A stretch of DNA of 64,000 bases. Origin: Neoscytalidium dimidiatum. Lineage: Eukaryota > Ascomycota > Dothideomycetes > Botryosphaeriales > Botryosphaeriaceae. The stretch covers positions 1 through 64,000 of the forward strand of contig JAVSCG010000032.1 in assembly GCA_037367355.1 (NCBI GenBank), written 5' to 3'. The notes below the pieces were generated by a model that saw only the letters and a list, made by a program, of their open reading frames with translations, was not told the DNA's origin and did not search any database. Both the position numbers and the translations under genes were made by a program. Positions 1-64,000 of this stretch are shown here, one piece after another (position 1 is the first letter of the stretch; every line of letters starts with the position of its first letter).

Positions 1-1700
1 AGCCCCATCGACGACGACGAACCTCCACGAAACCCAACACCAGAGCAGGAGCCGGAGGACGAAGAGGAACCGCAGGACGAGGAACCCATACCAACACTTG
101 AAGAAACCACGGAAGAGGCAGTAAACGAGGAAGAAGATGACACCGCCACTTGGGAACAAATCATCCAAGGAAAATATAACAATGATCCGCTATCCCAAGA
201 ACTGCTTCAACGAATAGGCACCCCGAACATGACGACCCTGACCTAGTCCAAGACCATAGAGGCAACATACTATTCCGCGGAAAATCTACGTACCCACACC
301 TCTGCGCAAACGGCTGACAAAGGAATACCACGAGTCCGCAGTTCACGGACACCCAGGAATGACAAGAACCTTGGAACGGCTTGTAAGACACTTCTACTTT
401 CCCGAATGAGGAAAGTAGTAGAGAAAGTCATCCAGGAATGTGACGAATGCGCAAAAACAAGGTGGCACGACATGCACCATACGGACAACTACAGCTCATC
501 ACAACACCAACCAAACCCTGGGAATCGGTCACAATGGATTTTATCACCGACCTGCCAAATTCAGTAGACCCTGTGACTAAAGCACGACACAACGCCATCC
601 TGGTCATTGTCGACCGCCTGACAAAATGGGCATACTTCATCCCTTGTAACAAAAAAATCGGAGCAGAAGGCTGCGCCTACCTCTTCCTCAGATATGTCTT
701 CGCCCACCACGGGATGCCCAAGGAACTAATCACGGACCGAGACCCACGATTCAGAGCTAAGTTCTGGCAAACCTTGGTCCACAAGTTAGGAACTAAACAC
801 AAGATGTCAACAACGGCACACCCGCAAACCGATGGACAAACGGAACGAACCAACCAAACGCTAGAACAGTACCTAAGATTCTACCTGAATTACAGGCAAA
901 ACAACTGGGTCGAACTCCTACCATTAGCCCAATACGCGTACAACAGCACATCAACGGAAGCCACACAAACCACGCCCTTCTACGCCAACTACGGATTCGA
1001 CCCTACTGCCTTCGGAGAACCCCAGATCTGCGAAGTACTCGCCCAAAAGCTATGCTCAGAGCAGACCAGCTACGTGAACTACACCAGGAACTGGCCCGAG
1101 ACATCAAATTCACCGCATACCGAATGGCCATGTACCATGACAGACGGCGCCAGGCGTCGCCGCCCCTGAAGGAGGGGGATAAAGTCTGGCTCTCAGAAAA
1201 CATCATCAAAACAACACGATCGAACGACAAATTGGACCACAAGAAAATCGGACCCTACCAAATTGAGAAAAACTTTCACCTGTTTCCTTTAAACTCAGAT
1301 TGCCAGAACAAGTGGGTATACACCCAGTTTTCCACATCTCTTTACTTGAACCCGCACACAGCAACGCCGAACCTGACCCAGAACTTGAAATACACCCCGA
1401 TGACGCCGACAAAGAATGGGACGAGAAAATTGGATGGAGACTGGATCGACGGTCAATTTAAGTACCTCATCAAATGGGAAGGAGCGGATTCCGCCGGGAA
1501 CCCGTGGAACCCTCATGGGAACCAATCTCTTACCTTAACTGCGAGGAACTCATCCATGAATACCACCGACGAAACCCTGACCGCCCAAACCCAGAGCATC
1601 CTCCCACGACGCAAACCCCGGAGGCGTCGTCAAGGACACCTGAAACTGGTCCACCGGTGCCTCTCGAGGAACCAGCCCGTCGGAACCCGCCACGTCACCA
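1..1700 (+). pseudogene. pol: Gypsy pol 3' end: integrase and chromodomain, frameshifted
   Basis: The sense strand encodes the end of a Gag-Pol polyprotein. In order one sees an acidic linker after RNase H (1-200), the integrase zinc-binding region with HGHPG and CDEC (about 340-460), and the integrase core. The core has the first Asp in MDFITD, the second in ITDRD and the Glu in QTERTNQ, with 35 residues between the last two (DD35E). A C-terminal [13 protein letters not shown] module and a chromodomain (YLIKWEG, about 1430-1580) follow, as in Ty3/gypsy chromoviruses. The frame breaks several times relative to A2 and the RIPed copies, for example four instead of five C at about 222-226 and an altered start of the second half near 1050. 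Several breaks are in homopolymers. The function would be cDNA insertion targeted by the chromodomain to histone marks. Confidence 0.9.
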
Positions 1701-2178
1701 CCGCCTGAACCAGATAACAAGGACCCTGAGCCGCCCGCGCCTCCTGCGCCTCCTCAGCCTCAATGGCCGCCAACTCCCGCTCAAACAACTCCTGACTGGG
1801 AATCCAGGAAGGAAAGTGTCCGCAACAGGCGGATCACCTTGACCGAGAAGTGGCGGTACGACGAACCAAACGTTGAGCCTCCTCTTGCAACCGCTGAATC
1901 TCGGCCTCATCCCTTTCGATCTCGCGCTGGGTCTGCTCAATCTGAGCCCGCACCCGGTCCCGTTGTTGATCCACACGACGAAACTCAATAGGGGAAGCCA
2001 TGTCAGAAGGAAAGGAACAAAGGTGGCGCTTGGCACACTCGTAACACCTCTTGGAATCCGGCGACACAAGACAACGAAGACGAGGTCTCTCCACACAAAA
2101 GGAACAACGTCTGGGAGCGTCAGTACCGTTACGAAGGATACGGGCGAGAAGCGCGCGTCGACGAGCGGAACTGGACAT
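1550..2178 (-). CDS. Antisense zinc-cluster/coiled-coil protein of element A1
   Basis: A gene runs opposite to the retrotransposon. An uninterrupted reading frame from ATG at 2178 to 1834 gives 114 residues, and homology to the A3 fossil (24850-25485) shows the protein continued to about 1550 before three small deletions. The N-terminus is basic. Residues about 24-55 hold C-x2-C-x7-C-x8-C-x2-C-x5-C, close to the fungal Zn2Cys6 spacing. MASPIEFRR follows, then a heptad-rich, Gln/Glu/Arg-rich coiled coil. The C-terminal ALGLGGQGF... overlaps the end of pol in antisense. It starts 95 bp from the LTR, so its promoter would lie in the 3' UTR or U3. Seen: frame, cysteines, coiled coil. Inferred: zinc binding and dimerisation. 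Function is unknown. The sense strand is also partly open here, so a shadow ORF is the alternative. Confidence 0.65.
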
Positions 2179-2259
2179 GACGGCAGAGAAATAATCTCAA
2201 GGGAACTAAGGAGGGAGCTCAACTACCTTTATACTCGACCTTCGGGCCGAAGGTTGCCT

Positions 2260-2272
2260 AGAGGGGGGATAG
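2260..2272 (+). other. Polypurine tract of A1
   Basis: A run of purines (AGAGGGGGGATAG) ends directly at the TG of the 3' LTR, the usual position of the plus-strand DNA primer. The same GGGGGATAG-type tract abuts the 3' LTR of A2, A3, the chimera and B1. Confidence 0.85.
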
Positions 2273-2657
2273 TGTTACGGCACAGTCGCCCAGAAAGGCG
2301 GATAACGAAACCCTACGACTACTCACCGCCCACGTGACCAACTCGGGGCCTAACTCGGCAGAATACCTACCGACACTGATGCACCAGACCACCGCACACT
2401 CGCTCAGCAAAGCTCGGACCACCGATCAGTACTGATCAGTGGGTTAACATTACAGATCACTACTGATCGTACCGATCACTCCATGTATATAGACCACACT
2501 CATTTATCGTAGTTAGGACCCTCGTGGTCAACTTGTCAATTGATTCCTACCCTACTATTGTACGAACCTCCCCTGCCTACCACTGTATTGGCCCCTAGAA
2601 AGCCCAAGCTGCCTGACGACGCGCCTCGACTCCCCCAGAAAGAGTCCCGGCGTAACA
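2273..2657 (+). repeat. 3' LTR of A1 (A-type, 385 bp)
   Basis: The LTR begins TGTTACGG and ends CGGCGTAACA, giving TG...CA ends with a short inverted repeat. It has a TATA box at 2484-2492 and, upstream of it, five GATC-centred motifs (2424, 2434, 2455, 2465, 2474). R-U5 contains GTGGTCAA at 2524-2531, a possible self-primer. By eye it is essentially identical to the inverted LTR at 45325-45709. RIPed copies occur at 24373, 30555, 36119 and 47185. Confidence 0.95.
2424..2480 (+). promoter_or_regulatory. GATC-motif cluster in A-type U3
   Basis: Five GATC cores lie in 54 bp, starting at 2424, 2434, 2455, 2465 and 2474, so the steps are about 10, 21, 10 and 9 bp. The first two form the perfect 14-bp palindrome GATCAGTACTGATC (2424-2437). 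The cluster ends just upstream of the TATA box. Spacing close to a DNA turn suggests a protein-binding array. No factor is identified. Confidence 0.45.
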
Positions 2658-3110
2658 AATAGACTAACTAAACGCTAGAATAATACCTACGTTATTATCT
2701 TAACTATATATAGAATAACTAGATAGAATTACTATTCTTAGCTTAGTTCGCGTATAATAGCTTAAAAGCGTTAGTAATATAAGAATTACTATTTTACGCT
2801 AATTACGGTTATAAGCTATTAGCTTATAAAGAGTCGATATTAAGTAAATTATTAGCCTAAAAGAAAATCCTTAAAGCCGACTAGCTAAAGATACTCTATA
2901 AATAGTTATATTTAAATCTAGAATTTATAGCTTTACGAATAAATAAATACTATAATAAACGGTACTAAGAGGTATTATAACTAAAGAAAAGAAATAAAGT
3001 CTACCTTCTTAGAAAAAATATTAGAATAAGGCGACTAAATAATAAGCTAGATTTTAAGAAAATAAGACCGTTTAGAATTAAAGAAAAAATTAGAAAAGTT
3101 AATTAGTAGG
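2658..3110 (+). mobile_element. Family B pol fragment (part 3 of a broken copy), RIPed
   Basis: This aligns by eye to B2 60660-61112 (integrase C-terminal region) in the same orientation, with C-to-T and G-to-A differences. It begins AATAG, the target-site copy of an A-type LTR insertion. The preceding stretch of the same B copy is at 45710-46245 in reverse. No gene is intact. Homology to B2 stops near 3110. Confidence 0.8.
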
Positions 3111-5690
3111 AATTACGAATCGGGAGTAGGGATCTCGATACGTAAATATATATATATAGTTAATTATAACTATCTAAATAGCGGTCCGCTATTATAGAGC
3201 GGATCGCCCTACCGTTCCTTTTCTACGGTTTCTTCCCTACGTATCGTAATATCTAGGGGACGATAATTTAATAGATCGCGATCTATTACGCTTCTCTTAT
3301 AATACGTAGAAGCTAAAGAAAAAAAACAAATAATAATAAACTCGAAAAAAGTAAAACTTACTTACGAATTACTAATTCGTTCTACGCTTAGATATTCCTT
3401 TATTCTTAAACTATTACTTCCTCTACTCGGCCTCTACTAGACCCCGTTAGTTCTTTCGACCGTATAGATATACGTTCCGTACGAGAGTATCTAATCGCGT
3501 CTCTTTTTTTTTTTTTTATATAAGTATTATCTTACCGCGGATAGCCGATCGATAGCCGAAAGTACTATATTAGATAGAGGTAACGATTACGAGTATCTTA
3601 TTATTATTATATACTATAGTAAAAAGCTTTTATTATATAGAGCTCTAAACTATAGGGTTTTAGCTATCTACTATTAGTTATATAGTAGTAGTTAGCGAAA
3701 CTAGGCGCCTTAGTACTCGTCTAAGAAAGACGATTCGAAGTTACTATTAATACTCGGTAACGCTTCCGGTATTTAAGTTATAAGATTAATTAACTTAGTT
3801 CTTTTCTTCTTCTATAGGGATTAGAAGAGGCTTTCTACTCCTCGCTTACTAGGGGTACTCGTTACTAAGTTCTAATAACTCTATTACGCTATAGTATCAT
3901 TCTTAATATCTTATTCTAGCCTCTTTTTAGCCTACTAGCTCTTAACCGTTTAGAACTATCCTTCTAGCACTTTAATCGGCGCTACGTTCTTCGATACGCT
4001 ATCCTTTAAAAAAGTTATTACTTTACTTTTATCGTATATTTAGCCGGATGCCGCTTTAACTATATTAGCTAAATTCTATAAGCTAGTTTCGTAGTTCGTA
4101 ATCTAGCTAGTATAACTATTTACTAAGATATTCTACTAATTAGCGATTAGAACTTCTAGGTAATTAATCTAGTCGTTTAGCTCGTTATATAAATTAGTAT
4201 TAGTAACTCTAGCGCTTATACGCCGGATAGCTTTAGCGGCCTTTTTTATATCTATAATATTCTATTTAGACGACTCGAAGATTACCTTTCTAGAGTTCTC
4301 TATAATAGTCGTAGCTTACTAAGTTATTTAAAAGGCGATCCGAGATATATAGGCGTTTACGTCTTATATTTAAGTATTTTCTAGATCTAGTATCGCGACT
4401 AGAGAGTCGTTAATTAGTATAATCTTCTTCTAGAGTAGTTCTTTAACCTAGTCTAGAAATTCTTATTCGGTTTTAAGTATAACTTAGTAACTCCTTACCG
4501 CCTTTCTAGCTACTCTAGTATTCTTAAAGTTCTTATAGGTAACTAAGAAGATTATACTACGAACCGGAATCTTATAATATTCTCCGCTAAGCTTCGTAAC
4601 GAAATTAGCCTAGGTCTCTATATTTTATACTAGCTAGGGCTTTCTAGTAAATACGATCTTAATATTTATTAAGATATTATTTACGAGCGTAAGTAGGCCT
4701 ATATTAGCTAATAGATCGTTATTCTCTAATATCTTAGTAGGTATTAGGATTTTCTTAGCCGGAAGAAAGTTATATACCCTCGCGTCTTTACGTACTACTA
4801 ATACGTACTCGCCTATCTTCTTTCTAGCTTAGAGGTTATCCGCTACTTTAGCGTTATAGTCTTACGTATCTAGATACGTAGGCGAATATTATCTAGGCTT
4901 ATAGAGGAACTTACTATTCTAGTACTTCTTCTAAATCTTCTTATAACTCTCGTTTTACTTTATATAGCGTAAGTATCTCTTCGGATCGATCTTATAATCC
5001 TTAATTAGGATAATATTAGGGGCTTTCTTATCGGCGGGGTAAATCTCTTTGTTCTTTATATTTAAGTCGTATTAAGGCTATACTACCTTTATATATTAGA
5101 TTATCGAATCGGTCGTATTATCGCTATATATCTTACGGAAACCTACTACTCTCGCGTAGATATAGCTATTATATACGCCGTATACTAATTTTCCGTCTTC
5201 GAGGCGTACTACCGCTAGTTTCCCTAACGGCTTAATTATTATAAGCGGAGATCTAGATATAGTAAAATTAGCTAGCTAGTAATCGTATAGTTAGCGTAGA
5301 ATAAGAAAGTCTATTTCTAGATAAAGATAGATAACTTAGTATACTAGATTAGATAAAAGAATTACGTTCTCTAGCGGAATATAATCCTCGTTAACTACTA
5401 TATTAACGTTATATAGAGGAAGAGTATTAATCTCCTTATAGACTACCGCGGTCTTTCTAGTCGTATCGATTTACTATACGCCGCGGCCGGGGGGATCGCT
5501 AAACTTCTATCTCGTCGATAGGAAGTTAGCTAGAATAACGTCTACTAAGGCGATTAGTATATTAAGAGTAGTATAATATACCTATAGTAGCGTACTATTT
5601 AAGTAGGTAAGAGCTAATTCCGCGTCCGCTTCGGCTAATTATACTTACGTATCTTAGTCCTCGCTTATTTACTTAAGCGAATTATCGTAG
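3111..5690. other. RIPed sequence, unassigned
   Basis: AT-rich DNA almost lacking CpA/TpG, with no intact ORF. The minus strand between about 4500 and 5690 reads for long stretches with only RIP-type stops, so it is probably a coding relic of a mobile element. I could not identify a family. Confidence 0.5.
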
Positions 5691-5745
5691 TGAACGGCTT
5701 AGCGGATACGTGTATTACAGGGTGTGGGTGACACTACCTACTATT
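5691..5745. other. CpA/TpG-retaining island
   Basis: A stretch of about 55 bp keeps several TG and CA dinucleotides inside DNA that has lost nearly all of them. It contains TGTATTACAGGG followed by GTGTGGGTGACAC. A TGT start suggests an LTR edge or a sequence too young or too short to be mutated, but no partner copy is seen in the window. Confidence 0.35.
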
Positions 5746-6849
5746 TCGAGTTCTTATCGAAAGTCGATATCAAACTATACGTTAGTATCGTCTAGCTAGC
5801 TTAAATCGGGATCTACCGGGTCTTCTAAGAGTAGAAATCTTCTAAAATCGCTCGCGTTTACCTAGAAATTAAATTTAGCCTACTAGAGCGGCTTCTTAGT
5901 TAGAACCTACTAGGCGCGTATTAAATATTTCGGCGTAAACTATCCGTCTTAAGAATTAAGGAAACCGGGCCTAAAGTTATTGATAATTTCGATATAGGAT
6001 CTCGCGGCTATACTACGGAGCGTTTCTAGAATTCGGAAGAACTCTAAGTTATCGGCTAAAAACTAATCGATAACGAGCGTTACTTTCCGTATATAACGCT
6101 CGCGGCTATAGCCCGTTAGTATTACCTATATCGTATTTTAAACTCTCTATACTTCGAGTACTTTATTCTAGTAGCCGTAAATCTCTTACCGCGCGGGTAT
6201 AACGAACCCGTCTACCGCTACGGTTACTAGTATTTAATTACGTAGCCAGTTTTTAGTATATACCTCGTCTAGAACGGCCTAGATATAATACTCCTAGCGT
6301 AATATATTAAAGACGAATATAGCCTATTCGTACGCTATTAGATTATCTAGCGTAATAGTATTCGGCCTATAGTATTAGATAATAAGTACTAGTAAATTAA
6401 CGATTACTACTATCTAGTAACGGGGAATCTAAGAGTAATAGCCGAAGAAATATTTAGTTAGTTCTCGCGCGGCCTAATATTTATATAAGCTATTAGCGAG
6501 GCTTAGTATATATTTTTATATCTACTCGTATAGTATCTTATTAGAAGTTAAGAATACGCTTCTTTAATAGGTTATAACGGGCTTATAGGCGGCGTAGTAA
6601 GTATATTAGTATAAAAAGTAGATTTACTTATTTTTCGTACGAAGTACGTAAATAAATATTAGTAGAAGCTAGTAGCCGGATTACGTTCTTACTAATATAC
6701 CTCTAGTAAATAGGCCTATATACCGACTACTAGCCGCTTTCTTTACCCGCGTCGGTCTTCGGCCGCTCTTTTTATAGTTTCTCCCGTATTCGCCGATAAT
6801 CCGCTCTTCTAGATCGCCTTTCTAGCTAGCTTACGGGGTATTAATTATT
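5746..6849 (-). other. RIPed relic downstream of family E pol
   Basis: RIPed sequence lying 3' of the family E chromodomain on the minus strand. The part at about 5750-6100 reads on the minus strand as an acidic protein end interrupted mainly by TAA/TAG of RIP type. Whether it belongs to element E or to another element is unclear. No LTR is recognised. Confidence 0.35.
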
Positions 6850-7524
6850 ATATTCCCTTATAAGGTCGCGTATATTCTTTAGGGCTTTTTTAGTTAACTA
6901 GAAATTATATACCGGTTCCTATTCTTTCTATTAAACGAGATACTTCTTAACCTTCTATCTATATATAAAGGATTCTCTTCTATCGAGTAGCCTTTATATT
7001 TCGTAAGAGGGGTCCGGGTCGTTCTATTCTACTACCGGTTCTAGTTCCGGATAGTCCTCTCGTTCGTACGAATTAGAGCCTTTTAATACTAGTTTAAGAT
7101 ACGCTATAGATATAACTAGATATATTTTCTAGTTCGGTAGAATATCGATCTCGTAGGCTAGATTATTAATCTTCTTTTTTATCAAAAATAGACCTATTCT
7201 CTAGTATACGAACTTTCGGTCCGCGTATTTTTAAATCTTATATCCTTAGTATAAGTGTATAAAGACTAGATCGCCCTTTCTAAGGTAAAGCGGCTTATAT
7301 TTTCTATTATAACGTTCTTTCTACTTTATCGCCGCGAATATAATCGCTTTTTATACTTCGCGTCTTCTGGCGTCTGCAAGCTACTTACATCTGGTCCTCT
7401 CTAGGCGTTAGCGGTCTATCTAGACGTTTATTTCTATAATAAGCTAGTTTAGCGAGAAACCGATAGTTACGTTAATCGCGTTATTTAGTAATACCTATAG
7501 AAATAGAAGTAGTTCCGTCTATTC
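6850..7524 (-). pseudogene. pol: Family E gypsy pol 3' end (integrase C-terminus, chromodomain), RIPed
   Basis: Read on the minus strand, the segment shows the integrase C-terminal module (KPLYLRKGDLVF, about 7230-7330), then an LAYEIDI-like strand, then a chromodomain (YEI.RLL...KVKKYLV, about 6850-7010). Stops are of RIP type (CAA/CAG/TGG to TAA/TAG). The frame runs without a gap into 21858 once B1 and one TATTC copy are removed, so this is the 3' end of one element split by B1. It belongs to a Ty3/gypsy lineage distinct from A and B. Confidence 0.75.
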
Positions 7525-8015
7525 TATAACGACGGGGCCTCTACTACTAGGCTTCGGAGTTACCTAGTAGGTTTAGGTTTATCGAAGGGTTTACCTTAAA
7601 GACGAGGAAAGGGGAGTAATAACGAAATAAGAAGTCACGTAATATAGGAGTTCGATAGGCCTTATTACCTCTAAGTTAATATAGTATTAAATTAGAACTT
7701 TAAATTAACTACGAGGGTTAAAATACTATCTAGCGAGCGTGTCTATATACTATAGTAAAGCTATAATAATCTAGATCTAGGTATAGTAGATTTATCGGAG
7801 GTAGATATACGGTACTTAGATTTATAGAGATCTAAAGTAGGCCGTACGTAATACGCGGCGCTTAGGTTCGTTTTCTAATTTCTAACTTCCTTAATCGTAT
7901 AAGCGGCTAGTATTATCGTCCCGCCGCGCTTCTTCTTATCGACTTTCTACTTTCTATCCGTACGGGTTTATACCTTTTATAGCTATAACGCCCGTATATT
8001 CTAGAATTCGTAATA
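7525..8015 (-). repeat. 3' LTR of B1 (491 bp)
   Basis: On the plus strand it starts TATAACGACGGGG and ends CGTAATA, the RIPed forms of TGTAACG and CGTAACA. The CTATCCCCC immediately to its right is the polypurine tract on the minus strand. It pairs with the LTR at 21367-21857. Confidence 0.92.
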
Positions 8016-8117
8016 CTATCCCCCTCCTTAGGAATCTTCGGCCCGAAGATTCTTCCTTTCTATCTATATCTCGTTTTCGTTCCCCTTATCTTTCTTTCCC
8101 GTAAGTCCCTTCTTACT

Positions 8118-8877
8118 ATACCTCCTAAGCGTAAGCGCTCCGCCTAGCGTACTAAATATTTAGTTTTAGGCGACGAGATTAATCGTAACGGTTTCCCGAT
8201 ATCTTTTTCTTATTCTTTCTATCTTTTAGCTAACGCTAGTAAGGCCGACTCTAATTCTTTCTTCGTAGTATATAAGATAGATAGGGTATATTCTCGTTAC
8301 GGTAAGTACGCTCGCCGGGGTAAGTCCGCTTATAACGCTAGTAGTTTAGATAATTCTAACTATAAGTCCTTTTTATCTCTTTTTTTCTCGTTATTCCTAA
8401 TTTTTACTCGTAGTTCTCCGAGTTCGCTAAGCCTTACTAAAGGTCGAGCGGGACGAATAGAGGGCTCGTTAAGAGTTACGTACCTCTATAGCTCGCTTAG
8501 ACCGCGTTAAAAAGTAGAGGAAGTTACTTTGTTATCGGGCTTATTTAATAATTTCCTAAAAGGTTTAAACGGTCGAGGAGTTAGAGAAGCTAGATCGCCT
8601 AGAGTCGGTTCGTAAGACTAGAAATTCTACTAACTCTAAAAATACCGAGGAGTCGCGAGTAGTAAAGCGTATACGTAGCGACGCCTTAGCTAACGCTACG
8701 GGTCCGTCCCGTTTCGTCGGGTCGCCTAGCGTTAGTTCTACTACTACGCCGCCCGAGAGCTTTAAGCCGGTTAATTAGGCGCGGTAGTCTCCGTTTCCTA
8801 ATTTTAATTTTAGATTCTTTATATTTAACGAGTCGGCGGTATTAGTCGATCCGGGTTTCGATAATAGAACTTATTAA
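8118..8877 (+). pseudogene. Antisense cysteine-cluster gene of B1, RIPed fossil
   Basis: Opposite to B1 and just inside its 3' LTR, a plus-strand frame starts at 8118, where ATA stands for a mutated ATG, with PPKRKRSA following. Only RIP-type stops interrupt it for about 250 codons. At 8271, 8298, 8307 and 8331 Tyr codons (TAT/TAC, the RIP product of TGT/TGC) give the spacing C-x8-C-x2-C-x7-C. That is the same spacing as the second half of the cluster in the A' antisense gene. The first half of the six-Cys motif is not evident. The C-terminal part is Ser/Pro/Phe-rich and reaches the pol 3' end. The end coordinate is approximate. Function is unknown, and a DNA-binding or zinc-binding role is an inference from the Cys spacing. 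Confidence 0.55.
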
Positions 8878-11800
8878 TAAGTTATCTATATCCGTCGTAA
8901 TTTTCTAGCGGTTCCTAGATATCGTTCTATTCTCCTTTCTATTTAAGAAGGTACCGGAATTAACCGTCGATATAGCCGCTATCGAGGACTTTCTCTACTT
9001 TCTAATCTCGGTTTTCGTCGGCGTCTAGATTTTCTAGAAGTATCTCTTTCGTATAGATTACGGTTTTAGCGTTCTTTAGTGCTAGTTCTAGAAGGGATAC
9101 GTAAAAAACGGGGTATATCCGTATCGTTTCTAGTAATTTAAGGCGGAAATTAACTTTCCCGATTTTTTCTTCGATCCTAAATAGTTCTATTTTCTTAAAA
9201 TCTAGCTTATTATTTAGCCGCCTTATTCTAATATTTTTTCTAAGGAGGTAGACTTTATCCCCCTTCTTTAGCTACGGTACCTTCTAGTATCGCTTATCGT
9301 AGTACTTACCTATTCGTAGGACTACGAATTCTAAGTCTAGGTATAGTTATTTATAGAGTGTCTTTAACTAGTCGGCTTTAAGGATTCCTTTTTAGGCTAG
9401 TAATTCGCTCGGTATTAGTTCTTTATAGGCTAATAGCTTATAACCGTAATTAGCGTAGAATAGTAATTCTTATATTACCGACGCTTTAGAGCTATTATAC
9501 GCGAACTAGGCTAAGAGTAGTAGTTCTACCTAGTTGTTCTATACGTAGTTAAGGTAATAGCGTAAATATTATTCTAGCGTCTAGTTAGTCCGTTCTATTT
9601 ATCCATCTATCTACGGATATACCGTAGTTAAGAGCTTATACTTTACTCTAAGTTACTTTATAAGAGTCTACTAGAATCGTAATATAAATAGTTTATCTCT
9701 ATCTAATACGAGCTCTTTAGGTAATCTGTAGTTACCAAGAATAGTTCTTAAGAACGTATATACGAGGTCTTCCGCGTTTACCTTCTTTAGGTATAGTAGA
9801 TAGTACGCGTATTTCGTTATTCTATCTACGATAACTAGTATCGAATTATACTTAACTTTAGTAAGTAGTTCTTCTAACTCTAGTAGGTCCGTAATAAAAT
9901 CTAGCGAGATAGATTACTAAGGGCGCTTAGATGCCGGTAGTAGCTAGAGTAGTCCGTAGAATATATATCTCGCTGCCTTACTTCGGATATAAAGGTCGTA
10001 TTACGTAACTATCCGCTAGACTATCCTTCTAAGCTCTAGAAAGTAGTAATTTCTCGTAATCCTCTCGATCGTCTTCTCGGTTTCTTAATAACTATATACT
10101 AGAGCCTCGTATATATTCTTTACGAGTTCCTCCCGTAGTTTTACCGGGACGTAGATTAATCCTAAAAATAGGATTATTCCTTCTACGTCTCTAGTTACTC
10201 GGGGGTCGTTTTCTAAATTTCTAATTTCTTATACCTTAGCGTCTTCCGCGTAGGCTTCTCGAATTTTATAATTCTATTCGTAGCTTTCTAGGTATATCGC
10301 TAAGGCTACTAGCCTAGCCGGGGTAAGCGACCTATCGAATTTCTTCTTTCTTCTATATATAGCGGAGATTTAGCGTTTATCGGATATAAAAGACCCGTCT
10401 TTCTACTCTACTAGTATTACCGGTTATAGTTCTAGCTTTTCTTCTATATAGTCGGCTCTTCTACTTAGCGCGTCTACGCGCGCGTTTTCTAATTCCTTCC
10501 GATAGATAATCTTTATATCGTAGAATACTAGCTCTTTAGCCTATCTAACCTACCTTCGGTTTAGTTCCTTTATAGTAGTAAAGTATAAAAGATTCTTATA
10601 GTCGTAGTAGACTATAACCTAGTCTTAATTAAGCTAGGTAATATCTACATTCTAAAGGTTAAATGCGATAGCTAGAAGTTCTTTATTATAGACGTCGTAG
10701 TTTCTTTCTAGTTCTATTATTTTTCGAAAGTAATACGCGATAGAATATAGTCTATCTTACTCGTCTAGCTAGCTTAAGACTACTCCGATAGCGTAGTCCG
10801 ATATATCGGTTTCTACCGTTATAGGTAGGTTAGGGTAGAATAGTTCTAATATCGGTACTTCTATAAATATTCGTTTTAATAAGTCGAAAGTATTCTACTA
10901 TCTTTCTCTCTATATAAATCTATACTCTTTTCTAGTTAAATCTATAAGCGGAGCTAATACCTTAGTATAGTTTAGGATAAACTTTTAGTAAAAGTTAGTA
11001 AAGCTAAGAAAGGATTACACTTCTTTAATAGTTTTCGGCGTAGGCTATTCTCTTATCGCGTCTAGTTTTTTCTCGTCTATACTAATATATCCCGGGATAA
11101 TAATAAATCCGAGGTACTTAGTCTTCTATATATACTATTCGCTCTTATCGGAGGCTATCTAGAGGTTCCGTTTCTCTAGTGCCTATAAGACTTTATATAC
11201 GTACTTAGTATATTCTTCGAGCGTTTCCGAGTATATTAGGATATCGTCTAGGTAGGCTAGTACGAATACGTCTAAATACGGTCGTAGTATATCGTTAACT
11301 AGGCTCTAGAACGTAGCCGGTATATTAGTAAGCCTAAACGGTATTACCGTATACTCGTAGTATCTAAATCTTATTCGGAAAGCCGTTTTCTATTCTTCGC
11401 CTTCTTTTATCCGAACGAGGTAATAACCTTCTCTAAGGTCTAGCTTAGTAAAGTATTTAGCTTTTCTTAATTTATCCTATAATTTATCTATACGTAGTAA
11501 CGGGTATCGGTTTTTTACCGTAATATCGTTTAGTTATCTATAGTCGATATAGAGACGGAGCTTACTATTTTTCTTAGGTATAAATAAGATAGAGTATCCG
11601 GCCGGTAACGTAGAGGGTCGGATATATCCTCTTTCTAGGTTCGTTTTAAGGTACTCCCTTAGTGCCTTAGCCTCGTTCTTAGAAAGAGAGTAGATAGGCT
11701 TAAACGCGGGCTACGTTCCTAGTAATAGAGGTATTTTATAGTCCTATAGCTTATACTTAGGTAATAATTCTTTACCTCTTTCTTAAAATAATTCGGCGTA

Positions 11801-13447
11801 TTTCTAGAATTCCGGGGGTACTTTCTCTAGTCCCGTAGTATTTTCCGTTACGCGTATCTAGTTAAGGGTTCTTCCTAGCGGGCTATACCTCTCGTAGATT
11901 CTCTTCGGATAGTCTCCTCCGAGTAGTCGAGGAGTATCGACTTCCGAGGTCCGTTTTCTAATTTATACTATAATTCGGCGTTCTTATTCTAAGCTAGGCA
12001 TAATATAGATAATATAAGCTTACTCTCCTCGTTTTTTTATACGTAGTAGAGTATTAAGAGATATTCTCTTAGCCTCTACTAGGTACTCTCTAGACGACTC
12101 TAGCTCGTAGCTCTTTTAGCTCTAGCTCTCTAGCTCTAGCTCTTAGCCCTAGCTCTCTAGCTCTAGCTCTTAGCTCTAGCTCTCTAGCTCTAGCTCTTAG
12201 CTCTAGCCCTCTAGCTCTAGCTCTTAGCTCTAGCCCTCTAGCTCTAGCTCTCTTACTTCGAGGTTCGCGAGGTGTCGCTTATAGTTATCTCCGAGGAATA
12301 TTATAGTTTCTATACTCTAGCTAATATATAGGTTATAGGTTTTTAACTAGGGTATCCCGAGAACGATATCGTAGTTCGGGCTTATTATTACGTCTAGGTT
12401 AATTCGCTCTTTATAATCTCCGAGGGTTATTCGTATCTAACTAGTCTTAATCCTTATCTAACTCTTACCGTATTCTATCGATAACCCGTCGAACGTACTA
12501 AGTTTATAGGGCCGTTTCTTAGGTTAGAATAGCAAGTCGTTCTTCCTAAGAAATTTAGGATCTATAAAATTTCCTTACGTACTACTATCGATTATTACTA
12601 GCGTAGTAGTTCCTTCGATTATAACTAGTACTTCTAGTAGTATTTTAAGTTCTTTTTATTTATAAGATATTCCGTTTAATATTAAGTATATAATCTAATT
12701 AAGGGACCTTCGTACTAGCCCCTCCTAAGGTCCCTAGCTAGGGGAGCCGTCTAGTTTTTTAATATTTCGTAGCGTATATACTCGTCCTATTCTTCGATTA
12801 GAATCGGGGTATCCTTCTACCGAGTCTATTGCCCTTACTTAATCTTACGCCTCTAGTAGATCTATCTATTACGTACCTAGTACTAGAAGATTAGTTTACC
12901 GTATTTTTTATCGGGTACCTATTATAGGGTGCCGTAGCTTCGCGTAGCTATATCGTAATAGTAGAGGGTATAGGCTATATCGTATAGAGATATAAGGTCT
13001 CGTTACTACTATATCCCCTAGGCTTCTTCTTTAAGCTAGAATACTACCTTATCGGCTGTTTTTAATAGCGATTCCTTCTAGGGGTACTATACGTCGTCCT
13101 TAAAAAACTATAAGCTAAGTTTTTCGTTCTTTATCTAGTACTATTACGATAGTAGATCTATTCTTAATCCGGGGGTCTAGTAGATCGTAGGGGTATAACC
13201 GGATTCGATATTTCTTATATCTCCGTACCGGTTTAAGTATTCCGTAATTCGATCGAGCGTAGCTTAATTCTACTATTACTCGGTATTTTCTACCTTATTA
13301 GATTCCGGTATACTATCGTAAAGCTCTCTAGTTTCGCTATTTACGAGGTCTTTATCGGCCGGGAAGTGTTTTTCGATATCTTTCTCCGTAGCCTCTTCTA
13401 ATTTTCGAAGTATTATATTAAGTCGTCGTAGCTTACTAGGATACTAC
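8850..13447 (-). pseudogene. pol: B1 pol relic: protease, RT, RNase H, integrase, chromodomain
   Basis: Minus-strand gypsy Pol riddled with RIP stops. From right to left: protease (about 12560-12640, homologous to IDSKAxGN of B2), a Glu-Leu repeat tract (12111-12252), RT with a YLDD motif near 11234-11245, RNase H (about 10400-10900), integrase core (about 9500-10100), the integrase C-terminal region (about 9050-9250) and the chromodomain relic toward 8850. The order PR-RT-RH-IN is that of Ty3/gypsy. Its 5' coding neighbour, gag, lies beyond A2 at 20124-21366. B2 (55598-61912) is the best reference copy. Confidence 0.85.
12111..12252 (-). repeat. AGCTCT/AGAGCT tandem repeat in B1 pol
   Basis: About 140 bp of near-perfect AGCTCT/TAGCTC units. 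On the coding strand they read as alternating Glu-Leu, Glu-Ser and similar codons between protease and RT. The same tract occurs at 58031-58163 in B2. It contains no CpA or TpG, so RIP could not degrade it. Confidence 0.85.
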
Positions 13448-13831
13448 TGTTACGCCGGGACTCTTTCTGGGGGAGTCGAGGCGCGTCGTCAGGCAGCTTG
13501 GGCTTTCTAGGGGCCAATACAGTGGTAGGCAGGGGAGGTTCGTACAATAGTAGGGTAGGAATCAATTGACAAGTTGACCACGGGGTTCTATCTACTGTTG
13601 AACGAGTGTGCTCTATATACTGTAGGAGATGGTGGGTGTGACCGCTGGCCGTGACCGCGGTGGTTCTGGTGGTCAGGTTGAGTGGTCAGGCCTTGGCATT
13701 GTGACCGCGGTGTTGTTGCTGAGTCATCGGGGTGGCCACGGGCGTCTTGTATCTTGGCTGTGTTGTGTTGGTGGGTCCGATTTCCTCCAGCTCAGCACTT
13801 CCTCTCCTTCCCTTCTTGCTGCGCCGTAACA
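13448..13831 (-). repeat. 3' LTR of A2 (A' type, 384 bp)
   Basis: TGTTACGCC...CGTAACA on the plus strand. The R-U5 half (left) is nearly identical to the A-type LTR. The U3 half is unrelated and contains repeated GTGACCGC and TGGTCAG modules plus a TATA box on the minus strand. The 66-residue plus-strand frame inside it (13629-13829) is repeated in the other LTR and is not taken as a gene. Confidence 0.96.
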
Positions 13832-13846
13832 CTATCCCCCTTCTAG
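13832..13846 (-). other. Polypurine tract of A2
   Basis: CTATCCCCCTTCTAG on the plus strand reads as a purine-rich tract ending in GGGGGATAG on the minus strand, directly at the 3' LTR. Confidence 0.85.
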
Positions 13847-13917
13847 GCAGCTTTCGGCCCGAAAGCTTTTATAAGGTGGTCTTCCTGCTGTTTCCTTTGT
13901 TTCCTTAGTCGCGCACG

Positions 13918-14699
13918 ATGTCGTCAGCGCGGACCCTTCGCCGTCGCAATCAGGCTCAACGCATTCAATCTTGGGGCGCCTTGCTGACATTCCCTGCAGA
14001 CGCTGTGTGAAGCGTGGGGAGTCGAGTTGTATTCTTGCAGATTTTTATTCGGCGTGTGCTTGTTGTGCCTCGGTGGGTCGTACTTCCTGCGACGCAATGG
14101 CGAGTCCTCTGGATGCTGAATGTAAGTTATTCCTGTAACGTCTTGACGGGTTGTTGACTGGTCTCCTAGTTCGTCGTCTGGATAGGGCTCGTGAGGACTT
14201 GCTTCGCCGCCTTGAAGCGGCTGAAGGTCAGGTAGCTGCTGAAGAGGCTGGGGCTGACGCTGCTGCGGAGGCTGCTGATCGGGCTGCCGAGGCTGCGGCT
14301 GCGGCGGCGCGTGAGGCGCAGGCGGCCGCTCGTCGTTTTCGGGACGCCCAGCGGAAGGAGCGTCAATTGCGTCGGTTATTGCGCCATGTGGAGCGTCGGA
14401 ATGCTTCTTTGTTTGCCCGGGAAATGGCTGCCTTGGAAGAGGAGGAACGATTGGAGCGGGAGGCTGCGGCTCGAGAGGGGCGGGAGCCTCAGGATGTTCC
14501 GCGGGTTCGGATGATGAGACTGGCTTGTCACGTTGGTCTGCCGGGTCTCCGGGCGGTGGGCGCGCACTCGAGCACGGTGGCGTGCCTGAGGTCTCTTGAT
14601 CGTTATCGAGTGGCCTTGACCCCGCCTGCCGGGTTCGCGTCGTGGGAGGATGCTCTGGGTTTGGGCGGTCAGGGTTTCGTCGGTGGTATTCCTGGATGA
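13918..14699 (+). CDS. Antisense, intron-containing zinc-cluster/coiled-coil gene of A2
   Basis: A plus-strand gene opposite to A2. Exon 1 (13918-14121) starts at ATG 13918 with a basic N-terminus. It has a 1-nt deletion near 13972 relative to the fossil copy at 53423-52638, then C-x2-C-x7-C-x8-C-x2-C-x7-C (codons from 13995 to 14090). A 48-nt intron (14122-14169) follows. Exon 2 (14170-14699) begins FRRLDRARED and holds a long Ala/Glu/Arg-rich coiled coil (to about 14480) and a C-terminus ALGLGGQGFVGGI shared with A1. The predicted spliced product is about 244 residues once the deletion is allowed for. The motif resembles fungal Zn2Cys6 clusters followed by a dimerising coiled coil. The sense strand is also open here (Pro/Gln-rich, 13924-14814), so expression must be tested. 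Function is unknown. Confidence 0.7.
14122..14169 (+). other. Predicted 48-nt spliceosomal intron, antisense to A2
   Basis: Starts GTAAGT, contains TTGAC at two branch-point-like places and ends CTCCTAG. It holds an in-frame TAA. Splicing joins GAAT to TTCG and yields EFRR, matching MASPIEFRR in the intronless A1 gene. The same 48 nt, RIPed, are at 53171-53218 in the chimera. Confidence 0.75.
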
Positions 14700-17600
14700 G
14701 TTCCTCGCAGTTAAGGTAGAGATTGGTTCCCATGAGGGTTCCACGGGTTCCCGGCGGGATCCACTCCTTCCCATTTGATGAGGTACTTGAATTGACCGTC
14801 GATCCAGTCTCCATCCAGGATTTTCTCTACGTTCCATTCTTTGTCTGCGTCATCGGGGTGTATTTCAAGTTCTGGGTCAGGTTCGGCGTTGCTGTGTGCG
14901 GGTTCAAGTAACGAGATGTGGAAAACTGGGTGTATTCCCACTTGTTCTGGCAATTTGAGTTTAAAGGAAACAGGTGAAAGTTCTTTCTCAATTTGGTAGG
15001 GTCCGATTTTCTTGTGGTCCAATTTGTCGTTCGATCGTGTTGTTTTGATGTTTTTCTGAGGCCAGACTTTATCCCCCTCCTTTAGGGGCGGCGACGCCTG
15101 GCGCCGTCTGTCGTAGTACATGGCCATTCGGTATGCGGTGAATTTGATGTCTCGGGCCAGTTCCTGGTGTAGCTCGCGTAACTGGTCTGCTCTGAGCATA
15201 GCTTTTTGGGCGAGTACTTCGCAGATCTGGGGTTCTCCGAAGGCGGTGAGGTCGAATCCGTAGTTGGCGTAGAAAGGCGTGGTTTGTGTGGCTTCCGTTG
15301 ATGTGCTGTTGTACGCGTATTGGGCTAGTGGCAGGAGTTCGACCCAGTTGTTTTGCCTGTAATTCAGGTAGAATCTTAGGTACTGTTCTAGCGTTTGGTT
15401 GGTTCGTTCCGTTTGTCCATCGGTTTGCGGGTGTGCCGTTGTTGACATCTTGTGTTTAGTTCCTAACTTGTGGACCAAGGTTTGCCAGAACTTAGCTCTG
15501 AATCGTGGGTCTCGGTCCGTGATTAGTTCCTTGGGCATCCCGTGGTGGGCGAAGACATATCTGAGGAAGAGGTAGGCGCAGCCTTCTGCTCCGATTTTTT
15601 TGTTGCAAGGGATGAAGTTTGCCCATTTTGTCAAACGGTCGACAATGACCAGGATGGCGTTGTGTCGCGCTTTAGTCACAGGGTCTACTGAATTTGGCAG
15701 GTCGGTGATAAAATCCATTGTGACCGATTCCCAGGGTTTGGTTGGTGTTGTGATGAGCTGTAGTTGTCCGTATGGTGCATGTCGTGCCACCTTGTTTTTG
15801 CGCATTCGTCACATTCCTGGATGACTTTCTCTACTACTTTCCTCATTCGGGAAAGTAGAAGTGTCTTAAGCCGTTCCAAGGTTCTTGTCATTCCTGGGTG
15901 TCCGTGAACTGCGGACTCGTGGTATTCCTTTGTCAGCCGTTTGCGCAGAGGTGTGGGTACGTAGATTTTTCCGCGGAATAGTATGTTGCCTCTATGGTCT
16001 TGGACTAGGTCGGGGTCGTCATGTTCGGGGGTGCCTATTCGTTGAAGCAGTTCTTGGGATAGCGGATCATTGTTATATTTTCCTTGGATGATTTGTTCCC
16101 AAGTGGCGGTGTCATCTTCTTCCTCGTTTACTGCCTCTTCCGTGGTTTCTTCAAGTGTTGGTATGGGTTCCTCGTCCTGCGGTTCCTCTTCGTCCTCCGG
16201 CTCCTGCTCTGGTGTTGGGTTTCGTGGAGGTTCGTCGTCGTCGATGGGGCTCCCTAGCCTTATGATGGGTGCCAGTATTCGTTCTTCCCAGGGTGCGTCG
16301 GATTCTTCAATGATTCGGGGGCGGTTGGGGCCTAACGTGCCGTCGTCATTTTGTCGTAGTACTGCTGGTGATAGTTCTGGCTTTCCTTCCACGTGGTCGG
16401 CTCTGCGGCTAAGTGCGTCGGCCTTGCCGTTTTCACTTCCCTGCGGTAGTGGATCTTGAAGTAGAAGGGGCGAGTTGTTCTGCCCATCGTACTTGTCTTC
16501 TGTTTAACACCTTGGTGGTTGTGAAGTATCCCAGGTTCTTGTGATCCGAGTATACCGTGATTTCGTAGTTAGCTCCTCAAGGTAGTGTCGCCATTCCTTG
16601 AACGCTGTGACGATCGCAAGCAGTTCTTTGTCGTGTATCTCGTAATTGAGCTCGGCGGGTGACATTTTGCGAGAGTAATACGCGATAGGGTGTAATCTTC
16701 CCTCGTCGTCTGGCTGGCTGAGGGTAGCGCCAATGGCATAGTCGGATGCGTCAGTTTCGAGGTAGAGTGGCTTGTCAGGATCGAACATGAGGAGTACCGG
16801 CGCTTCTACGAAGGCCCTTTTGAGTTGATCAAACGCCTCTTGTTGGGGTGCTTCCCAGGTGAAAGGGTATTTTTCGGGTGAGTCGGATTAGGGGTTCGGC
16901 TACATGCGAGTATCGTTTGATGAATCGTCGGTAGAAGTTGGCAAACCCTAAAAGGCTTGTACCTTTGACGTTCCTTGGTTCTGGCCACTTCAGGATGTCT
17001 TCCACCTTTTTGGGTCCATGACTATTTTCCTGGTTCGATGATAAAGCCTAGGAATTCTACCCTTTGGGCATGGAAGGTACATTTTTCTGGTTTGACGGAG
17101 AGGTTGTATTCGAGTAGTTTCTGGAGGACTTTGGATACATGTTCCTTGTGTTCTTCAAGGGTTTCTGAGTAGATCAGGATGTCGTCGAGGTAGGCTGTGC
17201 AGAATCGGTCCAGATATTCTCGTAGGACGTGGTTGACAAGGGCTTGGAATGTGGCAGGGGCGTTGGTAAGTCCGAAGGCATTACCAAGTACTCGTACAAA
17301 CCGTATCGAGTTCTGAATGCGGTTTTCCATTCATGTCCTTCCTTGATTCGGATAAGGTGGTACCCATCCCGCAGGTCTAACTTGGTGAAGAATCGTGCCC
17401 CGAGGCGATCCCTTAGTTCATCGATGCGGGGTAGAGGGTAGCGGTCTTTGATGGTAATGTCGTTCAGGGATCGGTAATCCACACAGAGCGTAACTTGCCT
17501 CCGGGCTTTGGTACGAAGAGGACGGGGAATCCTGCTGAGGATTGAGAGGGTCGGATGTATCCCTTCTTCAGTAGTAAGTCCAAGTGTTCCCTCATTGCTT

Positions 17601-18483
17601 GTAACTCCTTTTCCGACATTGGATATAGGGGTCCAAATCGGGGTTCAGTGCCTGGTTTCAAGTTGATCTCGTGGTCCCATGGTCTGTGTTCCGGTAGTGC
17701 GTCTTCGATCTTTTCTCTGAAAATTTCCTTGAACCGGTGGTATTCCTTAGGAACGCCATCAAGGTACTGTTCGTGTATCCTGGTGGGGTCATCTCCTCCC
17801 ACGGGTGTCGGGTAGTCTGGTTTTTCTCGTCTGGTGGCACTAATCTGTCGGGTTCTTTCTTTGTTTGTAGTGGTGGGGCGATACCACATCATTCCAATTG
17901 CTTGCCCCTTCTTTCGGGTCCTTTCCAGCGCAGCTTTCGAAATTAGGCTTACGTGGGTAATCGGTTCGGCTATGGTGCGTGGTTTCCATTCTGGTTCTTG
18001 GTTTCGTTCTCTGGACTTGAGGGTAATTCCTCCATTGTCCCAATCGTATTGTATTTTCCATTTCTTCTGCCAAGGGATGCCGAGAATGACATCATACTTG
18101 GGGATCTTGGTAACGTCTAGACAGATACGTTCCCTGTGGTTTTTGTATTCGAGGGTCAGTTTCGGGGTTTCGATGATTACCTTTCCATCTCCAAAGGAGC
18201 TGGGGGATCCATCAACAGTTCTCAGCTGATATGGTTGGTCCTTTTCTCTGGGTTTTAGGTTGGCTTTTTCTGCAAATCGGTTTGAGACGTAGTTCCCTTG
18301 TGATGCGGAGTCGATGAGGGTGAGCGCTCGGCGTCCATTGATTTTTGTCACGACAACCCAGTGGTTCCCGTATTCTGCGTCTCCTTTGCTTTCTGGTGGG
18401 TGTCCTGTGGTTTTCCGGTCGATGCTGCTATGGTCCTGTGGGGCAGGGGCTCGCCTGCTGTAGCCCCAGTTCAGTAGGCGTTT
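14640..18483 (-). pseudogene. pol: A2 pol: protease, RT, RNase H, integrase, chromodomain; frameshifted
   Basis: Minus-strand gypsy Pol. Protease with LIDSASQGN (about 18300-18330); RT with KLDLRDGYH and YLDD (17181-17192); RNase H starting [14 protein letters not shown] (about 16740); integrase zinc-binding HGHPG/CDEC (about 15800-15930); core with MDFITD, ITDRD and QTERTNQ, giving DD35E spacing; GDKVW module; chromodomain FKYLIKWEG (about 14700-14830). The order fits a chromovirus of the Tf1/MAGGY kind. Frame breaks near 17480, 17300, 17020, 16500, 15800 and 14750 split it into several pieces, some at homopolymers. The protein would copy and integrate the element. The chromodomain would steer it to heterochromatin. 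Pol lies in the same frame as gag after one TAG. Confidence 0.92.
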
Positions 18484-18493
18484 CTAGTTTTTT
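18484..18493 (-). promoter_or_regulatory. Candidate gag-pol recoding site (AAAAAAC then TAG)
   Basis: On the minus strand AAAAAAC is followed immediately by TAG, and protease continues in the same frame. Readthrough could therefore make Gag-Pol. The alternative is a Gln codon CAG hit by a single RIP-type CpA to TpA change. RIPed copies also read TAG, but that is uninformative. Confidence 0.35.
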
Positions 18494-19684
18494 GGGTGGT
18501 ACCCGCTGATGTTCTTAGCTTCCTGGTGAATGGGGCAGGCTTCGATGCTACAAGTGGACCAGTGGATGGTGTCATGGTTGGGGGTCTCCGGTCGTCCTTC
18601 AGTAGCCGAGGTGGTTTTCTTGTCGTTGGTTCGCTGGTTGCTGGTTCGTTTGTCTGGGCAGTTTCTGCTGATATGTCCGTGCTTTCCACAGTGGAAGCAA
18701 AGACCCTTTCACGCCGTCGCTGTTCTTCCTCCGGCGCCAGCCGGGTTTCGTCGTTGGTTGGCATCTAAGTCCATGGGGTCCCCGAGGTAGGTTGTTTCGA
18801 GGTTGCGCGGTGTTGGCCGAGTATCGGGTTTGGCCTGTCTCTTGTCTGAAATTGAACAGTTGTTGGTCGACTCGGATGGCCGTGTCGATGGTCTCGCTAA
18901 GGTCCTTGGGTAATCCGGTGCGGGCGAATTCGGCCTTCACATTGTGCTTTAGGCCCTTGTAGAAGATGTATTTGAGGGATTGGTCGTTCCAATTGAGGTA
19001 GGAGGCGAGCATGCGGAATTCCGTGACATATTCCGAGACTGATCGGGTTTGTCGGAGGTCCTGAATTCGAAGGGCGGCCTCCTGCTCCTCGTTCTTGCTA
19101 CCAAAGGCTTGTCTGATTGCGTCGGCGAAGCGATTGTAGTTGGCGAACAGGCTACTGGTTTCCGTACGTGGGATGGCCGAGCGGAAATCCTTTCGATAGG
19201 GTTCGAACCACCGTGCTGCGTTACCTCGGAGGTAGGTTCCTGCAAAGCGGACCCTTTCCTCATCGTCCTTGAATGATGCTTTGTAGAATTCGAAGTAATT
19301 CTCTAGTTGGGCCAGGAAGTCGTTGAGCTTACGCCGATCCCCATCGTAGGTGTCGGGGGTCTTGATCTTTAGTTTGGTGTTGTGGGGGGTCGATTCTGAT
19401 GTCGCGGGGGTGGCTGGGGTGGAGGGCCGCATAGTACGGTTGACAGTAAAGGCTTGTCCTCGAATGAAGTACTCCAGAAGGACTTGGCCGCAGTCCTCAC
19501 TGGCGTTCTCTGGTACTCTGGGTCCGTTGATTGCTCGACTCAAGGAGGCTATGCCCGAGGAATATGCTTCCGAAATGAGCAGCCTCATGTTAAGAGCTGG
19601 GTTTCCAGGGATCAAGGGACGGATTGACTGAAGCTGTTCCTCCTCCGTCGGAAGGTTGTTCCTGATTTCGGTCCAGGATGTCAT
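18484..19684 (-). pseudogene. gag: A2 gag with CCHC zinc knuckle, frameshifted
   Basis: Starts at ATG 19684 (MTSWTEIRNNLP), about 55 bp inside the 5' LTR. The capsid-like part includes KLNDFLAQLENYFEFYK and RWFEPYRKDF, typical of Ty3/gypsy Gag. A CCHC knuckle (CFHCGKHGHISRNC) lies at about 18650-18700 but in another frame than the N-terminus. Comparison with the fossil copies indicates at least three small indels between about 18700 and 18800. The frame ends at TAG 18486-18484, directly after AAAAAAC, and the next codon continues in the same frame into the protease. Gag would form the virus-like particle. Confidence 0.9.
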
Positions 19685-19729
19685 GGTTAGTAGTTTTCAG
19701 GGTGGGGTTACCTCCGGTGCCTAAGAAAG

Positions 19730-19737
19730 GTGGTCAA
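19730..19737 (-). other. Candidate self-priming primer-binding site of A2
   Basis: Two bases from the 5' LTR, the minus strand reads TTGACCAC. The R region of the same LTR carries its complement GTGGTCAA (19873-19866 on the minus strand), about 38 nt after the TATA box (19905-19913). That fits a Tf1-type mechanism in which the RNA 5' end primes its own cDNA. I recognised no tRNA match. Confidence 0.5.
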
Positions 19738-19739
19738 AG

Positions 19740-20123
19740 TGTTACGCCGGGACTCTTTCTGGGGGAGTCGAGGCGCGTCGTCAGGCAGCTTGGGCTTTCT
19801 AGGGGCCAATACAGTGGTAGGCAGGGGAGGTTCGTACAATAGTAGGGTAGGAATCAATTGACAAGTTGACCACGGGGGTCCTATCTACTGTGAACGAGTG
19901 TGCTCTATATACTGTAGGAGATGGTGGGTGTGACCGCTGGCCGTGACCGCGGTGGTTCTGGTGGTCAGGTTGAGTGGTCAGGCCTTGGCATTGTGACCGC
20001 GGTGTTGTTGCTGAGTCATCGGGGTGGCCACGGGCGTCTTGTATCTTGGCTGTGTTGTGTTGGTGGGTCCGATTTCCTCCAGCTCAGCACTTCCTCTCCT
20101 TCCCTTCTTGCTGCGCCGTAACA
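19740..20123 (-). repeat. 5' LTR of A2 (384 bp)
   Basis: Partner of 13448-13831, differing at a handful of positions. On the minus strand it carries the promoter (TATA at 19905-19913) that would drive gag-pol. It is followed by ACTAC, the target-site duplication. Confidence 0.96.
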
Positions 20124-21366
20124 ACTACTCTATAGCGTCCTTATCGCTCTAGTAGATAGTATAATTATCGTTATAGTACGCTATCTAACTTTAGGCTATA
20201 TAATCTACTATTTTTATAGCGGCGATTTCTTGTAGCGCCTTCTATCCCTAGATAGTTACCGCTACTTCTCGTAACTCTTTCTTTAAGTATTTATATCCTA
20301 CGCTCTATTTATCTCTATATTAGATATATAGTCCTTTCTTATAGAGCTCTTTTTCTTTCTTACTCTATTCTCTTTTCTTACCCTTATTATCGCCGTTCTT
20401 CTTATTCCTACCTCTATCTCGCTAGACTATATTATCTATTTCTATAGCGTCGCCTCCTTCTTAAGTATAGCGAGGCCTAGCTTATCTTAAGGTATTAGCG
20501 TTATACCCTTTCTTATCGAACTACCTCTCTATACGGCGCTTATCTATAAGTAGGGCTAGCTTAATTATATCGTTAAGAGTTTCTAGTTTCTTATAGTACG
20601 TTATAGCTTCTTTAATCTCGTCCCTTAGCCCTTAGTAGTAGAAGGTACGTAGCGTAAGATTAGAGTGTCTATCTACGAGGTATACTACGTCTTAGAATTT
20701 AGCTATATAGTCTTATACCGTTTCTTTCTATTTTAGACTTATAAGGGTTCTAGTAGCTAGACGGTTCTCGTCGACACCGCTAAAGGCTATCTTAAGCTAC
20801 TTCGTAAAGTTTTAGTAGTCGCTAAAGATTATCGAGGTTACTTCGAACTATAAGTATACGGGTTTCTTCTAGTACTCTCGCTTAAAAGGTCGGAACTATT
20901 ATTCCGCCGATCCTCTAAGGTAGGTACTAGCGTATAGAACTTATTCAGCGGGGCTAGCGAAGTTACCGTATATAAAGTATATATAGTTATTTAGCTACGT
21001 AATAAAGGCTTAGGTCTTTTTTCGGTCTCCGTAGTATAGGTCTAGTTTCGGGACCTTAACCTTAGTAGCCGGTAGTAGAGCTAGTACCTAGGTAAGCTAG
21101 ATACGTAGAATTACGTTTTTATTTCGAAGTTCTAGGATTATATTAAGTAGCTCCTCGTTAGTCGGTATATTAGGGTATTAGTTTCCTACTACCGTACTAT
21201 ATTACGGCGGTTACTACGAGTCTAGAGTATTCTATACATGCGTCTTTACTACTTTTAGATACGTCCTATAATAATAGCTAATACTATTAGTACTTCTTAG
21301 AGTAAGGAAATACTTCCTATTTTTCTAATTAAATTACTTTCTTTCCTATAAGGATAGTAGTTAAAG
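20124..21366 (-). pseudogene. gag: B1 gag relic
   Basis: RIPed minus-strand Gag region between A2 and the B1 5' LTR, homologous by eye to B2 55600-56900. Lys/Glu/Arg-rich segments and a basic stretch near 20340-20420 are still visible. Stops are TAA/TAG of RIP type. A2 has separated it from the rest of gag-pol (to 13447). Confidence 0.75.
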
Positions 21367-21857
21367 TATAACGACGGGGCCTTTATTACTAGGCTTCGGA
21401 GTTACCTAGTAGGTTCGGGTTTATCGAAGGGTTTACCTTAAAGACGAGAAAAGGGGAGCAATAATAGAATAAGAAGTTACGTAATATAGAAGTTCGATAG
21501 GCCTTATTACCTCTAAGTTAATATAGTATTAAATTAGAACTTTAAGTTAACTACGAGGGTTAAAATACTATCTAACGAGCGTGTCTATATACTATAGTAA
21601 AGCTATAATAATCTAGATCTAGGTATAGTAGATTTATCGGGGGTAGATATACGGTGCTTAGATTTATAGAGATCTAAAGTAGGCCGTACGTAATACGCGG
21701 CGCTTAGGTTCGTTTTCCGATTCCCGACTTCCTTAATCGTACGAGCGGCTAGTATTATCGTCCCGCCGCGCTCCTTCTTATCGACTTCCTACTTCCTATC
21801 CGTACGGGTTTATACCTTTTATAGCTGTAACGCCCGTATATTCTAGGGTTCGTAATA
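21367..21857 (-). repeat. 5' LTR of B1 (491 bp)
   Basis: Same termini as 7525-8015 and the same length, with scattered C/T and G/A differences. Followed by TATTC, the duplication also seen at 7520-7524. Confidence 0.92.
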
Positions 21858-24372
21858 TATTCGCTATCTAGAAACGTTATAACGTAGTAGCGTATAGCTA
21901 TTTCTATTATTTAGTTTATACGTTCGCTTTACCCGTTCGCTTATAAGTAGTAGGCTATAGTTATATATTAGGCGATTTCTAGCTTTTAATATACTTGCTT
22001 CTAGAAGTTAGATATAAAGCGGGGATCTCGATCTATAATTTAAATATATAGTAGGCCCTATCCGTAGAATAGTATAGTCTTAACGTATCGATCCGCCTAC
22101 GTCTCCGCTTTCTAGTTTTCTTTTTCTTTAAGTAATAGGACTTTCTTAGTAACCTTATAGATTACGATTAAAAGAGTATTATAAGCTTTTTTTATTAGGG
22201 AGAGTTTTACGATAAAGTTTATAGTTTAGATCTCTCTTAGAATAGCCGGCTTATAAATTAAATATAGCTCTCTATATAATTAATAGCGTTTTATTACGTA
22301 TAATTAATATTTTAGGTACTATTTTAGGTAGTTCTAGAGCTTCTTTACTAGATTCTTAATAAATATCGAGGTTCTAATCCTATTATAGGATCTCTAAAAT
22401 CCTCTATAATTCTACTTATCGTACGCTATCTCGAAGATTTCCTTCTCTACTAAGGTTAGAATATAGAAATAGTAGTAGCTATCTTCTAGATCTACGTAAT
22501 AGATTAAGCCGTTCCTTAGAAAAAAACGAAGTTCTTATACCGCCTCGAGAGGCTCGTCTTTATCTTTAAGTATCTATATATATAGCGCCCTTATTAACCG
22601 TCTTAATCGAGTACTTTATCGATTTTAGTTATTTTACTTCGTAGCCGAGACGATATTTCTTTCTTAGGTTAGCGGCCTTAGTTAGCGTATCGAGATTTAT
22701 ACTTTAACTCTAGGGTTCTATACGGCTCTATCCTTTATATTTTCGCTTACTAATCTGTCGACTACCTCTTCCCGCGCTACTTTACTAGCTGTCTCTTATT
22801 ATACTATACTACTTACGACTCGTCTAAGCGTTATTTCGTTATTCGATTTCCGCTACTTATTTCCTTATAGCCTTTTCTATAACTCCGTCTCGGCCTACTA
22901 GTACTCTTCTTTAGGCTAGTTACTATCGCCTTAGATAGCTACCTCTTTACGCTCTACTCTATCTTCGTTACGTTACTAATTACCTTACTCTTAATTTTAC
23001 TAATCGCGTAGCTTAGATTTATCGTTCGCGCGCGGTCTTTTCTACGAATTCTAATTTATCTAACGGCCCTAGTGCTTAGCTCTCGCTTTCGCGTCCACTC
23101 GGTCCGTCTTCTAAATTACTATTAATACGTTTTAGATACGAATCTAATACGGGTCGACGTTATAACCTTACTAGATCTTACGTTTAAACTCGTCTAATAA
23201 CTTAACTACTATAACCGTAAAGATATTAGTTAGGTTAAGAATTTCTAATATATTATCGTCTTACGCTTAATCTAGCTTTATAAGTAAGCGACTTAGTACG
23301 TCTAGTACTAGATACGTACGGCTAGGCCTATATAAAACTTTAAGTTTAAATTAGAAGATATACTAGCTAGCTATAACTAACTTTAGGTTTATCTTATCTA
23401 TCGCTAACGTCGTTTATAGATTATAATACTAAGCGATAAACGTTATCGTATAGTAATATATAAAGAAGTATATATTCTATTTTAGGCCTACGTATATTAA
23501 GTACTTAATTTTACGTAAGGTCTATACTATTCTAACTACTTTAAGCTCTATAGGCTAGTATCGTATTTTAGCTAACTTTAGCGCTTTAGAGAGGAATATA
23601 ATCGGTTAAATTTTCGCGTCTTTCTATAGTTAGACCTTTCCGTTAAATATAATAGAATCTAGGTCTCCCTCTATATAGTATACTAAAGCGCCTATACTAA
23701 GTTTTAACGTATCGATATCTACGTATAATCTACGGTTTAGGTCGTAATATACTAGCTATAGAGGATTTCTTAGATACGCTCGAATAGCTTCGTATACCGC
23801 TCTTCGTTCTTTTAGCGGAATAACTTTCGTCCGTTTAGTAAAGGCCTTTCTTACGTTACTCTTCTTAGGGCTTACTCTTAGTAAGGCTATCTTATAGTCT
23901 ATTAAGGGCTTAATAATAGCGGCGTAATAGAGAATCTTACTCTATAAAAACCCGGTTACGCTAATCTAGTACTCTAAATTCTTAAGCGTTTTAGAAAACG
24001 ATATCTCTATAAGAGCCTTAGTGCGTTCTTCCGTTAAGCCTAGCCTAAAAGTATTAACTTTCTATTCTAGTAGTATTATATACGGGTATCCGATAAAACT
24101 CTTTTTTAGTACGAGGCTAATTCCGATTCGGTCTAGCTTCTAGAAGACCTTATTAAGGTATTCTAGGTATTCCTATAATATACGACTATATATCGTAATA
24201 TCGTCGATATAGACTTTATAAAAGGTATAATATTTTCTTAGAATCGCGTCTAGTTATCTCTAGACGTATAATATTAAGTTAATATAACTTATAATCGCTA
24301 CGTTAAAGAATTCTTAATCGCGATACGAATTAATCGTTAATTTATAACGGTCGGCTTCTTTTACTATCTATT
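21858..24372 (-). pseudogene. pol: Family E gypsy pol relic: RT C-terminal half, RNase H, integrase
   Basis: Minus strand. The integrase core shows AYxxxANGxSERxNQ (about 21900-21990). To its right are integrase N-terminal and RNase H relics, and RT with YIDDITIYSR (about 24170-24200) followed by a TGFLRH-type block upstream of RNase H. RIP stops throughout. It joins 7524 on the left when B1 is removed and 30939 on the right when A3 is removed, so it is the middle of one element. Confidence 0.78.
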
Positions 24373-24756
24373 TATTACGCTGGGACTCTTTCTAGGGGGG
24401 TCGAGGCACGTCGTTAGACAGCTTAGGCTTTCTAGAGCCGATATAGTAGTAGGTAGGGGAGGTTTATTTAATAGTAGGGTAGGAATTAATTAATAAGTTA
24501 ACTACGAGGGTCCTAACTACGCTAAATAAGTATAGTCTATATATAGTAAGTAATCGGTACGATTAGTAGTAATCTATAATATTAACCTACTAATTAATAC
24601 TAATTAGTAGTCTAAGCTCTACTAAGCGAGTATACGGTAGTTTAGCGTATTAGTATCGGTAGATATTCTACCGAGTAAGCCCCGAGTTAGTTACGTAGGC
24701 GGTAAGTAGTCGTAGGATTTCGTTATCCGTCTTTTCTAGGCGACTATACCGTAATA
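24373..24756 (-). repeat. 3' LTR of A3
   Basis: RIPed A-type LTR (TATTACGC...CCGTAATA). A pyrimidine tract CTATCCCCCC follows, the minus-strand polypurine tract. Confidence 0.94.
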
Positions 24757-24849
24757 CTATCCCCCCTCTAGATAACCTTCGGCCCGAAGATCGAGTATAA
24801 AGGTAGTTAAGCTCTCTACTTAGTTTTCTTAAGGTTATTTCTTATCGTT

Positions 24850-25485
24850 ATATCTAGTTCCGCTCGTCGATACGCGCTTCTTACCCGTATCCTTCGTAAC
24901 GGTACTAACGCTCTTAGACGTTATTCTTTTTACGTAGAGAGACCTTATCTTCGTTATCTTATATCGCCGGATTCTAAGAGGTATTACGAGTATACTAAGT
25001 GAGGCTACTTTTATTCCTTTCCTTCTAATATAGCTTCCCCTATTAAGTTTCGTCGTATAGATTAATAACGGAACCGGGTACGGGCTTAGATTAAGTAGAC
25101 CTAGCGCGAGATCGAAAGGGATAAGGCTAAGATTTAGCGGTTATAAGAGGAGGCTTAACGTTTAGTTCGTCGTACCGCTACTTCTCGGTCTAAGATAATC
25201 CGCCTATTACGAATACTTTCCTTTCTAGATTCCCGGAGTTAGAAGTTATTTAAGCGGGAGTTAGCGGCTATTACGGCTAAGGAGGCGTAAGAGGCGCGGG
25301 CGGCTTAGAGGTCCTTATTATCTAGTTTAGGCGGTAGTAACGTAGCGGATTCCGACGGGCTAGTTCCTTAAGAGGCACCGGTAGACTAGTTTTAGATATC
25401 CTTAACGCCTCCTCTAAGGTTTACGTCGTAGGATAATACTCTAGGTTTAGGCGGTTAGAGTTTTATCGGTAGTATTTATAGATAA
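24850..25485 (+). pseudogene. Antisense zinc-cluster/coiled-coil gene of A3, RIPed fossil
   Basis: The plus-strand frame opposite to A3 runs 212 codons from 24850 (ATA for ATG) to TAA at 25485. It has no frameshift, and all other stops can be explained by RIP. It is colinear with the A1 antisense gene. Cys positions appear as Tyr (RRYSFY...), then ASPIKFRR, a coiled coil and a Gly-rich C-terminus. It shows that the A-type protein was about 211 residues and intronless when this copy inserted. It overlaps the 3' end of pol. Confidence 0.65.
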
Positions 25486-25499
25486 GTTCCTCGTAGTTA

Positions 25500-28400
25500 A
25501 GGTAAGAGATTAGTTCCTATAAGGGTTTCTACGGGTTCCCGGCGGAATCCGCTCCTTTCTATTTAATAAGGTACTTAAATTAACCGTCGATCTAGTCTCT
25601 ATCTAGGATTTTCTCTACGTCCTATTCTTTATCGGCGTTATCGGGGTATATTTTAAGTTCTAGGTTAGGTTCGGCGTTACTATATATAGGTTCGAGTAAA
25701 GAGATATAGAAAACTAGGTATATACCTACTTATTCTAGTAATCTAAGTTTAAAGAAAATAGGTAAAAGTTTTTTCTTAATTTAGTAGGGTCCGATTTTCT
25801 TATAGTCTAATTTATCGTTTAATTATATTATTTTAATATTTTTTCTAAGGAGCTAGACTTTATCCCCCTCCTTTAGGGGCGGCGACGTCTAGCGCCGTTT
25901 ATTATAGTATATAGCTATTCGATATATAGTAAATTTAATATCTCGGGCTAGTTCCTAGTATAGTTCGTATAGCTAGTCTACTCTAAGTATAGCTTTTTAG
26001 GCGAGTACTTCGCAGATCTAGGGTTCTCCGAAGATAGTAGAGTCGAATCCGTAGTTAGCGTAGAAGGGCGTAGTTTATATAGCTTCTATTAATATACTAT
26101 TATACGCGTATTAGGCTAATAGTAGGAGTTCGACCTAGTTATTTTATCTATAGTTTAGGTAGAATCTTAGGTACTATTCTAGTATCTAGTTAGTTCGTTC
26201 CGTTTATCTATTAGTTTACGGGTATACCGTTATTAATATCTTATATTTAGTTTCTAACTTATAGACTAGGGTTTACTAGAACTTAGCTCTAAATTGTAGG
26301 TCTCGGTTCGTAATTAGTTTCTTAGGCATCCTATAGTAGGCGAAGATATATCTAAGAAAGAGGTAGGCGTAGCCCTCTACTCCGATTTTCTTATTATAAG
26401 GGATAAAGTATGCCTATTTTATTAGACGGTCGACGATAAATAGGATAGTATTATATCGTACTTTAGTTACGGGGTCTACTAAATTTAGTAGGTCGGTAAT
26501 AAAATCTATTATAACCGATTTCTAGGGTTTAGTTAGTATTATAATAAGCTATAGTTATCCGTATAGTATATATCGTGCCGCCTTATTCTTTACGTATTCG
26601 TTATATTCCTAGATGACTTTCTCTACTATTTTCCTTATTTAGGGAAAGTAGAAGTATCTTATAAGCCGTTTTAAGGTTCTTATTCTTTCTAGGTATTCGT
26701 AAACTACGAACTCGTAGTATTTCTTTATTAGCCGTTTACGTAGGGGTATAGATACGTAGATTTTTCCGCGGAATAGTATATTACCTCTATAGTCTTAGAC
26801 TAGGTTAGAGTCGTTATATTCGGAGGTATCTATTCGTTAAAGTAGTTCTTAGAATAGCGGATTATTATTATATTTTCCTTAGATAATTTATTCCTAAGTA
26901 GCGGTATTATCTCCTTCCTCGTTTACTATTTCTTTCGTAGTTTCTCTAAGTGTTAGTATAGGTTCCTTATCCGGCGGTTCCTCTTCGTCCTCCGGCTCTT
27001 ACTCTAGTATTAGGTCTCGTAGAGGTTCGTCGTCGTCGATAGGGCTCCCTAGCCTTATAATAGGTGCTAGTATTCGTTCTTCCTAGGATACGTCGGATTC
27101 TTTAATAATTCGGGGGCGGTTAGAGCCTAACGTACCGTCGCTATTTTATCGTAGTACTACTAGTAATAGTTCTAGCTTTCCTTCTACGTAGTCGGCTCTA
27201 CGGCTAAGTACGTCGGCCTTACTATTTTTACTTTCTTTACGGTAGTAGATCTTAAAGTAGAAGGGGGCGAGTTATTCTACCTATTATACTTATCTTCTAT
27301 TTAATACCTTAGTAGTTATAAAGTATTCTAGATTCTTATAATCCGAATATACCGTGATTTCGTAGTTAGCTCCCTTAAGGTAGTATCGCTATTTCTTAAA
27401 TACGATAATAATTACGAGTAGTTCTTTATTATATATCTCGTAATTAAATTCCGTAGGCGATATTTTTTAGGAGTAATACGTAATAGGGTATAACCTTCCC
27501 TTATCGTCTGGCTAGCTAAGGGTGGCGCCGATAGTATAGTTAGATACGTCGGTTTCGAGGTAGAGTAGCTTATCGGGGTCGAATATAATTAGTACCGGTA
27601 CTTCTACGAAGGCCCTTTTAAGTTAGTTAAACGCCTCTTACTAGGGTTCCTTCTAGGCGAAGAGGGTATCCTTTCGGGTAAGTCGGATTAGTAGTTCGGC
27701 TATATATAAGTATCGTTCGATAAATCGTCGGTAGAAGTTAGTAAATTCTAAAAAGGCTTATATTTCTTTAACGTTCTTTAGTTCTAGCTACTTTAGAATA
27801 TCTTCTACCTTTTTTAGGTTTATAACTACCTTTCCTAGTTTAATAATAAAGCCTAGGAATTCTACCTTTTAGGTATAGAAGGTGTATTTTTCTAGTTTAA
27901 CGGAGAGGTTATATTCGAGTAGTTTTTAGAGGACTTTAGATATATATTTCTTATATTCTTTAAGGGTTTCTAAGTATATTAGAATATCGTCGAGGTAGAC
28001 TATATAGAATCGGTCTAGGTATTCCCGTAGAACGTAGTCAACGAGGGCTTAGAATATAGCAGGAGCGTTAGTAAGTTCGAAAGATATTACTAAGTACTTA
28101 TATAGGCCGTATCGAGTTCTAAATATAGTTTTCCATTTATATTCTTCCTTAATTCGGATAAGGTAGTACCTATTCCGTAGGTCTAGCTTAGTAAAGAACC
28201 GCGCTCCGGAGAGGCGATCCCTTAGTTCGTCGATACGAGGTAGAGGGTAGCGGTCTTTAATAGTAATATCGTTTAGGAATCTATAATCTATATAGAGGCG
28301 TAACTTACCTCCGGGCTTTAGTATAAAGAGGACGGGGAATCCTACTAAGAACTAAGAGGGTCGGATATATCCCTTCTTTAGTAATAAGTCTAAGTATTCC

Positions 28401-30554
28401 CTTATTACTTATAACTCCCTTTCCGATATTAGATATAAGGGTCTAAATCGGGGTTTAGTACCTAGTTTTAGGTTAATCTTATAGTCCTATAGTTTATATT
28501 CCGGTAGTACGTCTTTAATTTTTTCTCTAAAAATTTTCTTAAACCGGTAGTATTCCTTAGAAACGCTATTAAGGTATTATTCGTATATCCTAGTAGGGTT
28601 ATCTCCTTCTACGAGTATCGGGTAGTCTGGTTTTTCTCGTCTAGTAGTACTAATCTATTAAGTTCTTTCCTTATTCGTAGTAGTAGGGCGATACTATATT
28701 ATTCTAATTACTTACTCCTTCTTTCGGATCCTTTCTAGCGTAGCTTTCGAAATTAGGCTTACGTAGGTAATCGGTTCGGTTATAGTACGTGGTTTCTATT
28801 CTAGTTCTTAATTTCGTTCTCTAGACTTAAGGGTGATTCCTCTATTATTCTAATCGTATTATATTTTCTATTTCTTTTACTAAGGAATGCCTAGAATAAT
28901 ATTATACTTAGGGATCCTAGTAACGTCTAGATAGATACGTTCTCTATGGTTTTTATATTCGAGGGTTAGTTTTAGGGTTTCGATAATTACCTTTCTATCT
29001 CTAAAGGAGCTAGGGAATCTATTAACGGTTCTTAGCTAATATAGTTAGTCCTTTTCTCTAGATTTTAGATTGGCTTTTTCTATAAATCGGTTTAAGACGT
29101 AGTTTCCTTATAATTCGGAGTCGATAAGGGTAAGCGCTCGTCGTCTATTAATCCTTATTATAATAACCTAGTAGTTCCCGTATTCTACGGAATCCCCCGC
29201 TTTCTAGTAGGTGTCCTATAGTTTTCCGGTCGATACTACTATGTCCTATAGGGTAGGAAGCTCGCCTACTATAGCCCTAGTTTAGTAGGCGTTTCTAGTT
29301 TTTAGGTAGTACCATTAATATTCTTAGCCTCCTAGTAAATAGGGTAGGCCTTAATACTATAAGTAGACTAGTAGATAGTATTATAGTTAGAGGTCTTAGG
29401 TCGTCCTTTAGTAGCCGAGGTAGTTTTCTTATCGTTAGTCCGCTAGTTACTAGTTTATTTATCTAGGTAGTTTCTACTAATATATCCGTACTTTCTATAG
29501 TAAAAGTAAAGGCCCTTTTCGCGCCGTCTTTATTCTTCCTCCGGCGCTAGCCGAGGGTTTCGTCGTTAGTTAGTATCTAAGTCTATAGGGTCCCCTAGAG
29601 GTAGGTTATTTTAGGGTTACGAGGTATTAGCCAAGTATCGAGTTTAGCCTATTTCTTATCTAAAGTTAAATAGTTATTAGTCGACTTAGATAGCCGTATT
29701 AATAGTCTCGCTAAGGTCCCTAGATAATCCTATACGGGCGAATTCGGCCTTTATATTATGCTTTAGCCCTTTATAAAAGATATATTTAAGGGATTAGTCG
29801 TTCTAATTAAGGTAGGAGGCGAGTATACGGAATTCCGTAACGTATTCTAAGACTAATCGAGTTTATCGGAGGTCCTAAATTCGAAGGGCGGCCTCCTACT
29901 CCTCGTTTTTACTACTAAAGGCTTACCTAATTACGTTGGCGAAGCGATTATAGTTAGCGAATAGGCTACTAGTTTCCGTACGTAGGATAGCCGAGCGGAA
30001 GTCCTTTCGATAGGGTTTAAACTATCGTACTACGTTATCTCGGAGGTAGGTTCCTACGAAGCGGACTCTTTCCTTATTATCCTTAAATAACGTTTTATAG
30101 AACTCGAAGTAGTTTTCTAACTAGGCTAGGAAATCGTTAAGTTTACGCCAATCTCTATCGTAGATATTAGGGGTCTTAATCTTTAGCTTAGTGTCGTATC
30201 GGGTCGGTTCCGGTATCGCGGGGGTAGCTAGTATAGAAGGCTATATAGTACGGTTAACGGTAAAGGCTTATCCTTAAATAAAGTACTCTAGAAGGACTTA
30301 ACTATAGTTATCGCTAGCGTCTTTTAGTACTCTAGATCCGTTAATTACTCGACTTAAGAAGGCTATACCCGAGGAATACGCTTTCGAAATAAGTAGTCTT
30401 ATATTAAGGGCTAGGTTTTTAGGAATTAAGGGACGGATTAACTAAAGCTAATTCTCCTCCGTCGAGAGGTTATTCCTAATTTCGGTCTAGGATATTATAG
30501 TTAGTAGTTTTTAGGGTAGGTTTACCTCCGGTGCCTATAAAAAGGTAGTTAAAG
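25500..30554 (-). pseudogene. A3 gag-pol relic
   Basis: Minus-strand fossil colinear with A2. Gag lies at about 29280-30500, protease about 28900-29160, RT about 27800-28400 (YLDD region near 27980), RNase H about 27300-27600, integrase about 25800-26900 and chromodomain about 25500-25620. Nearly every Gln, Trp and some Arg codons are TAA/TAG. Unlike A1 and A2, few indels are visible, so it helps to judge the frameshifts there. Confidence 0.88.
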
Positions 30555-30938
30555 TATTACGCCGGGACTCTTTCTAGGGGGGTCGGGGCGCGTCGTTAGA
30601 TAGCTTAGGCTTTCTAGGGCCGATATAGTAGTAGGTAGGGGAGGTTCATTTAATAGTAGGGTAGAAATTAATTAATAAGTTAACTACGAGGGTTCTAACT
30701 ACGCTAAATAAGTGTAGTTTATATATAGTAAGTAATCGGTACGATTAGTAGTAATCTATAATATTAACCTACTAATTAATACTAATTAGTGGTCCGAGCT
30801 CTACTAAGCGAGTATACGGTGGTTTAGCGTATTAGTATCGGTAGGTATTCTACCGAGTAAGCCCCGAGTTAGTTACGTAGGCGGTAAGTAGTTGTAGGGT
30901 TTCGTTATCCGCCTTTTCTAGGCGACTATACCGTAATA
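30555..30938 (-). repeat. 5' LTR of A3
   Basis: RIPed A-type LTR, same length as its partner. GGTAGTTAAAG just to its left is the RIPed candidate self-priming site. Followed by CTATT. Confidence 0.94.
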
Positions 30939-33900
30939 CTATTAGTAAAAGAAGGATATTACGTTAACGACTATAATATATCGATACCCTCGTATCGCGT
31001 TAATAATATTATTCTAACTTAGAACTAGATACGAGTTCTTCTACGAAATTCTATTAAGGCCGCGGATATCTACTACTACTCTAAGCTTCTCTATCTAGAC
31101 GTTATTTTTTCTAATCTATCTCTATACTACGAAGACTAGAAAGCCGAAGACGATATATTTTCTTATCTAGCTTAACTTTTCTTAGTCGTAAAGCTTATCG
31201 AAGACTTTATTAATAATCCCTCTCTTTTTTACTAATAGTAGATAAATCTTCGTAGCTAACTTCGTTAATTCGCTCTAGTTCTCTTTTAGCGGTATTTCTA
31301 TATAATCTTCGATAGAAATTTTTACGGCTAAAGGTTTATTCTTCTATAGATTAGAATAGCGATTTACTACCTCTACTAGGGCTTATATAGTTTCCTCGTC
31401 GCTATAGACTATAACGCTATTATCTAGTATAGTTTCTATTAACGGATTAATATTATCGGCGTTTAAGCCTACTAGTATATAATCGTCGCTATCGATTTAT
31501 ACTAAGCGTAATACCTCGATATTATATAGATAACCTAGTAGGTAGTATTTTAGAATCGTAATAGACTCGTCTAAGTTATTACGTATCTATACGGCCTCTA
31601 AGTTCTAATCTATTATATATATATAGGTTATTATTCTAATCTTACCGTCTTCTTACTTCTTAGAGATAAATTCGAAATCTCTTCCTTCTAATAAGACCTT
31701 TATAAATTAAATCTTTACCGGTATAATCGACTTTACTAATAGAACTATATCGCGTTTCGCTCTAGCTTTTACGCCGTTTATTACTTATTTAGAGCGTATT
31801 CTAGTTTCTATTAGTATTCTAGTATCTTAGTAGGTTATAACCTTAATCGTTTATTCTAGTACGTCTAGTATTATTCTAATAGGTCTTATAATATCTATTT
31901 ATACTAGAATCGTTCTTTAATAATCTTTAACTAGGTAAATTTCTTAAATAAACGAAATCTAGATTTAGGCGCCTTTAGACTAAGCTCTAAATCTAAATCT
32001 TAGTAGAATATACTCTTTATAGTATATTAGTTCTCCGTTAATTCTAGCTACTAAAATTAGATTCTTTATTTATATTAGCTAGAAGCTACTAATTCCGGCT
32101 TTACTTAGTAAAGATCGATCTAAGATTAATATACGATAGCCTAAATCTATTATAACCTCTATCTCTTTAATACTATCCCCGAGTCTAGCTTTAGCCGTCG
32201 AGAAATTCTAATTTCTAAACGCTACTTCTAGGAAGATTTCTAGTATTATATTCGAATATATTATAATTTCTGGGTCTTATAGTACTTCTTCTAACGGAGG
32301 AATAGCGGCTAATTATATCGTCTTTTAAATTACTAGATTAACTAACCTAGTGGTTAGCTTCTTTATCTTCTTACCTTTACTATACTCCTCCTAAATATAG
32401 AAGTATAGCTTATTTCTTAACGGCTAGATAGTTACGTAATTCTAATACTAATAAATCCCGTTTTAGGACTTACTAGATAGTATTACTCGTATAGTAAGTC
32501 TCGTTTCTTAACTTTCTTAGTTATCCGACTAAAGATTATTTAATACGACTACTAGTCTATTAAATATCGTTTGTAGAAAGTAGTTTCGAGTTACCGAGTT
32601 ATTCGATTCGTCGCTAGATAGCGTACTCTCGCTCTTAGAAATAGAGAAGTCGGTCTTCTTTCGATCTAACTCCTTCTAGCTTTCTTAATCGATATCCGTA
32701 TAATAAGCGTATAGCTTCTCTTTCTTTTACTTATCGCGGTCTCGATCGTAGTTCCTTTCTTAGTTACGCTTTTTATAATAATCTAAATTACGATCTCTAT
32801 CTCGTTCGCGACTTCTATTCCGCTTATATTTATAGCTCTTACTACGTTCGCGATCTTTACTCCGCTAGCGATTAGAGTTACCGTAACGTCGATTCTTCTA
32901 GTAACGATCGATACGCTTCCTATTATTACGGGAATTATACTTACGATTCTATCTCGAAGAGCCTATATTAGCGTACTTTATCTTATAGTCCTCGTTCCTT
33001 ATTAGATTCTACTAGGTTAAAGCTCGTTTCTCGGCTCTCTTAATATATCTCTCTATCGTTATTTTAGACGAGGGAGGTCTTAGGTCTCTACGTAGTTAAA
33101 CGTAGATTCTCTCGTACGCTTATAATAATTAGCCTTATATTAAGAAGATATCGATATCTTTCGCTAGTCGTATATATTCCGCGATAAATTATCCGACGGA
33201 TTAACTTTTATATACTTCCTAGAATCCGTACTTTTTTCGCTATAATTCGCGCTATACTTAGCTTGGGCTCTTTTTAAATCTTCGAAGTATTTTCTTCGAC
33301 TAACGGTCGACGCGTTTTCCGTCTTATAGCTATTTATAGTCGCTACTCGTAAGCTAGCTAATATACTAGGCTTATATTATATCTTTTAGGCACTTATATA
33401 AATTCCTTTGAATAATATTGTTACGGGTAGCTATTATTTCGTATTTAGTAGCTTCTACGAATTAGCGGATACTTTAGTAATAGAACTTTCCGCTTCGAAT
33501 TACTATTTCTTTATCGGCTTCGTTATCTTTTAGCTTTAGATCCGGGTTAAAAAAACCTAGCTCTTCTAGCTTAAATTTCTATTATCGAGTTTCTTCGTCT
33601 AACGACGACTCGTCATCGAAAGAGAAGATTAAAGAACCTCTACGCTAGATATACCTCTTACGTTTCGCTTTACGCGGGCGTCTATCGTCTTCTAAGAAAG
33701 AGTTAAGTTAAGTTATCTTTCTATATTTTTTCTTCTTCTTTCTCTTCTTCTTTCGTATACTATTCTTAGCCTCTATATCCGACGAACTTAAGGTAGAGCT
33801 TAAACTCGAATTAGGATCGTCGTTCGAATTCTAAGTTACTAGACTAAGTTAGTTTTCTTTATTCTAGAAAGTATTATCTTCTTTATATTAATCCTAGCTT

Positions 33901-35200
33901 TACTCTATTATACCGCGTTACGAGGCTAAGTTCTATAGCGTAGAGAAATCCGCGTATACTTCTCTATCTCGACGTTTCGAGTTTATAATCTCTTCGTTAA
34001 CTATCTTCTAAATTATCTTCTATACGTCGTATTTCTATTACGGGTTTACGCGTATTTAGGTAGGTTAGACTTATAGTTATATAGTTAGATTAGAAACTTT
34101 TATCTTCTAGACCGCTAGATTAGAGTCTTCCTCTACTAACTATATTATTATCTATCGGAGCTTCGCGATTAGGTAGTTAACTTCGTCTTAGGTATATAGC
34201 CGGATATTTCTAGACTATACTTCGCGTTCTATTAACTTATATACTTCGTTATCTAAATCGTTATTTCTATAACTTAGTTCTACTTTAGCTAGACCTTATA
34301 TAGTAGATTCTTTAGCTTTTAGGGCTATCTCTAAGGGTTAGAATAGAGCTACTAGTCTAATACCTTTCTAGTTTCTTAACCGAGCGGATATAGGTACTAG
34401 TAGGTATCTTAGTTAAATAACTTTAAGATCGTCTTCTAGGTCTAACGAATATATTAACGAGGATAAAGTTATTATAATTAGGTCCCGAAAGCTCTACTTT
34501 TATATCCCGGATAGTAAATTCTACTCTAATTTATCTACTATTTAACTATTAGATTCGGTTAGGTTTACCGTTAAGACGAGAAACTAATTACTAGGAGATA
34601 ACGAGTTAGATAGTTCGACTAGTAGATTCGGCTAGAATCCGTAGTTACGTAGAGAAATTCTAGGCTTTAGGTTCTCTAAATTCTAGTTCTCGTTCTTACG
34701 GTCGTATTCCTTAAAACGCTACTCGAATACTAGACTCTTACGAATACCGGTCTCCTCTAATTAAATAGCGAACTTACGTACGGCTTATAATACTAGTTCC
34801 TTAATATTCGTTTTAATATACTAATTTAGCGGGTACTAATACGAGTACTTAGTAGCCGCTCTTAAATTACGAGTCTCTCTTTCCGACTCTACGATTTCGT
34901 AGGGTCTAGATTTAGAATAAAGGCTAATAGTAGCTTTTACTAATAGTACTACTTTACTAACTAGCGCCGCGATTACTTTCCGATTTTTTTAACTTTCGTT
35001 ATAGAAGGCGGAAAAGTAATACGCGGTTCGCTAAATCGTTTTCGGAACTTTTAGAAGACGATCTAGCGTTACGACTAGTTATTTCGATACTACTTAAAAT
35101 CTATTTTATTAATAGGTTTCGAGAAGAAGCGCTTATTAGCGGCGCTACTCTCTACGCCTTCTATTCTTAGCTAGCTTCGCAATTCGCGAGCTATTAAAGG
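30939..35200 (-). pseudogene. Family E gypsy relic: RT N-terminal half, protease and gag region
   Basis: Continues family E from 24372 after removal of A3. The reading ...VVNVISFFYQ... joins ...RYKLT... across the site. Further right the minus strand holds the upstream pol and a long, charged gag-like region (about 32400-35100) with RIP stops. An acidic stretch lies near 33600. The 5' LTR of E is not recognised. Confidence 0.6.
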
Positions 35201-35439
35201 TTGTTTTCCCTATATATAAGACTACTAAAGAGATAAATTTCTTATAGAGAAAAGGAGAATCTCTTATACGTTCTAAGTATATACTTTAATCTCTAATCTC
35301 TTATACTTTAGGTCGCCGTATCTTAGTATAGCGTTAAGGGGTTCGTCTCGAACGCTTAATTAGTAGAGGTTTACGAGCTACGAAAGCGAATCTAGCTCGC
35401 TAAAGATATACGGGTTCGCGCTATTCGCGAGAATTCTTA
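35201..35439. other. RIPed sequence without recognisable gene
   Basis: AT-rich RIPed DNA between the family E relic and a B-like LTR fragment. It may contain the missing 5' LTR of E, but I see no paired terminus. Confidence 0.4.
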
Positions 35440-35865
35440 CGATTAAGTTAATCTAAATAGATCGTAATACTATTATATAACGCGAGCGCTTAGACCTATT
35501 TTCTAGTTTCCGACTTCTAATAGTATTAGCGGACGATACTACTACTATACTCTTGTCCTATAGTATCTACTCTTATCGGCTTTCTATTTCTTACTCGTAT
35601 AGTTCTTTATCTTCTATAAACTTTCTATTAAACTATATTTTCTTCTTAGTCGCTATATTCGTAGGCGTTCTTTCTATACGGGCGGTTATTATTATCTACT
35701 AGTATTTTTGTACGCGCTGTTATCTCGTATTTCTAGTCTTCTCGTATAGAACTAAGAGGTACGGCTCTACTATACGTAGGGTTCTTAGAGTCTTACGGCT
35801 TATTTTCCTATATAGACTTATATCTTTTATAGCTATAAAGCCCGTATATTCTAGAGTTTATAATA
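35440..35865 (-). repeat. B/C-type LTR fragment
   Basis: Homologous to the right part of LTR C-beta (about 54890-55310), ending TTTATAATA. The left part of the LTR is missing. A polypurine tract (CTATCCCCC on the plus strand) and internal sequence follow, so it was a 3' LTR of a minus-strand element. Confidence 0.75.
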
Positions 35866-36118
35866 CTATCCCCCTTTTTAGAGATTTTTAGCCTAAAGAT
35901 TTATTCGTTTCGTCTATATTTTACTTTCTTTCTTTCTATTTATTTTTTTTCTTTCCGTAAGTTCTCTACTATACCTCCGAAACGTAAACGTAATTTATAG
36001 AAGGCTAAGCGTAAGTCTTTAGATACGAAGATTAACTTATTAGATATTATAATATCTATACTCTATTCGTAGTATTTATTACTAAATACTCGTTAGAGGA
36101 TAGAGAAGTTAGAAGTAG
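35866..36118 (-). mobile_element. B-like element 3' end with antisense-gene start
   Basis: Internal sequence next to the LTR fragment. On the plus strand a frame begins at 35971 (ATA for ATG) with PPKRKRN, the N-terminus of the B-type antisense gene. It stops where A4 inserts (AGTAG at 36114-36118). Confidence 0.65.
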
Positions 36119-36503
36119 TATTACGGTATAGTCGCCTAGAAAAGGTAGATAACGAAATCCTACGACTACTTACCGCCTACGTAACTAACTCGGGGCTTAC
36201 TCGGTAGAATACCTACCGACACTAATACGCTAAACTACCGTATACTCGCTTAATAGAGCTCGGACTACTAATTAGTATTAATTAGTAGGTTAATATTATA
36301 GATTACTACTAATCGCACCGATTACTTACTATATATAGACTATACTTATTTAGCGTAGTTAGGACCCTCGTAGTTAACTTATTAATTAATTCCTACCCTA
36401 CTATTAAATAAACCTCCCCTACCTACTACTATATCGGCCTCTAAAAAGCCTAAGCTATCTAACGACGCGCCCCGACCCCCTTAGAAAGAGTCCCGGCGTA
36501 ATA
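36119..36503 (+). repeat. 5' LTR of A4
   Basis: RIPed A-type LTR (TATTACGG...CGTAATA), 385 bp, preceded by AGTAG. Confidence 0.93.
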
Positions 36504-38737
36504 CTTTAACTACCTTTTTATAGGTACCGAAGGTAAACCTACTCTAAAAACTACTAACTATAATATCCTAGACCGAAATTAGAAATAACCTTTCGACGGA
36601 GGAGGATTAGCTTTAGTTAATCCGTCCCTTAATCCCTAGAAACCTAGCCCTTAATATAAGACTACTTATTTCGGAAGCGTATTCCTCGGGTATAGCCTTC
36701 TTAAGTCGAGTAATTAACGGACCTAGAGTACTAGAAGACGCTAGCGATAACTACGGTTAAGTCTTTCTAGAGTACTTTATTTAAGGATAAGCCTTTACCG
36801 TTAACCGTACTATATAGCCTTCTATACTAGCTACCCCCGCGATACCGAAACCGACCCGATACGATACTAAGCTAAAGATTAAGACCCCCGATATCTACGA
36901 TAGAGATTAGCGTAAACTTAACGATTTCCTAGCCTAGTTAGAAAACTACTTCGAGTTCTATAAAACGTTATTTAAGGATAATAAGGAAAGAGTCCGCTTC
37001 GTAGGAACCTACCTCCGAGATAACGTAGTACGATAGTTTAAACCCTATCGAAAGGACTTCCGCTCGGCTATCCTACGTACGGAAACTAGTAGCCTATTCG
37101 CTAACTATAATCGCTTCGCCAACGTAATTAGGTAAGCCTTTAGTAGTAAAAACGAGGAGTAGGAGGCCGCCCTTCGAATTTAGGACCTCCGATAAACTCG
37201 ATTAGTCTTAGAATACGTTACGGAATTCCGTATACTCGCCTCCTACCTTAATTAGAACGACTAATCCCTTAAATATATCTTTTATAAAGGGCTAAAGCAT
37301 AATATAAAGGCCGAATTCGCCCGTATAGGATTATCTAGGGACCTTAGCGAGACTATTAATACGGCTATCTAAGTCGACTAATAACTATTTAACTTTAGAT
37401 AAGAAATAGGCTAAACTCGATACTTGGCTAATACCTCGTAACCCTAAAATAACCTACCTCTAGGGGACCCTATAGACTTAGATACTAACTAACGACGAAA
37501 CCCTCGGCTAGCGCCGGAGGAAGAATAAAGACGGCGCGAAAAGGGCCTTTACTTTTACTATAGAAAGTACGGATATATTAGTAGAAACTACCTAGATAAA
37601 TAAACTAGTAACTAGCGGACTAACGATAAGAAAACTACCTCGGCTACTAAAGGACGACCTAAGACCTCTAACTATAATACTATCTACTAGTCTACTTATA
37701 GTATTAAGGCCTACCCTATTTACTAGGAGGCTAAGAATATTAGCGGGTACTACCTAAAAAACTAGAAACGCCTACTAAACTAGGGCTATAGTAGGCGAGC
37801 TTCCTACCCTATAGGACTATAGTAGTATCGACCGGAAAAACTATAGGACACCTACTAGAAAGCGAGGGGGATTCCGTAGAATACGGGAACTACTAGGTTA
37901 TTATAATAAGGATTAATAGACGACGAGCGCTTACCCTTATCGACTCCGTATTATAAGGAAACTACGTCTTAAACCGATTTATAGAAAAAGCCAATCTAAA
38001 ATCTAGAGAAAAGGACTAACTATATTAGCTAAGAACCGTTAATAGATTCCCTAGCTCCTTTAGAGATAGAAAGGTAATTATCGAAACCCTAAAACTAACC
38101 CTCGAATATAAAAACCATAGAGAACGTATCTATCTAGACGTTACTAGGATCCCTAAGTATAATATTATTCTAGGCATTCCTTAGTAAAAGAAATAGAAAA
38201 TATAATACGATTAGAATAATAGAGGAATCACCCTTAAGTCTAGAGAACGAAATTAAGAACTAGAATAGAAACCACGTACTATAACCGAACCGATTACCTA
38301 CGTAAGCCTAATTTCGAAAGCTACGCTAGAAAGGATCCGAAAGAAGGAGTAAGTAATTAGAATAATATAGTATCGCCCTACTACTACGAATAAGGAAAGA
38401 ACTTAATAGATTAGTACTACTAGACGAGAAAAACCAGACTACCCGATACTCGTAGAAGGAGATAACCCTACTAGGATATACGAATAATACCTTAATAGCG
38501 TTTCTAAGGAATACTACCGGTTTAAAGAAATTTTTAGAGAAAAAATTAAAGACGTACTACCGGAATACAAACTATAGGACTATAAGATTAACCTAAAACT
38601 AGGCACCGAACCCCGATTTAGACCCTTATACCTAATATCGGAAAGGAAGTTATAAGTAATAAGGGAACACTTAGACTTATTACTAAAGAAGGGATATATC
38701 CGACCCTCTTAGTCCTTAGTAGGATTCCCTATCCTCT
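36504..38737 (+). pseudogene. A4 gag-pol relic (gag, protease, RT start)
   Basis: Plus-strand fossil colinear with A2 gag and the start of pol. The AAAAAACTAG junction is at about 37755. RIP stops only, with few indels. It ends just before the RT catalytic region because of the LINE. Confidence 0.82.
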
Positions 38738-38757
38738 TATTTATTTATTTATTTATT
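38738..38757 (-). repeat. (TAAA)n 3' tail of the LINE
   Basis: Five tandem TTTA units on the plus strand form the 3' end of the element, in place of a plain poly(A). Confidence 0.8.
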
Positions 38758-38899
38758 CGTTTAACGTCCTTATATAAGCTAAGCTTATAAAAGACGGCTA
38801 GTCTACTAACGTATCTAGTCCGGTATTTCGACCGGGGTTTTTATTCGGGTTTTCTTCGGGAAGGAGTCTAGAAATAGTAGGGGCTAAGCCGGTGCTTTT

Positions 38900-41800
38900 T
38901 TAGAAAGAAATAGGAAAGTAAGTAGGGAGATAAGAAGAGATAGAGGATAAAAGAAAAATAAGAGAGAATAACTTCTTTTTTAAAGGAGAGACTAAAGTTA
39001 GTTTTTCGAAAGTACGTATTTTAGACTTCCGTTAAAGTAAGTTCTAATAGCTACTTTCGGGTAGCTATTTTAGTTGTCGATAAAAAGCTTAGAAGAGCCT
39101 TCTATTCTTCTTCGGTATTAAAAACGAGGTCTAGGGAGGGGTTTTTTGTTTCTAGACTAGTATATATATCTTCTCTTTCGAGTCGATACTTTTTATAGTC
39201 TAGAATTAGATGCCGGGGGGTTTGTTTAGCCGTATTATTATACGGGTAGCTATTAGAGGAGTTTAGTCTAAAGCGGTTTAGATAGGACTTAAAGTATCCG
39301 TGTCCTATTTTAAGCTGGTAAAACGCGGAGCTAGTTTCTCTCTCCGTAGAGAGGTCTATTAACTTTCGTTTTATTTTCCAGTTAAACCGCCTTAGATAAG
39401 ACTCTTTAGAGGCTATTTCCGCTTGCTTATTCGCTATTTTTTACTACGAATTAATAAAATCTACTTGCGTTAGCATTCGAAAGAATACGTAGCTAGTCGA
39501 TTCGTTATTCGGGTTTATTTTATAGGCGTATTTAGCTAGGGAATCTGCTTCTTCGTTGCCGCGTATATTAAAATAGCCGGGGACCCATTCTAATTAAACT
39601 AAATTTCCTTTTAGAATAAGCGTTTTAGCTGCGTTTAAAGCTCGTATTTACGCTAGTTATCCTAGATTTCCGGATAGTATTTTTAGACGGTAGAGCGCGG
39701 CCTAGTTATCCGCGTAGACTCTAATATCTTTATCGGTATATCCGTTTTTAACTGCGAGTTCGAGGGCTCTCGTAAGAGCCTCTATTTCGCCGTTATAAAC
39801 TAGGTTATTATCCCCGATATTTCCTACTATAATAGTAGTTTCGTCTTTAAAGGTAGGGTCGTTTCTATCTATAAAAACTGCTAGTCTAATTCCGGTTTTA
39901 TTCGAAATCGAACTCGCGTCCGTATAGATAGATATTAGGTTATCCGGAGGGTTTTCGAGTTCGTTTAGGTATTTCTTAGCTTGTTCTTCTTTCGAGAGTT
40001 TAGAGACTTTAACCGAGTAGGGGGTAGATAGCCCCTAAGGTGGAAAGTAGAAAGAATTAACCGTTTCGAGGTTATACGGCTTATCTTTTAGAAAGTCTCT
40101 AATTTTTCGAACGAGCTTACTTTCGTATTTGTTTTCTTTTTCTAGAAGGCTTCGAATTAGGTGTTTTTGGTCTAATTTAAGACTTCGTAGGGCGTAGAAT
40201 CGGAGGTTATTTTCTAAGCGAATTTCCGAGGATAGGATCGCGGCTTCTATTTCGAGGGGAGTAATTAGAGCGGTTTTAAAAACGCCTAGTATTTTTCGTA
40301 GAGCTAGATTCTAGAGTATCGTAGCTTTTCGTTTAAAATTCGCTTGGTTATTCTAGTATAAAACGGAGCCGTAGTTAGAGACGGAGGTAATGTAGGCTAA
40401 GTATAACTACCGTACCGCGTTAGGTTTTAGTCTATTTTCGATATTAGCTAGTCTATTTATCCTCGAGAGGCTCGAACGAGCTTAGCTTATTCTAATATCG
40501 ACGTATTCCTTAAAATTAAGGAGTGGGTCTAAGAAAACTTCTAGATATTAGACTAGATTCTTAGGCTTTATAACTAAACCCGTAGGTAGTTTTAGAGTAG
40601 AATCTCTTACCGTTTTCTCTTTAGAAAAATGCATTAATTCGGTTTTTTCGAGGTCGAATTATATAGTATTTTCCGCGCCTAGTTTATAGAGTCTTTCCGC
40701 TTCTCTTTCTAATATCTTTATATTTCTTTTCCAGCTTTTCGAGCTTACTATTAAAGAGATATCGTCGATATAAGATAAGTAGGTAGCGGATTTCGTTTAA
40801 AATAGATCTCGGATATATATTAGAAATAGTATCGGCGAAATAGGACTTCCTTATAGTATACCCGTTTCTACGTTACTAAATTCTTCTATATTTCCATTAA
40901 AACTAAGGCGTAATTATCGGGAATTTAAGAAAGTTCTAATCTACGCGAGTAGATTAGTCGGAAGCTTTAACTTTCTTAAAATTCCTAGGAGTTATTCTTA
41001 CGCGACGTGGTCGTAAGCGCCGCGTACGTCTAGAAATAGCGTAGATATTTTTAGCTTTACCTTTTGGTTTTCCTCTACTAAATTCGTTAGAATAAAGTAG
41101 GCGTCTATAGCGGATTTTTTAAGTCTTCCCCCTATTTATATAGGGTGAATTAGGTTTGTCGTTTCCGCTAGAAAACCGAGGCGTTTAGCTATTACTCGTT
41201 CGAGTACTTTTCCTAGGCAATTTAATAGAGAGATAACCCTATAAGTCTTTAGATTCGCGGGATCCGGCTTATTAGGTTTCTTTAAAATTACCCCCGTTAC
41301 TTATCTCTAGCACTTTAGATAGTAGCTATATTTAAAAAGGTTCGAATAGACAAAATAGAAGACTTTCGGGGATACGTTATAGGCCTGAATAATTATTTAT
41401 TAGGATATTAAATTAGATCCGGGCGTAGTTCCTTTTATTAGGTTCGAACACGTTCGTTCGAGCTCTTTTTTATCTAGAATTAGCTATTCCCAGCTTAGAT
41501 CCGGCTGGTAATTTATCCAGTTATTTTCGATTCGTGCGTTAGGAGGGGATAGAAATAACGTTTCTTTTAGCGCGGAGCTTTTCCCCTTCTAGCTATCTTA
41601 TAGTAGGCCGTTTTTAGCCCGAATCGGAGGGATTCGTTCTATCGGACGGTGTTTTATATAGGCTATTACTTTAAAGATAGTTTCGGGGGTATTTTTACTT
41701 AGAAACGAATTCTAGTAGTCCCGTTTAGCTTTACGAATAGAGGAGAAGTATTTGTTACGGGTTTTTAGGAAGTTTTGCTTATTTACGAGCTCCGGTAAGC

Positions 41801-42880
41801 GTCGTATAAGCCGCGTTTATCGTTTAAGGTTCCCTCGGGCCTCCGTTAGAGTAGAATTCCACTAGGGTTTAGCTTTAGCTAGCGGGATAGTTTTTGGAAT
41901 AGCTTAGTCCGCTACTTACCGTATAAGGTTAGTTAGGGATTCTCCTAGTTTTTCTAAAAGTAAGACTTCTTTCGAACGGTCTTTTAGAATCTCTAGGCTA
42001 AGATCTTTATTCTCCTCTTCTAGAATAGCTAGCTAGGGGCGTAGCTTTTCTATAAAGTTCGAGGCTTTTTCTTTAAAGATCTTAGAGAATTTATCCTAGT
42101 TCGCCTTCTCGTAATTAAATCTAATTTGCTTAGATTTCTCCTGGTTTATTCGTTTATTTAATTAGATTTGAAATAAAATAGGGAAGTAGTCGGATCCGAT
42201 AGATTCGAGTATTTACTAGTCCGTTATTTTATTCGTTAGCTCTCGGCTAGAGAGCATTAGATCTATTACCGTAGGCCTATCTAGGTTCGGCCGATAGAAG
42301 GTACCTTCTCCTAGCGTATTTAGTAGGTCTAGGTTATTAGATTCGATCTAATTAATTAGGGCGGAGGCCCCGTTCGAGTAGGGGGACCTTAGGTCCTACT
42401 ACGAGTAGTAAATGTTAAAGTCCCTAGCTATAATACTAGGGAATTCTAGCTATTAGTAGCCTAGAATACGTTCTAGCGTATAGGGGGAATTATCGTTTCC
42501 TTATTCCTTTTGGTTATATAAATTAAAGAGGTAGAATTAGCTATTTTCCTCTATTATTTTTAGAACTATTAGGTCAGGGGATTTAGTTACCGCGGAGTTA
42601 TAGTTAATATCTATTCCCGTTAGATAACGGGATATATATAACGTCGCGCGTCTTTCGATAAGAACACAATCCGGTAGAATTTAAACGAACGCGGGGTAGT
42701 TAACCGACCGCCTTTCTCTAGGATTTTCGGGGTTTATTAGCTATGGTTCTTATATAAGAATTAGGCTAATTTCAAGTTCGATTGCTTTCGAAAGAAGGCT
42801 CTCCGTAGCTAGAGCGTTTCTATTTAAATTTGCTTAAAATACTCTTAGTTTATCTATAGATAAAGGGGGTTAGTTAATTC
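38900..42880 (-). pseudogene. LINE ORF2: endonuclease, RT, RNase H
   Basis: Minus strand. APE-type endonuclease at about 42150-42880 (QANLNRNALA start, then EPWLINP-, ARDFNIYY- and LDRPTVIDLM-like blocks). RT with GIPxGSPISPILF and YIDDISLIVSS (about 40750-40870). RNase H with YTDASSISNKTGI, NGEIEALTRALE, YADN and NIRGNEEADSLAKYA (about 39480-39960). The C-terminal segment runs toward 38900. Stops are mostly RIP-type. The product would nick target DNA and prime reverse transcription there. Confidence 0.82.
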
Positions 42881-42899
42881 GAATTAGAGTAGTACTAGC

Positions 42900-44240
42900 A
42901 CTATATACCTTTAGAGGCTTTATAGCCTATAAATTTATACTTATACTCTCCCGTAAGGTATTCCTTTTTATAGATTTTATATATAGGAGTCCTTATATAT
43001 TTAGCCGTTTCGTGTCCGTTTTTAAGGTAGTTACGGCATTAAATTCCCTTAGGAATAATCCGTGCTTTCTCTACCTTATAGCTTATTCCGTATATAAAAA
43101 GGCGGCTATTAATAGCCTTTTTCTATTTTTTTAGTCTGAGCAGGAGACTATTGGATCCCGCGGATTAGTTTTCTCTTTTCTCCTTAGAGGTGGCCTAGTA
43201 GGGCTTTCTAATAGGAGAAAGACCTACGTTAAAGGTCTCTATTTCCTCCTTAATAAAGGAATTGATTAGAATATCCTTAGTCTCCCGCGTAGGGATTCCG
43301 TAGATAATAACCTTATACTAGGCCTCGACTAGTTTCGGGTTAGAATTAGGAAGGACTTTCCTAATAATATTCTCTTTTTCTAAGAGAAATTAGCTAGTAT
43401 AGCCTTCGGTACCCGTAATTAGGATATTTCCCTTAAAAGAGAGGGAAGTTCCTTAGATAACGGGTTTATTTACGAATCCGGCTCCCGCGAACGCAAGGTT
43501 TAGCTTTTACCGGAGTCGGATTCCGTTAAATTAGTCTCGTATACTATCGTAGGAGACGGTAATTTATCTATCTTTAATAGACGTTAGCTTTGAGCTTAAG
43601 TTGTTGTTGGTTTTTATACGATACGGTTATAAAACCGTCGTTTAGAACTAAACCTACCGCTACCGAAGCGTAGAAGGTAGGTTTTTTTTTCCGGGACTAG
43701 CTGGCTAGGCTAGGGTTTTCCCGTAGTAGCTACGGAGGTAGCCCCGAGATTCCTTGTTTTATTCGAAAGCGTACGGGATACGTTTTCGAGTGCGCGAACT
43801 TCGGTTACGAGAATCGACTTAGTAAAGTCGATTTTCCCTTTCGCCGTATATTCGCGGAAGACGTTAAGAAGTTCGCTAAGGTTATTTACCTTAGACCGGT
43901 CGTCTTCGAGGTCGATCGCCTTAATAAGGCAATCGAACGCGGCTTCGATATATTCCGTAGAGGACTTTAGTTTCGATCTCGGTATATACCGGGTTCTTTT
44001 CTCGGGGCGGTATTCGAACGGGTTAGTGCCCGTAGTTATCGGCGAGAAGGAGAGTCTTTTTCCTAGCGTCGGCGTAGGCTCTACCGTTACTATTACCTTC
44101 GGCCTTCTCGGTAGCGGTATTACTTCGTCGTTTTCTATCTCGATATCTTCGATACTACTAGAACCCGTAGTATTCGAGGATTCGATAACTATCGGCGTAG
44201 TCGATAGTTAAATAGGGGTCGAGGGGCGTAGAGGATCTGG
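42900..44240 (-). pseudogene. LINE ORF1 with zinc knuckles
   Basis: Minus-strand region upstream of ORF2. Near 42930-43060 it reads CRNYLKNGHETAKY and YKICKKEYLTGEYKYK. Restoring the RIPed Cys gives consecutive CCHC knuckles, as in ORF1 nucleic-acid-binding proteins. Upstream are charged and Ser/Pro-rich stretches (to about 44240). RIP stops interrupt it. Confidence 0.7.
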
Positions 44241-44725
44241 GGAATCCGGAGGATCCGGGGGCGGATATCCTTAGTTTTCTATACTCTTTCTAGAAAAGAA
44301 ATAGTAGAAATAGGAAATTAGACTAGAAAGAAATCTCCGGCTTTAGTTTCGTCTAAACTAAGCCGTAAACAAACGAATTCCGGGCGAGCGCGGGGAATTT
44401 TCTTCGTTACTTTCTCCCGAGAAGTAACGAAGCGTTTTCAGGGCTATTCGGTTAAGCTTTTCACTTATTTTCGGTTATTTTTAGTTTGCGTAGGTAGGGA
44501 GGTGGTGAAAACTCTATGTACACGGGCCGTAGAAAAGGGGCGGGATAGAGAAGAGGAGAAAGCGCTTCTTCGCCTTAGATTTAGGTACGTAAACGCGCTC
44601 TAAATCTAGTATAACTTCGCACGGAGGTGCGCGTAGGTATTTTCAGTAGATTCCGAGAATTTTGTGCGTTTTCGGGTCGATTTAGGAATTTCGTAGGGGT
44701 GCGGAGGTAGAGCGAGGCGATAAAA
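44241..44725 (-). other. Probable 5' UTR of the LINE
   Basis: Less AT-rich than the surroundings and without a reading frame on the LINE strand. It ends near an A-rich run (GATAAAAAAAATC). The exact 5' end is uncertain. Confidence 0.5.
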
Positions 44726-45324
44726 AAAATCTCTTTAAACTAGTAGTATTTTTTAGAAACGCTATTAAGGTATTATTCGTATATTCTAGTAGGGTTATCT
44801 CCTCTTACGAGTATTAGATAGTCTGGTTTTTCTCGTCTAGTAGTACTAATCTATCGGGTTCTTTTTTTATTTATAGTAGTAGGGCGATACTATATTATTT
44901 TAATTACCTACTCCTTCTTTCGAGTTCTTTCTAGCGCCGCTTTTAAAACTAGGCTTACGTAGGTAATTAGTTCGGCTATAGTACGTAGTTTCTATTCTAG
45001 TTCTTAGTTTCGTTCTCTAGACTTAAGGGTAATTCCTTTATTATTCTAATCGTATTATACTTTCTATTTCTTCTACTAAGGGATATCTAGAATAATATTA
45101 TACTTAGAGATCTTAGTAACGTTTAGATAGATACGTTCTCTATAGTTTTTATATTTAAGGGTTAGTTTTAGGGTTTCGATAATTACCTTTCTATCTTTAA
45201 AGGAGCTAGGGGATCTATTAACGGTTTTTAGTTAGTATAGTTAGTTTTTTTCTCTAGGTTTTAGATTAGCTTTTTCTACGAATCGGTTTAAGACGTAGTT
45301 TTCTTATAATACGAAGTCGATAAG
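44726..45324 (-). mobile_element. A-type element fragment (protease/linker region), RIPed
   Basis: Aligns by eye to A3 about 28530-29120 in the same orientation, opposite to A4. It ends ...GTCGATAAG directly at the young LTR. ATAAG is not repeated on the other side of that LTR. Confidence 0.82.
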
Positions 45325-45709
45325 TGTTACGCCGGGACTCTTTCTGGGGGAGTCGAGGCGCGTCGTCAGGCAGCTTGGGCTTTCTAGGGGCCAATACAGT
45401 GGTAGGCAGGGGAGGTTCGTACAATAGTAGGGTAGGAATCAATTGACAAGTTGACCACGAGGGTCCTAACTACGATAAATGAGTGTGGTCTATATACATG
45501 GAGTGATCGGTACGATCAGTAGTGATCTGTAATGTTAACCCACTGATCAGTACTGATCGGTGGTCCGAGCTTTGCTGAGCGAGTGTGCGGTGGTCTGGTG
45601 CATCAGTGTCGGTAGGTATTCTGCCGAGTTAGGCCCCGAGTTGGTCACGTGGGCGGTGAGTAGTCGTAGGGTTTCGTTATCCGCCTTTCTGGGCGACTGT
45701 GCCGTAACA
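45325..45709 (-). repeat. Young isolated A-type LTR
   Basis: A complete 385-bp un-RIPed LTR, TGTTACGCC...CCGTAACA, in inverted orientation to the LTR at 2273-2657 and apparently identical to it. Flanks are ATAAG (left, A fragment) and CTATT (right, B fragment), so it lacks a target-site duplication of its own. CTATT is the reverse complement of AATAG at 2658-2662. Confidence 0.95.
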
Positions 45710-46245
45710 CTATTTTATTTATCTATCTATTTATAAGTATACTATAATTAAGAGTTTATATTTTACTCTAAGTTATCTAGTAAGGGTTTACTAGAATTAT
45801 AATATAAATAGTCTATCTCTATCTAATATAAGCTCTTTAGATAATCTATAGTTACTAAGAATAGTTCTTAGAAACGTATATATAAGATTCTCCGTATTTA
45901 TCTTCTTTAGATATAGTAGATAATATACGTATTTTATTATTTTATCTATAATAACTAGTATTAAATCGTATTTAACTCTAGTAAGTAGTTCTTCTAACTT
46001 AGATAGGTTCGTAATAAAATCTAGTAAGATAGATTACTAAGAGTGCTTAGATATTAATAATAGCTAGAGTAGTTTATAGAGTATATATCTCGCCGCCTTA
46101 CTTTAAATATAGAGGTTATATTACGTAACTATCCGCTAGACTATTCTTCTAAGCTCTAGAAAGTAATAATTTCTTATAATTTTTTTAATTATTTTATTAG
46201 TTTCTTAGTAAATATATACTAGAGTCTCGTATATATCTTTTATAA
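45710..46245 (-). mobile_element. Family B pol fragment (part 2 of the broken copy)
   Basis: Reverse-oriented B pol matching B1 about 9590-10125 and B2 about 60137-60664 (integrase). Its ends are target-site copies: CTATT (= AATAG reversed) and TATAA (= TTATA reversed). It continues part 1 (54203-54594) and is continued by part 3 (2658-3110). Confidence 0.82.
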
Positions 46246-46955
46246 TATTACGAACCCTAGAGTATACGGGCTTTATAGCTATAAGGGCCGCGAGCCCGTA
46301 CGGGAAAATAAGCTATAGGGCCTTAAAGACTCTACGCCTAGTAGAGTCGCGCTCCTTAGTCCCGCGCGGAAAGACTAGGGATACGAGATAGCGGCGCGTA
46401 CGGAAATACTAGTAGGTAATAACTACCGCCCGTATGGGAAGAACGCCTACGGACGCTATACCTAGAAAGAAGGCACGGTCTAATAGAGAGCCCGTAGGAA
46501 ATAAAGAACCGTATAGGTAGAAAGTAGAAAGACGATAAGAGTAAGTACTACGGGACGAGAGTATAGCGGTAGTATCGTCCGCTAGTACTATTAGAAGTCG
46601 GAAACTAGAAAATAGGCTAGAGCGCCCGCGTTACGTAGTAGCTATACGACCTACTTAAATTAACCTAATCTAAGTCTCTTAATCTAATACTATTAATCTA
46701 GTAGTATCGATCTAGATTATTATAGCTCTTCTATAGTATATAAATACGCTCGCTAGATAGTATTTTAACCCTCGTAGTTAACTTAAAGTTCTAATTTAAT
46801 ACTATATTAACTTAAAGGTAACTAGGCCTACTAAACTCCTATATTACGTAACTTCTTATTCTATCGTTACTCTTCTTTCCTCGTCTTTAAGATAAACCCT
46901 TTAATAAATCCGAACCTACTAGGCGACTCCGAAGCCTAGTAGTAGAGGCCCTATT

Positions 46956-47184
46956 ACGGCGTAGTAAGAAGAAAAGGAGAGAAAGCGCTAAGCGGAAGGA
47001 AATCGAACCTACTAATATAATATAGCTAAGATATAAGACGCCCGTAGCTACCCCGATAACTTAGTAATAATACCGCGGTTATAACGCTAAGGCCTAACTA
47101 CTTAACTTAACTACTAGAACTACCGCGGTTATAGCTAGCGGTTATACCTACTATCTTCTATAGTATATAAGAAGTTAGAAGTAG
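46956..47184 (+). repeat. Truncated A' LTR plus 15 bp of A4-type flanking DNA
   Basis: A' U3 up to the TATA box (ending AGTATATA), then AGAAGTTAGAAGTAG, identical to 36104-36118 just upstream of the A4 LTR. Confidence 0.85.
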
Positions 47185-47569
47185 TATTATAGTATAGTCG
47201 CCTAGAAAAGGCGGATAACGAAATCCTACGACTACTTACCGTCTACGTAACTAACTTAGGGCTTACTCGGTAGAATACCTACCGATACTAATACGCTAAA
47301 CTACCGTATACTCGCTTAGTAGAGCTCGAACTACTAATTAGTATTAATTAGTAGGTTAATATTATAGATTACTACTAATTATACCGATTACTTACTATAT
47401 ATAGACTATACTTATTTATCGTAGTTAGAACCCTCGTAGTTAACTTATTAATTAATTTCTACCCTACTATTAAATAAACCTCCCCTACCTACTACTATAT
47501 CGGCCTCTAAAAAGCCTAAGCTATCTAATAACGCGTCTCGACTCCCCTAGAAAGAGTCTTAGCGTAATA
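47185..47569 (+). repeat. Internal A-type LTR of the chimera
   Basis: 385 bp, TATTATAG...CGTAATA, RIPed. It follows AGTAG, as A4 does. Confidence 0.92.
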
Positions 47570-50500
47570 CTTTAACTACCTTATTATAGGTACCGGAGGT
47601 AACCCTATCCTAAAAACTACTAACTATAATATCCTAGACCGAAATTAGAAATAACCTTCCGACGAAGGAGGATTAGCTTTAGTTAATCCGTCCCTTAATC
47701 CCTAGAAACCTAGCCCTTAATATAAGACTACTTATTTCGGAAGCCTATTTCTCGGGTATAGCCTCCTTAAGTCGAGTAATTAACGGATCTAGAGTATCGG
47801 AGGACGCTAGCGACGACTACGGTTAAGTCCTTCTAGAGTACTTTATTCGAGGATAAGTCTTTATCGTTAATCGTACTATACGGCCTTCTACTCTAGCTAT
47901 CTCCGTACTACTAGAACCGATCCGATACAATACTAAGCTAAAGATTAAGACCCCCGATACCTACGATAGGAATCGGCGTAAGCTTAACGATTTCCTAGCC
48001 TAGTTAGAGAACTACTTCGAGTTCTATAAAATATTATTTAAGGACGACGAGAAAAGAGTCCGCTTTATAGAAACCTACCTTCGAGGTAACGTAATACGAT
48101 AGTTCGAACCCTATTAAAAGGACTTCCGCTCGGCTATCCTACGTACGGAAACTAGCAGCCTATTCGCTAACTATAATCGCTTCGCCGACGTAATTAGACA
48201 AGCCTTTAGTAGTAAAAACGAGGAGTATGAGGCCGCCCTTCGAATTTAGGACCTTCGATAAACTCGATCGGTCTTAGAATACGTTACGGAATTCCGTATA
48301 CTCGCCTTATACCTTAATTAGAACGACTAATCCCTTAAATATATCTTTTATAAAGGGCTAAAATATAATATAAAGGCCGAATTCGCCTATACCGGATTGC
48401 CTAGGGACCTTAGCGAGACTATTAATACGGCTATTCGAGTCGACTAACAACTATTTAACTTTAGATAAGAAATAGGCTAAACCCGATATTCGGCTAATAT
48501 CTCGTAACCCCGAAATAATATACTTCTAGGGGACCCTATAGACTTAGATACTAACTAACGACGAAACTCTCGGCTAGCACCGGAGAAAAAATAGCGACGA
48601 CGCGAAAAGAGTCTTTACTTTTACTATAGAAAGTACGGATATATTAGTAGAAACTACCTAGATAAACGAACTAGTAACTAGCGGACTAACGATAAGAAAA
48701 ATATCTCGGCTACTAAAGAACGGTCTAAGACCCCTAACTACGATATCCTCTACTAGTCTACTTATAGTATCGAGGCCTACTCTATTTACTAGGAAGCTAA
48801 GAATATTAGCGGGTACTATCTAAAAAACTAGAAACGCCTACTAAACTAGGGCTATAGTAGGCGAGGCCTCTACCCTATAGAACTATAGTAGTATTAACCG
48901 GAAAAACTATAGAATACCTACTAGAAAGCGAGGGAGATTCTATAGAATACGGGAACTACTAGGTTATCGTAATAAAAATTAATAGACGCCGAGCGCTTAC
49001 CCTTATCGACTTCGTATTCTAAGGGAATTATATCTTAAACCGATTCGTAGAAAAAGCCAACCTTAAACCTAGAGAAAAGGACTAACTATATTAGTTAAGA
49101 ACTATTAATAGATCCTCTAGCTCCTTTAGAGATAGAAAGGTAATTATTGAAACTCCAAAACTAATCCTCAAATATAAAAACTATAGAGAACGTATCTATC
49201 TAGACGTTACTAAGATTTCTAAGTACGATATTATTCTTAGTATCCCTTAGTAGAAGAAGTAGAAAGTATAATACGATTAGAATAATAGAGGAATTACCCT
49301 TAAGTCTAGAGAACGAAACTAAGAACTAGAATAGAAACCACGTACTATAGCCGAACCGATTACCTACGTAAGCCTAATTTCGAAAACGGCGCTAGAAAGG
49401 ACCCGAAAGAAGGGGTAGGCAATCGAAATAATATAGTATCGCCCTACTACTATAAATAAATAAAGAATCTGATAGATTAGTACTACTAGACGAGAAAAAT
49501 CAGACTACCCGATACTCGTAGGGGGAGACGACCCTACTAGGATATACGAATAATACCTTAATAGCGTTCCTAAGGAATACTACCGGTTTAAGGAGATTTT
49601 TAGAGAAAAGATTAAAGACGTACTACCGGAATATAGACTATAGGACTACTAGATTAACTTAAAACTAGATACTAAACCCCGATTTAGACCCTTATATCTA
49701 ATATCGGAAAAGGAGTTATAAGTAATAAGGGAACACTTAGACTTATTACTAAAGAAAGAATATATCCGACCCTCTTAATCCTTAGTAGAATTCCCCGTTC
49801 TTTTCGTACCGAAGCCTAGAGGTAAGTTACGCCTCTATATAGATTATAGATTCCTAAACGATATAACTATTAAAGACCGCTATCCTCTACCCTATATCGA
49901 CGAACTAAGGGATCGCCTCTCCGGAGTACGATTCTTTACTAAATTAGACCTACGGGATAGGTACTACCTTATCCGAATTAAGGAAGAATATAAATAGAAA
50001 ACCGTATTTAGGACTCGATACGGTTTATACGAGTACTTAGTAATGCCTTTTAGACTTACTAACGCCCCTACTATATTCTAAGCTCTCGTTAACTACGTTC
50101 TACGAGAATATCTAGACCGATTCTATATAGTCTATCTCGACGACATCCTAATATACTTAGAAACCCTTAAAGAATATAAGGAATATATATCTAAAGTCCT
50201 CTAGAAACTACTCGAATATAACCTCTCCGTTAAACTAGAAAAATATACCTTCTATACCTAAAGAGTAGAATTCCTAGACTTTATTATCGAATTAGGAAAA
50301 GTGGTTATAGATCTAAAAAAGGTAGAAGATATCCTAAAGTAGCTAGAACTAAGAAACGTTAAGAAAGTATAAGCCTTTTTAGAGTTTACTAACTTCTACC
50401 GACGATTTATTAAACGATACTTATACGTAGCCGAACCTCTAATCTAACTTACCTAAAAGAATACCCCTTTTACCTAGAAAGTACTCTAATAAGAGGCGTT

Positions 50501-52700
50501 TAATTAACTTAAGAGGGCCTTCGTAGAAGCGCCGGTACTCCTTATATTCGATTCTAATAAGCTACTCTACCTTAAAACTAACGTATCTAACTATACTATT
50601 AGCGCTACCCTTAGCTAGCTAGACGACGAGGAAAGATTATATTCTATTACGTATTACTCTCGTAAAATATCACCCGCCGAGCTTAATTACGAGATATACG
50701 ATAAAGAACTATTTACGATCGTTATAGCGTTTAAAGAATAGCGACACTATCTTAAGGGGGCTAACTACGAAATTACGATATATTTAGATTATAAGAACCT
50801 AGGATACTTTATAACTACTAAGGTACTAAATAGAAGATAAGTACGATAGGTAGAATAACTAGCTCCCTTCTACTTTAAGATCTACTGGAAGGAAGAAAAG
50901 CGGTAAGGCCGGCGGCGACGGCGTTAATCGACTATATAGAAGGAAAACCGGAACTATTACTAGCGGTACTACGACGAAACGATAATAGTACGTTAGGCTC
51001 TAACCGCCCCTAAATTATCGAGGGATACGACCTACTCTAGAAGGAACGGATACTAGTACCTATTATAAGACTAGAAAACCCTAGTAATAACGACGAGCCT
51101 CTAAGAGGCTTAATATCCGAATAGGAACCTAAGGATAAAGAAGAACTATAGAATAAGGAACCTATACTAATACCTAAAGAAACTACGGAGGAAGTAGTAA
51201 ACGAAGAAGAAGATAATACCGCTACTTAGGAGTAAATTATCTAAGGAAAATATAATAACGATCCGCTATTCTAAGAACTACTTTAACGAATAGGCATTCT
51301 AGAGTATAACGACCCCGACCTAGTTTAAGATTATAGAGGCAATATACTATTCCGCGGAAAAATCTATATACCTATACCTCTACGTAAACGGCTAATAAAA
51401 AAATACTATAAATCCGTAGTCTACGGATATTCGGAAATAATAAGAACCTTAGAACGGCTTATAAGACACTTCTACTTTCCCCGAATAAGGAAAATAGTAG
51501 AGAAAGTCATCTAGGAATATAATAAATACGTAAAGAATAAGGTAGCGCGATACGTACTATACGGATAACTATAGCTTATTATAATACTAACTAAACCCTA
51601 GAAATTAGTTATAATAGACTTTATTACCGATCTACTAGTCTTAGTAGACCCCGTAACTAAAGTATAATATAACGCTATCCTAGTTATTATCGACCGTCTA
51701 ATAAAATAGGCATACTTTATCCCTTATAATAAGAAAATCGGAGCGGAGGGCTACGCCTACTTCTTTCTTAGATATATCTTCGCCTACTACGGGATGCCTA
51801 AAGAACTAATTACGGACCGAGACCTACGATTTAAAGCTAAGTTCTAGTAAACCTTAGTCTATAAGTTAGAAACTAAATATAAGATATTAATAACGGCATA
51901 CCCGTAAACTAATAGATAAACGGAACGAACTAACTAGACGCTAGAATAGTACCTAAGATTCTACCTAAATTATAGGTAAAATAACTAGGTCGAACTCCTA
52001 CTATTAGCCTAATACGCATATAATAGTATATTAATAGAAGCTATATAAACTACGCCCTTCTACGCTAACTACGGATTCGACTCTACCGCCTTCGGAGAAC
52101 TCTAGATCTACGAAGTACTCGCCTAAAAAGCTATACTTAGGGTAGACTAGCTACGCGAACTATACTAGAAACTAGCCTAAGATATTAAATTTACCGTATA
52201 CCGAATAGCTATATACTATAATAGACGGCGCTAGGCGTCGCCGCCCCTAAAGGAGGGGGATAAAGTCTAGCTCCTTAGAAAAAATATCTAAATAATACGA
52301 CTAAACGATAAATTAGACTATAAGAAAATCAGACCCTACTAAATTAAGAAAAAACTTTTACCTATTTTCTTTAAACTTAAATTACCGGAATAAGTAGGAA
52401 TATATCTAGTTTTCTATATCTCGTTACTTAAACCCGCGTATAGTAACGCCGAACCTAACCTAGAACTTAAAATATATCCCGATAACGTAGATAAAGAATA
52501 GAACGTAGAGAAAATCCTAGATAGAGACTAGATCGACGGTTAATTTAAGTACCTTATTAAATAGAAAGGAGTAGATCCCGTCGGGAACCCGTAGAAACCC
52601 TTATAGGAACTAATTTCTTACCTTAACTACGAGGAACTTATCTAGGAATACTACCGACGAAATCCTAACCGCCTAAACCTAGAGTATCCTTCTACGACGT
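47570..52700 (+). pseudogene. Chimera gag-pol relic
   Basis: Plus-strand fossil covering all domains. Gag with RIPed CCHC (about 47610-48840), the AAAAAACTAG junction (about 48827), protease (about 48990-49260), RT with YLDD at 50133-50144, RNase H (about 50530-50800), integrase (about 51400-52350) and chromodomain (about 52480-52690). Indels are few, and RIP stops many. It is the most complete plus-strand A pol in the window. Confidence 0.88.
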
Positions 52701-53423
52701 AAACCTAGTAGGCGGGGTTAAGGCCACCTAATAACGATCGAGAGACTCTTTAGATACGCTACTATACTCGAGTACGCGCCTACTATCTAGAGACCCGGTA
52801 GACTAACGCGATAAGCTAGTCTTATTATTCGAACCCGCGAGAATATTCTAAGGCTTCCGCCCCTCTCGAGCCGTAGCCTCCCGCTCTAATCGTTTCTTCT
52901 CTTCTAAGGTAGCTATTTTCTAAGTAAATAAAGAAGTATTCCGACGCTCTATATAGCGTAATAACCGACGTAATTAACGCTCCTTCCGCTAGGCGTCCCG
53001 AAAACGACGAGCGGCCGCTTACGCCTTACGCGCCGCCGTAGCCGTAGCCTCGGTAGCCCGATTAGTAGCCTCCGTAGTAGCGTTAGCCCTAGCCTCTTTA
53101 GTAGCTACCTAACCTTTAGCCGCTTTAAGGCGGCGAAGTAAGTTCTTACGAGCTCTATCTAGACGACGAACTAGAAGACTAGTTAATAACCCGTTAAGAC
53201 GTTATAGAAATAACTTATATTTAGTATCTAGAGGACTCGCTATTACGTCGTAGAAAGTACGACCTACCGAGGCATAATAAGCATACGCCGAATAAAAATT
53301 AGTAAGAATATAACTCGACTCTCTACGCTTTATATAGCGTCTATAGGGAATATTAGTAAGGCGCCCCTAAGATTAAATACGTTAAGCCTAATTACGACGG
53401 TGAAGGGTCCGCGCTAACGATAT
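52638..53423 (-). pseudogene. Antisense A' gene with 48-nt intron, RIPed fossil
   Basis: Minus strand, from 53423 (ATA for ATG) to TAA at 52638-52640. The intron position is 53171-53218 (ATAAGTT...CTTCTAG, the RIPed GTAAGT...CTAG). Without it the frame is 246 codons with only RIP stops. Tyr stands for each clustered Cys. It has the extra base missing from A2 near 13972, which confirms that the N-terminus and the cluster are in one frame. Confidence 0.68.
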
Positions 53424-53509
53424 CGTACGCGACTAAGGAAATAAAGGAAATAGTAGGAAGACTACCTTATAAAAGCTTTCGGGCCGAAAGCTATCTAGGA
53501 GGGGGATAG

Positions 53510-53886
53510 TATTACGGCGTAGTAAGAAGGGAAGGAGAGAAAGCGCTAAGCGGGAGGAAATCGGACCTACTAATATAATATAGCTAAGATATAAGACGCC
53601 CGTAGCTACCTTAATAACTTAGTAATAATACCGGATTATAGGCAAAAGAAACCTGTTAACTCTCTTAAAATTACCGCGGTTATAGCTAGCGGTTATACCT
53701 ACTATCTTCTATAGTATATAGAATATACTCGTTTATAGTAGATAGGACCTCCGTAGTTAACTTATTAATTAATTCCTACTCTACTATCGTACGTACCTCC
53801 CCTACCTACTACTATATCGGCCTCTAGAAAGCCTAAGCTGCCTAACGACGCGCCTCGACTCCCCTAGAAAGAGTTCCGGCGTAATA
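53510..53886 (+). repeat. 3' LTR of the chimera (A' type)
   Basis: 377 bp, TATTACGGCGTAG...GGCGTAATA, preceded by GGAGGGGGATAG. It contains a short local insert or rearrangement near 53635-53670 that retains CpA/TpG. Confidence 0.9.
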
Positions 53887-53901
53887 GGCCCCGTCGTTAT
53901 A

Positions 53902-54202
53902 GAGGTTTAGATTAGCTCTAATCTATATAGATTTTATAGGTTTTACGTAACTTAGGCGCTAAAGCCTACTTTTTAGATTCTAACTTCTACTAGTATTAGC
54001 GGACGATACTACCGCTATACTCTTATCTTATAGTATTTATTCTTATCGACTTTCTACTTTCTACTCGTATAATCTCTTATCTCTTACGGACTTTCCGTTA
54101 GACCGTACCTTCTTCCTAATTATTACGCCTAGGGGCGTCTCTTCTATATAGGCTCGCGTTCCTCGCGGCTATAAAGCCTATATATTTCTAGGGTTTATAA
54201 TA
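53902..54202 (-). repeat. LTR piece (first part of the B2 5' LTR, inverted)
   Basis: Matches the U3 part of the LTR at 62193-62828, ending TTTATAATA at 54202. Its left end is GAGGT, the reverse complement of ACCTC at 55311-55315, where the remainder of the same LTR begins. Confidence 0.75.
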
Positions 54203-54594
54203 GATTATCTATTAAAAGAAATTAGAGAATACTCGCGTAGATATACTAAATAGAAAAGCTAACTATATAGAAGAAAAGCGAGAACTATAGCTAATAATAC
54301 TAGCGAAATAGAAAGACGGGATCTTTTATACTTAATAGGCGCTAGATCTCTACTATATATAGTAGAAAAAAGAAGTCTAAAAAGTCGCTTATCTTAGTTA
54401 GACTACTAGTCTTAGCGATACGCCTAGAAAGTAACGAATAGAAATATAGAATTTAAGAAGCCTATATAAAAGATACTACGATATAAAAAATTAGAAATCT
54501 AGAAAACGATCTCTAAGTAACTAGAGATATAGAAGAAATAATTCTATTTTTAAAATTAATCTATATTCTAGTAAAACTATAAGAGAAACTTATA
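54203..54594 (+). mobile_element. Family B pol fragment (part 1 of the broken copy)
   Basis: Matches B2 about 59748-60139 (RNase H to integrase) in the same orientation. It ends TTATA, the target-site copy matching the reversed TATAA at 46241-46245. Confidence 0.8.
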
Positions 54595-55310
54595 TATAAC
54601 GACGGGGCCTCTACTACTAGGCTTCGGAGTCGCCTAGTAGGTTCGGATTTATCGAAGGGTTTACCTTAAAGACGAGGAAAGAAGAGTAACGATAGAATAA
54701 GAAGTTACGTAATATAGGAGTTTAGTAGGCCTAGTTACCTCTAAGTTAATATAGTATTAAATTAGAACTTTAAGTTAACTACGAGGGTTAAAATACTATC
54801 TAGCGAGCGTGTCTATATACTATAGGAGAGCTATAATAATCTAGATCGATACTACTAGATTAATAGTATTAAATTAAGGGACTTAGATTAGATTAATCTA
54901 AGTAGGTCGTATAGCTACTACGTAATGCGGGCGCCCTAGCCTATTTCCTAGTTTCCGACTTCTAATAGTACTAGCGAACGATACTATCGCTATACTCTCG
55001 TTCTATAGTACTTACTCTTATCGTCTTCCTACTTCCTACCTATACGGTTCTTTATTTCCTACGGGCTCTCTATTAGACCGTGCCTTCTTCCTAGATATAG
55101 CGTCCGTAAGCGTTCTTCCCGTACGGGCGGTAATTATTGCCTACTAGTATTTCCGTACGCGCCGCTATCCCGTACCTCTAGTCTTTCCGCGCGGAACTAA
55201 GGAGCGCGACTCTACTAGGCGTAGGGTCTTTAAGGCCCTATAGCTTATTTTCCCGTACGGGCTCGCGGCCCTTATAGCTATAAAGCCCGTATACTCTAGG
55301 GTTCGTAATA
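54595..55310 (-). repeat. B-related solo LTR C-beta (716 bp)
   Basis: TATAACGACGGGG...GGGTTCGTAATA, in inverted orientation to C-alpha and similar to it apart from RIP-type differences. Flanks TTATA and ACCTC do not match each other. Confidence 0.85.
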
Positions 55311-55597
55311 ACCTCTAATCTAGGGCTTTAATCTAATACTATAATTCTTAGATTACTATAAGCTCTCTTTTAGTATATAGATACGCTCGTTAGATAGTAC
55401 TTAGACCTCGTAGTTAAACTTAAAGTTCTAATTTAATACTATATTAACTTAGAGATAATAAGGCCTACTAAACTTTTATATTACGTAACTTCTTATTCTA
55501 TTATTACTCTTCTTTTCTTATCTTTAAGGTAAACTCTTTAATAAATCTAAACCTACTAGATAACTTCGAAGCCTAGTAGTAGAGGCCCCGTCGTTAT
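55311..55597 (+). repeat. B2 5' LTR, second part
   Basis: R-U5 portion ending CGTCGTTATA. The first part is at 53902-54202, inverted. Confidence 0.78.
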
Positions 55598-58500
55598 ACT
55601 TTAACTACTATTCTTATAGAAAAGAAAGCGATTTAATTAGAAAATAAAAAGTATTTTCTTACCCTAAGAAGTACTAATAGTATTAGCTATTATAGCGGAC
55701 GTATCTAGTAGTAAGTACGTATAAGAGGCGTAGAATATTCTAGGCTCGTAGTAACCGCCGTAATATAGTACGGTAGTAGAAAACTAATACCCTAATATAC
55801 CGACTAATAAAGAGCTACTTAATATAATTTTAGAACTATAAAATAAAAATATAATTTTATATACTTAGCTTATCTAGATACTAGCTCTACTATCGGCTAC
55901 TAAGGTTAAGGTTCTAAAGCTAGACCTATACTATAGAGACTAAAAAAAGATCTAAGTCTTTATTACGTAGCTAAATAACTATATATACTTTATATATAAT
56001 AACTTCGCTAGCCTTATTAAATAAGTTCTATACGCTAATATCTATCTTAGAGAATTAGTAGAATAATAGTTCTAATCTTTTAAGCATAAATACTAGAAGA
56101 AATCTATATATCTATAGTTTAAAGTAACCTTAATAATCTTTAGCGACTACTAAAACTTTATAAAGTAGCTTAAGATAGCCTTTAGTAGCGTTAATAAGAA
56201 TCGTTTAGCTATTAGAATCCTTATAAGCCTAAAATAGAAAGAAATAGTATAGAACTATATAGCTAAATTCTAAGACGTAGTATATCTTATAGACGGGCAC
56301 TCTAACTTTACGCTACGTATCTTCTACTATTAAGAATTAAGAGATAAAATTAAAGAGGCTATAACGTACTATAAGAAACTAGAAACCCTTAATAATATAA
56401 TTAAGCTAGCCTTATTTATAAATAAGCGTCGTATAGAGAGGTAGTTTAATAAAAAGAAGTATAGTACTAATATCTTAAGATAAGCTAGGCCTCGCTACGC
56501 CTAAGAAGAAGGCGACGCTATAGAAATAGATAATATAGTCTAGCGAGATAAAAGTAAGAATAAGAAGAACGGTAATAATAAGGATAAAAAAAGAAAATAG
56601 AGTAAGAAAGAAAAAGAGCTCTATAAGAAAGAACTATATATCTAATATAGAGATAAATAGAGCGTAGAATATAAATACTCGAAGAGAGAGTTATAGAAAG
56701 TAGCGGTAGCTATTTAAGAATAGAAGACGCTATAAGAAGTTACTACTATAAAGATAGTAGACTATATAGTTCTAAGCTAGATAGCGTACTACGACGACGA
56801 TTATATTATCTATTAAAGCGATAAGAACGCTATAGAATAGTATTCTAGTAAGCTATAACGACTTAATATAATACTTCGAAAATTAGAAGAGACTATAGAG
56901 AAAGATATTAAAAGATACTTTCTAGCTAATAAAGACCTTATAAATAGCGAAATCGAAGAACTATACGATAGTATACTAGAGTCTAGTAAGATAGAAACTA
57001 TCGAGTAATAATAAGACTAAGCTATACTTAACTAGATTATAGAATATCTAAACCGATATAGAGATATAAAGAATATTAAATCTAGTTATACCTCTATAAT
57101 CTACTAGATCTCTAGATTAAGAATAGATCTACTACCGTAATAGTACTAGATAAAGAACGGAAAACTTAGCTTATAATTTTTTAAGAACGACGTATAGTAC
57201 TTCTAAAAGAAATTACTATTAAAAATAGTCGATAAGGTAGTATTCTAGCTCGAAGAAGAAGCCTAGAAAATATAGTAGTAACGAAACCTTACGTATCTAC
57301 GCGATATAGTCTATATCCTCTATCGTTACGATATAGCTACGTAAAGCTACGGTATTCTATAATAGATACCTAATAAAAAATACGGTAAACCGATCTTCTA
57401 GTACTAGATACGTAATAGATAGATCTACTAGAGGCGTAAAATTAAGTAAAGGCGATAGATTTAGTAGAAGAATACTCTAATTCTAGTCGAAGAATAGAAT
57501 AAGTATATCCGCTATAAGATATTAAAAAACTAAACGGCTCTTTTAGCTAGAAACTCTAGAAGGGGCTAATACGAAGGTCCCTTAACTAGGTTATATACTT
57601 AATATCGAACGGAATATCTTATAAATAGAAAGAACTTAAAACGCTACTAGAAGTACTAGTTATAATTAAAGAAACTACTACGTTAGTAATAATCGATAGT
57701 AAAGCGTAAGGAAATTTCGTAGATCCTAAATTTCTTAGAAAGAACGACTTACTATTCTAATCTAAGAAACGTCTCTACGAACTAGATACGTTTAATAGGT
57801 CGTTAATAGAATACGATAAGGACTAGATAAAAATCGAGACCGATTAAATACGAATAACCCTTAGAGATTATAAAGAATAAATTAACCTAGATATAATAAT
57901 AAGCCTAAACTATAATATCGTCTTTAAGATATCTTAGTTAAAAACCTATAACCTATATATTAGCTAGAGTACGAAAACTATAACGTTTCTAGGAGATAAC
58001 TATAAGCGATACCTCGCGAATCTTAAGATAAAAGAGCTAGAGCTAGAGAGCTAGAGCTAGAAGCTAGAGCTAGAGAGCTAAAGCTAGAAGCTAGAGCTAA
58101 AGAGCTAGAATTAAGAGCTAGAGCTAAAGAGCTAAAGCTAAAAGAGCTATAAGCTAGAGCTATCTAAAGAATACTTAATAGAGGCTAAGAGAATATTCTT
58201 TAATATCCTATTACGTATAAAAAAACGAGAAGAATAAGCTTATACCGTCTATATTAAGCCTAGCTTAAAATAAGAACGCCGAATTATAGTATAGATTAGA
58301 AAGCGGATCTTAAAAGTCGAGAATTCCCGGCTACTTAAAGGAGACTATTTGAAGAGAATCTATAGAAGATATAGCTCGCTAGATAGAACCCTTAACTAGA
58401 TACGCGTAATAAAAAATACTACGAGACTAGAAAAAGTACCCCTAAAATTCTAGAAATACGCTAAACTATTTTAAGAAAGAAATAAAGAATTTTTATCTAA

Positions 58501-61440
58501 GTATAAGCTATAAGACTATAAGATACTTCTATTACTAGAAACGTAGTCTACGTTTAAGCCTATTTATTTCCTCTCGGAAAACGAGGCCGAAGTACTAAAA
58601 GAGTACCTCGAAATAAACCTAGAAAGAGGATATATTTAATCCTCTATATCGCCGGCTAGATACTCTATCTTATTCGTATCTAAGAAAAATAGTAAGCTCT
58701 ACCTCTATATTAACTATAGGTAACTAAACGATATTATAGTAAAAAACTAGTATTCGTTACTACGTATCGATAAATTATAGAATAGATTAAGAAAAGCTAA
58801 CTACTTTACTAAGCTAAACCTTAGAGAAGATTACTATCTCGTCTAAATAAAAGAAGGCGAAGAATAAAAAATAGCTTTCTAAATAAGATTCGAATACTAT
58901 AAGTATACGGTAATACTATTTAAGCTTACTAATATACTAGCTACGTTCTAAAGTCTAGTTAATAATATACTATAATTATACTTAGACGTATTCGTACTAG
59001 CCTATCTAGACGATATTCTAATATACTTAGAAACGCTTAAGAAATATACTAAGTACGTATATAAAGTCCTATAGACGCTAGAAAAACGTAACCTCTAGAT
59101 AGTCTCTAATAGAAGCGAATAGTATACGTAGAAAACTAAATATCTAGAGTTTATTATTACTCTAGAATATATTAGTATAGATAAAAAGAAACTAGATACG
59201 ATAAGAAACTAGCCTATACTAAAAACTATTAAAGAAGTATAATTCTTTCTTAGCTTTACTAACTTTTACCGAAAGTTTATCTTAAACTATACGAAGGTAT
59301 TAGCTTCGCTTATAGATCTAACTAAAAAGGAATATAGATTTATATAGAAAGAAAGATAATAGAATACTTTTAACTTACTAAAACGAATATTTATAGAAGT
59401 ATTAGTTTTAGAATTATTCTATTCTAATCTACCTATAACGATAGAAACCAACGTATTAAACTATATAATTAAAGTAGTCTTAAGCTAGCTAGATAAGTAA
59501 GATAGACTATATTCTATTACGTATTATTCCTAAAAGATAATAGGACTAGAAAAGAACTATAACGTCTATAATAAAGAACTTCTAGCTATTATTATAGTCT
59601 TTAAAGAGTAGAAATATTACTTTAAAGAAGCTAAATACTAGATTATAGTCTACTATAACTATAAGAATCTTTTATACTTTACTACTACGAAAGAATTAAA
59701 CCGAAGATAGATTAGATAGGCTAAAGAGCTAGCGTTCTACGATATAAAAATTATCTACTAGAAGGAATTAGAGAACGCTCGCGTAGATATATTAAGTAGA
59801 AGAGCCGACTATATAGAAGAGAAGTAAGAACTATAGCCGGTAATACTAGCGGAATAGAAAGACGGGTCTTTTATATCTAATAAACGCTAGATCTCCGCTA
59901 TATATAGTAGAAAGAAAAAGCCTAAAAAGTCGCTTACTTTAAGAAGACTACTAGCCTCGGCGATATGCCTAGAAAATAGCGAATAGAAATATAGAATTTA
60001 AAAAGCCTACACGGAAGACGTTATAGTATAAGAAATCGAAAATCTAGAAAATAACCCCCGAGTAGCTAGAGACGTAGAAGGAATAATCTTATTTTTAGGA
60101 TTAATCTACGTCCTAGTAAAACTACGAAAGAAACTCGTAAAAGATATATACGAGGCTCTAGTATATAGTTACTAAGAAATCAATAAAACGATCGAGAGAA
60201 TTACGAGAAATTACTACTTTCTAGAGCTTAGAAAGATAGTCTAGCGGATAGTTATATAATATAATCTTTATATTTAAAGTAAAATAGCGAGATATATACT
60301 CTATAAACTACTTTAGCTACTACTAGTATCTAAACGCCTTTAGTAATCTATCTCGCTAGATTTTATTACGGATCTACCTAAGTTAGAAGAACTATTTACT
60401 AGAGTTAAATATAATTTAGTACTAGTTATTATAGATAGAATAATAAAATACGCGTATTATCTATCCTATCTAAAAAAGATAAATATAGAAGATCTCGTAT
60501 ATACGTTCCTAAGAACTATTCTTAGTAACTATAAACTATTTAAAGAGCTCGTATTAGATAGAGATAGACTATTTATATTATAATTTTAGTAGACGCTTAC
60601 TAAATAACTCGAAGTAAAATATAAGCTCTTAACTACGATATACTCGTAGATAGACGAATAAATAGAACGGACTAACTAGACGCTAGAATAATATCTACGC
60701 TATTATCTTAACTATATATAGAATAACTAGATAGAATTACTACTACTAGCTTAGTTTGCGTATAATAGCTCTAAAGTATCGGCGATATAAGAATTACTAT
60801 TCTACGCTAATTACGGTTACGAGCTATCGGCCTATAAAGAACTAATACTAAGTAAATTATTAGCCTAAAAGAAAATCTTTAAAGCCGACTAGCTAAAGAT
60901 ACTCTATAAATAACTATATCTAGACTTAGAATTCGTAGCCCTATAAATAGATAAATACTATAATAAGCGGTACTAAGAGGTATTATAGCTAAAAAAAAGA
61001 GATAAAGTCTACCTTCTTAGAAAAAATATTAGAATAAGGCGACTAAATAATAAACTAGATTTTAAGAAAATAAGACTATTTAAAATTAAAGAAAAAATTA
61101 GGAAAGTTAATTTCTATCTTAAATTACCGGAGACGATACGAATATATTCTATTTTCTATATATTTCTTCTAGAACTAGTACTAAAGAACGCTAAAACCGT
61201 AATCTATATAAAAGAAATACTTCTAGAAAATCTAGACGCTAATAAAAACTAAGACTAGAAAGTAAAAAAGATCTTTAATAGCGGCTATATCGATAATTAA
61301 TTTTAATATCTTCTTAAATAGAAAGGAGAATAGAACGATATCTAGAAACTACTAGAAAACTATAATAGATATAAATAACTTATTAATAAGTTCTATTACC
61401 GAAATCTAGATCGACTAATATTACCGACTTATTAAAAATA
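55598..61440 (+). pseudogene. B2 gag-pol relic
   Basis: Plus strand, RIP stops throughout. Gag (about 55640-57000); protease with IIDSKAxGNFVDPKF (about 57670-57760); Glu-Leu repeat (58031-58163); RT (about 58560-59200) with YFTKLNLREDYYLV and [12 protein letters not shown] (near 59000); RNase H (about 59430-59720); integrase (about 60230-60980); chromodomain-like end (YLLKWKGE, about 61260-61420). The full Ty3/gypsy order is present, so B is also a chromovirus. Confidence 0.85.
58031..58163 (+). repeat. GAGCTA/AGAGCT tandem repeat in B2 pol
   Basis: Reads as Lys-Glu-Leu-Glu-Leu-Glu-type codons between protease and RT. Counterpart of 12111-12252. Confidence 0.85.
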
Positions 61441-61912
61441 AAGGACCTAAAATTAAAATTAAGAAATAGAGACTATCGTACTTAATCGACTAGCTTAGAA
61501 CTCTTAGGCGGCGTAGTAGCGAAATTAACGCTAGGTAATCTAATAGAATAGAACGGACTCGTAATAGTATTAGCTAAGACGTTATTACGTATATACTTTA
61601 TTAATCGCTTCTTCTTAATATTTTTAGAGTTAATAGAATCTCTAGTCTCGCGAGCCGCCTCTAAACGATCTAGCTCCTTAAGATTCTTAACGGTCTATAC
61701 CTTCTTAGAAATTATTAGGCTTCTACGGCGGCGTAATAGGTCTCGCTACTTACGAATATACTATAGCTAGGCTATATTTTTCTAAAAAAGATCTAGTACT
61801 ACTTACTTCTCTAACTCGGCCTTATTAATAGCACGCTTTAATTAAAAAACTACGATAGTTAATATAAAGCTTTAGAAAATAAGAAAGAGACGAATAATTA
61901 GAATTCTCTAAG
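61400..61912 (-). pseudogene. B2 antisense gene, C-terminal part
   Basis: Minus-strand counterpart of B1 about 8560-8860 (Ser/Pro-rich and coiled-coil region). The cysteine cluster would have been beyond 61912 and is lost to the LTR insertion. Confidence 0.5.
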
Positions 61913-62192
61913 TATAATAATAGGGCCTCTACTACTAGGCTTCGGAGTTACCTAGTAGATTTAGATTTATCGAAGGGTTTACCTTAAAGACGAGGAAAGA
62001 AGAGTAATAATAGAATAAGAAGTTACGTAATATAAGAGTTTAGTAGGCCTTATTACCTCTAAGTTAATATAATATTAAATTAGAACTTTAAATTTAACTA
62101 TAAGGGTCTAAATACTATTTAATAAGTATATCTATATACTAGAGGAGAGCTTATAGTAATCTAAGAATTATAGTATTAGATTAGAGTCCTAG
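61913..62192 (-). repeat. B-type LTR fragment
   Basis: Starts TATAATAATAGGGCC, orientation opposite to B2, so it is not B2's 3' LTR. It is truncated at 62192 by the next LTR. Confidence 0.75.
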
Positions 62193-62828
62193 TATAACGA
62201 CGGAGCCTCTACTACTAGGCTTCGAAGTTACCTAGTAGGTTTAGGTTTATCGAAGGGTTTACCTTAAAGACGAGGAAAGGGGAGTAATAATAAAATAAGA
62301 AGTTACGTAATATAGGAGTTTAATAGGCCTTATTACCTTTAAGTTAATATAGTATTAAATTAGAACTTTAAGTTAACTACGAGGGTCTAAAGTACTATCT
62401 AACGAGCGCGTCTATATACTCTAGTAAAGCTATAATAATTTAGGGATTAGAACGACTATTAGATTAATTATAGTATTAGATTAATCTAAGAGCTAGATTA
62501 GTACTAAGGCTTCTAATTCTAAGTAGGCCTAGTAGATTCTACGTAATCTAGGCGCTAAAGCCTCTTTTCTAGAATCCGACTTCTACTAGTACTAGCGGAC
62601 GATATTACCGCTATACTCTTATTCCGTAGTACTTACCTTTATCGGTTTTCTACTTCCTACTCGTACGGTTCTTTATTCCCTACGGGCTTTTCTATTAGAC
62701 CGTGCCTTCTTTCTAGTCGTTACGTCCGTAGGCATTCTTTTCGTACGGGCGGCCGTTACTACCTACTTTCTTATATAGGCTTACGTCCCTCGTAGCTATA
62801 AAGCCCGTATATTCTAGAGTTCGTAATA
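62193..62828 (-). repeat. B-type LTR (636 bp), 3' LTR of a truncated element
   Basis: TATAACGACGGAG...GTTCGTAATA. Followed by CTACCCCCCC, a polypurine tract on the minus strand, and about 40 bp of internal sequence. Confidence 0.82.
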
Positions 62829-62876
62829 CTACCCCCCCTTTTAGAGATCTTCGGCCCGAAGATTTATTCGTTTACT
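62829..62876 (-). mobile_element. Short 3' internal remnant of a B-like element
   Basis: Pyrimidine tract plus GATCTTCGGCCCGAAGAT, a stem-forming sequence shared with B1 (8036-8055) and 35880. Homology ends near 62876. Confidence 0.65.
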
Positions 62877-64000
62877 ATAAGGACTAGATATAAATAGGGA
62901 GTTTAAGGATAGTATAAGAGGGTCTCTATTAGATAATAGACGAATCCTTAGGAGATTCGAGAGGCCCGTTAGGCGGGACTTATATATGGAACGGCGATAA
63001 GCGAGGTTCATGCTCCAGTATAGGCCGCTAGGACATATAGGAGCCGATAGCTCCTCGTATATAAGTAGTAGGGAGTCCTATATTCGAAGTTCTTATACTA
63101 TCTCCCTCTTTTAAGAAGGCATCCTCGGCTCTAAAAGGTAAAAAACTTACTAGCTCTAGATACTATTTATAGTATTAAAACCTCCGTTAGAAGGGAAAAA
63201 GATATATACTAGAGGCGGTAAGAAAACCTCGAATTAGAAAAGATAGAGTTAACACTACTAAAGGTGCCTAGAGTACCTATAACGGCCTCGTATACTTTTC
63301 GTATAGGGCTCGCGTCCGTATCGCGGAGAGTTTATAGGCTATAACTAGCTTTTTATTATAGGTAGTATAACTAATCTTTAAGCTATAGTACCTTTTAAGT
63401 TATAAGGCGTATCCGTCTAGCGTAGTCCTCGTACTAGCGCGGGTACGCTTCGGAGCCTTATTAGCTAGTAAGCTAGCTTTATCTTAAAGAGAATAGGGCC
63501 GTATTTATACGGACTTACTTATTATACGTATAGTATACGTAGTAGTTAGTAGGTTATAGTAGGCTATTATCGGTAGTAGCTAGCTTTCGCTAGTAGCGGC
63601 TATCTACTATCTACGAGAGCTAATTTACTTATTATAGCTTATATAAATAGAGGTATTAACTACGTATACGCTTCTACTAGCGGCTAAGAATTACGCGTTA
63701 TAGGTCTTCCTTTATTAAGCTATCCTTCGCGTACGAGTTACGTACGTACCTATTACGTATAGTGGCCGGTATCGATATATTAGGAGGGTATATATATAGT
63801 TCTTCTACTCTATATTCTTCTCTCCTCTATAACCACCGTTCTTACCTATCTTTATAGCTTTCTTAGACTTCTTTAGCTCTTTTCTTAACCTTTAACCTCT
63901 TTAATATATCTACTTTCTCCCCTCTTAATACTTTAGTATCGATACGCCGTATCGTTACCGCTCGCGAGCTACCTACTTACCTCGAAGCTTAGCCTAAACT
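62877..64000. other. RIPed sequence, unassigned
   Basis: No gene, LTR pair or RNA gene recognised. About 62980-63020 keeps a few TG/CA. Near 63785-63830 a TATATATAG box is followed by a pyrimidine-rich TTCTTCTCTCCTC stretch, as at the promoter of an LTR element, but no partner terminus is in the window. Confidence 0.4.

Follow-up and report, generated by a model that had tools for sequence, protein, structure and literature searches.

Two related kinds of fungal retrotransposon carry an opposite-strand gene that looks like a real, intron-bearing gene

The window analysed here, a 64,000-nucleotide stretch of Neoscytalidium dimidiatum DNA, contains a minus-strand Ty3/gypsy element, A2 (13445-20123), bounded by an LTR on either side (3′ LTR, 13445..13831; 5′ LTR, 19737..20123; both minus strand). 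Its pol ends (14711..15805, minus strand) with integrase, an SH3-like domain (SH3_Tf2-1) and a chromodomain; integrase and chromodomain at this position identify the host element as a Ty3/gypsy chromovirus. In Pfam comparisons SH3_Tf2-1 scored above its cut-off, and rve (E 7.5e-7) and Chromo (E 3.6e-5) fell just below theirs in this broken copy, which has frame breaks inside the chromodomain. Between the pol end and the 3′ LTR, an antisense gene runs on the plus strand. Exon 1 (13918..14121) encodes a Cys cluster, and exon 2 (14170..14699), which starts FRRLDRARED, encodes a coiled coil, its last ~29 codons lying opposite the chromodomain end of pol. The exons, both on the plus strand, are separated by a 48-nt phase 1 intron (14122..14169, plus strand; GTAAGT...CTCCTAG). 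A sense frame made up of the chromodomain end and a Pro-rich tail (13924..14826, minus strand) faces the gene. The sequence-only reading had taken 13918-14699 as one open frame, which could not be upheld given the intron and breaks in both exons. The exon 1 break, between the ATG and the cluster, is present in eight of the nine A copies read, L081 alone reading through intact; a second break, in exon 2, is absent from L079 and L080 (L-numbers denote stretches taken from the genome around the window, 43.76 Mb in 40 contigs).

The intron contains a stop in the antisense frame. Of 11 un-RIPed A copies, nine agree in all 48 of its letters; the remaining two, and nine RIPed A copies, gave no match to the exact intron pattern used. 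A second form of the gene, A′, found in A1 and other copies, has no counterpart of the intron: the same protein continues across the site without the 48 bases. The junction reads ..GAAT/gtaagt..ctag/TTCGTCGT (also TTCGTCGTCTGGAT) in A, and GAGTTTCGTCGT (also GAGTTTCGTCGTGTGGAT) in A′. In element B1, by our own reading, a 52-nt intron (8362..8413, plus strand; acceptor CGTAG) occurs at the A position and in the A phase, with a donor that is now ATAAGT, as RIP of GTAAGT would give. Because position and phase agree in A and B1, and the intron is exactly missing in A′, it is probably ancestral and was precisely lost in A′. The simplest account of such a loss would be that a spliced antisense RNA was reverse-transcribed into DNA.

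Antisense frames lie opposite the element, between the pol end and the 3′ LTR, at all five places where the sequence-only reading had seen them. Besides A2, these are A1 (A′ cassette; 1553..2178, minus strand), intronless and with several small deletions; A3 (A′ cassette; 24850..25485, plus strand), RIPed; a chimera (A cassette; 52638..53423, minus strand), also RIPed, with a frame intact except for RIP-type stops; and B1 (exon 1, 8118..8361; exon 2, 8414..8778; both plus strand), which has Tyr at Cys positions of the others. The pattern C-x8-C-x2-C-x7-C, with Tyr for Cys, was recovered in B1 as earlier described, but the spacing from second to third position is 16, not 7, by our own reading. 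Another B subfamily, less RIPed than B1 (L111, C1:3583380-3584420; GC 0.48), matches B1 at 79-87% in its start and pol-side parts, the middle with the Cys region being unalignable at the DNA level; we read it as MPPKRKRN...Y-x8-Y-x2-Y-x7-C, then exon 2 FFRLKRAIDKAELEEQ... L109, considered as an un-RIPed B copy, turned out to be more heavily RIPed. The antisense gene of a further B-like copy (L110, C4:97150-98000) is common with B1 at the 3′ end only, and its cysteines are seemingly arranged otherwise.

Un-RIPed and heavily RIPed copies occur side by side in the one genome, the former including ~40 near-identical A′ copies (L039-L078). In L040, 211 codons follow one another without a stop. An intact ATG-to-stop frame was found in L040 and L045 only among 41 young A′ sequences. 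Small deletions, many of them recurring at identical bases, were present in every one of the 40 young A′ sequences compared with L040 (one or more in each), four had insertions inside the gene, and 28 showed zero substitutions (L098 was dropped, L097 and A3 were counted apart as RIPed, and the 107 substitutions of L041 are an artefact of running off the gene after base 411). Of the 107 substitutions by which A3 differs from L040, 104 are C>T/G>A, and there is no internal indel. Since the deletions come almost without substitutions and recur at the same bases, most are probably assembly errors in near-identical repeats. Recurrent small deletions of this kind would mislead gene prediction. With 28 of 40 sequences substitution-free and all 40 bearing deletions, dN/dS among young copies is unusable.

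The predicted A′ protein (L040) has the pattern C-x2-C-x7-C-x8-C-x2-C-x6-C, followed by FRRVDQQRDRVRAQ..., and the cluster of the A protein (L081) ends ..C-x2-C-x7-C, its other Cys spacings being the same. A last Cys at x5 or x7 had been proposed: x7 stands for A, and the x5 of A1 proved to be a deletion. An AlphaFold2 model (10 sequences) predicted a single long helix at residues 65-165, with block mean pLDDT of 90-98 over 71-160, in a model that was weak overall (mean pLDDT 65, pTM 0.34; Cys region <60). The search of 5.8 billion protein sequences returned five proteins at E <=10; an alignment query returned 11 at E <=1, and the A exon 2 query two. Four of the 11 relatives span the Cys region and keep all six cysteines, namely P0002-P0004 (52-59% identity) and P0007 (43%), a hypothetical protein from Thermoascus aurantiacus ATCC 26904 (Eurotiales); the remaining seven are fragments from which the Cys region is missing. 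A exon 2 aligned with P0002 at z 14.3. B exon 2 aligned at z 5.7-6.6 with P0002 and P0005 and at z 2.0-3.0 with A′ and A, values to which coiled-coil composition may contribute, and B exon 1 gave no significant alignment (z -0.3 to -1.1; to A and A′, z -0.3 and -0.5). These comparisons argue for a conserved antisense protein with a six-Cys cluster and a helix of ~100 residues, and bear out the earlier proposal of an accessory protein with Cys cluster and coiled coil.

The Zn2Cys6 label that had been attached to the protein was not retained. Fungal factors of this class have the motif C-x2-C-x6-C-x(5-12)-C-x2-C-x(6-8)-C, and x7 (A, A′) or x15-16 (B types) was found in place of x6; the other Cys spacings are compatible with the motif, and a coiled coil after the cluster, a Zn2Cys6 trait, is present as the predicted helix. 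At E <=10 the PF00172 profile was listed neither for A exon 1 or an A1 piece nor for L040, whole or cut to its Cys piece, and it was absent among the 25 families shown, out of 32, for six homologues (E <=1). The sole Pfam lead for the A Cys exon, DUF3716 (PF12511), gave 13.1 bits (E 0.091), and 15.5 bits for an A copy in a genome scan, below the 22-bit cut-off in each case; it was unlisted for L040 at E <=10, and membership found no support here either. What is held in common with DUF3716 and Zn2Cys6 factors is a Cys cluster, with the profile below cut-off or unlisted. Among Pfam matches with scores shown, nothing exceeded its cut-off for the antisense protein, the best being zf-C4H2 (E 0.0026) over the helix. 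Solved structures yielded no relative (best E 0.047, helical part only), nor did viral contigs, searched at low sensitivity with one degenerate pattern. A host gene of 427 aa (L107:1258-2541, at C4:927650) is the better of two DUF3716 matches in the genome (20.3 bits, cut-off 22) and has, by our own reading, a DUF3716-like Cys cluster and a C-terminal coiled coil.

In both A and A′ the pol frame extends beyond the chromodomain as a Pro-rich tail that faces most of the antisense gene, remaining open past the chromodomain motif for 248-249 aa in A and 138-139 aa in A′. The C-terminus common to the antisense proteins, FASWEDALGLGGQGFVGG, sits opposite the conserved chromodomain end of pol and is thus no independent evidence; the last ~30 codons facing the chromodomain were excluded from alignments of A with A′. 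Local alignment in the antisense frame gave z 6.3 for exon 1 and z 9.2 for exon 2, scores reached by 0/300 shuffles. Another frame of the antisense strand also gave z 6.3 for exon 2, with one stop in each copy. The stop-free sense frame gave z 1.8 (27/500 shuffles), and the best-scoring sense frame z 3.7-3.9, but with 7 and 4 stops. When synonymous codons were permuted so as to keep the antisense protein, the sense frame stayed open in 212/1000 cases (A′) and 782/1000 (A); when the sense tail was kept, the antisense frame stayed open in 11/1000 and 5/1000.

Mismatches between A and A′ at antisense codon positions 1/2/3 numbered 53/52/70 in exon 2 (115 codons; dN/dS 0.43, Fisher p 0.009) and 34/35/40 in exon 1 (64 codons; dN/dS 0.53), with Fisher p 0.006 for the exons pooled; the dN/dS values are rough, synonymous sites being near saturation (pS 0.66-0.68). 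Where the sequence-only reading had envisaged a pattern preserving the sense frame alone, as a possible refutation, the substitutions favour the antisense frame. Since the antisense protein makes an open sense frame unsurprising, and not the reverse, these comparisons indicate that selection acts on the antisense frame. The sense frame at 13924-14826 is best read as a by-product of antisense codons, its openness being as expected by chance. By such sequence criteria, the antisense gene of A2 is a real gene.

In A, A′ and B alike, the stretch from the purine tract to the antisense ATG contains a short palindrome. In A2 it reads AGCTTTCGGCCCGAAAGCT (13849..13867, plus strand), just inside the purine tract, and a TATA-like box (TTTATAAGG in A; 13870..13874, plus strand), identified by sequence reading, has its first base 48 nt ahead of the ATG. 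The A1 hairpin, ACCTTCGGCCCGAAGGT (2238..2254, minus strand), is followed by TATA-like TATAAAGG 55 nt before the ATG. B1 has GAATCTTCGGCCCGAAGATTC (8032..8052, plus strand), and the TATA-rich sequence found in B types at the TATA-like place is one that RIP alone might produce. The core, TTCGGCCCGAA, occurs at 24778..24788 (plus strand) for A3 and 53478..53488 (minus strand) for the chimera. Its arms vary: AGCT-TTCGGCCCGAA-AGCT in A, ACC-TTCGGCCCGAA-GGT in A′ and GAATC-TTCGGCCCGAA-GATTC in B1. Over seven aligned sites, six of them distinct and two (L110, L112) originally found via the hairpin pattern, 92.6% of stem cells were paired, a value reached by 7/500 shuffles, and likewise the covariation score by 7/500; pairs changed on both sides numbered 4 of 9, as reached by 63/500. 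Sliding the stem partners by 1 to 3 columns lowered pairing to 22-59%.

The core stands ahead of 39/41 young A′-type, 8/11 young A-type, 3/9 RIPed A-type and 2/3 RIPed A′-type genes. Across the genome, CTATCCCCC-N4-20-TTCGGCCCGAA was counted 65 times against 0 for the reversed control, and CTTCGGCCCGAAG 82 times against 3 for its control. The window holds six cores, five of which precede antisense genes; behind the sixth (62850-62860), beside a purine tract and LTR end, no antisense gene was recognised. The gene at that site was perhaps interrupted by another insertion. Inverted half-sites of the kind CGG-N-CCG are bound by Zn2Cys6 dimers, and a CGG-N-CCG palindrome precedes the antisense gene. 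The palindrome may be a DNA operator or an RNA hairpin, its arms covarying like a paired stem. No Rfam match at gathering level was found within 7300-20200.

Gene structure, conservation, the hairpin ahead of the ATG (accompanied in A and A′ by a TATA-like box) and the cassette exchange described below can all be read from the DNA. We give slightly less than an even chance to the overall reading, that a Ty3/gypsy chromodomain element has here a genuine antisense accessory gene with an intron and its own promoter, which is spliced and encodes a homodimeric nuclear nucleic-acid-binding regulator that would act on its own 3′ region. It is likely that a promoter located between purine tract and ATG drives transcription and that the antisense transcript is spliced. 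It is a guess that the product would be a homodimeric nuclear nucleic-acid-binding protein, that it would act on the 3′ region of its own element (palindrome and/or U3), and that the outcome would be to set sense versus antisense transcription. A dimeric nucleic-acid-binding regulator of its own element is our best guess, and its role may lie in regulating the element, in silencing or in copy number. Against this explanation stand the broken state of most young copies, the second antisense-strand frame at z 6.3, the want of a Pfam match above cut-off (among those with scores shown) or a relative among solved structures, the weak structural model, the 63/500 shuffles for pairs changed on both sides, the unaligned exon 1 of B and the gene-less hairpin at 62850.

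The hairpin also bears on a rather unlikely alternative, in which the protein is an accessory factor of the replication cycle and not a transcription regulator, serving nuclear import/export or RNA packaging or dimerisation and binding the hairpin as RNA. The covarying stem, a 3-base loop that can fold and the adjoining purine tract would suit such a factor, and the hairpin, so placed, could serve RNA or plus-strand priming; its loop region also holds GGCC, which could pair between two RNAs. C. elegans Cer1 employs an accessory protein in the export of genomic RNA, according to PMC10309623. However, RNA folding of wider stretches was unremarkable (z -1.3 to 0.1, four sequences), and no RNA-binding domain was recognised in Pfam matches for L040 and homologues.

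That the antisense RNA is what matters, pairing with sense RNA and feeding small-RNA silencing or blocking sense transcription, is a course open to any antisense transcript over pol, and passages of the review PMC7264820 raise it for antisense ORFs. Such a role needs neither cross-species protein conservation, nor dN/dS of 0.43-0.53, nor the frame asymmetry, and we consider it quite unlikely as the explanation. It is very unlikely that both strands are constrained, the sense Pro-rich tail being coding and under selection as well: the tail is open in A and A′, but that openness is the chance outcome of antisense codons seen in the permutations, the tails align only weakly, and the mismatch excess falls on sense position 2. 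Extremely improbable, finally, is an antisense frame open only via the sense pol tail or GC-rich composition, with most young copies broken because the gene is unneeded; it draws on the sense frame open across most of the gene, the shared C-terminus explained by pol and the majority of young copies being frame-broken, and is strongly disfavoured by the intron and the asymmetric codon permutation, on which a chance shadow frame was rejected, by homologues with all Cys outside the pol overlap, and by deletions nearly free of substitutions, as assembly errors would be. The earlier argument against a chance frame is borne out by the A/A′ antisense alignment, the codon-position bias and the permutation asymmetry.

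That argument had also assumed families with different pol, which holds for A/A′ versus B and fails for A versus A′, where gag is 97-100% and pol 94-99% identical DNA. The pol comparison set A′ (L040) against A (L080, L085). In the antisense gene, the 5′ leader and the gene-proximal half of the LTR (by position, U3) identity was only 34-76%, and in the outer LTR end (~100 bases, R/U5 side) it was again about 100%. The gag-side kilobase of A2 had 40 copies in the 97-100% range (40 scored of 104 candidates, a further 75% piece being left out); 33 of them could be assigned to a cassette by where they lie (A in 7 cases, A′ in 26), and the other 7 to none listed. With gag and pol near-identical and the antisense gene, leader and U3 half divergent, A and A′ are, on these alignments, a single gag-pol body with two very different 3′ cassettes. 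The chimera and A1, whose pol is 98% identical to that of A2, are further mosaics in the window.

Judged from the best 40 of 212 LTR candidates, an A-type LTR lies directly beside 11/11 A cassettes and 0/44 A′ cassettes. At the 5′ end, in the same set of LTRs, the pairing of cassette and LTR holds in 29/33 (Fisher p 0.0005), an A-type 5′ LTR being present in 6/7 A elements and 3/26 A′ elements. The four exceptions, three A′ with an A-type 5′ LTR and one A without (C38:5043, C11:7030, C4:143198, C4:1877341), are mosaics/recombinants or misassemblies, and they speak against a strict gene-U3 unit. During reverse transcription, a single template switch close to the pol end would carry the antisense gene along with hairpin, purine tract and U3, so that co-exchange by itself is no proof of action on U3. 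It is nonetheless what a regulator-target pair would need, and the antisense gene with the neighbouring promoter half may form an exchangeable control module. The repressor-operator region of lambda-type phages offers an analogy. The antisense gene, hairpin/promoter and U3 would then be an immunity-like cassette, whose protein recognises its own palindrome/U3 and holds down further copies of its type, allowing A and A′ to multiply side by side on a shared gag-pol body; this is unlikely, its odds being lowered by the 4/33 exceptions.

The brtn gene of Boty-like elements was reportedly treated by Zhao et al. in 2011 (Virology 417:248). In Botrytis cinerea, brtn is an extra antisense gene between pol and the 3′ LTR, as passages of PMC7264820 have it; its host element carries gag, RT, IN and CHROMO domains (passages of PMC4227169), a transcript from Monilinia gave matches to Pol and to BRTN alike (PMC5987419), and brtn/Boty is also treated in PMC8365987. 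By description, brtn and the present gene are alike in place and strand. Plant antisense aORFs, in Grande (gene23), RIRE2, Retand and PvRetro13, likewise lie between pol and the 3′ LTR, and for Grande gene23 a separate promoter and a nuclear product are described (PMC7264820, PMC11963269). Here too the likeness is one of description, and the hosts are others; the available text speaks of neither an intron nor a Cys cluster ('intron' and 'zinc' 0 times in that of PMC11963269, 'intron' 0 times in that of PMC7264820). HBZ of HTLV-1, an antisense product with a dimerising bZIP that suppresses the sense promoter (passages of PMC3185765 and PMC6950816), is an analogy of working only, without membership: it has a bZIP instead of a Cys cluster and starts in the 3′ LTR. 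Titles, abstract starts and passages of the open-licence literature, with subscription papers mostly outside, gave no report of a Cys-cluster/coiled-coil antisense gene with intron, this hairpin or cassette exchange in fungal gypsy elements. The kind of gene is already known (brtn and Grande gene23, with HBZ as analogue); new here are the hairpin with covarying arms and the two cassettes on one gag-pol body.

In plants and Botrytis, LTR retrotransposons have been described with antisense genes that have no known function. The intron, the Cys cluster with its coiled coil and the conserved hairpin make this gene recognisable and testable, and the exact absence of the intron in A′ is a possible fossil of a reverse-transcribed spliced antisense RNA. 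That the gene and its neighbouring U3 are exchanged jointly on a single gag-pol body suggests that a cellular retroelement recognises itself or controls its copy number.
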